64,000 nt of DNA, from NCBI RefSeq assembly GCF_000165425.1, contig NW_001799640.1:277489-341488 (forward strand), given 5' to 3'. Positions 1-64,000 of this stretch are shown here, one piece after another (the stretch's first letter is position 1; the number at the start of each line of letters is the position of its first letter). Source of the stretch: Paramecium tetraurelia (Eukaryota; Ciliophora; Oligohymenophorea; Peniculida; Parameciidae). The notes under the pieces were generated by a model. The model was not told the DNA's origin, searched no databases, and saw nothing but the letters and a program-made list of their open reading frames with translations. A program made the position numbers and the translations under genes.

Positions 1-421
1 AAGAAAATGAAACATTCGGGATCTATTACATTTAGAATGCATGAATCGAGTTTGATGGACTCAATTTTAGATTCAACTACTGCAAGATAGCCTCATTCTC
101 TATGTGAAGATTCGATTGCCTTCATTTTGATGGCCTAGAGTGCCAATGACCATATAAGAATAATAAGAGTATCATAGTATAATTTAAACAGAGGAAATTA
201 TTCAATCCACTAAAGAAACGAAAAATAGACTTCGTCAAGGTATCCAAGATTTGAGATTGAGTCTAAACAATCTGGAACACTCTCAATAAAGAGACATTCT
301 CAATACTGAATATGAATTCACAGTCAATGTCAATAAATTGAAATCTGTAACTTTGATTAATATTCCTCAAGAGCCTATTTTATCATATTTAGGATTAAAG
401 AGAGCAGAACAATCAGTTTGA
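1..421 (+). CDS. 3' end of an unknown protein (partial)
   Basis: The gene is already open at base 1 and ends at TGA 419-421. Two exons (1-168 and 194-421) join over a 25-nt GT..AG intron at 169-193, and both use TAG/TAA as glutamine codons. The visible part is about 130 residues, polar and serine-rich at first, then a probable helical stretch (QGIQDLRLSLNNLEHSQQRD) and a short tail. I recognise no domain. The coding call rests on the frame kept across the intron and on the protein-like composition. The N-terminus lies outside the window, so function is unknown. Confidence 0.55.
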
Positions 422-1210
422 TTAATAGATAGATTCCTTACAATAAGATTGCGATGACATTGAATATCAAAGTAACAAATTGGATAAGATATTATAATAC
501 ATGTGTAGTAAGACAGGATAATATTAATATATTGATTATGATAACTATATTCAATGACTATATTTATTTATTTATTTATAAAATTTCAGTGAATATAAAT
601 ATTAAAACAATTTTAGAATTAAAGTAGATGTGGAGTTTAGAAACATTTTTTGTTCTACAAGACAATCATTTAAAAGTTACATTCAACAAGATTTCAGTTA
701 CTCTAAGGGAATCAATAAATTTTTGTTAAATTTTCAAGTCGAAAAGATTCACATAAAAATTTAAAGAGAAATCCTAAAGATTAACATCTTTGATAATTGA
801 ATATCTATTTTTATCAATTCTATAAGATAAATTTATTTAAAATAGATTTATATTATTGGGAAGTTTATTATAATTTTATACATTTTTTAATGAAGTTAAA
901 AGAGACTATTTGATAAAGAATTTATAAAAATGAATTTGTTTGAAACTAAAAGCAATCTATCCTTTCAATGATACATAAACCTGAGTAGATATTAAATAAT
1001 TATTAATTTAAACCATAGTTTAAGGGAATCCTCAACTCAAATAAATTAATAATATTTCATTCACATTCTTCTCATTATCCATAAGAATCAAAAAAGAAAT
1101 AGGATAAATATATTTAGTTACTTATAAGATGTAGTAGTTTAGTTGAAAGGATAGTCAAGAATCGATAATTGAAAATTTAATAATGTTACTAGCCTTATAA
1201 AAAAAATAAA
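422..1210. other. AT-rich intergenic stretch with one doubtful ORF
   Basis: No convincing gene. On the + strand 628-933 is open for 101 codons under the ciliate code (M-W-S-L-E-T start), but its composition is that of AT-rich noise and it matches nothing I know. The stretch separates two genes that end towards each other. Confidence 0.45.
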
Positions 1211-2370
1211 TCATGTTTCTATCAAGAATTAGATAAAAACACTAATTAGTTGGTTACTTAGTGACCCAAATAAACCTGTTGTTGAAATAAAGTGTTCAAA
1301 CCATGTTGCTAATTTAATTGTCCTTGCTGTATTGGACTGTAAACTACGGCTACAGGAGCTTAATATAACTAATATTAAGGATCTACAGATAAATTGAAAT
1401 ATATTACAAGAGAAATTTCCAAGCATCATAGGGTATGGAATTGAAAAATATGGATTAATTGGCAATTGAGGTTAAATTTCTTGAATATCATTATAATGTT
1501 CCATATATTGTCGAGACTCTGTAAGATGCTTTTCTTCTGTTATATGTTAAGCTTTATCAATTTTAGATTGTTGATCCTTGTTAATAATGGCTTTCTTTGA
1601 GGGAATTGCATAATAAGGGTTCTTGATCTTCAAGTATTTTTGCCTCAAATAGGAGTAAAAACGATTTTTGATCATATTTTCCTAAAGAATAAGAGATTAA
1701 TATTTACAGGTCTACCAACCAAGAGGTCTTAGATTTTAGTCCACTTTGAGCCTATTTCTTGATAAGCTTTGAGGATGATGTGATCTTCTTCTTCAGTAAA
1801 AGGTTCAAACTTTATTTGTGGATTAAGTTTATTAATAAACCTTTCTCGAATTTATTTACTCGTTTTTTCAGGAAGGAATTTAGCAATTCTGCTCCAATTT
1901 TTTCTGTATTTAGCGACTAATTTCAAAATAAGTTGATCCTCTTCTTTAGTAAAGGGTTTTCTTTTTTTTAACTTAACATAACTAATCAAATTTACATCAT
2001 CTGGCTTGATTCTTTTCCATCTCTAAGCACATTATGAAGGATTTCGATTGATCATAGAAGCTGCAATTTGAACCCAATTAGGTCCATGTAATTATAAGGA
2101 GCACTGCAATTAATGATCTTCCTGAGCACTCCAGGGTTTTCTAATTTTCTTGTTTTCATAAATCTTGTTTCTCTTCCTTATGTGTTTTTGTTTTATACAC
2201 AGAGTTTCAGTAGCATCCAAAATTAACTTGTTTGATTTGCTCTCTTACTTCTAATTTTCACTAAGTTGTATCTTTTTCCCCTTTCTCTGCGGTGAGTAAT
2301 CTGACCTGATAAGTGCTCTTTCATCAACACTCTATTAGTATATTGATACTATGTTTTCAGACACGTCCAT
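1211..2370 (-). CDS. Three-repeat Myb-type DNA-binding protein
   Basis: A probable nuclear transcription factor of 377 residues. One 26-nt intron (1682-1707) sits just after the third-repeat motif VGRP and restores ENMIKNRFYSYLR, the classic end of a Myb R3 repeat. Three SANT/Myb repeats follow one another from about residue 95 to 250: R1 begins RKPWSAQEDH, R2 KPFTKEEDQLILKLV, R3 EPFTEEEDHIILKAY, each with spaced Trp and other aromatic residues. A basic, glutamine-rich N-terminus precedes them; the C-terminal 120 residues are unrecognised. This is the c-Myb/3R-Myb layout, which in other eukaryotes is tied to cell-cycle gene control; that role here is inference. The ATG at 2368-2370 is the first in frame. 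Confidence 0.88.
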
Positions 2371-2720
2371 TGATAATATTAATAAATTACAGAACTGATG
2401 TCTTTTTAAACTAAAATATTTATAATGTTATGTCGTTGTAGTATTATTGTATATAAGATAAAAATTCAAAGAAATTAAACTAATATGTCTACTTGAAGTG
2501 CTTAATACTCATCATATAGCATCTAGATTTAATAAGCAGCATAAGATTAAGCATTCTCTATTGTTTCTAGATCATTTGAAAAACAAACGAAATCTCTCAC
2601 TTTATATTATGAAATGGAGTTGTGGGAATTGGTATTAGTAATGAATGTTAAAAATAATTTAGTAAAAATAAGGAAAAATGTCAATTACTGTAATATTTAT
2701 ATTATCTTTTTATATGAATA
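2371..2720. other. Intergenic stretch, no gene seen
   Basis: AT-rich; lies upstream of the 3R-Myb gene and downstream of the GDP-hexose phosphorylase-like gene. It presumably holds the Myb promoter. No motif is distinct enough to name. Confidence 0.4.
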
Positions 2721-3712
2721 TCATTCAGCCGATAACATCACTAAATCTTAGACTACGTTATCAAATAGAGGATGAGTCAATTCTGACAATTTGGCTTCAA
2801 TTTCTTGAAGTGTCAATTCCTCGAAATACTTTTTGCTTCTACAGATCATCAAACCACAAAGTTCAGCATAGGCTGGTTTCATTCCGTGTTCATGAATGAA
2901 ATCAAATTGATTTCTCTATCTTAGCACATCAACAATAATACCCTAGGGAAGATGTATGCCAATTGTGGACTAACGAACATGATATTGTGTGGTATTTCAT
3001 GAGCCAAAAGTGTGTCTATGGTTAGAGATAACAATTCTATGATGTTTTCTCCTGTTATCACCAGGGTTCTTATGGGATAATTTTCAACTTCTCCAAGTGT
3101 TGCATTTTTGATGGTGGCCAAGGGTTTGATGGGGAATTCTTCAACTGGGAATCGATTGTTATCAAAAAGTTGATCCACATAAATAAGATGCAAATGCAAA
3201 TGATTGATAGAACAATTGGCTAATTTGCTATGTAAATATATGAGTGATTTTGAGTACCTATTATATCCTATTCTCAAATGAGGGGATTGGGATATCTTGA
3301 AAAGGATGAATACACTTTCAGCTATGAATCCGCTAAGAAGTTATTGAAATTTGGAATTCAAAAATGGGACGACAATTGAATGATATGAGCATATGGGTGC
3401 TGTGTTAACGAGGATCGGGTTGTCGTTATTTTCATTCATATTGTTTTCGTCATCCACTATTTCCCCTGTAGAGATATCTACTCGAAACAGGATCTCTTTT
3501 TATTCCACATTAAGAAAGTTAACGTCATCTTCATTGAATTCTCCAATCAATTCTGTTTCAGGATCTCTGATTTGAGTGGGCACTTTGTTTTCAATCTCTA
3601 AATGAATGAAGGACGATTACTAATTGTAAATTAAAGTAGGCCTTGAATGGTAAGATGGGTTTGGTGTGGATGAATTTTAAAGTGGATCGAAATAGATCTC
3701 TTGATTTTTCAT
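2721..3712 (-). CDS. GDPGP1: GDP-hexose phosphorylase-like protein (GDPGP1/VTC2 family)
   Basis: 311 residues after removing introns at 2916-2941 (26 nt) and 3228-3257 (30 nt). The second removal creates RIGYNSKLANCSINHLHLHL, matching the GY-N-S..A..NHLHLH signature of GDP-D-glucose phosphorylase and plant GDP-L-galactose phosphorylase (VTC2), members of the HIT/GalT superfamily; the His-x-His-x-His is the nucleotidyl-transfer centre. FPVEEFP follows, as in the family's LPVE motif, and the C-terminus is conserved (HEHGMKPAYAELCGL). Family enzymes split GDP-hexose with phosphate into hexose-1-phosphate and GDP. In animals this is seen as repair of mis-made GDP-glucose, in plants as the ascorbate pathway; which applies here cannot be read from sequence. 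The 30-nt intron has no in-frame TGA, so retention would add ten residues inside the active-site motif. Confidence 0.85.
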
Positions 3713-3921
3713 ATTTGTCACTCCATTTTTATTTTAAGGTGTCCTCTAAACAAGGCTTTTGGATCATATTATAATATCAAATTTATTGTATATATATAAT
3801 ACACAAAAATAATCATTAGATAAATTTGCTAATAAATTATTCAAAATCTGCAGTCCCAAATGGAACATTATTAATGATAAATGATTTTTTGGATTTCTGT
3901 TAAAAAAACAATGGTACTCAA

Positions 3922-4828
3922 ATGAGCAAGCAACTTCCAAGAAAGAAATGGAAAGAAGTCGAAGATGAATTACTACTCAAAGCCATCAAGAAATATGGAA
4001 ATCAATGGAGTAAAATACAAGAAGAAGTTCCAACCAAGGATTCCAAACAATGTCAAGCAAGGTGGAAGATCCTAAAAAATGTAATATATCCTTAAGATGA
4101 CTTAGAAAGAAGAAATTTTGGAGAGATTGGATGCTTTGGGTGATTATTCAGACATGGACAATCAAAACCACAAAGTGAAGAAAGCCAAGAAAAAACAAAG
4201 AGAAATACCTCGGAGATACAATCCACACTTTGATTACAATGAGGAATCCTCTAGTGAATCAATGCATCTATAGTAATTCCAATAGGCTCTAATTAAATAA
4301 CCATATTAATTGACATTACTTTAACAACAGAAAAGAGAGTAGATTCAGAAGTAGGCCTAAACTTAATATTAGAATGTTTGGAATGCTATGGATGACAAAA
4401 TGCTGTGGGCTGCCTTTAAAATATATAAAGGAGTTTGGAATCAAATTACATCTAGATTTCAAGAGAAAAACCCCTAGAGTTGTATGGAGAGATATTAATA
4501 TGTAAGTCATTGTGTGGAATTATCGTAGTTATTGTAATAAAAGAAGATGAAATTGTAGGAGGATGGATCATCAGTAGATATCATTTCCTCTTTGGCTGAA
4601 GACAGTTCCATCTTGGGTTCAGAGTAATTCGATATTACTCAAAGTGAAGGAGGGGATTCCACTGATTAACAACAACAAACTGACTATAAGGTTGTTCCCC
4701 TTGGAGTTTATACTGTTTAATAGTGCCATACAAACATTGAAAGGATCCTTAAATCATTTTCCAATCACAATTTAGATACCCTACCTGGCATACGTGAGTC
4801 AATTGTTAAACTCATATTAACTGATTGA
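3922..4828 (+). CDS. Two-repeat Myb/SANT-domain protein
   Basis: 293 residues, one 25-nt intron (4081-4105). The first SANT repeat is at the very N-terminus (KKWKEVEDELLLKAIKKYG, then W-SKIQEE and CQARW); a second follows at about residue 150-200 (NVWNAMDDKMLWAAFKIY, W-NQIT, CMERYQ). A glutamine-rich, lysine-rich linker lies between and an acidic serine-rich tail ends the protein. Expected role is nuclear DNA or chromatin binding; the target is unknown. The upstream ATG at 3911 reaches a TGA after four codons, so 3922 is the start. It lies on the opposite strand to its neighbours and shares a short divergent gap with the GDPGP1-like gene. Confidence 0.82.
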
Positions 4829-4860
4829 TTTACAATGTATTGTTATATTTTATATATATC

Positions 4861-6247
4861 TCATCTGAAATACATTAAACTTCTGGCCTTTAATCCTTCA
4901 ACCTCTGAAACATCCTCCTCTTATTTAATCCAATAATCAACGAATAGTTGCTTCTAAGCTGCGTTGTTAACATCGACCTTAATGAATTAATGATAATCAT
5001 AGGCAACGTGATCTTTCTAAATTTCATATATTAATTGTTATATACCCACTCCTTTGGAACTTCAGTTCCTCTCCAGAGCCATGCTCCTCTCAATTGGAGA
5101 TTTGGTTCATCACCATAGACTCCGTGAATGGCGAAGGCATACTTTCTGAAATTTTGATCTAATCTTTAGTTAATGAAGCCCTTCATTAAGTTGTTGGTGA
5201 GAATCAATTGCTTTCCTTCGTTTTCTGACTTGTTATATCTGACTAACCACAAGGACCATCCATTCAAATCAATTGTGGCAAAGAGGGTATCGATGTTTTT
5301 TTAAATATCTTTTTCTGCAAAAAAGATTCTCTTGTAATCATCAATGTTGAAAGTTGAAGGTGGTAACAAATCTAGAGGGTTTGCTTCTTTCTTTTTTGGT
5401 GCATCGTCCTCCTCTTCCTATTTTGGCTATTATTTAGGTTATTCTGTCTATTTAGGTTGTTCTTTCTATTTAGGTTATTCTTTTTATTTGGGTTTTTCAT
5501 GTTGCTCGTTTTATTTTGGTTATTCTTATTTCTTCTCTTTCTTCTCTTTCTCCTAAGCTACTTCATTTAAAGCAAAGGCAGTCTTTGGGAATCTTGGTCT
5601 GCCGAACTCCTTTGATAATATTACAAAATTCTATTACTGCTCTCCATTCAGGAAGTGAATTCACTTCGTTCAACCATTTTAATAAATGTTGGAATTTGCT
5701 TCTCTCTGCCTCTCCGAACAAAAGGGTGAATGCAAAGGTAACAACTTATGCTAAGGCAATATCAGCGATTGTCAATGAATCTCCAGAGATGAATTTAGTT
5801 TTTCCTAATTGAGTATCCACAATTGTCAATGCGTAGGTAATTTAAGCCAATGAGGTCTTAAATTACGAAGGAATAGCTGGAATTTGACCCAAAACTTAGA
5901 TAGCTGCTGTTATGACGTCTGTTTCTAGCTCATTTATTGTTACATCAAGCCATTAATCAACTAAACCCTATTAATAGGGTGTTTTTCTAAGTTCAATTAA
6001 TATAATATATATACCCATATAATCCTTATGAGTGTCTTGCTATGTATCTAAGGATGGCGTTGCTTTCAAAAAGATTGCCTTCTTTTGTTTCCAAGACTGG
6101 AAGTTTTCCAAATGGGAATTAGGTTTAGGTGTTCTTGTCATTCGATTGTGTATCAACCAATTCCAATTAGAGGTGTGCCAACTTAGCTGCCACTAAGATT
6201 TTATTTGTTCTTGTTTAACCAGATGGTGAATGTAATTTTATAGACAT
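4861..6247 (-). CDS. EEF1G: Translation elongation factor eEF1B gamma subunit
   Basis: 433 residues with introns at 5017-5045, 5610-5637 and 5987-6014. An N-terminal glutathione-S-transferase-like domain (about 1-215: KLPVLETKEGNLFESNAILR, later SGDSLTIADIALA) is followed by a highly charged linker made of degenerate hexamer-like repeats of the type K-E-Q-P-K-Q, then the conserved EF1G domain (PLDLLPPSTFNIDDYKR, NDLNGW-like DLNGWSLW, LRGAWLWRG). It is the scaffold of the eEF1B exchange complex that recycles eEF1A-GDP. Nearly all linker glutamines are TAA or TAG codons. The + strand shadow of this linker reads as YLGYS-like repeats and is not a gene. Confidence 0.95.
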
Positions 6248-6315
6248 GAATTAAAGATTTAATTTAATTTTACTTTTTTAAACATCACACTCATAATATT
6301 TTTATTAAATTACAA

Positions 6316-7052
6316 TCAATTCTTCCCCCAAAATTTAGCAAACACTCCTCTGTATGTTGCCTTCAAAGCTTTATGCTATTCAATTTAATAATTTATTTTA
6401 CATCGTGTTAATAATAGTAATGAATTATTGCCAATATCACTGCAAAAACCAGAACATCTCCCTTTGGAATATCTATCATATACCCCTTCCTCTTCATAAG
6501 GTTCAGGAGTGTTTCAAAAAAACGAGGCACAATACTCAACATGATCTCCTAAACTCTTTAACTTCATAGACAATCATACCTAGTTTTCGATTCTAAAAGT
6601 AAGGAAAAAGCTCCTAAAAAACCTCCTGTCATAGGAATCAATGGGTCAACGACTTTTCGAAATCTTACCTGCTTGCACCAATTGTATCTCAACGATTAAA
6701 CCATTAAAGTTAAAAACAACACACTCTTAATGTAAGATAGTAATGATCTTGCTGTTGTACTTATTGGACTTAATTATAAGAAATGCAATCATACTTTTTT
6801 ATAAAGGCTTTTCGCTTATATATCAAGAACGGCAACAAATGGACAGGAAGATAGACTTTAGCGTTCTTGTAAAATAAGAGTGGAAACCTCATTATAATAA
6901 GTAATTTACATATGAAGCAGTTGGGATTCACAAGTAAATCCTGGATGAAAAAACTGGCATTTGTATGGTTATCCTCATTCTAAAAATATGGTGATCTTAC
7001 CTTAGATGTAATTAAGTTGTTCCTCTACAGGAAAAGAGTAAATATCATTCAT
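6316..7052 (-). CDS. TMEM135-like membrane protein
   Basis: 203 residues from six exons; introns at 6376-6401, 6556-6579, 6769-6794, 6888-6909 and 6974-7000 each repair the frame. Family hallmarks are visible: an N-terminal CQFFHPGFTCESQ cysteine/histidine motif, VHLLPFLIYKRKAF, then NPIST-ARSLLSYIKSVLFLT, a glycine-rich GGFLGAFSLLLESKTR, IVPRFFETLLNLMKRKGY and a last segment IPKGDVLVFAVILAIIHYYYQ ending with GVFAKFWG. TMEM135 proteins are multipass proteins of peroxisomes and mitochondria linked to organelle dynamics and lipid handling. This copy is compact compared with animal TMEM135 (about 450 residues) and seems to hold a single half of the repeated family fold. Confidence 0.8.
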
Positions 7053-7227
7053 ATTTGAATACAATTAATTTAATCATGATGATTAATGTTTTCACTAAAG
7101 AGTTGATAATACATCATTAAAGACCTTTATTTTTTTGTAAATAGACTCTAAAATTAGACATTTCTATAAAAAGTTCTTATTTTAGTTGAATGGTTTATAT
7201 AAAAATCATTAATTATGTGTAGTTCAA

Positions 7228-8018
7228 TCATTAAGTACCACAACAAGTGTCTGATTGTTTTTTGATCTGAATGCTTTGTTCGAAATTCGATTACACTAAC
7301 GGTTAATAGGAACTTTTGTGTTCAGAATTCGGATAATCTTAATGGTTTGAAGACTTCTCTTCTTCAATACATTACTGTTTGTGCTCATAAATTTCTAGTA
7401 TGTATATGAATAGTAACTTCTAATCAATTGTTCAAAGGATTCCTTAACATTGGTTCCTTCCTTAGCTGATGTCTCATAATAAATCATGTTGTATTTAGAA
7501 CACACCTGTTAGACTTCATTGACAGACACACATCGATTTGAGGGGTTCTCCTAAATCAAATCCAATTTATTGCCAACTAACATGATAACTATGCTGTCCT
7601 CTGTGTATTAAATAATCTCCATTGAAATTTAGATCAATACCTCCTGACGCCAACTCAGTACATTATCAAACGAATTCTTATCGCTTAAATCGTAAAACAA
7701 TAGTGCTCCTTCTGATTTTCGATAATGTGCTGTAGTGATGGCTTTATACTTTTCAGCTCCTGCCGTATCCCAAATTACCGACTTCACTATTTTACCTTCT
7801 TCCGGTAGTAGAATGGATTGAGCTGCATATTCTACACCAATTGTTGGTTGGGATTGTTTCTTGATAACATTTTTGGTTAATCTAAATTGGATTAGATTTG
7901 TTACCGAATCAGATAGCTTGTCTTACCAACGCTTGAGTCTCCCACTAAGATTACTATGATTTGAGAAGAATGAGTTACTTTTATATAATTCATCGTATGG
8001 CTTGCCGGGTTCATCCAT
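7228..8018 (-). CDS. Rab-family small GTPase with an altered switch II
   Basis: 231 residues; introns at 7395-7417, 7617-7640, 7882-7904 and 7954-7978. All G-box motifs are present: P-loop GDSSVGKTS, switch I TIGVEY, switch II WDTAGAEKYK, NKLD and ETSAK, then LIRKIYE, a variable tail and a C-terminal Cys-Cys (DTCCGTQ) for prenylation. Expected role: vesicle targeting on a membrane. The unusual point is Ala instead of the catalytic Gln of DTAGQE (Ras Gln61), known in other GTPases to reduce intrinsic hydrolysis. The 24-nt intron 7617-7640 has no in-frame TGA; removing it gives the normal Rab spacing. The subfamily cannot be fixed by eye. Confidence 0.9.
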
Positions 8019-8078
8019 TTATAATAATTTGTTATAAGAAATTATACAATCGAGTAACTCTCTCATTCTATAGATTAA

Positions 8079-9651
8079 TCAATTTAATAAACTAAATTTA
8101 TCCATCATTTCTATGAATTCATTGTAATCTATTTCTCCATCTCCATTCTTATCTGCCTCTCTGACCATATCATCCCAATATTTCTCATCAATAATATTGT
8201 CACTTTCTAAAAATAACAATACTTTATTTACTTCCCAATACAGTTTGCAATTCATGTTTGTCAATCTTTCCACTTCCATCCAAATCCAACATCTTAAACG
8301 CCTGATACAACTTTTCTTCCTTCATGTACAGAGACTTCTCCATAGTTGCAGCCAAGAATTCTTGAGATTATTTGAATTCCTACCTGTGTAATTGATTGTG
8401 CCATTTCCATCAGTATCAATGCTCTTGATGACATTTGCCAAGTCTTTTGCTTATGAATCACTCATTCCTGTCAACCCTTCTCTCAATTCCTCGATAGTCA
8501 GAACTCCATCTCCATTCTTATCCAATTGTTTGAATAACCTTTTCTTAGTATTTAATGATTACTTTCCTAGATCTGTGATTTCTTATTCATTCAATTGAGA
8601 AGCTATGAATGTCAATGCCACCTTCTTCAGTTTATTGCTGCCTGTAAAATTCTTTAATTAACCAAAATTTAATTTCAATTCTAAAATAGAAATTTAAGAA
8701 TTCTACATTTAGTTTGTTTACTGCCATCTTTCATCCACTTATGTTGTATCACCTATGATGCCTTGTACCTCTTCTCAGGAGTCGTAATCATATGAGAGAT
8801 GAGATCCTTGGCTGACTCGGTCACAGCCTTCATCTCTGGGATTTCCAAAGTATATTCTCCCTTTTGAACAGCATCCAAGATTTCAGGATCACTGTCTCCA
8901 TAAAAGGGTGGCACTCCTGATAAGAGTATGTAGAGGATGACACCTGCACTCCAGATGTCGCAGGATTCATCGTAACTTCCTTTGAGCACTTCAGGAGAAA
9001 TGTAGTATGGCGTTCCAGCCTTTGTTTTCATAGTGACCTTCTGATTTCCTGCTTGTTTGGCTGAGATTGGATCTTCAAATAAGGTGCTCAATCCAAAATC
9101 AATAACCTTGATTGGAGAATCTTCGGCTTTAGTTAGGAATAAGAAGTTTTCAGGTTTCAAATCTCGATGACAAATACCATTAGTATGGCAATAGTTCAAT
9201 GCCTAAGGAATTATTGTATAAGGATGTACTTGCATAATTTGAAGAAAGATTTCATGTGCTTCTGCTTCGCTAAAACATCCCTTGTCCATAATTCGATCGA
9301 AGAGCTCTCCACCTTCGCAAAGTCTTGAATAGTAGTATGATATTGATACTCCATAACGAGATAGACGTTTCTTTGATCTTCGAAGGTTTCGTATAGTTTG
9401 ATGATATTTGGATGATCCAATTATCTCAGAATATCTATTTCTTTTTTGAATCGGTCAGGGTTCTTAACTTTGCTTTTCGGAATGACTTTGACAGCCCTCT
9501 GATTTTTAGTGCCCTTGAGTGTGGCCTTGACAACACTCCCATAGGTGCCAGATCCAATGACCTTTTTTAGATTGATATCATAATATTATTCAATCTTGCC
9601 TTCATGGCTCATAATGAACCATTATTTCTTCAAAAATACATCTTGATTCAT
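8079..9651 (-). CDS. Calcium-dependent protein kinase (CDPK)
   Basis: 481 residues, five introns (8207-8231, 8361-8383, 8681-8706, 9203-9229, 9324-9349). The Ser/Thr kinase domain covers about residues 28-290: glycine loop GSGTYGSVV, ATP Lys in AVKVIPK, catalytic [22 protein letters not shown]. An autoinhibitory junction leads into four EF-hands, all with good Ca2+ ligands (DKNGDGVLTIEE, DTDGNGTINYTEF, DLDGSGKIDKHEL, DKNGDGEIDYNEF). This is the plant/alveolate CDPK layout: a single-chain kinase switched on by calcium. In ciliates such kinases are linked to ciliary and secretory calcium responses, which is inference here. There is no N-terminal Gly after Met, so no myristoylation signal. Confidence 0.95.
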
Positions 9652-9719
9652 ACTTTTTTTTATTTTTTATTATATTTATTTTAAGCTAAAATGCTTAAAT
9701 ATATATATCTATTTTTATA

Positions 9720-11743
9720 TCATTCTTCATTCTTGGGATCATCATGTTTTTTATAATATTCATTGACCTGATGATCTTGTTTGTTTTCTAACTCTAATGG
9801 CCCGATGTCATCAATGAGATTTTCTTCATTCTAGATGATTTGTGCAACTAATTCATAGAATCATGAATACCCTATTCTGGTTTAGTTTGAGGATCCGAAA
9901 TTATTTCTTCGATTTGTTCATCAATCAATTCTTACTCCTCCGAGCTTGCTTTATGTCTAATAACTAAATAGATAAGTGTACTTTGACTCCACTTTCGGTT
10001 CTTCTTATTGAATTTACTGCATTTCTTACAATTGTTACAATCGTCCCTCCTCATTACAATCATAAAATTTCTCTTCTTAAAGATTGGCTAGTTCATAATC
10101 TAGTTCATCATCATCTAATTCCAAATCAGAATCTTCATTCTCATTTTCTTTATTATTATCTTCTTCAGGGATGTCTTCTTCTACTTCAAAATCTTCTTCT
10201 TTATTTTCTTTTTGAGGCTAAATTGCAGTTGAATCTTGGATGGACTAAAACATTGATCTTGGTTTTGGATCCACATCGCATAGTAATCTCTTTTCTACTG
10301 AATTAATTTTATAGAGAGTGTCATTAACATACTGATCCCATTCCTCATTTGTGAAATGACTGTCTACCAATAAATTAGATATTTTGGTTAATATCCCTTA
10401 ATATCCAGGTTTGATATGGTTTTGAAGGGATCCAACTTTCTTTTTTTCATTTGTATTGTATTTAATAATGGTCGAAGCCAAGAATTGCGAGATGGATTTG
10501 AACATCTCTGGAAGTTTCTAATAAATAAAGACTACTATCTTATCAAACCAAATGAGAGCTTGATTGTTGAATTCATGCGACATTACTAGATTAGTAATAA
10601 CTTAGAATGATTGGTTATTGATCAGTTCATTCACTATCTCCTCCTTCTCACTCAGTAGTAGTAAATTGTATATTTGGAGTAAGGTGAGTTTGTTGGAGGA
10701 CAAGGGAGTTATAATTTAACCATAGGTGGTTTGATGAGGAATAGCTTAGATATTAGTAGTGGTGAAAGCATTTGGGAGATGCTTAGCTACATCCATAAAG
10801 TAGAGAAAGTAGTCTGTTTTACCTGAATTATTAATATATTACAATAGATTGGACACTAATTCATAGGCTGAAGTTCTCTGACTTTAATACTATCAATATG
10901 AGCAACAAACATTTACACAGATGGTGAGAAAGAAATAGGGGTTCATTAGACTTTTGATTAACTCCTCCTGATCTGGATTGATTGAGCTCTTTAAGAGATT
11001 GTTGATTATCTGCATGCAATTATCGAAAATCTAAGTTTTGAATTGTGATAGATACTTCGGTTTCATAATAACGATTCAAGGCGATCTTCATTATCCTCTG
11101 CAAGATGGCCTTCTGCTTGTCTAGTAGTTGATTCTCGTCATTGGGATCAGGAGTGATGACTTTTTCAATAATTTCAGCGACATGTGGTACGTCTAGATGT
11201 TTAAGAAGATTGGAGATATCTCTGTCATTTAAGTATTGCAACATCTAATGTTCGATTTTGAATGCGATACTTTGAAATGCTTCTTCTTTAGTAAAGTGAG
11301 GATGACCTTAGAGAAGTAACCTGCTTGTGTAATGTTGAGGATATCCTCATTCAGAAGTGAAAATAGTCTATTCAAATATTGGAGGTTTTGTTCTTCGAAT
11401 AGGAAATCTTAGAAGAAATCATTCTCCTTGCTCAGGATCTCGCTTGCCAAAAAAGGATATCTAGTTTGTTCTTGAATAGACTCATACTTATATTGTTATC
11501 TCTGATGATAGGCCTCATCTACGAAATCGGTGATATACTCGATGAGGGTATCCAGATGCTCAGGGTGATCTTTGACGCTATGAATCATGGCCATGATTAC
11601 TAATTAAGCAATTTGTATTGTTATTAGGGCATCAAGAGATCTTACAATAGCAACGATTCATCCAATATTAATTTGATGTCCTTCTTGTCCTCGATGAATT
11701 CATCCATCCGCGAATTCATAAAGTTAAACATTCGGAAAATCAT
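9720..11743 (-). CDS. SAPS-domain (Sit4/PP6-associated) phosphatase regulatory subunit
   Basis: 624 residues; introns at 9848-9870, 9957-9981, 10890-10916, 11031-11055, 11245-11270 and 11578-11600. After frame repair the SAPS signature appears: ILDESLLLQDLL..., NYVKDHPEHLDTLIEYI, YPFLASEIL, QAGYFSKVILTLLKKK, MLQYLNDRDISNLLKHLDV, EELI...CYQS, and TNEEWDQYVNDTLYKIN. SAPS proteins bind and direct PP6/Sit4-type phosphatases, important for growth and cell-cycle control. The C-terminal third is acidic (runs of Glu/Asp) and low in complexity, as in fungal SAPs. The short last exons are well fixed by frame. Confidence 0.85.
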
Positions 11744-11782
11744 GATTAAATTAAATTAATATTTTTAATAGAAATTACTCTC

Positions 11783-13854
11783 TCACAACTCTCCCAACAT
11801 AACCAACACATCCAAAGAAACAAAGCATTCCAATGCCTCATAATTAACAAATCCCAAATTAGTGAACAATCTACCATAAAATTCATACATTACCTTGCTG
11901 TCTCCTTATTTCTAGACTCCGATCGTTACCAGAATTCTCTACTATCAGACCCTGGGAACATTGGCCTATCCTTTTGACTCTGATGTTTGAATATTGCAAT
12001 CCTCTTCTCATACAATTCATCAGGGGACAATGGTACTGCCATTGTTACTTTATCCAATTCCCACTCCTACCAAGCACCTCTATACAAGAGAGTGTTCAAA
12101 TTTGGTAATTGTTCCTTTACTTATGGCAACACTGCCAAGATAGATTCCAAACACACTCTATGAGTTCCATGTGGATCAGTCAAATCTCCAGCAGCATAAA
12201 TATACTCTGGTTGAATCTTCAATATTATATCCTTCACTATTTGCTTATCCTCTTCACCAAGTGGTTTCTTCTATGACTTACCAGTCTCATAAAATGGCAA
12301 ATCCAAGAAATGAATATTCTATTCCTCCACTCCTGTGCACAATGCAGCACTTCTTGCTTCAGTTCTTCTGATTATAGTCTTCACATAAGCCAGATCTGGA
12401 CCGTCTACTTCTCCAGGCTTCTTATCTTTGATCTATTTTTTCACTTTCTCATAAAATTCTTCTCCATTTCCACCAATCACCTTAGAAGTCTCCTTCAAAA
12501 CATCTGCAAATCTCAGAGCATCAAAATCAAACACTGCCAAATTACCACTCACCATATATACTACATGAACTTCATGACCCTAATTAGTTAGTTTCTTCAT
12601 AGTTCCACCCATACAAATCACATCATCATCTGGATGTGGTGAAAATATTATGATCTTCTATTTGCTTATTGCCTTCTTCTAAGTAAAGTATGATTCTGGC
12701 AATTTATCAGGTCTTCCTCCTGCTGGCCATCCAGTAATTCTAAATTTTATATTAATCTGCATACATTTATGTTAACTCTCTAAACACTGTCAAATTCACT
12801 ATCCCACAGTTTCCTTATCCAATCTAAGTGATCAACTCCAACAATCCATTGTCCTCGTAATCTTCCTACTATAATCTCAATATTGGCTTTCCCACTTTCT
12901 AACTCAACCATATCACTCCCTTCTTTGCTGTACTTAAATCGTACTTTATTTGCAATTCACCCTTCAACCCTTAAGCCTCCAACAACCAAGGTGCTTGATA
13001 TCTTGTCAACCCTTAAGCTGATGCTCTCTCCAAAACAAACAATGTGTTCTTGTGATTCTACAAGAATGTTGCAGGATACTATGATGAAAGTTAACCTTCA
13101 ATCACTGTCGATGCTATCCTTTACTTTCCTTCTGTGAATGCAGCTATTATGATCTTTTTTGCTTATAATATGGTTCCAATTCCCATTGTTATTGCATATT
13201 TTGGAACATTTTCAATTCCATAAAATGAAGACGAAGCATCTGCTCTTGTTTTCCTATCCAAAGTGATCAATCTGGTTTTGCTATTCACTGAAGATCCTGG
13301 CTCATTAAATCCAATGTGTCCTAAATTTATTGTCAAATCCTTTACCAGTGCTTCCAATGCCTAACAGCTAAAAGTCCAATCCCCCCTTCTCCAATATCAA
13401 CTTTTCGTAGTATTGACAAAAGTCCTCAATCTACTCCTTAATTAAGGTTCCGTCTGGGATATGAATGTTCTCCTTCTGAATGTCCACATGATTGAATAGA
13501 TTCTCGTGCATGAAATGGTAATACGAATGGAGAGATTCCTAAATTTATATACACGACACAGCTACCTTAGGAATTGGGAAATATTCATCCAAATTGAATG
13601 TTATCACATTCTAAAATGATAATCCTTCTTCCTTATGTAATCTAACTAGCTCCTTATAGACCTGAATTGGAGTTGATCCAGTAGCTAAACCCAGAACACA
13701 AGGGAGCTGCTAAGCTTATTTCTACTTGATAATTTGTGCTATCTCTCCAGCTATCCACACAGAAGCACATCTTTAGTTATTGAACACTTTAACTGGGATT
13801 TTTTCCTAATATTACATGTTTTTATAGTACGTAGGGATTTGTGGTGTTATTCAT
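11783..13854 (-). CDS. Two-domain glucosamine-6-phosphate deaminase-like / LmbE-like protein
   Basis: 648 residues, five introns (11871-11893, 12740-12764, 13321-13345, 13539-13565, 13806-13830). The N-terminal half is a NagB sugar-phosphate isomerase domain: [27 protein letters not shown], and [15 protein letters not shown]. The C-terminal half is an LmbE/PIG-L-type domain: [16 protein letters not shown] with the zinc-binding His-Pro-Asp-Asp-Asp, later DPHGTHR giving further metal histidines. This exact fusion is known from Bacteroidetes-type glucosamine-6-phosphate deaminase-like proteins. Expected chemistry: conversion of glucosamine-6-phosphate to fructose-6-phosphate plus ammonia, and possibly deacetylation. 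The five short introns and ciliate codons show it is a resident gene whatever its ultimate origin. Confidence 0.87.
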
Positions 13855-14154
13855 AAGAAATTAAATAATTTAATTTTTTTTTCATCTGGAAATTCTTTAA
13901 TAATCTGAGTTTGTTACTAATTGAATTTATATTTTATTAATCGATAATATTGGCATTTATTCAAATTCTGATTTTTATTACATTGAGGAATTTCTTCAAT
14001 TTTTCTCCATTAATAAACAAAACAGAAAAATAAAAAATCTTATTTAAATTTCGATATTATCTATTATATAAAAAGTTCGAAAACAGTAGAATTGATGTGA
14101 ATTGCTTATGTAATTATTAGAAAAGAATCATCATTATAAATGAGCAAATATTTT
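13855..14154. other. Intergenic stretch, no gene seen
   Basis: About 300 bp of AT-rich sequence between the stop of the PKG-type kinase gene and the start of the NagB-LmbE gene, both on the minus strand. No coding frame or distinct motif. Confidence 0.5.
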
Positions 14155-16652
14155 TCAAAATTCTGAGTCCCAATCGACAGCGACTGTGCAAATCATATCA
14201 GGACTTGTATCTCGTGTAATCATCTCTAGGAAGGGTATTTCCTCAAACTTGGATTATTAGAGTTTGGGAATGTGTGGAGGTTTAATTCCCATCATTTCTA
14301 AGTCTTCCTTGAAAATTATAGGACCAATTGTTTACCCACTAAAATCCATCGAACCAAGTATGAACTTTGAGGGCGTCATAAGATCCCCCCAATCTTAACT
14401 CAGGTGTCCTATTCATCAATTGATCCATCAATTTAATGGCCTTGAAATCCTTCAAAAATTAAGGGTACTCTACTCTCCCATTCAGAATGGCTTCTTAGAT
14501 TATGTATCTAAAATATAAGAGGATTAATACGGGTCATCATCTTCGTTGCCAGCAAAGGGCACTTCTCCGCACATCAATTCGAAAAAGCAGATGCCCAAAG
14601 ACCACAAATCTGTGGAGAAGGTGTAACCTTTGCCTTTCAATATTTCAGGAGACATGTAATGAGGTGTGCCAACAATAGTGTAAGTCTTAGAAGCTCTAGA
14701 TTTTAACACTTTGGCAGTACCCATATCTATCAACTTTAAATACCCATCTTCCATGACAATGAAGTTCTCAGGTTTTACATCTCTGTAGATGATGTGATAA
14801 GAGTGGAGTTTCTCTAAAATATTAATCATCTAAGCTATGTAGAATTGAGTTTCATATGAATTCAAAAGACCTAGATCTCTAATAACATGAAATAGTTCCT
14901 TTCCTTTGACATATTCAGTCAATAAGTATATGTAATTTTGATCCTTAAAGGACCTATGAAAGCAGACCAAACTTGGATGATTCAACAAATCTAAAGCTTG
15001 TTTCTCATTCTTTATGTGTCTTTCCGTATTATTTGCAATAATATTTACTTTTGGAACACATTTCATGACATGCAAATTTTATTGAGGGATATCTTTAACC
15101 AAATAAGCATTTCCAAAGGTGCCTTCCCCTAAAAGCTATAATCCAATGAAGTCTTCTAAGGTAAGCAGAGAGTAATTGCTTTTTTATCGTTTCTCTAACA
15201 AACTTGAAGATCCAGCTCTGTCCTTATTCTTCTTTACTACAGTTTCCAATTCTCCTCCAATACACTCAAAGAATTGCTTAAAAGGAAGCACAGACAATGT
15301 GGTTTTACTTGTAGTTACTATATCCGAACTAATTTTCCTTTTAGACTCCTCAACTTGGAGGAATGTGTCTCCAAACAATTGACCATTGTTAAATAGTTGT
15401 CCATTAAACTCTAATTAACCATCAAGAATAATAATGAGTTTGTCAATCATTTAATTTTTCGAGAATAAGTATTCTTTACTTTCATATGTCTTTATTTTAA
15501 AGTTTGACACTATCTTTTAAATTTACATCTTTGTCAGATCCCTTAATTAAGGGTGTTTTTCAAATGCCCATTTCTGCATATTTGTATAAATGATCAACTA
15601 TGCAACTAAATAAATACAATTATGGTACCTGAATCTTCTCTCCCAAAATAGTTGTAATATCTTCTCTACTCAACGATAACAAATTCACATCCTCATCATT
15701 GGCTTTTACAGTTGCTCCTCTTACACAATTACCAAAAAGGGCTTGCTCTCCAAAGGAATCCCCCTAGTTCATGTATCTCAAGAATTATCCCTACTTCGTG
15801 ACTTAGACTATTCCTTTCTGTATGATGTAGAATGAATTTGCCATGTCTCCCTCATTGACAATTATCTCTCCCTACTTAAATTTTAATGTTATCAACACAT
15901 TGGCTATACTGTCTCTCTACTCTTCAGTCATAAAGTCTAAAACTCTCAATATACAACACAATACCAAAAAATTTAACTTAATCCAAGAATTTCCTATTTG
16001 TCTCATATGCCTTTTATTGGATATCCTCAACTGCCTTTCTGAATTTCTTTCTTTCCAATACCCAAAATCCGCAATCGCCTATTGCTTATACTGATGCAGA
16101 TCTTGGTGCATGATACATTAAGGCCAATTCCCCAAAATACGCTGGAGTTTTCAATACTCGCTTAACCTCCTCATTTATGATTATTTTACAATCTCCCCTT
16201 TCTTACTTATTAATGATGAAATCTACCAATTATAAAAAATAATGTTGCTTTATCCCCCTGTTTAAATACGAAATCTGTGTTTTTAGCTGTAACATAATAC
16301 ATCTCATCAATTAGTTTAGCTCTACCTTTAATACTTTTCTTTACTTGTCATCATTGTCAAGCTGGGCAAACATAAAGTGATCACCAAAGGCATTCAAAAT
16401 CATTTAAAAATCAAAAGGGGATTTCTCCTTCGCCTACTTAACCACATTCTCATGAATTTGCTCCTCCATCACTTCTATTTTGGCTTAACGTTTCTTGTCC
16501 CCTCTTCTTGGCTTCATGATTTAGTTGCATAAACTTACTTCCGCAGGCAAACTACTCATCGAGTAATTTCCTTTTAAAGGTTAAACTGTAGGCATGGGAT
16601 CTATAGTGATTTCAGGCTGAGGTTATGGAATTTTACTTATACAAACTCCCAT
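14155..16652 (-). CDS. cGMP-dependent-type protein kinase with three cyclic-nucleotide domains
   Basis: 781 residues, introns at 14308-14335, 14508-14530, 15598-15628, 15943-15964, 16202-16226 and 16322-16344. It starts M-G-V-C, a possible N-myristoylation/palmitoylation signal. Three tandem cNMP-binding domains follow. The first two have complete phosphate cassettes (FGELALMYHAPRSASV and FGEQALFGNCVRGATV); the third is degenerate (FGDTFLQVEE, no Arg). The C-terminal kinase shows GEGTFGNAYLVKD, the ATP Lys in HVMKC, YRDVKPENF, TIVGTPHYMSPE and an AGC-type tail (HTWFDGFQWEDL ... PPHIPKL). The architecture resembles alveolate PKG, activated by cGMP. The DFG motif is D-M-G (LIDMGTAK). Confidence 0.92.
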
Positions 16653-17020
16653 TTTATAAATAATTATTAAATATGCACACTAATTTTAAATAAAATATTA
16701 TTATGGTATCCCAAGCAAGATATTGATCTTACTATTAGAATTGTATCTATATATTCAAGATTCTCAGGTTTCACTCCAAACATCAGTCATCAAGGTATTA
16801 TCAATTAAAATACTCAAATAATATTTAACTATTTATAAACAATTTAATTAAGACTCTATTTTTATCAAAGCAAAATACTTTTAGATCAATTAACATCCAA
16901 AACAAAATCGTCCTTAGCATCATAATTCTTTCACTATTAAATATTTAAACTATCAACATTTGATGATGATGCTGATCTTTTTATATATATTAAGTTAACG
17001 ATTTGCCTTTATTAATATTT
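16653..17020. other. AT-rich intergenic stretch
   Basis: No convincing open frame on either strand. It lies upstream of the PKG-type kinase gene. Confidence 0.4.
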
Positions 17021-17724
17021 TCATGATTTTTATTGTTAGTGTACTTCTACATTTTCAAAGTCCTATAATATTTCCTCTTTCTTAAATTTTTTCGAGGCAA
17101 TAATAGTAATAATTTTATTCTAACCCTTGTTTTATTCTAAATACCTAGTTAATTAAGTTAAAATCCTTTTCGAAAGTCTAGATCTTCAACACCAATTCAT
17201 ATATTTATTTATTTCTTTTACAATACTGTTTTCTGACTTTGAATCTGTTTCTATGTTCTAAATTATGAAATTATTCTTGAATAATCCCAACAAAGGACCC
17301 CTCCTTATTGAACTTGAATCTTGGTATTGATCATATTTTGTATTCTATCATGAGAAGGATTTAATTATAAAATTGAGTTTAAATAACTATTTCTCATTTG
17401 TTTAAATTACTTTAAATTTTCACTAAAAATATTACATTGTCCTCAAGATCTATTATTTGTTTAATATACCAATAAATTATGCTAATTTCAGTTGTCAATA
17501 TAGTCTGGCCTATAAAGAAAGGGAATTAAGGGATATTGAAAAAGGTTTCAAAATCCTTGAATTAGCAATACCAAAAATATTTTTAGCAACTAAAACTGGT
17601 TTCTTCCTAATTCTCGAATGTAAATTATAGATGCAAAGTAAAGGCTTGGTTGTAATAACGTATATTTAAAAAAAAGTCTTATTTTGATTTTTTGATGTTT
17701 TTATGAAATGAATTCTGTTTCCAT
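17021..17724 (-). CDS. Unresolved small gene or gene remnant
   Basis: The 3' part is clearly protein-like. From TGA 17021-17023 back to about 17360 one frame with a 25-nt intron near 17120 reads a basic, helical segment (FVGIIQEQFHNLEHRN, YELVLKIQTFEKDF, KKFKKEEILQDFENVEVH). Upstream, an ATG at 17722-17724 opens a second coding-looking stretch, but I could not join the two with clean GT..AG introns, and TGA codons interrupt each frame. It may be a real gene whose exons I misplace, or a decayed one. I recognise no domain. Confidence 0.35.
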
Positions 17725-17824
17725 AGCTTTTTATGACTAATATTTAATTTTACGTAAATCATATAAAATTATCTTAAAATTTAATATGTTTCAGAAGCTC
17801 ATTAGAAAAATAAGGAGTTTAAAA

Positions 17825-19429
17825 ATGAGAAATTAAATCATATTAGCCAACATCCTATTTCTAACCATTGTCATTTTATTGCCAATTTCAGCATTTTATG
17901 CTTAGTCGAAAATTTTTACTTATATATCAAGTCACTCAACTGAACTATTGCAAGTCTAGTAGGATAAAAGTCAACTTATAATTATTGGAAATATGTTAAT
18001 GAGAAGAGTGGCTTTATAACATATAAAAAGTAATATTATTGTTCTTATTAAGTAATAAACCAATTGGAATCTATTTCGAAATCTTACAATTATTTTGATT
18101 ACAACAACATTACAATAGATTTGAAATATCCTCTGCCTGCGTGTGTTCCATCTGCTTATTTAAAAGGAGATGACTATTTCATCAATTATGAATCCTTTTG
18201 CTATCAAGCTAATGGATTAAATGATTCAATTACTCTGCCTAAAAATGACACTTCAGTTCAATCACTCCATTCCACTTTAACTTTATTGAGTGGTTACTCC
18301 ATGATTTTTGGATTAGATATAGTGAAATTGAAAGAATACTTTCATATCGGAGCTGTCTCGAACATTTAGTATCTGGCAACATACCCTGTTAGCTACCTAA
18401 TCAAAACTTATAATGTACTAAAGCGACCTTGGTAATAGACATATCATATTTAGGTATCAGAATCACGTTCAAGCCTATTCGAAGAACCCAGATTTGAACA
18501 TTAGTTACACTCCCCCATTTAATCATTTTCTTAGTTAAACCTTGGAAGTTTCAATATGTTATTCAATTAAATCGAAAGCGAAGGAACTTATCGCTGTTTC
18601 TAAAACTCAATTAAGATTTGACTCATATATGATTCCGTAGATCCCCTATAATGTATTTCTATTGGATAATACAGGTGTTGTGTTATACACTAATTCAGAT
18701 AACTATTTTAATGACTCCTAGTCAATCTATTTATATAATTAGAGCATCACAGGTTTTAACAAAACTGATTGGCTAATAATCTAAGAAAATTCGTTAAACA
18801 ACAATTAAACCCCCCAAATTTTCTACCATAAACTATCAAATCAATCTGTGTATCTAATTGCATTTTAACTTCCTAATCAAGAATATACTCTCATCATGTA
18901 TTTGTAATATATAATTTTGAGATACTCGAACATTACTACTACAATTGAGATGTAAGGGAGATTGGATGAAAAAAATTAAGAATTAAATACGATCTTTATG
19001 AAGATGATAGTTTCTAATTTTTCCTTCTCAGTTTTTCTTATGTTACTTGAGTTTATTGTAATAGTGCAAATTTTCGCGCCTATTCATAGACTCACTATGG
19101 AGATTAGACAGCATACTTTGCGGGTAGGGAATAACATTAACCGAGAAATCTTTAAGTTAATTAATAATAAACCAGTAGGCAATCAATTTTTAATTCTTTA
19201 ACAAAAGATGCTAAATATTGAAAATTTATTAAACGGAAATTAAAACAATAAGAGCAAGATTTGCAAAATATATGAATAAATTTAATACAATAAAAAGGAG
19301 AGACCTTTCAAAGTTAAGTAATTAAGAAAAGCAACATTGGATTTGAAGGATGATTAACACCAACTTAAACAAAAAATTAAGAATATCATAAAACTTCTAT
19401 TCAATCATGAAGAAACAATAAATAATTGA
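17825..19429 (+). CDS. Membrane sensor protein with extracellular dCache domain
   Basis: 519 residues; introns at 18030-18052 and 18432-18453. A signal-anchor helix (LANILFLTIVILLPISAFYA) is followed by about 330 extracellular residues with several N-x-S/T sites and dCache_1-like landmarks: LKRPWYQNHVQ with the typical Arg-Pro-Trp-Tyr, YTPPFNHFLSQTLEVSICYS, and VFLLDNTGVVLYT. A second hydrophobic helix (VFLMLLEFIVIVQIFAPI) leads into a coiled, lysine-rich cytosolic tail of about 130 residues. dCache domains bind small ligands such as amino acids in chemoreceptors. No kinase, cyclase or HAMP domain is recognisable in the tail, so output must go through a partner. The second intron is fixed by the Trp-Tyr junction. 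Confidence 0.75.
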
Positions 19430-19493
19430 TTGCAATTAGCAATATAAGTTCTAGTGAATTGACTAAATACGATTAAATGGTGTCTCATTATAA

Positions 19494-20099
19494 TCAAGAA
19501 TCGAATTTTCTTCTCTAATATGGTCTTCGTTGCTTAAATGCCACTCTTTTGTCTTGCTCTGCTTTCTTAACTGAATTCTCATTTTCCAAATTGGTTTTAA
19601 TGAAGGATTCAACCGTCCCTTTCCTAATATTTAGATTTTAGGCAGGCAACACCACAAATTTTTCTTAGGTCTTTAAATATAAAGGAAAATGAGCCGTCTG
19701 ATAAGGCATATCATAATCTTTAAGGTTGCTTCTTGCAGCGTTTATTGTCTAAAGTCATTGTTAAACGAATACATTCTAAAACTCTTTGAATTGATCTTTG
19801 AGCTGTTTCCTTTGGATCATAATTTACTCATTGATTGCAGATGCCTTCTTCAGACATAATTTAACAAATTCTTCGTTTTCTGCATTATTATTATTATTCT
19901 AAAGTGGAGGTTGTTATTTAGCAAAGAATGATTCTTGATGTGATATGTAATCAGATTTAATATCATCAGCAACTCTTTCATATTCATGTGATTCCTAATA
20001 GGGTTGTTGACTTGATTGTTCACCATTGTAATCACTGGTGTATTTACTGATGATGTCAACATCTTGGACGTCGCTTTCTTCTTCATTTTGACTTGACAT
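19494..20099 (-). CDS. Small charged protein of unknown function
   Basis: 193 residues, one 24-nt intron (19749-19772). The N-terminus is acidic and serine/glutamine-rich (SSQNEEESDVQDVDIISKY), with a run of five Asn, followed by a likely coiled coil (KKASAINEQIMIQRKQLKDQ) and a basic tail rich in Arg/Lys. I recognise no family. It converges on the dCache gene with a 64-bp gap. The size, kept frame and Gln codons support a real gene. Confidence 0.6.
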
Positions 20100-20197
20100 T
20101 TATATTTCTATTTTATAATGTAAATAAAATAATATACTCTTGCAATTGCAATCAATTAAAAAAAATTATGTTGTAAAGAATTGAAAATAATAAGAAT

Positions 20198-20858
20198 TCA
20201 TTGTTTGCCTTGCAATTGATTCACTAACCCTTAAATTTTATTATCCTTAATTTGTAAGAGCTATTCAAGTTTTTTAACTTTCAATTATAAAATTTCGACA
20301 GTTTCTTTTAACTCCGAAATTGCTTGATTCTTCTCAGCCAAGATGAATCCAAAATCTTGGTTTTGTAGGGGATCCTCCTACACTGACTATTTTTGTTGCT
20401 ATTAATATTACTGTTGCTTTTATTATTCAAGTGCCTTTTTCTCCAATTCTTTTTATTGTTCCAAATATTTCTCAATCTTAATTTATAAAAACTTCAAAAC
20501 TCTTTCAATAGCTTCTGGTGAACAAGCAATAACACTATCAATATCATTTTTAGATAATTGAAATCCAAGTTTCTTGAAAACCTAACAGATTGTATTTATA
20601 TGTACTTTCAAATTGAGAGTGCTCCAATTGTATTACTTTTGTTAAACACTATGAGCTTGAGGGTAATTATGCTTCTCAACTAATTTGGGCAAGTAATGGT
20701 ATACAATTTCAGCTACCATAGCTCCATCTGCAAAATCTCTTTGAATATTCTTCTTAGCCCTTGAGAGTGGGAGTTTGTCTAACTGTAATTTAAATTTAAG
20801 AATTTACCCAAGCATAAATATTTTACAACTCTAATTCGGAAAGTGGAGGTAAATCCAT
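20198..20858 (-). CDS. SPEF1: SPEF1/CLAMP-type calponin-homology microtubule protein
   Basis: 211 residues, one 25-nt intron (20783-20807). It begins DLPPLSELELQNIYAW and continues LDKLPLSRAKKNIQRDFADG, VAEIVYHYLPKLVEKHNYPQ and YNWSTLNLKVH, a close match to the N-terminal CH domain of SPEF1 (CLAMP). The C-terminal part is a glutamine-rich linker and a coiled coil ending near LKVKKLEQLLQIKDNK. SPEF1 bundles and stabilises microtubules, notably the central pair of motile cilia; a ciliary or cortical role fits a ciliate. Length is close to animal SPEF1 (about 235). Confidence 0.93.
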
Positions 20859-21079
20859 AAAGAAGGTACAACTTAAATATAAAATAATTTAAATAATCTT
20901 GTAATAACATTGCTTTCAAATTAATAATTGTATTATCACTTCTACGCTTACCTGACACTAAGGAATGATGTCCAAATCTTTGGATAAAATAATTGCAATT
21001 TTATAATTTAATTTTATAGCCACAATAAATGTTATTATTATCCTAGCGCCAATCAACTTAACTCTAGGAATTAGAAATA

Positions 21080-22030
21080 ATGAAGGCATCCATTTTAGGT
21101 TTGAAGTCTTTTCGTTCTAGAAACCCTTCAAATGAAAGATCACAAACCTATTAGAGATCATTGAAATTTTCAATAGACAATTAAAGATAGAAAAACAATG
21201 GGCAATCATATTCTGGTGAAAAACAAGTAAAGAGTTAACATCATTCTATAGTTGAATTTAAGTTCATAGAACTAAAAGGTTGAAAATTTGATTGCAACTT
21301 GGACCCATCAAAAAAATTCATAATCTTTGCATTCAAGTTCCAATATAGTTATAACTGGTAAGTTAATTACTGATGTGCGTTAAGTTGCTTAATTGGATGA
21401 TCAAAACAAGGAATCAATCAAGCCACACATCATTATAGAAGAGGATGCAGTGTTTACAGAAGAAAGGGAGAATTAACCTTTTATTTAAAACAATAAACAT
21501 AAGCAGGTTAAAACTCCAGTTCATTTGATTGCTCCGAACAAGAGTTATAAAGAGCAATGTATTAAATTTGTTAATGAAGAAACTCAAGAAATGAGGAAAT
21601 GGAATGGAGTAAAGAAGTTACAGAATTAAAATTATCAAAGACCATAGACTACAAAGGCAAACCCTGGAAATTAAGCTAAATCATCACCTCTTGTGTTTAA
21701 AGAGCAGTCATTGCAGAATCCAATGAAAATATCATTTATAGATCAAACAAAACTCAATAAGCAATAGAGTGGACCAAATAATAATAAAAATGTGTTGTAT
21801 TCTTCGAAAATAGTTAAAAAGAATAACATAGGCGTTCCTGAAGAAATTCAATAGGACAATTAATTCATTCCAGAATTAGAAAGACTAAAGGAGTAGATTT
21901 TATCAACATACTTAAAATAAAATCGTGCTCTTATTGGATCTTAAAATTAAATTCTAAAGTATATGAGTGTAATAAATTTAGAAATTTCGATTAAATCCTG
22001 TATATTTTAAAGCAGGATTTCCAAAAATGA
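21080..22030 (+). CDS. Glutamine/lysine-rich protein of unknown function
   Basis: 300 residues, introns at 21227-21251 and 21959-21981. The protein is polar and basic with low-complexity stretches; the only structured part seems to be a short predicted coiled coil near the end (FIPELERLKEQILSTYLKQN). The second intron is chosen because it lets the gene stop at 22028-22030, just before the convergent phosphatase gene; without it the frame would run through that gene. No family recognised. Confidence 0.55.
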
Positions 22031-22067
22031 AAATCTATCTATATGGAGTATTAAATATGAAGAATTA

Positions 22068-22475
22068 TCATTTAAAAGTTTTGAGTTATTTCAAGAACCC
22101 TTGGTTAGGTTCTGCTCTTGGGTGTCTTTCTTTGACGTAATTAAAAGCCTTTTCTGCATCAATAGATAATTTTCTCATAACATAGGCTATAATAATGCTA
22201 ACCGATCTGCTTTAACCTCCATAACAATGAACTAAAATATTTTTGTTTTATGCAACAACTTGATCGATGTACTGTATGCATTCTTCAAAATATTGTGAGA
22301 TATCATTTTCTGGTTTATCTTCAATGAGGATGCATTTGTATTAAAACTTTAATGGGAAGTATTTTGGCAATTGTCCAATAATCAGAATATTTGAAATCTT
22401 TTGCTTTTTAAGCCAATATAAGTCTTTGGCATAGACAATTGAGGACAGGTAAACATGAGGGATTATTTCTGACAT
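22068..22475 (-). CDS. Dual-specificity protein phosphatase
   Basis: An intron-free gene of 135 residues. It starts SEIIPHVYLSSIVYAKD, the usual DSP opening, and has the catalytic loop VHCYGGQSRSVSIIIAYVM (C-x5-R with following Ser) and a downstream KAFNYVKERHPRAEPNQGFLKQL, the normal family C-terminus. The general-acid Asp is probably the one in EDKPENDIS. It removes phosphate from Ser/Thr and Tyr residues. It is a bare catalytic domain of the small atypical DSP type; the substrate cannot be told. Only 37 bp separate its stop from the convergent upstream gene. Confidence 0.92.
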
Positions 22476-22539
22476 TCAGTAGTTAAATCGTAAATAATAT
22501 AATGGATATTTATAAATCATTAATTATCAATATAATAAT

Positions 22540-24114
22540 ATGCAAACTGCATCTATATTTAATGGAATATATGTAGTATAAAAAAAGATATCTTCTGGGT
22601 CATTTGGAGTGGTGCTTCTGGGACAAGATAAAGAGAGAAATGTTGATGTGGCGATAAAAATAGAAAAAGAGGAGAATGAGGATGTGCGTTCATTAGAGAG
22701 GGAAGTTTAAGTCTTGGAAAGATTGTAAGGAACTGATGGGGTACCGAAATTGTTGTGGCATGGGCAGTAGGATGAATACAATGTAATCATTCTGCAGTTG
22801 TTGGGGAAGGATCTATCCCATTTCATGAAGACAAAGAAGAAGTTTTCTTTTAAAACCACGATACAGTTGGGCATTCAAATTGTGCATGTTTTAGAGAGGA
22901 TACATAACAAAGGTGTTGTGCATAGAGATCTGAAACCAGAAAATATTTTATTCGGAATTGAAGATGAATCATCTAAAATATACGTAGTCGATTTTGGGAT
23001 CAGCAAAATATATAGAGATGCTCAAGGAAATATTTTGTAATTGCTATTTGTTATGAGTTAGACCCTTCAGAGACAATGCATCATTTATAGGTACTACAAG
23101 GTATGCATCGATTGCTGCACATAAGGGTCATGAATTAAGTAGGAAGGATGATATCGAATCATTAATATATGTGTTATTGTATTTCATGAAAGGGTAAAGG
23201 AATCTTGAATTATCAGAAGTCTAGGCAGCTTCCATGGCAAAATATGCAGAATGTCAGTGATGAAGAAAGAACTGTCAAAGTCGGTGAAATGAAAATGAAC
23301 ATGGATCCTCGAGAATTGTGCAAAGATGTACCAATTGAGTTTGCTAAAATTCTAGAGTAAGTTGATTGTACTAAAGTCTATAGATATCTGAAATAATTAC
23401 AATATAACAGTGACCCTAATTATTATTTCGTGTATCATCAATTCGAAAAGGCTGCTGAAAATCAAGGAATCCAATTAGATAATATATTTGATTGGGATTA
23501 ATAGTAATAGATGAAGATCTCACAGAGTAATAATGAGAATATAGATAATTTATAACGATCAAATACTCAATAATAATTGTAACCTCCTTAATCGACTGAG
23601 ATGAAGAAATCAATTGAGAAACAAGGATCCAATTTGATTAGATAGTAAATTTCAAGTTGTATCAGATAGATTAAGCAACAATCAATTTTTAATCCCACCT
23701 TCCCAATTGAAAAGACAAGATTCCCAGTAGCCCAGCGTGGTTTCTGGGAGTGTGATGTTGAGTACTTACAATTCAATAAGGCCCAAATACTAAGCTTCAC
23801 AAATGGCTTTTGATATCAAAGTGTGTGATGATAATTCTCCTTAAGATATTAATTAGAATATGAAGTAGACTGCTGAAACAGGTAATTAAAATGGTGGATA
23901 AAATTCATGCGCTGAGACAGTTTGTTGGAAAGATTCAGTTTTTGAGGAGAACTTTGAAGAAATACCACTAGCTAAAAAGTACGGTATGCTCAAGTAGAAA
24001 GGAGTTGAAATGTATGTCATTTTATTGTATGAAAAGACCAAAAAAGAGAAAAACTAGTTAAAGTCCAATTAAATAAAGGAAAAAGAATTGAATTTAGATA
24101 TTAATTAATTATGA
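22540..24114 (+). CDS. Casein kinase 1-like protein kinase
   Basis: 488 residues; introns at 23037-23061, 23194-23224, 23357-23383 and 23645-23669. The kinase domain fills the first 290 residues: [15 protein letters not shown] Lys in [27 protein letters not shown], and the CK1-specific stretches [25 protein letters not shown] and MKGQLPWQNM. The 27-nt third intron, when removed, gives [16 protein letters not shown], matching the CK1 C-lobe. A long glutamine/serine-rich tail follows. CK1 kinases are constitutively active Ser/Thr kinases with many substrates. The insertion in the glycine loop region and the divergent tail are typical of the large ciliate CK1 expansion. Confidence 0.92.
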
Positions 24115-24136
24115 CATTATTGAATTGTAAATATGT

Positions 24137-24836
<700 letters not shown>

Positions 24837-24846
24837 TTTTATAATA

Positions 24847-26515
24847 TCACTCAATTTCTAATTTTCTATACAGCAGATAATAACCCATATGCCAATCTCC
24901 ACCTCCTCTCAAATCCAAAATATTTTCAATTTTCCTCTCTGCAGTCTTGTCATCATCATACCATATCCAATCATCTCCTGAATGATGCACCCAAGCCATA
25001 TAATGTCCAGAGTCAGCCTCTCTTCCAGTATGAGCTACAAATTATACAATTATATACTTAAAACTCCAATCAACTCGTAATTTCCTGTATCCAATCCATA
25101 TCCATGTTTTCTATACAACTAATCATCATGATTCTTGATTTCCTCTTGTAATTTTTTGGCCTTAAATTGCTTGTAGATTTCTCTGGTATCATCAGGCACC
25201 ATCTTACCAGATGCCTCTAAATCCTTTTTGAATTGTTCCAACTCATCTGTTTCCTTGGCAGCCATCTCCAACAGTTTCTTTTTTTCATAATCTCTTCCAG
25301 CTTGCAATACTTGTTGTAATTCTGGAGTGCAGAAATCATATAACTCTAAAATCTTTGGGAATGCCACATTTCTCAAAATTTTGGCCTTCACTCCCTCCTT
25401 GCCCTATACTCCTTGTTTCCAATAAAATCTAACCATCTGGCATAATAAATAACTAGGCTTTAAGAATATTATAAAATATCTTACCAATTTACTAATCCTT
25501 TGTGTTTTCTTATAGATATGGGTCTATTGATCAGTCTCAGAGATCTTCTCCATCTGCTCTTCCAAACTCACTGTAATACCTTCCACCAATGTGTTGACTG
25601 GTTTGCTCTGATTGTCAATAATACACATTAACTTTCTTCCCTTCTCGATAGCCACCTTCTTTGGTTCATCTGGTATGTCTTGATTCTCAATTGTTGATTC
25701 CAGTTCTATTTCAAAGAGTTCTTGGATTAGGTTTTTTACCTTTCCCTCTTCATTCTCGTAGGCGGTCAATGGTTAAATGGTCTAAAGGATGTTTTAAAAG
25801 CATTCGTCAGCGTCTTGTTGCTTGAGTTGCATTTGGTTGTCCCTTTAAGCGAACTCTGGATACAACTAGAAGAAAACCTAGACATATTTGGGAGATGGAT
25901 TACGGCCAGAAAATTCTAAGGCTTAAATGGTTCGCCCTTGAGTTCAAGTTTTTGGAAGACATCCTTTAATGCATTAAAAAACTTGACACTTGATCCCTGT
26001 CCTTGCTTTGTGTTGCTCTTGACGTATTCATTCAACTCGTTGACTCTTCTCAAAATTTAAATTGAGGCATTCATATAGCAAGTATTTCCCAAATTGACCA
26101 ATCCTATTGGTAGAACAATCTATTAAAGTGGAGATTGAAGGACATACCCCTGCTTTCTCCTTCAATAGAATGGCCTTCTATTCTGGAGTGAGATCCTCTT
26201 CAAAAATTTTCTTGCCCTATTTCAAATTTAAAAGATGCTCTTCCCGTGCTCCCATGACCATGATTTGTTGTCCCTAAGATATAAAGGTCTGTCTACATTC
26301 TTGAGATTCAATTTTGAAATGTCCTGGTCCTTTTTCAAGAGGGATCCCTTGATCATAATCTTCTATTTCTCAATGGGGACCTTGAGCAGTTCCTGGAGTG
26401 TCTCCTGGAACTTGAGTACAGTTCCATTGAGATCGATGGGCACATTTTTGTGGATTTCAGTGGTGTATTTGATTTCTATTTGGATTATCTTGCGCTCTTC
26501 CTCTATTTGATCCAT
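24847..26515 (-). CDS. USP14: Ubiquitin carboxyl-terminal hydrolase, USP14/Ubp6 type
   Basis: 513 residues, introns at 25035-25057, 25458-25484, 25878-25903, 26120-26147 and 26274-26296. An N-terminal ubiquitin-like domain (about 10-85, with KLNLKNGQQIMVMGA) is followed by the peptidase: catalytic Cys box IGLVNLGNTCYMNASIQ, QQDADECF, RISKLPSYLLCQMVRFYWK, catalytic His region HTGREADSGHYMAWV and ILDLRGGGDWHMGYYLLY. This is the proteasome-bound deubiquitinase that trims ubiquitin chains as substrates are processed; the ubiquitin-like domain docks on the proteasome. Length matches human USP14 (494). Every intron was placed by family alignment from memory and all give an unbroken frame. Confidence 0.95.
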
Positions 26516-26555
26516 ATTTGATTAAATATTATTTTTAAATAAATTTGTTATTAAA

Positions 26556-27386
26556 ATGAATCCCAATACACCTTTCAATGAACGCTTCCATAAGATTCAG
26601 GAGAAATTGAATTCGATTCCCTTACAACATGATCAATCCAAGGCTCATAGAATAGATACGATTTGCGGCAGGATCACAGCCGTAGAGGAGAGAACTCAAG
26701 ACACAATCACATCTTACAACAGAAAGCTTGTAAGTAGATGAATATATGACTCATTTAGCATTCACTAAAGGACGAGATAGTTCGTTTGTAAAAGCAAATT
26801 GAGGAAGAAAACAATGCCTTCGAAACTCAATTTGAACAAAGAGTAAGAGAGGTTGCAGCATTTGAGAGTCGCATCACAACCAAGTTGGAATAGGAAATAG
26901 CATTGAGAAGAGATGGAAATCTAAAATTGCAAGGATATTTGGATGAGAAGGTTTTCCCATAAATCTCAATATAATAGGTCGTATACTTGAAATCCGATAT
27001 CCAGACTGAAGGCAAGATCAGATAAGAATAGACAGAGAACATTACTACATCTCTAGAGAACGATCTACCAAAATTGTATGACATGGTGAAAACAGAAGGG
27101 TAAGATAGAGAGGACAGTGACAATGGAACTTTGAGGAGAGCAGGAGATGAAATTCGTCGTCTTAATGAAGGTTTGGGAAATCAAAAGAAATTGAGGTACA
27201 TCTTGATCATAGCATTTCATTAGAGAGGAATCAGAAACAGCCATCTTTGAGATGCTCAAAGATCTAGTGTCGAGAGTGAAGAGTGAAATAGAAGAGGAGA
27301 AGAAACTAAGAGAAGAATCTCAAGAATCATTGTTAGGATTACTCGAAGATGCTGCAAATAAAATCTACAGAGCAGCCAAGGATTGA
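26556..27386 (+). CDS. SF-assemblin-like striated fibre protein
   Basis: 248 residues, introns at 26730-26758, 27196-27223 and probably 26951-26977. The protein is almost entirely heptad-repeat coiled coil with the SF-assemblin/beta-giardin pattern: a short N-terminal head, then ERFHKIQEKLNSI, RITAVEERTQDTITSYN, SRITTKLEQEIALRRDGN, LDEKV and a closing EEEKKLREESQESLLGLLED. SF-assemblins build the striated rootlet fibres attached to basal bodies, in line with the heavy basal-body load of a ciliate. The 27-nt middle intron is in frame and free of TGA, so its removal is a judgement based on continuity of the coiled coil. Confidence 0.82.
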
Positions 27387-27417
27387 TTATTCAATGAAAT
27401 AAAATATATAAATATAT

Positions 27418-30400
27418 TCAAATAAATTTTATTGTTTCTAATTTATTTTAATTTCTGATTCTTTAATTTTTTATTTAACCCTTAAATTATCGAGCTATTT
27501 CCCTAATATTATTATGTTTCAAATAATATTCAAAGTTCTTTACCTTGTCAAATCCTTCGAAAATCTCCAAATATTATCCCATCTTCTTACCCTGTTCCTC
27601 TTCCAAATTCTTATTCAGATATAGATACTCCATCGAATTGTCATTCACTTTTATAAATGGCGTAACTACTATCTTTGTTTGTCTTCTCTATTAATCTCTC
27701 ATTTGCTCACTTGTTTTCTTATCTGAATCCTGATTACTCTTATTACTCAACACCGTGTTTTGATGATTCTGCTATCTCGTATTCAATTACATTTATTGAA
27801 CATTTGAGACATTGTTTTAACGTATACTTTGTCTCTCAGCTCTTTAAATCTTACTGATAACATCTAAAATTCTATCTCTCTATTTACTTAAACAAATAAA
27901 CATACAATCTCCTCATCCTTCAAAGCGTCAGTACATGCTTGGAATGTCAATTTACGTTTTCCATATTATTTTGATAACCTGGAGTTTCGATCTAAGGCCA
28001 ATAGTGTACTGTTAAGCACTTCCTTATCGACTTCTTGTTAATTTTCTATAATCTCATCATTGGCACTATCAGCAAAACTTGCTCCTTGTTATTGATATCA
28101 ATTGTTGACTACCTCTGCTATCAAATAGACAACGCTGGTCATCTATTTCTTGGGAGATCATCTGAGTTTTGCACATGTATAAATAGATACTATTCCTTAT
28201 GTCTAGAGATTCCTTTCTTGTGGAGATCTTTCTCTCTATCTTCCTTCTGTATTTCACTCTGTCAGATGGAATGTTCCTTCTATAATTGAGCAACACTTTG
28301 GCTCTATTGGGATATCCACACACCATTCTAAGATTAGACTATGTACTTACGGACACTCTTTGATGATATGAGTTGTCTTGTTGCAAGCTCGGCATGTAAC
28401 ATCAATCAATTCCTGTTTGTTCATAAATGAGATTTATTGCACTAACTCACAATACTTAAACTAGTAATAATACAATCGAGATTTCTACATAATCATTTTG
28501 ATGTTGTTGGAGAATATCTAAAAATTGAGATCTGTCTATTTTTAAGACATAAGAGAACTGATTTGATTTGCATGACATCTAGTAGGCTTAAGATTGAAAG
28601 AATTCCAATACACCAAAAGGAATGCCTTCCTACCTTACTGTCTCAAGGACTTTAACAGTTTACTATTTGTTGTTCATAGTAATGTAAAAGGAAAGACTCC
28701 CATTAGATAGAATATAGAGATACTCACTTGGATCATATTGCTGCCTTTTCAAATATATATTTTACCTCATATATTGTAGATTCAGGAACGAACTTCTCTT
28801 CCACCATGGTTTTGGAGAGAGAAATCAAGAACTATTCACTGAAATTCTGAGTGAGGAAATTTATCTTCGATATCAATTTCATATTTGTATCAATCTTCAT
28901 TTCCTCTGCCAATTGTCTCGGAATCAAATCACTAAATTTGTACACTTCCCTATCATTATCCTCCATCTGATCACTCCATAAATACTCAAAGTATTTCCTA
29001 ATCTTCTCAGCTAAGTGTTTGTTGATTCCCTTAATGCGAATAAATTTCTTTAAATTATTCATATCAGTCCTCACTTAAAAACTTCTCCTATTCCACTCTG
29101 CATATATCGTGTTTATATTCCCTATTGAATATCCAAATACTCCTACTGCTGACAATGCCATTCCCACAGCAAATACTCTCTCCCTCAAGTTCTATGGAGT
29201 GATATCGCCGTATCCTATTGTCGTCATTGTTATTATGCTCCAATAAAATGAATGCAAATATTAGTTAAACCAATATTCATCTTCTATATTCTGTACTTTA
29301 ATCCAAGAATTCCCACTTGGATCTCCTGTCGATCCTACTAAAAACCAAAGACAAGCTGAAAAATGAGCAGCTGCCAATATCGTGTAAACCAATTTAATTA
29401 AATCGAAGATAACTATCTAAATTGCTGTTAATTCTAATCTGTCGAATAACGTTCTTGAGAACTTTTTAATTTGAAACACCTTTAATATAATCACCAAATC
29501 CAAGTATTCTAAATCAAATCTTAAACTTACAAAATATGGGATTATCACAAAGATATCAAACAAAAATGCTAATTGTATATTGTCAATTTTACATGATCGA
29601 AAATAGTTCTTAGCTATCAAATATCTATTCTCTATGACTGCTCCCTTATTGTAATAGCATGTGTTGAATTTCAATAGTATCTCAAGCATAAATGAGTATG
29701 ATGGTAAGACATCAAAAATGATCTATCTTGCTTATTGAAGATCATCATTCGTACTATCGTCAAATTTAAAAGCTATTTTGGCTGATACATAAAGCACGTT
29801 AATATTCAAAATGGTCAATATGTATATATTCCACCAAATAGATGCCAGTGATTCCGGTCTCAAAATCAGTCTCTAATTCCCAAAATAGATTTTTAAGAGT
29901 TTAGTTTTTCTGATTGGGACTAAAATCCTCTGGCTCAAAAAATATATCAATTTCTGGAATCCTGTTGGTTTCTAGAAAATAAACAAATTTATCACTATTT
30001 TTACTTCGTACTTAAAGAAGTTGCGCAGCTGATAGAATTCAAAATCTGCTGAAACGTCCCCTATTATGTCAAATACATTCTTCTTAATTAATTTAAAGCT
30101 TGTTGCGAAATTTGATTTTGTTATAAAACTAATAAATCGCAATGTAATCATAAGTATCTCCAAAGCCTTGGTTTTCCAAATTTTATTACTGAAACCAAAG
30201 TTTTCGATAGAGTTGTGACTTTCTGATTAGATTGGGCTGTCCTCCTTATAATTAAGCATGGGTTTATTAGTTTGAAAACTAACTGCTCTCATTCTTTATT
30301 ATCGTGCACTCGTTGTGCTCAATCTAAGTAAGCAATTGGAAATACTTATTTTTTGATTCAATGATTATGCTCGCAAGATCAACTTGTCTATGTGTCCTTG

Positions 30401-30557
30401 AGTTCTAATTCTCATACAAATTTATTTCTTGGTCTTATTCAGTCACTTTTAATAGAGATCGAACAGAATGACCATAATTCTCAAGGTCCAATTTATCCTC
30501 TTGTAATGATAAAATTCAATGATTACAAATTTCAGTATTGAGATGATTAATTTTCAT
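27418..30557 (-). CDS. Cyclic-nucleotide-gated-type K+ channel with C-terminal zinc knuckle
   Basis: About 986 residues; introns placed at 27880-27905, 28085-28112, 28328-28350, 28461-28488, 28741-28765, 30324-30345 and 30500-30526, with a further possible in-frame one near 29970-30005. A cytosolic N-terminus is followed by six transmembrane segments and a K+-selective pore (TMTTIGYGDITPQN), the C-linker (FIRIKGINKHLAEKIRKYF, DLIPRQLAEEM) and a cyclic-nucleotide-binding domain (LYILSNGSLSFYI) whose phosphate cassette (FGVLEFF) lacks the usual Arg. After it comes a CCHC-like motif (CRACNKTTHIIKECP) and a long polar tail. It belongs to the ciliate CNG/EAG-like channel expansion that shapes membrane potential and swimming. 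Convergent with the SF-assemblin gene, 31 bp apart. Confidence 0.9.
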
Positions 30558-30591
30558 TAAAAAAGTTATTAAATTAATACTATGCAATAGG

Positions 30592-30918
30592 AATTATTTT
30601 CTCTTCATAAAAAGCAACCTCTAAGAGAAATCAAATAAATTTAAATTGATTGATGAGATTGGCTCCAACTAATTAGAGTAGGAATTGATTATTCATGAAT
30701 TAACACTCTAAGTGCATTTTAAGCACTGACTTTAATCCAAACACCAAGGATTCATTATTCTCAAAAGATAGAAATTTTGAAGTAACAATATCGTAATTAA
30801 TGTCACTATTTTGTTATTAAAGAACTTATATCATAGTTTCTCTTATTTGGGTGATGAATACCAATATAATAATTTGAGCATAAATAAAAAGGAGTTTATG
30901 CTTGAATTCTTCAATTGA
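30592..30918 (+). CDS. Possible short gene, structure unresolved
   Basis: Several short frames look coding (FSLHKKQPLREIKQ near the start; YHSFSYLGDEYQYNNLS then INKKEFMLEFFN before TGA 30916-30918), but I could not join them with convincing introns. It could be a small unknown gene divergent from the K+ channel (34 bp apart), or a remnant. No domain recognised. Confidence 0.25.
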
Positions 30919-31691
30919 GCATAATATTAAATGAAAATATATCAATTAATATATTTATAGATATAATCAGTTATTAATATGGTATTTAATATAAGTTTAA
31001 AGTAATTATTAAGTATTTTAATTAAAATTATTATTACATATGTTCCTTAGATAGTAATCAATAGATTGAAAAATTTTGTTCTTCATTCCTTATGGTAATT
31101 TAGATTATGAACTCAAAAAGGGAGATCGTTTAGACTAAGAGTTAAGAACAATAATGAATTTATTATTAAGGTAATAATGGTTATGGGATAATTGGCTGAG
31201 TAAAATTATATTTTTTTATTTATCAATTAATAACCTAGTTATGGCTTGTGTTTTTAACTTGGAAACTCTACAAAAATCTATTGTGGAATGAATGAGGTTT
31301 GGATGATTTCGTTATTTTCAATTATAAAACATGTCATATAAATTTGACAATTTTGCATATGATAATATTATATAGTAAAGAATATGGAAATACTAATATT
31401 TGAAATAAAACAAAAAAGGTCAGAAAACATTAATTAATACATATCAAACATTCATTAACTAATATATTAACTTATAAGTAAAATAAAAGTTTGTGTGTGT
31501 GTATTAGAGAGAAGGGAATTAAATTAGGATCCAAATTTAATCATTAGTAAGAACAAAATACTAAGGAAGTATAATTTACATTTAATTAAATGGGTGTAAC
31601 AGACATATGTTTGTGGGAAAGTTGTGGAGTCTGAGGAGGTGGTTTAGGTGGTAGTCTAGAATAGTTGAGTTTATAATATTTATATATAATT
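30919..31691. other. AT-rich intergenic stretch
   Basis: No coding frame stands out on either strand. A short TG run (gtgtgtgtgt) occurs at about 31493-31502. It presumably carries the promoter of the downstream kinase gene. Confidence 0.45.
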
Positions 31692-34470
31692 ATGATTGCT
31701 GAGGTCCAGAGTAATGAAGATCTATAAGTAATGTGTAGAATCTGCGAAAAAAAAGTAAGAGTGTACAATTACAAGTGTAGACGGATGCTACATTGATTGA
31801 GAATCATTTGGTTAATTGTTAACAAATCTTTGAAGCTAGAAAGCAATTGCATTAATTGGATGTGTAAATTTAGAAGTTGGCCGAGTTGGCACAAAACTGC
31901 TTTCGCACATTAAATACAAAATACCAAATTCACAAGTCCAAACAGGCTAGGTACACAAACAACGAGAATCGAGGGATGCGTAACAGTGCTCCGTTGAAAT
32001 TGAATCAACCAGAAGATTGTGCAAGTGAGGATACGGGTTCAAGAACAAACAAGGTGAGTGTAAACGTGTATAATGGTAGTGTACTGTGAAGTCGAGGTTT
32101 GCGAATTTGGGAACAAGCTTGGCAGATGATGAGCCCGATGAACCTGAGTAAAAATCTGTGATTTAGGTTGTGGAAGAGAATATTACGGGGGAGGATCTGG
32201 AACGAATAATGAAACAACAGATCAAGTTGTCAAAGAAAATAGAGTAGTAGAAACAAGGAGTTAAGTTTGCGCATTCTCCTTCTCCGGAAATCAAATAAAT
32301 AAGTTCTCCATTATCGAATGGAATGGGGAGTCCCTTCTCTCTTGAGTACAACGTTGTGTTTATAAATTAGTGATAATACAGAAATTTTAAAAGATTTGAG
32401 ATTACAGTTAAACTCTCTCTCCATAATTACTAAATATACTGAAGAAACTCTTAAAACCCATCATGGCACTCAGTCAATTTAATTTGATCTAAAAATACAG
32501 GTGGAATTGTTCAACATCAAACATACACTCCAAAAAGAAGTACAAGATCTAATAAAAATGACTTTGAAGCTAATTGAAGTAAAATTGAAAAATATTTTAT
32601 AATTTTAGGAAAAGGTTTAATGTACATAAAAAATTTCGAGATTACAAAAACTCATATCCGAAGAAGAAAAGCTTGAAAACCTCACTTCTCCACTCCGTAT
32701 GAAGATCTCCAAAGTTGAAACTGGAAATCGCAGAACTTCTTTGGGTAATTCTTTACAAGAACATTTTGAAATGTTCAAAAATAGTTCGACTGGATCCAAA
32801 TGGTTGAATAAGTAAAATATCATATCCAATTTTGAAAACACTCACTAAGTGTAATCCAAGACGTTTACTGAAGGTGTAGGAAAAGATTGTATTTTCTCAA
32901 AGTGCTTGAGTGAATCTGAGGATGGTGGAGCAAGCAGCAGTGAATCAGAATCAGAAGAAGTATCAGATAAGGAAGACAAAAAGAATATCACTAAGAAATC
33001 ACTAGAGGAATCTTTTGAAATGGAAGATTTTGTTTAACAATCCAAAAGCAATGTAATTTCATTTAAAGATTTAAATTAAAATTTAATTAACATGGTTGAT
33101 AAGTGTGATTTCGATAATGAGAAGGAATAGAAAGTTAAGGGGTATTACAGTGATGGAGATTTCAAAACTACCAAATTAGTCAAGAACAAACAATTGTAAA
33201 CCATAATATTATTAAATATGTTAGATTGAATGTAACTCTTCAGGATTTTGAATTTATCCAGGTTTTGGGTGTTGGAGCATTTGGGGCAGTGTGGTTGGTC
33301 TCTAAGAAGAAGACTAAGGATTATTATGCAATGAAAGTGATAGATTGTAGAAATAAGAATATGAATGAAATTTAGAATTTGAGAGCTGAAAAAAACGTCT
33401 TTGAAATTTTAGAGGGTGATTTTGTAGTCAAAGCCTATTATTCCTTTATTTAAGACAATTGTCTGTTGTTCCTATTAGAATATATGATGGGGGGGGATTT
33501 TAGCCAAGTGCTGTTTCAATATGGACGTATTTCTGAATCAGTGGCTAAATTTTATCTGGCTGAATTGCTATTGGCGATTGAATCATTACACAAGAAAGGT
33601 ATAATTCATAGAGATTTGAAACCACAAAATATCCTATTAGATGCACAGGGTCATCTAAAATTAGCCGATTTTGGTTTGTCTGAAATTGCCTTAGTGTAGA
33701 AGATAAGGGAAGGCAAGGATGGAATTAATTGTTCAATTGACCCTGAAGCCTTACCAATGAACGTTTCGAAGAGAAACATCAAAACAAAATGCAATATTGA
33801 ATTTCATTTACAAAAGACTACTAGCAAGACCAGTATTTAGGAGCGAACGCAATCAGGGAAAAGATAGAATAGAATAATTGGAACTCCCGATTACATTCCC
33901 CCTGAGGTTATTTGTGGATTGTCCATATCTAACTTTTCAATAGATTGGTGGGCATTTGGAGTGATAGCCTATGAATTTTTAGTAGGAATTCCACCATTTA
34001 ATGATTCTAGCATTCCGAAAGTGTTCGAGAATATAATTAATAGATTTATAGAATGGCCAGAGATAGGCAGTGGAGAAGACATGATGAGTTAGGATGCTTA
34101 CGAATTAATCAATTCATTATTGGAACCATAATACCATATGAGACTCGGAGAGAAGGGTGCTGATGAAGTGAAATCTCATAAATTCTTCGATGGGATTGAT
34201 TGGAATAACATCAGAAATTAGGAGGCTCCCATGATTCCAATAAGAGATTTGGATCAATTAGAGGAGGAGGAGAGCAATATCACGAAGAAGAAGAATGAGG
34301 AGGTGAAAATGAAGGACAGATTGCAATCAGTGCAAGTCTCCCATGATGGAAATCTAGATGACGTGGCTAACCTAACCAGAGTTGATCTCCTGGCCAAGAT
34401 TAGTTAGAAGGATGCTGAAAATGTAATGAAAAAAAGATCAATTCGGAAGACTATTTAACAATTTCTATGA
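31692..34470 (+). CDS. Rim15/Greatwall-like AGC protein kinase with N-terminal zinc finger
   Basis: 878 residues; introns at 31755-31780, 32060-32091, 32346-32370, 32579-32608 (in-frame, likely) and 33196-33224. Removing the first intron gives MCRICEKKTDATLIENHLVNC, a C2HC finger like that of plant IREH/Rim15 kinases. A coiled, serine-rich middle part leads to the kinase at about 500-830: GVGAFGAVWLV, AMKVIDC, IHRDLKPQNILLD, DFGLSE, then an insert of about 65 residues before GTPDYIPPEV, the split catalytic domain typical of Greatwall/Rim15/MAST. Relatives act through endosulfine-type inhibitors of PP2A; the target here is unknown. The stop lies 13 nt before the next gene's ATG. Confidence 0.9.
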
Positions 34471-34483
34471 TTAATATATACTC

Positions 34484-37400
34484 ATGTTAAAGTACTTTCA
34501 TGATTTATCCGATGAATATGCCAAAAGTACATACAACCCTCAAACTATGAGTGAGTGCATCTAGGGTGTGTATGAGTATCTGAAGTAAGAGAAGAACGAA
34601 GATCAATTCGTCATCAACAATGGAGGAATAAAACTCATCCATCAATCTTAATGGCATTTCGAAAAGTAATACTCAATCTGTTTAACATTCAATCCTCAAG
34701 GAGATGGAACGCTCTTCTAATTTTCATCCTCTCATGTCGATGGCAAAAGAATAATCGCCAATGGAGTTCATTGTTATATAATGGCTGGGGTAGTATTCTA
34801 TAAGAATGTGTACCAGAGATTCACTCTAGAGAAGGTTATTGTGGAGGATTACTCTTCCAATAATAAGTTGGGGGACGTCATCATGGATGGGTGGAACGAA
34901 CTAATTATTTCACATGAATGTGGAAAACTATATTCCAGACCAAAGTTTATATATTCAATTAATCAGAAAAAAAACACTTTGCAGATTGAGTATCCCAAAA
35001 TCAGGAATCAGAATCTTGAGCTCCTCTACTTCTAGCACATTAAGTGCAAAGTCAAGGAGATCTCCGTTTATAGTGAAGTCGTGGATCTCCATCTGAAATC
35101 CCCCTTTTATTCAAATCTACCCATTGTACGATCCTCACCAAACCTAAAGAGTCAAAGACCGAATCCAGAATGTAGTTTATGAACTCTAAGGAAACACCAA
35201 AATGACATCCTCTTTGCAGAAGTATGATTTTGTAGAATATGGTGGTATTAAAATATTAATTCCACTTTTCAATCTAATTCAATATTATGATCACTCTAAA
35301 ATTGATGATTTGTTCGAAATCCTACTCTACACTCTTTTGCAGGATAGTCAAATCAACAAAAATCAAATTACTGATATGAAACTATTCCAATAGATAGCCT
35401 AAATTATCAAGGTAGACATCCCTAATCTCAGTTAAATTTTATAAATCAAACAGTAAGTATAGGATTAAGACATATTGAATCAGCTCTTGCTTTTAATTAT
35501 TGATGTCAATTTCATTAAACGAGTCACCGATTAATAGCAATACTGCATCTTGTTACAATAATTCTACATCAATGATCATCAGCAATACTTAAAAGTCACC
35601 TCAATCTAGTATCTGGCTCAATTATTGGTGAGTGTCAATTAGAAAAGCCAAATCCAAGATCAAATTCTATAAATTATGATCTACTCCTGTCAATATAACT
35701 TTAATACTTTGAAAGAACAATTCAAACTCTTCTTAAAAGTAGCTGAAGCATCAACAATTGAACTTAAAATTAAAGCCGTTCAAAGTGCAACTAGATTGGT
35801 TTCTGACTTATTCAGAGATGACTAAGACAACTTTATTGTTTTTAGAGATCATAACATTCAAAATAAGATCCTAAATGACATCCTTCTTCTCTTGCAAACT
35901 GATAGTATGGATTGCTTGGTGGCAACTATCACATTATTGGGACAAATGCTTTATGGAACTAATGATCTCTTAAGTTAAGGGATGATCTCCTACATTTCTA
36001 AGGCAATTTGTGTAACCAATAACTTTGATAACTTGTTGAATGTGTTGACCTAATTACTGAAGATTAATTGCTTAAGTGTTGAAATTCTTTAGCACTTATA
36101 CTCTTAAACCAAGTAATAAAATATCCTCGAATACTATCTTAATTATGTGAAGAAGATTACGATTGAATAATAACAACTCATACTCTAACAATATTCAATA
36201 TGGTTTTTGGATCAATTGAAGTTTGAATCAAATGAGAGACTCTTAGAGATTTTTGTTTATCTTCTAAAATAGAATCCTCGATTCATGTTTTAAACTTTGA
36301 TTCATTTTCAAATTAGAAAGGATGTGTCAGCACTCATCACTGTAGTCACTGAAGCAATAGAATAGTTCAATGAGGAACAAATATATCAAGTCTAACAGAT
36401 AATGTTCCAGATATATTTCTCAGTTCAATCATTCAAAAACTTTGAAGTGTTCTTAACTAAACTGATGAGACATGTAATCTCTTTAGAAAATGAGTAAGAA
36501 CTATCCAAAATGGTTGAACAAAAAGAACTGCCCTTTGCCATTCAAAAGATTATCAACTTAAGTTTTCCTCTTGATAAGTTGAAAGAATGGTTACTCTATT
36601 TTACCAAACTCTTTTAATAGACTTAATCTCAACGCACAGAAGCGAGTTAAAGCTTTATGATCCAAATAATTGATTTACTCAAAGCAATTCAATCATAGAG
36701 TTAGGACGAATAGGTAAAGGAGAGTATTGAATAATTCCTTACTCAAAATGAGCTAATTCTTCAATCACTCGCAGAACAATAGGTGCAAGTATTTGATTCG
36801 ATTAAATTTTAAGAAGATTTTTAAGTTATCCAAGAACAGTTGTTGATTAAATGGACTCAGGAACAGCAATAGATCAAGATGAATCAATCAGAAGAATTAT
36901 CTAAATTAACAGATGAAATCAATCAGGCTGCAGCATAGATGGAAGTGTCTGTTTACAAATTGATGAATAAAACCAGAAAAATCAGAGAAAGGTGGTGTAA
37001 GCTTTGGCACAATTTACGAATTACTGTATATAGACCATAGGAATGCAAATTTCAAGTGGATGAATAAATTGATCATGATTACCAATTCCATGAGAATCCT
37101 TATTACATCAATAAAATTGAGAAATACATCAATAAATGTTACTCTCGTCCAATATTAAAAATAAAGTTTAAAAAGAATCCTGAATTTGAGAATGATGCTT
37201 AAGTGCCTCTGGAAAAGAAGTAGCAGTACAAATGCTTTTGGCTAAAGAGTTTGTACTTAAAACAAGGAGGTGTCACAATAGGAGAGGACAAGATAACATT
37301 CTCCTATTACTCGTACTCTTAATAAGCGAATCACATTACCTTGTTGCCCCACACGATACCAAATCACCAAGCCATTCAAGAAATCGTGGAAGAGGAATCA

Positions 37401-39359
37401 GATTAGATGGCTGCATGAAAGAATATATATCAGGAATAGAAATGCCATTGAAATCATCTTCAAGGATGGAGAATCATTGTACTTGATATTTTAGGACCAG
37501 GGATTAAAGGAACAGATAATTGAGAAGTTGAAAATACAACCGAAACAATGCGATTTCAATAAAGCTAGTAATTTCAAGTATTTAATGTATTTGAATTTTC
37601 TATCTTGTCGATCCTACATTGATTTAACCAGATATCCAGTGTTTCCATGGGTTTTGAAGGGAAATGCTTCAGATTTTGATGACAATGATATTGCATCAAT
37701 ACAGAATGAGATTAATTACAGAGACCTTTCTCTTCCCATAGGAGCTTGTGGAACTGAGCAGAGATTAGACTAATTTATTAAGAGATTTGAAAATGAATAG
37801 TTTTATTATGGAACACATTATTCTAGTTAAGCATTGGTGTCTTAGTACTTGATCAGATTGAGTCCATTTACAGAAGCAGCCATATCTATACAAGATGGTA
37901 AGTTTGATATTCCAGATCGACTGTTTAGATCAATAATGAAATCATGGATCGATTGCAATAATGAGATGGCTGATGTAAGAGAGTTAACACCTGAGTTTTT
38001 TTATTTGCCTGAGGCCTTCTTAAATGTCAATGGGTATAATTTCGGTAAGTTGTAAAGCAGTCAAATAGTAAACAATGTACTATTACCATTCTACTCTAAC
38101 AAGAATGCTTTTTATTTTGTTGCTCAAAATATGATAGCATTGGAGAGTGAGTATGCAATAAAGTTAAATGAATGGATTGATTTGATTTGGGGATACAAAC
38201 AACAAGGAAGTGCTGCCGTAGATTCATTCAACGTATTCTATCCATTGACTTACTCAAACTTCGATGAAAATAGCATAGAAATCAATGAATTAGCGATGGA
38301 AACGCAAATAGCCCACTTTGGATAAACACCAGAGTAGATCTTCTATAAACCACATGCTCAAAAGAACTAGATAGTAGATAAGACTTAGTGGCAGACAGTA
38401 AAGAATAAAAAGTCATAAAGCAAATTGATCTACTTGATTTGTAATAAGAGCAAAGTGGTGAGCGTCCAAGAGGACTTTACATTAATTTAATGGTAGATTG
38501 TTAAAAATTAGTATCAGTTTCAATAGGAGAAATAGGTGTAATTGCCAAAGATTAATTTTGATGCAATGATCAAATATGTACAATCACCCATTTTAGTATT
38601 GATTGAATAGTCAATAGTATTGTTTGGTGGAAATAACAATGGAACACTTACATACTATAGTTTAGATAATTTGAAGTTGTAGGGAGTGATTGAATTGGAA
38701 AGTGAGATTATCAACAATCATTGTACGGTCACAGTTCTAGCAGCTAACAAGCAACAGAATATCGTGATACTGGGAACTAATAAGGGTTTTGTGTACTATT
38801 ACAATAAATTGCTGTAAGGTAAGTAGGACATAAAATAGGAGGAGTTGCTTAAGGGTAAGTACGTCATCTATGACACAACTTCGCAAATAAATTCAATAGA
38901 AATTTCAGAATAGCTAACCATCTTTGGTGTTGGGACTTAGGATGGAACCATATTCTTATATAATTTGTACAATCGCACTCTCTATAGATTCATCAATCAT
39001 CCGAAGGGGTTGCCTATCTTCTACTTAAAATTGAGTTATTCTCCCTTACCTTGTGTGTTGTTTAGTTCCCATGATGAGCGGATTGTGGCTTATTCAATCA
39101 ATGGGTTCTTGTTGCAATCGCTGCAAATCAAGGGAAACATCGAATATATGGAAATCAGGAAATCTGCCATAAATACTTTGGTATGGAATTAATTATAATT
39201 TTGTAGATTGTCATCACAGACATAAACGTTTTTGAGTATCGACTGCCCTTTTTGGATAGACTGTCGGTGGTGCCTGCCCAAATTTGCACAAGGTTTATTT
39301 AGGCAACAAAACAAATTTCAATTTTTGGTTGTAAATCTGGTGATCTGCGTATAATTTGA
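34484..39359 (+). CDS. BEACH-domain protein 1 (PH-BEACH-WD40)
   Basis: A large protein of about 1,600 residues; introns are only partly resolved (clear ones at 35457-35483 and 39181-39206, one uncertain near 35129-35171). Order of parts: an N-terminal concanavalin A-like/LamG-type domain (IIANGVHCYIMAGVVFY, GDVIMDGWNELI), a long alpha-helical armadillo-like stretch, a PH-like segment, then the BEACH domain (FKYLMYLNFLSCRSYIDLTRYPVFPWVL, DKFDIPDRLF-like GKFDIPDRLFRS, DVRELTPEFFYLPEAFLN, EWIDLIWGYKQQGSAA) and C-terminal WD40 blades. BEACH proteins (LYST, neurobeachin) act in membrane fusion/fission and trafficking. The C-terminus IFGCKSGDLRII is the last WD repeat. A paralogous gene of the same class lies inverted at 46894-53814. 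Confidence 0.9.
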
Positions 39360-39398
39360 GGATTTGTTTATGTAATATTTCATATACAAAATTATATA

Positions 39399-42300
39399 AT
39401 GTTGCATTCTCCATTGATTGAAGATTCGGAGGAAAAATAAAATGTATTGGTGAAACACAGCAAAACGAAAACCATATGGATAATAGTGCGGTACATAATA
39501 TCTGACATCACCAAGAGACCAAGATCATTTAAGATCGGATTGTTTACGATCTATTTGGTAGTAACCTTCTTGGCTTTGCTCGAAAGTGCAGTTCAACTCT
39601 CTCCCTTAATATTTATTCAATTGGCTGAGACTCAATCGGGAGACAGCGACTTACTATTCACTCCCATGTCTTCATTTAACAAATCGATCACTTACGAATC
39701 CTCTTCCACATTTATCAACACCACCGAAATTAACGAGTATTTCAATGAGACTGATGGCATCTTCGGATCATCGCCAAGATGGTTATTGACAGGTAATCTC
39801 ATAAACAATAATACTCATGTGGAGAAGATTAATCAGAAATTAAGAACTTTTGTCATCATACTCAATCAAACCCAAGAAATCAGCATAGGTTTGGGTCGCA
39901 GATCGACTCAAAATTACTTAACTGCAAATCAAGTCCAGGTCTCAGCTTCCACTCTCAGAGGATTGAATGCCAGTGTTGGTGATGTATTGTAGGTGAATAT
40001 AGATGTGGATGAATTGATCTCATTGTTAGATGGAAACACAAAAGGAGGAAGTGAAGACTTTTTTTATTAATTAATCGATTCGACTATTAATAAACCTTTA
40101 AGAAGAATATTCGGAGATGATTTTCAAAATAAGATTATTTAAAGAGAAGAAATCTAACAAGGAGCAGAAGAAGTTGTGGCTCTAGCTGATTTGTTGGAAT
40201 CCAACTAAGAGTTGAAAAATTTATCCAAAGAATACATCGAAGAATATATTAACGGTCAGGATTTTCCTTAGGATGAAAAGAAATTATTGTTAGATATTAT
40301 TGATATCGAATACTAAAGAAATCTAAGTGAAGATGCCAGAACCTTAGAAAGATTTGCTTATAAATTAAACGAAAGTGTTACCGTTTATGAAATTGAAATG
40401 GCCATATCCAGTCTGGTAGCATAAAGTGCTAATTTCACTTTTGACGTCATTGTCACCGAAAAGATCGAATCACCCAGAGGAAAATGGCAAGATGGATTCA
40501 ATGCTTTGTTGATGGATTAACAAAATGCAACCAATATCTTGGTGGAAGGACTCCTGACCAAATTTGAAGAAGTGGTCATTGACAAAAGATTGAATGATGA
40601 TACCACAATTGGAGCTGTTGCAGAATTGATACCAATAGATTTTGTCAAATCAGTTGTTTGGAATGCCTCTCAAAGGATCTATTTGCCAGATTACTCATTA
40701 GCTTAGAATCTTATATTAAAAAATAGATTGCAAGTTTACTAAGACAAAAATACCATCAAATAAGGTATCATAGATGTCACCAATTAATTTTTTACAAAAA
40801 CTGGGTTTGATTACCCTGTTTCAGCATCTTCAACCTTAGCAACTGCTGTTTCAAATTACTTTATATTGAAAAATTTCATTGATAATCTCATAGCAGCTGC
40901 CACAATGATTTTATTAATGCTATCTATTCTATTGATTTATTCATTGATGATAGGTGATGTAGATGAGAAGACTTATGAATTTGGTATGTTGAGAGCCTTA
41001 GGGTTCAGAAAATCATGGTTAATTGTATTATTACTATTCTAAGCATTGACATTTGCAAGTTAGTAATCTATATTCTATATTATTAGTACCAGGCTTATTA
41101 TTAGCCTTAATTACTTGTTACATTCTTAACTCTTTGGTATCTATGTTAATATTTGAGACTACTGACATGGTTTCCAATTATGTGATTGCAGATCCAGCGT
41201 TATATCTAGCTGTGAGTTTAGGAATATTCATACCTATCATTAGCAATATATTTCCTATCTAGAGAGCTTTATCGAAGACATTGCGAGACTCTTTAGATTT
41301 GTATCATAGAACAATTCAAGAAGTGATGGTTAATGTAGTGAAACTTGAGAAAATGGGTATATCTCTTACTTAGACTTTTTGTTCTTTGCTTTTAGTTGCC
41401 ATTGGTTTTGTTAGTTATTACTTAATACCGATGGCATTCATTTTTAATAATGTGACCTTGGCCTTGAATATTATCAACGTCATCTTTATTATCATGATCA
41501 TAGGATTCATGATATTAGTCAACTTGCTTTAAGGGCCATTAGAAAGAGCCATTTTGTATTGTATTTTATGGATTTGTAAATTCGATAGAAATCTTAAATA
41601 GATAATTTTTAAGAATTTATCAGGTCATGCAAGCAGAAATTGGAAAACTACATTCATGTATTCACTTGCCCTGTCATTCATTCTATTTGCAGGAGCATCC
41701 CTTACGCTGGATTCCAAAGTAATTGGCGATGCATTGCAATCAGCTTTAGGAGGAGATGTGACTGTTATGGTAATACCCACTGATAAAATTGGTTTGGATG
41801 AATTCGAAATACGTAAGCATTTAGAGAGTGAAAGGATTAGAGATAACACATTAATTCAAGATTATTCATTTAATGCCATTTTGTTAACTCATTTTCCATT
41901 TTAAGGAGGAATTTAATGGTTTACAACAATGGCAACCTTTCCATGGGCAAAAATACGATTAGGAGGAGTGGAACCAAACTACTTAGAAACGATTATGCAG
42001 GAATATTATTTGCCTGATGATTACGATGATTAAGTTTCATATCCAAAATTAAAGAGTGGAAAGAAAGATGGTGTATATGGTCTTTATGATAGGAGTGGCA
42101 ATCTGGATATTGAGAGCTAGGAGGATGCTAAGAAGGTTATTACTTAAATGACCATACGGGATAGATACTACTAGGATCTCAATTTATCAAGACCAAATGT
42201 TAGAATAGAAGAAGATAGAGAAATCAATATAATTATTCCGTAAGGCTATAAATATGAAATTTCTATTGATGTTAACACTCCATCCTTAATTTGGTGGGGA

Positions 42301-43089
42301 AGATACTTTCGAATTAATGTTAGACATACAGCCTCAAAGGTGCCTGGTTTTGATTTCTCATCCTACAGATAAGTAACAAAGTTTGGATAAGGAATCATTT
42401 CTATGCCTGACTAATTATATATGGTCAATAGATATTTAGGAGGAGATATCCGCAATATATCTAGTATTTCAAATCCATCGATAAGAGAATATTTGAGTAA
42501 TTTGCCAAAGGGATTGACATATGGATTGCCAAAAACAAGCTTAAGAGTTAAGTTTGCAAGATAGACTAGTAAGACTGAGAGGGTGGATTTCTGTAATCGA
42601 TTAAGAAACTATTTTAGAAATGATTAAACATTGCTATTTGATGTGAAAACTCTAAAGGAGGAAGCAGAGAATGCCTTCTTTTATATTCAAATCCTGAACA
42701 TAGTTGTTGCTGTGATTGCCCTTACGTTATCATTCTTTTTAATTCTAATTTCATTTGTTGGAAATGTCAAAGACAATTCATGGGAATTCGGAGTTCTTCG
42801 AGCTATTGGATTAAATAAAAACCAACTTACTAGAATCTACATTTATGAGGCCATATCCTTAATCACCGCATCTGGAATACTTGGTACTTTCATTGGAATC
42901 TCTTTGGCCATTTTACTGACCCTCCAAATTCTCATGTTCATAGAATTACCTTTTGTGTTGATGTTCCCAACAGCCACATTTTTAATTACTTGTCTTGGAG
43001 GATTCGTCACAGCCGTAGTCGCCAGTTACTTAGCAGTCTTGGATATGAAGGACAAAAGCATTTCAGTCATTTTAAAAGGTCTATTGTGA
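39399..43089 (+). CDS. FtsX-like permease protein 1
   Basis: 1,220 residues with a single 28-nt intron (41059-41086). It has the layout of a duplicated MacB/FtsX permease: a membrane helix after a KRPRSFKIGLFTIYL start, a large extracytoplasmic domain with N-glycosylation sites, a membrane block (ATMILLMLSILLIYSLMIG, FGMLRALGFRKSWLIVLLL, and further helices), a second extracytoplasmic domain and a final three-helix block (FGVLRAIGLNKNQLTRIYIYEA). The repeated FG-x-LRA-x-G motif is the FtsX coupling helix. No ATPase domain is present, so it would act alone or with a separate ABC protein. Eukaryotic FtsX-like proteins are mostly protist expansions without known substrate. It is tandem with a paralog, 49 bp apart. 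Confidence 0.88.
40908..41121 (+). repeat. Near-identical block shared with 44643-44856 (copy 1)
   Basis: 214 bp, identical to copy 2 except for one C/T difference (in ctatctattctattg versus ctatctattttattg). It spans the end of one exon, the 28-nt intron and the start of the next exon of permease 1. Sequence on both sides diverges at once to protein-level similarity only. Confidence 0.97.
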
Positions 43090-43138
43090 TAATTTTTTAA
43101 TATTTCTAACAAAATAATGATAAATATTAATACTTTGA

Positions 43139-46100
43139 ATGGCTTAACCCAATGAAGATCAACCTTCTTTAGCAGAGTTGCAATCAACCCAACCTCAAAG
43201 ACTGATTCGACTCTTTTTTAAATACATCTTGTCCGATATTGCCAAGAGGCCACGTTCTTTTAAGATTGGATTACTCTCAACTTATATTGTTATTGCATTT
43301 CTGGGATTACTGTAATGTTTAAAAAGTCTAAGTCCTTTTTTATTTCTTCAATTGGCTGAAACCTCTGTTGGGGACACAGATCTACAATTTTTACCCAAAA
43401 CTCTGGCTAGCAAAAATGATTTCAGGCTCATCAACATAACAGAGTTACGCCAAGTAATCTATTCATTTTATTTAGTACACTTCTTAAATCGACGAATTTC
43501 TAGATGTTTCTCCGAGATGGCTGTTTATGTGCGATATCTACAATCCCAAAGCATCCCTTAATTTGACTTCTTTTTTTATGATTCTAGATTCACAACTTGA
43601 AAATAGCATAGGCCTTGGTCGAAGATTAGATACTGACATCATCACTTCTAATTAAATTTATATATCCAACACACTCTAAAAGGGACTGGGAGTTCAAATT
43701 GGAGACACTATTCAAATCAAATTTAGTGTCCTTCAATTTCTTAAACACTTTGGATTCAACAACACAGAAGGTGAATCTAAGAATCATCTAAGAGAATCTT
43801 TCAAAAGGTTTTTAAATGACCTATTGCAAATTTCTGATGATGATATATTACATAGGAAATTTGATGTTGCAACTATGTTGAAATATGTAGAAGAATATAA
43901 ATATTTTGTTAATGATTTAGAAGCATCTGAATGGAAGAAAAATCAGACTAAAAAAAGTTTAATTTAATCAATTTATAGTTAAAACATAACAACTCCTTAG
44001 AAGAAATTGGCAAAACAAATGGTCGACTACATATTTACTAGAAATTTGACTAAGGATGCCAGAAGCATGTATCGATTTGTTTTTCGACTTTCAAAGTTTA
44101 CTAAGGAAATCACCATTTCATAGATAGAAGATGGTTTCTTTGATATAGCAATTGAAATAGCAGAATTTGAATTAAATTTTTCAGTTTATCAAAGTGTCGA
44201 ATCCCCAAAAGGAAAATGGACAGAAGCTCTAGGAATGATGGTATTCATGGATTATAAAGATGCAACCAGTTTATTTTTAGATGCCATCCTCGATAGATTT
44301 GATGCTGTGATTAAATAAAAGAGAAAGTATGACTAAGGTATGGCAGGAGCGGTATCATAATTAATTCCTGTTAAAGAGACTAGAAATTCAGTGAGGGACA
44401 AGCTAAAACATTTTTAACTCTAGGAGTATTCTCTGATGGCCAATGTGGTATTCTAGAATAAATATCCAAAATATGAGACTCCAGAAAATGCAAAAGCTGC
44501 AGTCATTTCATCAACAAATCAATTTTACTCAATTGCTGGGTATGATTATCCTGTTTAAATTATGGCACCATTAGGTTTTATCGTTGAACTATACCATTTA
44601 ATAAAACACTTCATTGATACTCTGATATAGGTGGCAACTATAATTTTATTAATGCTATCTATTTTATTGATTTATTCATTGATGATAGGTGATGTAGATG
44701 AGAAGACTTATGAATTTGGTATGTTGAGAGCCTTAGGGTTCAGAAAATCATGGTTAATTGTATTATTACTATTCTAAGCATTGACATTTGCAAGTTAGTA
44801 ATCTATATTCTATATTATTAGTACCAGGCTTATTATTAGCCTTAATTACTTGTTACTTATTAAATGCGTTAGTTTCAATGTATATATTTGATATGTCTCT
44901 TTTGATTTCCTCATATAGTATTCCTCTCTATGCATTGATTGTTCAAATAAGCATAGGAATCTGTATGCCTATTGTTAGCAATATCCTACCAATTAAACAG
45001 GCTTTATCGACAACTCTTAGAGATTCTTTAAATTTATTACATAAGGTTGTCAGCAACATTGTTGTAACTGTTATGAGACTTGAAAAGATAGGGATAAGTT
45101 TAAATTAAACAATTTATTCAATAATGTTAATATCTATAGGATTTATAAGTTATTACGTTATTCCTATGAATATTATATATTAAAATGTTGGACTTGCTAT
45201 TTTTGTATTAAATATTGTATTTGTAACGATGTTAATAGGTGTAACAATGATAATCAATTTAGTTCAAAAAATAGTTGAAAAATATCTTCTCTATTTGATA
45301 TTATGTCTGAAATCATCCGATTAAAATTTGAAACCCGTAATCTTAAATAATTTAAAAAGTCATGAGAATAGAAATGCGAAAACAACCCTTATGTACTCGC
45401 TTGGTTTGTCTTTGATTATATTCACAGGATCTTCATTTGCAATTATGAGCTAGATGATGTAAAATTACATCAAAGTCAGCACAGCTGCAGATATTCGTAT
45501 TTTTGATGCCTCCAAAAAGTTTGGCTTAGATGAGTATGGATTAAGGCAACATCTTGAATGGGAATAAAAGAATGACTCTACTTTGATCAAAGATTATACA
45601 TTTAGTGCTTTACCTTTGAATGAATATCCTGGTATCTAAAATCACTTTTCAATCTCTCCATTATCTCGTTTTCCGAGAAACCTTATCATATTGCAACCAG
45701 TCGAGAAAAACCTACTGAATTCAATCACATTAGAATATTATCAACCAACTGAATATGATACTGAATCAAGTGACGTTAAATATTTGGACAATGGTGTAAG
45801 AGATGGAATATATGATTTATATAATAGGGACTCTAATTATGATATGAAATAACAGAAAGATATCTCTGGAATAATTTCCAATTCCAAATATTATTAAATA
45901 TTTGAACCAAAATAAAAAACCATAAAAATAGATAGGGAAATAAATATAATAATTCCAGAAGGGTATAGGAATGCAGGTAGTATAAGTGTTAATACACCTG
46001 CATTACTTACGATTAAAAATAAGGAGTACATGATAGAGAAGAGATTGAAAATTAGGCATATGGCAACTAAGATACCAAATTTTGATTTTAGTGCTTATAC

Positions 46101-46842
46101 TACAGTTGTATTTTTTGGACAAGGATTGATTACTATGTAGGATGCAGAATTATTATTAAAAGAGATTCTGAACAATAGAGCGGTAAGAAAGAGTAGAAAA
46201 TATAGGAAACTTAAGGAATTTATAGAGCAATTACCAAAGAATTTGAGTTTTGGCTTGCCTAAAGATTAGTTGTTTATAAAGTTTAACAGGGATACAACTA
46301 GGGAAGAAAGATTGGATTTTAGTAATCGAATGAGAAATTATTTCAAAAATGATTAAATTTATTTGATAGATTCTCAAGAGCTTATGAGAACTTTTGATGA
46401 AGTGTTCACATATTTTGAGATATTTAATGCCGTGGTTGCAGCCATTGCTTTGATTTTATCCTTTTTCTTACTTTTAATATCATTTATTAGTAATGTAAGA
46501 AATAATTGCTGGGAAATTGGTATCCTAAGAGCAATAGGTTTACAAGAAGTAAGATAATCATGATTACATTAGGTATAAATTCAAAAGGTGTTTATCTATG
46601 AATCTATATCTTTAATAGTATCTTCAGGTTTAATAGGTTCTTTAGTTGGATTCATAACAGCGTCTACTTTTGCAATGTAAATAGCCACATTTTCGGAAAG
46701 TTAGTTCAGATTAGCATTTCCTTTGTATACTTTTCTTTTTACTTTCCTTGGTGGAATTTTGATTGCTGTGGCTTCGAGTTATTTGGCTGTTAGACAATTA
46801 AAGAATAAAGAAATTGCCTTCATCTTAAAAAATTAGATTTGA
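43139..46842 (+). CDS. FtsX-like permease protein 2
   Basis: 1,209 residues, introns at 43454-43475, 44794-44821 and 46549-46572. Same architecture as its upstream paralog: KRPRSFKIGLLSTYIVIAF first helix, LFLQLAETSVGDTDL, the central membrane block with FGMLRALGFRKSW, a second extracytoplasmic part, and a last block with EIGILRAIGLQE. Overall the two proteins are clearly diverged, and only the second intron is shared in position. No ATP-binding domain. A transport or lipid-handling role at a membrane is inferred from the family only. Its 3' end faces the 3' end of BEACH protein 2. Confidence 0.88.
44643..44856 (+). repeat. Near-identical block shared with 40908-41121 (copy 2)
   Basis: The partner of copy 1, 213 of 214 bases identical including the intron at 44794-44821. 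It lies within permease 2. Confidence 0.97.
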
Positions 46843-46893
46843 TAATATTTTGTAGAATAATAACGATTTATGATATTGATATACATTTAAATC

Positions 46894-49800
46894 TCAATCC
46901 TATTGAAAGATTCTCTAATCAACTGCCAATCCAAATTCTCCATCAGATGTTCCAAATGCTAAGATTGTTCTGTCTGGTGACAAAGCAAACGAACTTATAT
47001 CATTCATAGATTGTGGACAATCAGTCAATTAGACTTCATTTCTTTTTTGTAGAAAGGGAGTTGACAGCATCAAGATTTTCTTTTCCATACATAATGGTAA
47101 AACCTATGATATTTAAATAAAACTTACAATAATATCAGTTAGTTTTGAGTCTTTTACAACTTTGAGATGTCCTTAATTAACAACATATTATTTTAATTCA
47201 AGATGGGCCAAGAATTACCCATTGATGCTATATGAATAAATATTTTTGTTTTCATAAAAGGCTATTCCATACAGAGGTGTACAATAGCTACAAACTTTAC
47301 TAATGGGTAATCCTTTAGGATGTCTATAACTTCTTAGATATTTGCCTGACCATTAATTATACATGTGAATCCAACTATCACTAGAACATGTTAATACAAC
47401 TTTCAAATCATTACAAATAAATATATCTGTAATTTATTAATCATGATGATGATGTTTACTAACAGGAATGTATGAATTATTAGACACTTTGTATATTATT
47501 AGAGTTCCATCCTTACTACCAGTTGCTAATATTCTCATTTTATAATCAAATCTCATTACAGTTATCGTATACTCTTATTCAAATTTCTATTCAGAAATTA
47601 TACCGTTATTATAAATTAGCATTCTCCCATCCCAAATACCACCAATCAATACTTGTTTTCCTCTGATTAACACAGGTAATTCATCATAATTACAAGTCCA
47701 ATCAAAGAGATATTGATTTTCATCCAAAAATTTACCAAAATTGATTGATTGATCCTTCTAATTATTAATATCAAGCTTATTGTCTTTTAAATCTAATTTA
47801 ACTGTAGCACATTCACCACTACGACGAATCATCCACACTTTGCTATCACTCAAAAACTGTATTCTAATAATCGATTTGTTTCTCGAAAAGTTTTATGATT
47901 GAGTTTGGGCATTATTTTGTTTTTACCTAAAAATTCTCTTTTCTATCTTTTCATCTACAATTCTATATACAATTTTTAATTTTCCTCTAGAAATATGGGG
48001 TCTGTCCCAAATTTAGCTTGGACATTAACCAAAATGGATTGCCTATGATTCTAAGGAAATCTTTTGTTTTTCATTCTTGATTGAGTCCCAATCTATCGAA
48101 TTTTCGTATGTCAAATAATAGAATGTATTCAAAGCCTTGACTGCCTCCTCTCCTTTTTATTTATATCCAAAAATTAAGTCAATCCAATTGCAAATATGTT
48201 ATGAGACATAATCACTTTCCAATTCCATTCTGTGAGCACAGATGAACAAATAGGGATTCTATTGAGTCCAACTAGGTAAGTCTACATTGTTTACTCTTTG
48301 TCCAGTTTGCTATAACCCATAGTCATACTTAGATAAATTAAGAAACATCTCAGGCAAGTAAAAGAATTCAGGTATCAATTCTCTGACATCACTTAATTCT
48401 TCAACTGCATTCCTATAGGTGTCAATGAATGAAAAAAAGAGCCGATCCGCTAAATCGAATTTCCCTGATTGCAACTCTTTGGCACCATCAGAGAAAGGTT
48501 TCAATCTTATCAGATAATGGAAAATTATTGCTGGACTTGAATAATGACTCCCAAAGTGAAATTACGGCACCTTATTAAAATGATCTATCATATTGTATCT
48601 CTATTCAAACACTTCAATCCTGTCTTTAGTACCCAAAGCCCCCATGCTTTTAGTCAGATCACGATATTTGTGCAATTGCTCGCCGTCATTCATTATCCAT
48701 GGAAATACGGGATATTAAGTTAAATCCTTATTACTTCTTCCAGCAATTTTATTGACTTTCATTAAGTATTCGAAGGTTGAGATCTTATAATTATACCACT
48801 TGTTCATTGCCTTGCTTTCCAATAAGACACTAATAGGATCCAACTTCCCAGATAAAATCCTAGGTTTAATATTGATGGTTCGTTATTTCTTCAATGAGAT
48901 CAGTTTTTCAATCACTTTTTGATGATCTCCATTTGAAAAATTGAATACGAGCGTACTGCCTTCCAATAAGGTCAACTCTAAAGAAGTCCATCTACCTATA
49001 TACCTTCGAAATTATATATCATAGATTTAATCCAAATCCCACTATTTGACTAATTGGGAATCTTCAGGAACTCTAAATTTAATTAGACTTTGATGAGTCT
49101 CTTTTTGAGTGATTGATTCAAAATAGAAGATCAAATGAGTGTCACTTATACGCAAAGAACCTATTCTAACTGTTAAGGTCTTAATCCATTAGACTCTGTG
49201 AAGAATCACCTCATCTTCTTCATGTTATTATGAATAAAAGGGGATGATGGTATCAAATATGATTTCATGTATTTTCTTTCTTTGTCTCTCTGGTTGTTTC
49301 TTATCGTAATCAGCCAAATTCATTATTCTTGTGCTTTATTGTTGGGATTGCATAACGGTATCAATTTAAGGGTAGTCGTATAACTTTGGTTTGAGTAATG
49401 GTCTTGACTTTTACTTGGTTTCGTATTTCCACATTTTCCATGTAAAGCTAATATAAATTCTGTCTTTTACATCTAATTTTATTTAATGTTTTCATAATGC
49501 ATATCAATCGAATCGAATGGTTTATCTATTTGGGCCTTGAAATCTGGATGAGCCCACCATTGATTAAAGACCCGGACTCGATTAAATGACTTTTTAAACA
49601 TGTATCTTGCCTGTCTCATACAGATTTGTTCCGAGTCTATTCTCTGTATCTTTTAATCATAAGAATAAGTCGTTGATGAAGATATCCTAAAGGCAATATA
49701 CTGTAATCAATTACATCTATGAGAATAAGACTTCCTCGATTCCCTGGCGTTATTATTGCAATTTGTCCTATAATGTTTTCTTCTTCTAAGCAAAAATCCT

Positions 49801-52800
49801 ATAAGATTCTTCAAAGTCACATTTTGTTTTAGAATGATACTCCTCATCTATGAAAAATGATTCTTGTATTTTTTTCAATAAAGTTTGATTATCTACAAAC
49901 ACTTACTTTGCTGATATCATTTTCTCCATGATCAATTTGTCATTTACTTTCAGTGATTTTGTCTCAATTACGTCAAATATGTGAGAGCTGTCCTTTTTAA
50001 TTAAATCATTGAGCATTTTGATTAAAAATAGTTTGTGCTGTTTGTACCCTTCAAAAATGAGAGCTTGGAAGGACTCATTCTTATTTAAAATTTGAGTGAA
50101 ACTATCAACATAAACGATTAGAAATTTAAATGAATAAAATAAGCAATTTCTCACGATTTATAATAATTCCTGTTTGATTTCTTCATCATAATTAATCTCT
50201 TTAATTTTATCCTCCATTTAATACAGAAATATGAAATGTGATCCGATAATCAAATAAACTACTTTATCCTGCGTTTCCTCAATCTCTTTGTCTCTTAGTG
50301 TTTCAGATGAAATAATCAAAGTCCTGACCAATTTATCAAGTGTATTCAATATCACTTGCAATTACTTGATGTTTTCACTACTCTGCACATTATAAGCAAA
50401 ATACTCAGCATTCAATTACAAAAATAGTTGACAAACTTAAACAAAAATGGGACACTAATGTTATTCCATCCCGATCTCAAATGAGAACATCATGGCAGCA
50501 AAAGACTTTTGTAATTCTGTTGGGTTCTTCTACTCCAAGATGCCTAAGATTCCTTTCTAAACAATATGATAGTCTTCTAAGGAACCAATTATTTGTGGGG
50601 AGAATTTGCCACAAAATTGATTCACTATTTCACAGATATTCACAATTAGGATATGATCAACCCATTGAATAATTCCGAATTGTTATTTCCATTCTAAAGA
50701 TGTAATTAATAAAATATTTACTCTTAGGCATTTCCTACTATGAGATTGTTAACCTAAAGGCAATAGATTAGAATTTATGGAATAAATAGTAATGTTCATT
50801 TTCCATAGTCCTTGGATCTGCAGTTACCAATCTGAATGTTTCAAAAATAACAGAATATAGGTTGACCCAAAACACTGAAAACAAGTCCAATTTATAACAG
50901 TCACTAGTAAATAAATCAATAGAATTTACGATAAATTAGATAGTAATTGCTTATATATCAGTCTCATCAATAATTAGGTAGCTTACTAATTGATCTTTTC
51001 TTTAAAGAATTCCTCCAATACTCTGCAATAACTTTGCAATTAAGCCACCCTTTGAAATCCATTTTTTTCATTTTAAATAGCAACTTTGATAACATTGCAA
51101 TATAATTTCAATCCACTATCCCAAATCCAGAACTCAAATTGTGTCAATTCTCTATTGTTATATTAATATTAGATTTCTAGGAGGGTTTCTAGGATCCACC
51201 AATGAAACTCTTCATTATTTAATAGAAAAAGGGCACTGGCCTGATTCCATTTAATTAGCATACATAAATCTTACATGATGCGACCTTTGACTGAATCCAC
51301 ACAATATTGGAAATAGCTGATCAACAAAGATAATCCACCATCCGATTTAATAACGAAATTCTCATCTAGAATAAGTGTGTCTGAATTGGTTTTGCCAACT
51401 CTTGTTCTCAACATCCATTCCATAATTGCAACATAGAGAGGTTCATAATCTATGATTCTTCTATTTGGCTATACAATCTTTTTCGTTTGTGTGACTGGTT
51501 ATTTTTTTTTTTCCTCAATTGAACTTTATTGTTCTTCTTGTTAATGAAAGACTAAAGCTTAATTTACTAATGGTTTTCTAGGTTAAACATCCTCATCTTC
51601 ATCATCTGAGTAGGTCTCCACTGCAGCACTATTTCCTAGAGTGTGAGCAATCCAACTAGCAATTTCTTTTTCGTTTGAAGATTAATTAATCCGAATGCTC
51701 TCGGCTATCAATTTGATACAACTAGTTTTCACATCTGGACAGGAACAAGTTGTTAGTAGATTCAATAACATTTGCATTACTTCCTCTTGGATGAGGATCT
51801 GAGATATGGGATTATTGCTCTTGGTCTCGTATTAAAATAATCCTTATAGCTTTTTGAGTAGTAATTAGTAAAAGCAAGGAGAGCATTTTAACGTGAAGAC
51901 TCTTGTAATATCTATGATATTCTCTTTCTCAATTTTGGATTGCGACTAAAATAGTTTATAATGCAGAATTGCATCAATGATGTCTAATAATGTAATAAAA
52001 TAATAATACTTAGATAGGAATCAATTAATTAAGAGTACGGTATTGTTGGCAAACTAAAATTGGTATACCCCATTTGATTAGCGTGTTCTTCGCAGCATAA
52101 TCTATTTTTTGGATCAATATCATATATCAGAGTTTCTAGTATCTTACTTATACCAAAAATGGATATACAAAATTCAGGATTATCATTGTAGATCACTCGT
52201 ATAAATTTTAGATAGTCCTCAATGATAGAAAAATCATCTAGTCTATAAATTTGGATTCTCCACAACAGACTGCATACGAATTGTTACTTTAATTTCACGT
52301 CCTGAATGGAGTTATATAATTGGGAGAGCAGTTCTATTGTTTAGCTGTTGATCATAGCGAGTCCGGAATCATTAAGTTTAAGGGCTATCAAACTTAAATA
52401 TTCTGTTCTGATTGCATCTGACTATGATTCTGGTCTTGATTTAAAAATTTAACAGAATAGAGCCAACAACTCATTCAACAATTAGTCGTAAGGCTACAGT
52501 CGTAAAAACAATAGTAGAGGAACAAAGTTTTCAATTCTACAAAATTATGCAAATTGCTGTTTTTGTGTTATTCTCAAGTAAGACCCACTATATGATTGTA
52601 AGGCTCCATCAAATTGATTGATTGGATCAGTTATAAAATTGGCTCTAGCTCTGAGTGGAGTATAACACAATAGTAATCTATTATTGCCATGAGATTTATG
52701 CAAATTTCTAAGGTGATCATTTGTTTAAATACCCAAGTTTTTGTCTCCGCAAGTTAAATCACTATATGCATAATAGTAGTTTATACTTTCCATCAAATCC

Positions 52801-53814
52801 ATCATTATAAATTAGCAGACTAGTGACATAACCATAAAAGTTGGTAAAAAATTGAAATTCAATGACAAGAGCCTCATTAGTGATTTGGGGAAAATCTATT
52901 TTGATTTCTCTTATTTATTGATTCCCACAAGTCAAATAGAGGTAATAGGATTCCTACAGGAAGAATTTTTTGGATTGAATCTGAATGCATAAAGACGACC
53001 ATTCATTATAAGGTATTTCGATCAGACTAATAGGGACTTCATGATGAGGGGCTGTATGATAATGAGTAATAAAGTATACAATTTAGATCAACATATTGAT
53101 AGACTAATTTGTTTCCATTTAAAATAAATTGACATCCTTTTTTTTTATCAGACATTAGGTACATAATTTTAGTTTCAACTTCTGATTTTATTGCAATAGG
53201 ATAAAGCCAGGTTTGTAGAGAAATGCCTTTGCTAAAACACCATTTCATTTCTCTTGTGTCTACAACCAATCCACTGTGAATATAATTGAAGTAGAATGAG
53301 GCATAAGGGGAATTGTAGTGTTATTCTGCAAAAACTTTCTATAAAATTTGAGTGTAATTATACTTATAATAATGTTATGAATCTCTGAACCTTTTCGTTT
53401 GTTAATTAGGAATTGTACATCTAGTTTTTGATGTACATGAACATAGTTTTGTAATTTCGCTTAGTCAATGTGATTGCTCCCAAAAACCAATCGATAATCC
53501 GAAACAATTATTGCGTGTGCTGAGAAATTAAAGATAATTGATACAATTTCATTTGTCAGACAAAACTCCAATAACAAATCTACAATCTGCTCATTTTAGT
53601 TGTGTATTAATGCTAAAGCTTATAGTGAAGAACATTTTAATAATTATTTCTCTAAATGATCGTAAAACTTTTGTTATTCTTCCAGGGGTGTTTGATCCAC
53701 AGATTATAATGCCTTTAAAAGATAATCAGCTCTTCGGACTATTTTGTTTTGTTTGTAGTGTTCAATGAGAGCTGGTTTGAATTGATCCTCGAAAATGGCA
53801 TCAATTAATTACAT
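46894..53814 (-). CDS. BEACH-domain protein 2 (LamG-like, PH-BEACH, WD40)
   Basis: Roughly 2,200 residues over 6.9 kb; the many introns are only partly resolved (one at about 53065-53092 is clear). From the N-terminus: an alpha-helical part starting M-Q-L-I-D-A-I-F, a concanavalin A-like segment (WCFSKGISLQTWLYP, then EVPISLIEIPYNEWSSLCIQ), armadillo-like helices with an acidic, Q-rich linker, a PH-like region, then BEACH (TQYPVFPWIMND, SGKFDLADRLFFSF, DVRELIPEFFYLPEMFLN, NWIDLIFGYKQKGEEAV) and WD40 repeats ending LAFGTSDGEFGLAVDQ. It is more complete at the N-terminus than BEACH protein 1 and probably acts in membrane trafficking. The start lies 14 bp from the divergent lectin-like gene. Confidence 0.88.
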
Positions 53815-53828
53815 TTTATTAATATATT

Positions 53829-55140
53829 ATGCACAAACCATTTCATTTTGTACTCTTCATAGTCTTGACTTTGGGAGCTGAATGGCAAACAGGTTTAGAC
53901 AACGTGATCAAAAACCAACCTCAATTAACACTCACCAGCAATTATCCAATCCACACTCAAATTGAAATCCTATTTGACAAGCAATTCTCAGAGTATGTAT
54001 CCCTCTTAAAAGAGTACCTGAAGTATTGCTCATGTTTGAACAAGTAACCTTCGAATCAACCTTGGATGTTGACATTAATCTCTCCTTGGGTCAAGTGACC
54101 AAATCTGGTAGAATATTTAAGCTCTCCTTTTAGGTTTTGAATTAAGGTATCGCTTAGGAGGACCTGCAAGAGTCCAATAACTTAAAGTCAGATGGGTGGC
54201 ATTCGTCGATAAAAATGTATAACTCACCTATCGTGAATTCAATTTCATGCAATTAAGGGAACTTCGTCAAGGTATTCTCATCCATCAATTATCTCAAGGT
54301 TCTGGCATTAGGGAAGACACCTTCACCCAACCTGTCAATGCTAACATCCAATCACCCAAAGTTAGTGCTTTTCTTGTGGGGTTCAAAATTAATCCAGAAA
54401 ACGGACCATATGCTCTTTAAATCAATTGTACTCTGGATTCCCAAATGCAAAACGTTGAATTGAATCTGAAAACTAAAGATACTACCCATGTAAGATATGT
54501 CAAAGTGGCTTTGATTCTCGTGGGAGAAGGTTCAAAAGCAATAACAAAATAAGGCGGTGTCGATTCTAGAGGTTTCAATTACTTTGAAGTAATGATAAAT
54601 ATATTTTTCAAGGAACAAAGCACTAGTGGAATTAGAAGAATAAATTACAAACAAGTTGTTCCAGAAACCTTCCTAACGGCTCCTTCAGACAACATTCTGA
54701 GTCAAGGACTTAGAGGCTTTGAGGCAAATAGTACAGAAAGTGAACTTATTTCAATGAGCTTGGATAAGTATCATGTATTCGATGAGAATTATGAGATGAA
54801 CTTTGGTCCATGTATGGAGTACTTTTCTATTAAGAGTGAATGGCACTCTGATCTACAGTCTAGATTTCTCCATCCTGTTGCACGAACCAACCAAAATAGA
54901 GAAAATGACAATGAGTCATCTGCGTAGAAAATGAGTTTAATAAATCAATATAAGATACTGGGCAAATTGAAATTGCCTTCTTTTTTTTTCCTTTTTTATT
55001 TTCTTTGTCTTGCACATATTTTCTATATGCAAATATTATTTACTTTTTTCTTTAAACAATCATTTTATTGTTATTGGCTAAGTTTTATTTTAATTAAATT
55101 TAAATCGTTCCTTTTTTTTTCTATGATAGTACTTTTTTGA
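53829..55140 (+). CDS. Secreted protein with H-type lectin-like domain
   Basis: About 413-421 residues; introns at 53993-54012 and 54108-54133, and possibly 54589-54612 (24 nt, in frame). It starts with a signal peptide (KPFHFVLFIVLTLGAEWQ). At about residues 40-120 the pattern ILFDKQFSEVPEVLLMFEQV, DVDINLSLGQVTKSGFELR and LKVRWVAFVDKNV resembles the H-type lectin domain of snail agglutinin and discoidin-like proteins, which bind N-acetylgalactosamine. A second part with similar beta-rich character follows. The last 60 residues after ESSAQKMS are hydrophobic and T-run encoded; the true end may be earlier if an intron was missed. Expected place: secreted or surface. Confidence 0.65.
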
Positions 55141-55271
55141 ATAAATTCTAAATTGAGTGGGAAAATGAGATTGAGAAATATTTATTTGTTTCTCAAGATT
55201 AAATTGGGAATAAAGACTAAAGTAATTAATATTAATATTTAATATTTAATAATTTATATCAGTAGAACAGA

Positions 55272-58200
55272 ATGCATACTTTTCGAAAATTCGCAAGAGG
55301 CTATATGCAAACCATGCTCTATGGGATTGAAGAGAGACCAAAATTTAAAGTATACAACAGATTTTATTAAATTAGATGGATGGTACATTTTATTTTATTT
55401 TGCATTTAATCAATCATTTTCAATATTTATCAATAATCGTGAATGCAAATTAGAACAAGCCTTTTACCGATTTTAAATTGGCTTATTCACAAAACTTTTT
55501 GGAGTTTTTCATCCTAAATAATACCTTAAAATCATCTATGACATCAAATTTGGCATTAGTTATAATAGCAATCTCATTTGCCTCCCAATTGATACTCATC
55601 CTATTTTTGACGTTCTCCACATTCATTAGAATATGGACAGCCAATCTTATAAGAAGAGACATCACAGGAAATGATAACATGAATTCCCAAATATAGCAAT
55701 GGGTGATGAGTTTCAATGAAACCCTCCATTGGTTTTTTGTTCTGTATCCTGTAATTTATCTCCAAATTGCAGTTATTTCTTTTAGTTCCCTCACGTGCAA
55801 TTCTGTAAGCATTTTTCCCAAATCTGATTGCGAAATAGGAGTAGGAACACAAATACTAGCCATAACTCCATTAATTATTTCATACATAAATGGACAAATA
55901 TTGATTTATATAATGAGGAATCACAGATTTCATGAGCCCAACTCTTTGAAAAGAAGATACTCCCCTCTATTATTGTTAAATAACACAATTATACTAGTCG
56001 AGATTTTTTCCCATTACATTTTTGATGTAAAATTAGATCAATTACCTAATAGTTCCAAGCTGCCGATATTTTGAAATATTCAATGGCTATTTTTTTTGCT
56101 TTGAATTAAATTGTAGATCAATTAACTAATTTCCCTTATCGAGATCCGATACGCGTTCCTTCTATTAGATTGGCATTCGTATATGCTTGGATAGTCATCG
56201 CTGTTACTGCCTTTAAATTTGGGTTTTTTCAAGAAGAGAACCTATTTTTCCTGATCATCTTGCCTTTGCCAGGATTAGCTATTGTAGGAGAAACCTTATC
56301 ATCTTTTGTTTTAAAATCATGCCATACTAAATTATAACTCTAGCATTCAGATAGAAGAAAAACATATCATTATTGCGGTGGACTAATTTTATAAATATCA
56401 TATTGATTATTTAAAAGTATAGTTATAAGCAATTGATTCTAGGACCCATAAGCATAATTGCAATATTTTCAGTTTTTAATGATTCATCGTTTGTATTGTA
56501 AGAATAATAAGTGTTACTCCAAACTCAAACGGTTTGAGACCTTAAATGTTGATTAGAAGAAGGATCTTAACATACTCACTCTGAGCATCATCAAATGTAT
56601 ATTTAAGGCAGCCCAAAACTGGCTGTTTTCTATGTACTCTTTATAATAATAAAATAGTCATAATCAAAATGCAGATTTATAATTCGAGCAGCTGTAATTA
56701 TAGTATATTAGTTTTGTGTCCGAAATCGCTCAGAAGCCACTCATTGGATATTTGGAATTGAGACAATATTAGAACAACAAATTGAATAACAATTCCTCTT
56801 ACTTCGTTGAGATTACGAACAAACTGGCAGATCAATTAAAAAAACAAATCATGGATAACTAAGTGAGACAGAACTCAAAGGCCGTCTTAATCCATGAACA
56901 AAGAACCTAACTTATAGAAATCTCATTGACTTAACAATGGTAAACTCAAAATCTGTATGAAAATTTATTATAAATCTACATAAAATTGGTAGATTAAAAA
57001 ATAGAACATTGGCAGAATCTAATAAATGGATATCCGAGTTTGAATCCATTTTAATATAATACATAAAAGTTATGTGAAAAAATCATGAATGTAATGTATG
57101 GACATATGATTAGCTTAGGATCTCGTTGGATAAATATATAGGAGTCCCTTAAGAATGGTTTGATTTGAAAACAACCACTACTAAAGGTATTGCTGTAAAA
57201 AAACTAAGTCATGCTTAACTAAACATAAATGTAATAACTTTAAAATTATACTCTTTATTCTATTCTCTAATAATGAATGATTTTGATAGAGTAAGGTTAT
57301 TTTTAATAAATAGGCTGTTTATGTAGAATAGTATGTGAAAGACTTAACTTCAAATGATAGATAAAAAGAAATTGATATAATCGATAACATATCTCTTTAC
57401 AATGATTCCACTACTATTATTTTGGTCAGCATTGTTAAGAATAAAGGGAAGATTGTCAATAAAAATCAATTGGCATTAGCAAATTTCTTCCATTACATTG
57501 ATGCAAATGATTTCAAGGAATCAGTCTCTTAGGTACATAATTTGCTACCAAAAACTATGATGAAAGGTCATGAATATTTAATAGATGCTTTTATATAGAA
57601 AGGACATAGTGAATATTTTATTCGTAAGATTTCTGGATATTATGAGAATAAAAATGGATTTATTGAGAAATGCTATGTAAAATTAGGGAATTTGTTTGAG
57701 GAATTAGATGATTATGTTATTACAGCATCCATTCTTAAATGCAATATATCTAATTAAATTATTTTGGTTGATGCTGAAGGAAAGATTATTGGAATAAGTG
57801 AAGGATTATTTAAATCAATCAGTGCAAAGATTCCGAATATTACCATTGAGTTTTTTAAAGAATTCTGTCACTTCTTTCTTATATTCCCCTCCTTTTTGAC
57901 TATCTTGAACTAAAATCTAAATAAAATAAATGAATTAGATCATCAATTTATTGAAGATGAAGAACATCTATTCTACATACCATCAAATTTAGTTGAACTT
58001 AATTCTTTGTTTGTAAGAGAATCGTATGAAAGAATTGGCAATACTCTTCAAGAGGGCTTAGAGAGTTAAAATTTGAGTTCTTGGAGATCTTGGAAATCAG
58101 TGTCGAAATCTTTGAAGAGTGATCATTCCTTGGGATTGGATAGAGGCAATACAACAATATTAGGAGAGAAAGTACCTATAGCAGATAAATCTAATATTAA

Positions 58201-61141
58201 CTTCCACTTTCAGTTTATGAATTAGCATAAAGACTAATTAGAGAAGGTATTAATTTCATTTAAATTAAAGTACTCGATAATAAGAACCAAAATAAAAATA
58301 TCTTATTAGATGATGAAAGTAAAAAGATATTCTTATCCTTACTTTATTATTGAATTAGAACACATGAATGAAATTAGTTCTCAACATAAGTTTTACAACA
58401 GATATCCAACTATGGGATAAAACTTTGAGGCTTCTAATACTATATTTAACTCAGCTTATAACCACAAATCTTTAAATGAAACAGTTCCATCAAGTGCAGA
58501 TAGATCACTTAACGATACTAAGCAATTTAGTTTTTAACAAGGTAAATTAGTAATAGATTCATAACGGAATCAACCGACAAAGCCATTAAAAATTAATGAA
58601 GAAAAAATAAAATAATTAATTTAATAGGATGACAGTAATATCTTGTTTGGAAATGATCATTCCTAAATAAGATTATTTGATAAACCAAGTGTAATAGAAG
58701 TTTAAGATGTATCAGCTCCTCCATCTGAAATCATGTTACCCAAAAATGCATACAGGCCAGATTTTAGTGGAATCCCGCTGCAGAAGGATTAAGACAATGA
58801 TTCTGACGAGTTCTTTTAATTACACAAGTAGTTCGATGTAAGAATTCAATATTGTTATTTAGGAAAAACAATTCAAAGTAGAGGAGAAAGAGTTATAGAA
58901 GGAAAAATCAAGCGATGATTTTAAAGATAAGGATGAATCACAATAGGAAATAGAGGATAATTTTGAGAAGCATTCTTCAAACTAAAATGTCAATAAGAAA
59001 AACTTTATTCAATTATTAATGGAGAATAAAAAAATGCAATAAGAGTAAGAGTGAATAATAATATCTCATTATAGGAATCAAAATGATAATGATGAGGAGG
59101 AGAAGAAGAAAAGATCAATTGCAAGTTCATCAAAGACTAGTACTTCCAAGTCTCCTTCATTGCTTGTTCGTTCCTTGTATTAAGTAAGTACATTTGGAGG
59201 AGGACTTAAGTCTGTTATATTTGCCATTTTAGTCTATCTTGCTTTGCAATTTTGTCTTGTGTTTGTTAAGTTAAGCATCATTCAAAGTAAAATGTAAGAA
59301 TTTATGTAGACAATTATGACATTTTATAAACTAATATTAATTATGTAACTTATCCTGAAACTTTGAACTTTTACTTCTAAAAGATAGCCTTTTTTGCTTG
59401 GATTAGTTTGTAAGAAAGGCTGGAAATCATTAAATATAGTGAGTTCATTAGAAAGTAACAAATAGAAGAACTGAAAGCCACTAGAGCTATCATAGATATA
59501 AAACTAAATGAATTATATAAAGGAATTATATAATTTGAAGAGTAAATCATGAATGATGAGCTTAGATTAGTAAGCATTAATGATTTATCTTTTTCGGAAT
59601 AATAGCTTGATCTTACTTAATTGATTTAATAAATTCAATTGCATTCGTTTAATTATATAGATAATGCTGAAGAAGGTGTCATCTTTTCTGATAGCATGTT
59701 CTTTAGATTGAATGTCCCTTATGTTTACAAGTTCGCTTACAAATATATCACTTTACTTAATGAAAACTTGGTTTATTATGAGGATAGAATCATAAACGAT
59801 GTGGTAATCTTAACCATGACTTTTATTGCTGTCAATAGTTGTATCATTTTGTACATACTGTATAATACATTTTTGTTGACTCAATATGAAAGATAGATTT
59901 TGATGCTAATAACTAGAGTGTCTCATAGAACTGCTGAAGATATCATGTAGAAACTGACTGATGTAAAGACAATTTTGATTGAACCTTCATAATTGATATG
60001 GAAAAGAGTAAATTACTTTGAATTAAATTATGACTAAGTCCAATAAAATCAGTAAGTAACGAGTCTTTTATTTGCAAAATCAGTTAAAACTTAATCAGTT
60101 ACCAAATCGAATGAATTATCTGGGCAAAAGTCAAAAGTACGATCAAAAAGATCATATTAAAGTAACTCTTTGGCCTAGAGAATCTATGATTTAACCTTAA
60201 GTTATCCTTCGAATCTTATTTTCCTTTTTTTCCTTTGGTTCTTAGCTATACTATTCATAATTGGAGGAATTTTGGTTACTATCAGTTAAGTATCAGATAT
60301 TAAACCGACCCTTAATCTTAATTTACAATTGATTAGATTCAAACTTAGATTTGACACCTTGATTGTCTTGGGGGAGTGCTTAAAAACTCAATAAGTAATT
60401 AGTGATAAATTTGAAGCCAAATTTGGAAACATTAATATTGATATGAAAAATCAATTAATTTTGGATCTCTTTAGCGAGCAAACTGATGGATTTTAGGACT
60501 CAATGAGAAGCATCTATGATTCCCTTGCTAGTTAATCTGGACTCTTGGAAGCATAAAAGAAAGAACTGCTGATGTATTTTGAGGATAGTCTGTGCAATTA
60601 CATGAGCGAGGAAATACCTTTTTGTACCATTAGAGTGTCAAATTAAAACTTTTCAGTTCCTGACTCCTTCAAAACAACTTATGGTAGTCCATGGTTAGAG
60701 GATAATAATTTTGATTATTTATCTGGTGGCATTACAGGGTGTGTTTAAGAGTTTACAAAGAGTTTAAATTCGTATTTCTCCAAAGAGATTTAATTAAAAG
60801 AATTGCAAGTATCCACAACTTAAGAGGCAGTATCTTTTTTAAAAACACAAATTCATATTAATCAATTTGTTGAGTATTTTCTTGATCCTGGAAAGTTATT
60901 GACAATCATAGGGGACAATTTGTTCGAATAGAATTAATCGAAATTATAATAGGCAACAACAATTATGCAATTATATATTTATATAACAGGACTAGGTTTG
61001 TTAATTATTTTAGGGTCGATCTCGTATTTTTGGTTAAAGTATGTTAGTAGGCGAATGAAATTAATGAGATTAAGTTTGACACTAATCCCTTATGAAATCC
61101 TGTTGGAGCCAAAGACAATGAGTTCTTTAAAATAATTATGA
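55272..61141 (+). CDS. TmcB/TmcC-like multipass membrane protein with PAS-like region
   Basis: About 1,800 residues; many introns, of which 55352-55377 and 56029-56054 are examples (GT..AG, about 26 nt). N-terminal membrane block of several helices (ALVIIAISFASQLILILFL, ILEIFSHYIFDFQAADIL, RLAFVYAWIVIAVTAFKFG), then a region with a Cys/His cluster (IHRLYCKNNKCYSKLKR) and helical repeats, a PAS-like stretch (VITASILKCNISNQIILVDA), a long polar part and a C-terminal membrane block. This matches the layout of Dictyostelium tiny-macrocysts proteins and their large ciliate family. Function in ciliates is not established to my knowledge; a sensory role is inference. Exact exon borders are uncertain. 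Confidence 0.7.
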
Positions 61142-61267
61142 TATTTACTTATGAAAAGTTATTTATTCCTTCTTTAATTATTATGTGATTCTTGAACCAA
61201 TCTCAAAAAGTACGCATCTCTGATTTATTTATATACAATTATTTTAATAAATTTTAATAAAAGAATT

Positions 61268-61372
61268 ATGATTGCTAAAAGAATTTTGAGTTTTGTATTA
61301 ACAAGAAAATATTCAATATTTCAATCCTAATTTGCATATTGTATTAAAAATAATAATATAAAATTTTAATTG
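61268..61372 (+). other. In-frame N-terminal extension: probable mitochondrial targeting presequence
   Basis: The 35 codons before the second ATG are continuous with the synthetase frame and contain no Asp or Glu, with Lys4, Arg5, Arg13 and Lys14 on a hydrophobic, hydroxylated background ([16 protein letters not shown]). The R-K-Y followed by S fits an R-3 processing-peptidase site. Confidence 0.7.
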
Positions 61373-62849
61373 ATGGATTAAAAACCAGAATAACAAGTGG
61401 AGGAATAAGTTCAAAACAAAGCACAATAAAAATAATAATAAGGAAAATAATAACCCAAAGAAAAACAATTAGCAGTCAAAAATCCAAAGGGAACAAGAGA
61501 TTTCTTACCCCAATAAATGGTGATAAGGAGACAAGCTTTTAAAATAATTACAGACGTATTCGAGTAGCACGGAGCAGTTGAAATTGATACTCCCGTTTTT
61601 GAGTTGAAAGAAACCCTTATCGGTAAGTACGGTGAAGAAGGAGGAAAATTGATATATGACCTTTAAGACTAGGGTGGTGAAATCCTGTCTTTAAGATATG
61701 ATCTAACAGTACCCTTTGCCAGATACCTAGCCACTCACGGATATAAGAAATTGAAAAGATATCACATTGGAAAGGTGTATAGAAGAGACAATCCTTCAAT
61801 ATAATAAGGGAGATTCCGTGAATTCTTTTAGTGTGATTTTGATATTGCTGGAGAGTACCAATTTAATTATATATTAGAAATGATCCCATGGTGGCTGATG
61901 CAGAGTTAATCAAGATAATTGATTAGATATTTACTAAGTTAGATTTAGGACCTTTTCAAATTAAAATATCTAATAGAAAATTATTGGATGCCATGATCTA
62001 AATTGCTGGAATTCCTAAGACTTAATTTAAGACCGTATGCTCCAGTATTGATAAATTGGATAAATAACCATGGAAAGAGATCAGATAAGAATTGACTGAG
62101 AAAAAGGGAGTAACTGAAGAATAGGCAGACATCCTAAGCAAAATGGTGTAATTGAGAGGAGAACCTTTCTAATTGATTTAACAACTCAAGGAATAGAAGA
62201 TATTTGAATAATAGGGAAAAGAAGCCTTGGATGAAATGGAATTGCTATTTAATTTGTTGAAGTACATGAATGGATTAAAAAATGTGATCTTCGATCTCTC
62301 CTTAGCAAGAGGACTTGACTATTACACTGGATTAATCCAAGAAACTGTTTTATTAGGAGGATAATTAGGTTCAATTTCTGGAGGGTACGATAATTTATTT
62401 ATATTATTAGTGGTCGTTATGATGAATTAGTAGGTATGTTTTCAAAAAATAGTATCCCTTGTGTTGGCGCATCAATTGGAATTGAAAGAATTTTTGCTAT
62501 TTTAGAGGAAAAGTATAAGAAAAGCGGAGTAGTGTTGAGAGAAAATCAATCAGATTGTGTAGTTGCAACAATCCCATCTAAAAACATTGATATGAATGCT
62601 GAGAAATTCAAAATCTATGATTTGTTATGGTCTAATGGTATAAAAGCTGATGTCTGTTATAAATTAAATTGGAATTTGGGTAAGTAATTAACTTATGCAA
62701 ATGATTAATAAATCCCGTTTGCAATTGTCATTGGAGAAGATGAAGTCAAATAAGAAGTTGTGAAATTCAAGGATTTCGTTGAGAAGAAGGAAGAGACCGT
62801 TAATTTGAAAGATCTAGTTTAGTTTATTAAATAGAGAGTTGGAAAGTGA
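61268..62849 (+). CDS. HARS: Histidyl-tRNA synthetase
   Basis: 510 residues from the ATG at 61268, or 475 from the in-frame ATG at 61373; introns at 61855-61877 and 62385-62410. Class II motifs are clear: [14 protein letters not shown] at the start of the core, motif 2 [13 protein letters not shown] then GRFREFFQCDFDIAG, HisRS signatures [14 protein letters not shown] and [13 protein letters not shown], motif 3 [10 protein letters not shown], and a C-terminal anticodon-binding domain (DCVVATIPS ... [20 protein letters not shown]). It charges tRNA-His for translation. The 35 codons between the two ATGs look like a mitochondrial presequence, so one gene may serve cytosol and mitochondria. A glutamine/lysine-rich N-terminal extension follows the second ATG. 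Confidence 0.96.
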
Positions 62850-62932
62850 ATATAATCATAAAAATTAGAGAGTAATATATGTTATTATTGTTAATCTATT
62901 ATTAATGTTAATAATATAATAATTTCATAATA

Positions 62933-63786
62933 ATGAATGGAAAGTAGCAATTTATCCATTAAATTACGGATGAGTCGATTGACTTAAATGTTGCTAAAGA
63001 CATGCTCTAGGAGGCAGTAATTGAGAATCCAAGTAATTATGATTAGTTATAGCAGAGGTTCTTGGGGAGATTTTTGAATAGAAATTAAATATGCATGCTC
63101 TTTGTATTTTGCATTCAACATTGAAGGAATATACTCCTCTTTCTTCTTTGATAGCAGAAAAATTCCTCAATAAGAATATTTATGCTCAATCTTCAATCGT
63201 TAGAATTTACTATTCTTATTTGTAAAAGACAGCATCTGTACATGAATTATATCAAGCAATTAAAAATAACAAAGTAGAAAAACTGGACAATCCATAGATA
63301 GTGGTGATAACTGCTCATAAGGTTTAAAATTTATCAAATGTTGGGTTTCAAATACTCACACTTTATACACCTGCTTTCAAAAATATGCAAATCTAAGTCT
63401 ATGATGATGTGTACGATTATGGACAATTTGTAAAAGATTAATTTATTCATATCATAGGTATGACTATTAAAATAGGCATAGATAGTTATCCGACGTTTTC
63501 ATCATCAGCAACAATCAGTTTATATTAAATTTATAACGATGTCCTAATCTAAGACGCAGAATTAAACGATTTCAGGAGGTGTTGTAAAGATGACGCCCTT
63601 AGAGAACCTCTCAAATTAAACATATAAGAGAGCCTATTATCAGATTTCTTGAGTCTTTCTTCATCCCTTATGCTTGTTAGTGCAAATACACTCAGACCCC
63701 TCAATATCCCAACCAAGCTGTTGCCTTGTGGAGGTCAAGAATAGCAAGTAATGAGATATTACAAGAAATTTTATTCAATTAGCTGA
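62933..63786 (+). CDS. Protein of unknown function
   Basis: 277 residues, with one 20-nt intron at 63033-63052 whose removal gives an unbroken frame (IENPTEVLGEIFEQKLNMHALCILHS). The protein looks globular and mixed alpha/beta (DNPQIVVITAHKVQNLS, VGFQILTLYTPAF, KDQFIHIIGMTIKIG, TISLYQIYNDVL) rather than low complexity. I do not recognise the family. The 3' end is uncertain: an alternative 35-nt intron at 63750-63784 would carry the gene on to a TGA at 63867-63869. Confidence 0.6.
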
Positions 63787-64000
63787 TTTATATTACAACA
63801 TTAGATTAATATTCAATCAAACTATCTATGATCTAAAATTTCTTTATTTCAATAGATCAATCCTAGTGAAATTCATACAATATTTTGTTATTTCTGTATA
63901 CTTTTTTAAAAAAGATATTGATATTAATTTATAATGGACAGAATAAATATCTAACATTTTAGAATTAACCAAGAATATATCTTAATTTTAATTACTAAAA
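63787..64000. other. AT-rich window end
   Basis: Contains at most the last codons of the preceding unknown gene; nothing else supportable. Confidence 0.4.

Follow-up and report, generated by a model that had tools for sequence, protein, structure and literature searches.

The question raised by this locus is how two neighboring permease genes of Paramecium tetraurelia, whose proteins are identical at 517 of 1193 positions (43%) in a full alignment, come to carry an internal block of DNA that is almost free of differences. The window, by which we mean the whole stretch of DNA that was analyzed, is the final 64 kb of contig C221, and the genome that was searched comprises 69 Mb in 231 contigs. 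From the sequence comparisons described below, we conclude that the block is most probably (with a probability of roughly 0.94) a recent non-crossover (ectopic) gene conversion tract between old tandem paralogs.

The reading frames of the two genes are open once TAA and TAG are read as glutamine (genetic code 6, with TGA as the stop codon). Exon 1 of gene 1 contains 15 TAA or TAG codons and exon 2 of gene 2 contains 16, with no TGA in either, and the introns across both genes are 22 to 28 nt long. The stop of gene 1 and the start of gene 2 are separated by 49 bases. The genes and the two copies of the block are the following.

39399..43089, plus strand, gene 1, intact FtsX-like permease (gene model; 1220 aa, 1 intron)
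43139..46842, plus strand, gene 2, intact FtsX-like permease (gene model; 1209 aa, 3 introns)
43454-43475, 44794-44821, and 46549-46572, plus strand, introns of gene 2 (gene model)
40908..41121, plus strand, putative tract copy in gene 1, consisting of 151 nt of exon 1, a 28-nt intron, and 35 nt of exon 2 (residues 504-565)
44643..44856, plus strand, putative tract copy in gene 2 (residues 495-556), matching the gene 1 copy at 213/214 bases

By domain match, both genes are FtsX-like permeases. The Pfam scan, with a reporting limit of E 0.01, covered four pieces, the two exons of gene 1 and exons 2 and 3 of gene 2 (without gene 2 exons 1 and 4), and the pieces for gene 1 exon 2 and gene 2 exon 3 started 13 bases inside the intron. 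The curated cutoff of FtsX PF02687 is 25.5 bits. In gene 1, exon 2 passes with 59.7 bits and exon 1 falls just under with 25.3 bits; in gene 2, exon 2 passes with 27.5 bits and the scanned exon 3 piece is below the cutoff with 20.8 bits. PF02687 was the sole family at E ≤0.01 in the four pieces. Exon 2 of gene 1 also gave weak matches in the PDB to YtrF, MacB, and LolE (E 0.0009 to 0.07). The proteins thus share with the FtsX-like permeases of ABC exporters the PF02687 domain and a weak sequence match, and their ABC-exporter likeness is one of sequence similarity to MacB, LolE, and YtrF only. Unlike those three, the permeases described here are eukaryotic, are 1209 to 1220 aa long, and show FtsX matches in two places. 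The block sits within the first FtsX domain, and its span, judged from known FtsX proteins, is presumably TM2, the coupling loop, and TM3. When collections of viral and prokaryote contigs, which are not expected to hold ciliates, were queried with an alignment of four exons, peptide-pattern matches were obtained in 164 and 33 stretches, respectively, and none of these was confirmed as a relative.

A sequence-only reading of this DNA had proposed that a short internal block of the two genes was recently converted, and the positions and the near-identity that it gave were borne out. The bases at 40908-41121 and 44643-44856 are the same at 213 of 214 positions, the intron is identical at 28 of 28, and the longest identical run is 192 bases. 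The sole mismatch is block position 22, with C in copy 1 and T in copy 2, and because gene 1 and the two closest relatives described below all carry C there, the private T of gene 2 at 44664 is probably derived. The block edges proved to be as abrupt as had been claimed, since the first base outside differs on both sides, and of the 100 bases beyond each edge only 60 (left) and 52 (right) match. The flanks are diverged, as had also been said, but the statement that only the protein pattern is shared there was slightly too strong, as approximately 52 to 55% of the nucleotides still match. With gap columns excluded, aligned coding identity is 185/186 (99.5%) inside the block and 1774/3393 (52.3%) outside it, and it is 328/600 (54.7%) in the 300 nt to each side. 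Codons for the same residue are identical in 61 of 62 cases inside the block versus 210 of 455 outside. With the intron removed, the longest identical coding run of the two genes is 164 nt, compared with a maximum of 28 in 10,000 shuffles in which aligned columns were permuted within codon position; in the remaining paralogous alignments that were examined, exact runs extend to no more than 14 to 43 nt.

A protein search of the same genome gave a family of six members: the two genes of the window, single genes on contigs C202 and C166, and distant members on C74 and C50. C166 carries the sister of gene 1, and C202 that of gene 2. Outside the block, quartet sites (gap columns excluded) favor this grouping with 283 sites, against 101 that join genes 1 and 2 and 94 that join gene 1 with C202, and the grouping has an ultrafast bootstrap of 100. 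The split between genes 1 and 2 is, on this sequence evidence, older than the partings of gene 1 from C166 and of gene 2 from C202. Inside the block, the picture is entirely different, with 16 quartet sites that join genes 1 and 2 and 0 for either alternative. The flanks, taken separately and with the old grouping first, give 109:51:41 on the left and 174:50:53 on the right. Since the old lineage signal is kept in both flanks, the flanks were not exchanged, as would be the case in a conversion without crossover.

The genomic surroundings of the tandem pair were compared with other segments of the genome. The closer partner segment of the window is on contig C24, where blastn matches window 36152-39395 to positions 1-3245 of the C24 stretch (L030) and window 46851-50048 to positions 3298-6501, at 82% and 85% identity on the two sides of the missing pair. 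The missing unit is given by the following coordinates.

39396..46850, no strand assigned, unit with both permease genes that is missing on C24 (blastn of the window against L030)

In place of both permease genes, the C24 stretch has 52 bases (L030 3246-3297). These bases bear a weak resemblance to the sequences with which gene 1 begins and gene 2 ends: equally high scores were reached by 19 and 85 of 2000 shuffles, respectively, and the score for the beginning of gene 1 was equaled by 30 of 659 stretches along the window; it is only suggested that the 52 bases are a relic of a deletion of the permease pair. The partner of C202 is C196, and the fetched C196 stretch had no permease match better than E 0.13. 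The partner of C166 is C181, where C181:142551-143499 (L032) gave weak N- and C-terminal matches at 26 to 37% identity (best E 4.5e-5); the pieces contain in-frame TGA stops, and the middle, including the block, is unmatched. This locus is a probable decayed relic of the partner of the C166 permease gene. Positions 72-1585 and 1894-5642 of the C202 stretch match window 22521-24014 and 26529-30293, and a neighbor of the C166 permease gene matches window 26524-27387, so that the window, C202, and C166 segments are related, most likely through older genome duplications.

Several other observations were made in these surroundings. Window 22521-34444 holds neighbor genes common to C202 and C196 (L005, L006, and L031), which we take to be a cyclic-nucleotide-gated-like K+ channel and a protein kinase. 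In the fetched stretches, the position taken by the permease on C202 is occupied by the kinase on C196, as if the two duplicated segments had undergone reciprocal loss. On either side of the tandem pair stands a large gene (36967-39417 on the plus strand and 46894-49491 on the minus strand); these two genes are related, in inverted orientation, and presumably BEACH/WD-like, and they are 67% identical over 247 nt, with 47% protein identity in the best stretch. Farther away, 45-nt direct repeats at 8109-8153 and 8478-8522 lie 369 bases apart and are 73% identical.

The near-identity of the block could in principle be held by extreme purifying selection acting on the DNA or RNA sequence beyond the protein, and the block is indeed the most conserved DNA part of the family in the pairs compared. 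The relatives argue strongly against this. Over the 62 codons of the block, C202 and C166 show 29 and 25 synonymous codon differences from it, respectively, and 24 when compared with one another, so that silent sites of this segment change freely in the family; the block intron is different in C202, where it is 26 nt long, and is missing in C166. With 25 to 29 synonymous differences in the relatives, selection does not explain the identity, and we consider it very improbable. Nor do these single-copy genes of the same genome conserve the block equally, with 74 to 77% identity versus 99.5% between the two tandem copies. A recent tandem duplication, after which all but the block diverged fast, would fit with the direct adjacency of the two genes. 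It is contradicted by the quartet result outside the block, which assigns to genes 1 and 2 different closer relatives on other contigs, and the block flanks are both at ordinary family divergence; we give it almost no weight.

Just as hard to credit is the conversion of both genes by a third copy. Such a donor is formally possible, but none is seen: the search of the 69-Mb genome with the block DNA, in which the best candidates were scored, returned four matches, namely, the two copies and the genes on C202 and C166 (79 to 80% over 158 and 146 nt), and thus no third close copy. The fetched duplicated segments likewise gave best E values of 0.19 on C24 and 0.13 on C196, and on C181 the weak decayed pieces without the block. 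Somewhat less improbable, if still unlikely, is an assembly artefact in which one block copy was filled from the other in assembly or gap closing. The identical run is longer than a read of 150 nt, and Paramecium assemblies have been published that were built from 2 x 150 nt reads or with a gap closer (PMC10195154, PMC8354472). Yet copies that differed as the relatives do, by about 25% inside the block and about 45% just outside, would be expected to offer no long common k-mers to collapse; by the same reasoning, short-read assembly may blur a few differences but should not merge copies that are a quarter different. The copies also retain a one-base difference, each is set in its own diverged flanks, and the reading frames and the intron are intact at homologous positions in both genes. 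A recent conversion, as the sequence-only reading had it, is supported by the tree incongruence, by silent-site and intron identity where the relatives vary, and by the unexchanged flanks.

The preferred reading, a recent conversion between genes 1 and 2, can be given the following form. A break in one permease gene would have been repaired on the template of the neighbor 3.7 kb away; the template would have been used over the best-matching segment, with approximately 214 bp copied, intron included, and about one difference would have accumulated after conversion. Published Paramecium assemblies represent the somatic nucleus, and a somatic event in one of its many copies would not reach the assembly consensus. 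Because the tract is present in the assembled consensus, presumably a somatic one, it most likely arose in the germline. The mutation rate reported for P. aurelia is 1.94-2.44e-11 per site per division (PMC11334263). By hand arithmetic and with very wide error, one difference in 214 sites would put the age of the tract on the order of 1e8 cell divisions.

The placement of the tract within the genes was also considered. It had been suggested that the block encodes the helix plus coupling motif region and that the conversion therefore also homogenizes a functional core. There is a simpler reading, in that the block is the most similar segment in unconverted relatives too: by DNA identity it ranks 3rd of 1104 windows in the unconverted pair C202-C166. 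In pairs that include a converted sequence, it ranks 1/1078 (gene 2-C166), 5/1112 (gene 1-C166), 2/1144 (gene 2-C202), and 12/1133 (gene 1-C202). Genes 1 and 2 would have been most alike at this core before the event, so that its placement needs no adaptive reason, and the recombination substrate, as the segment of highest homology, may explain where the tract lies. Placement as a sign of selection for a shared core was accordingly set aside, since substrate homology predicts the same place.

The direction of conversion bears on the history of the intron within the block, which has the following predicted positions.

41059..41086, plus strand, predicted block intron of gene 1, 28 nt, with GTTAGT at the 5' end and TTAG at the 3' end
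44794..44821, plus strand, predicted block intron of gene 2, 28 nt, identical to that of gene 1 and with the same GTTAGT start

Excision of 41059-41086 brings gene 1 back into reading frame. The 26-nt intron of C202 is in the same place and has the same GTTAGT start, and C166, C74, and C50 are without an intron there. The canonical start of Paramecium introns is GTA (PMC11334263), from which the GTTAGT start departs, and C202 shares this unusual start. Since the intron is present in genes 1 and 2 and C202, and not in C166, C74, or C50, the conversion may have carried it into gene 1; the simplest reading of this distribution is that an intron of the gene 2/C202 line may have entered gene 1 with the tract. 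On the other hand, the 3'-end intron (46549-46572 in gene 2) is common to gene 2, C202, and C166 and is missing in gene 1 alone. This makes intron losses in the family probable, and C166 may likewise have lost the block intron.

The exon sites of the block point, mildly, the other way. To test the direction, block sites resembling C202 or C166 were counted, with a breakdown by codon position and with restriction to conserved parts or to same-residue codons. In the block exons, 23 sites are C166-like and 19 are C202-like. With gene 2 as the donor, a count of C202-like sites as low as 19 of 42 has a probability of 0.013; with gene 1 as the donor, a count at least this high has a probability of 0.42. 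The log likelihood ratio against gene 2 as donor, summed over codon positions, is -1.36 for all sites, -1.85 for conserved parts, and -0.42 for same-residue codons, so that the exon sites fit gene 1 as the donor somewhat better. The clues to direction therefore disagree, with the intron distribution favoring gene 2 and the exon sites mildly favoring gene 1. In a six-protein tree that includes the distant C74 and C50, the root is weakly placed, with a support of 62. That conversion from gene 2 to gene 1 put a spliceosomal GTTAGT intron into an intronless site of gene 1 is a tentative proposal, to which we assign somewhat below an even chance.

Gene conversion between paralogs is a known process, of which the tract described here is a further case. 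No earlier report of a tract between these two genes was found among the matches listed in searches, mostly of nonsubscription literature, on Paramecium and ciliate gene conversion, intron transfer, and FtsX. Conversion between genes from whole-genome duplication is described as common in Paramecium (McGrath 2014, cited in PMC10195154), where, by the account in PMC10195154, it is recognized from lowered synonymous divergence along paralogous segments. The present case belongs to the same class of process, with a duplicate pair that looks younger than its age, and it differs from the whole-genome-duplicate cases outlined there in that the tract is 214 bp long, lies in the interior of two tandem genes, and has diverged sequence on either side. 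For the Hsp70 genes of P. caudatum, two tracts, both very short at 18 and 53 bp, are given in PMC3606833, which its authors allowed might be artefacts; as that test found next to none, such tracts would seem not to be everywhere. For intron transfer between paralogs, the table in PMC3443670 gives three events, in Mycosphaerella, Aspergillus, and Chironomus. Like the transfers tabulated there, the tract here lies between paralogs and holds a spliceosomal intron that is absent from the sister of the possible recipient; unlike them, gene 1 is a candidate recipient, and the intron may be ancestral in it.

The tract has defined edges, a defined background of homology, and a young age, and it lies between tandem genes of old divergence. 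This suggests that conversion can still act on genes that are about half diverged if a short conserved core gives it sufficient matching sequence. Should the intron have traveled with it, the tract would add to the few intron transfers reported, of which three are in the table of PMC3443670. Transfer from gene 2 to gene 1, if true, would be a recent and readable intron gain between paralogs that are 43% identical, in which both exon flanks of the tract are preserved around the transferred intron.
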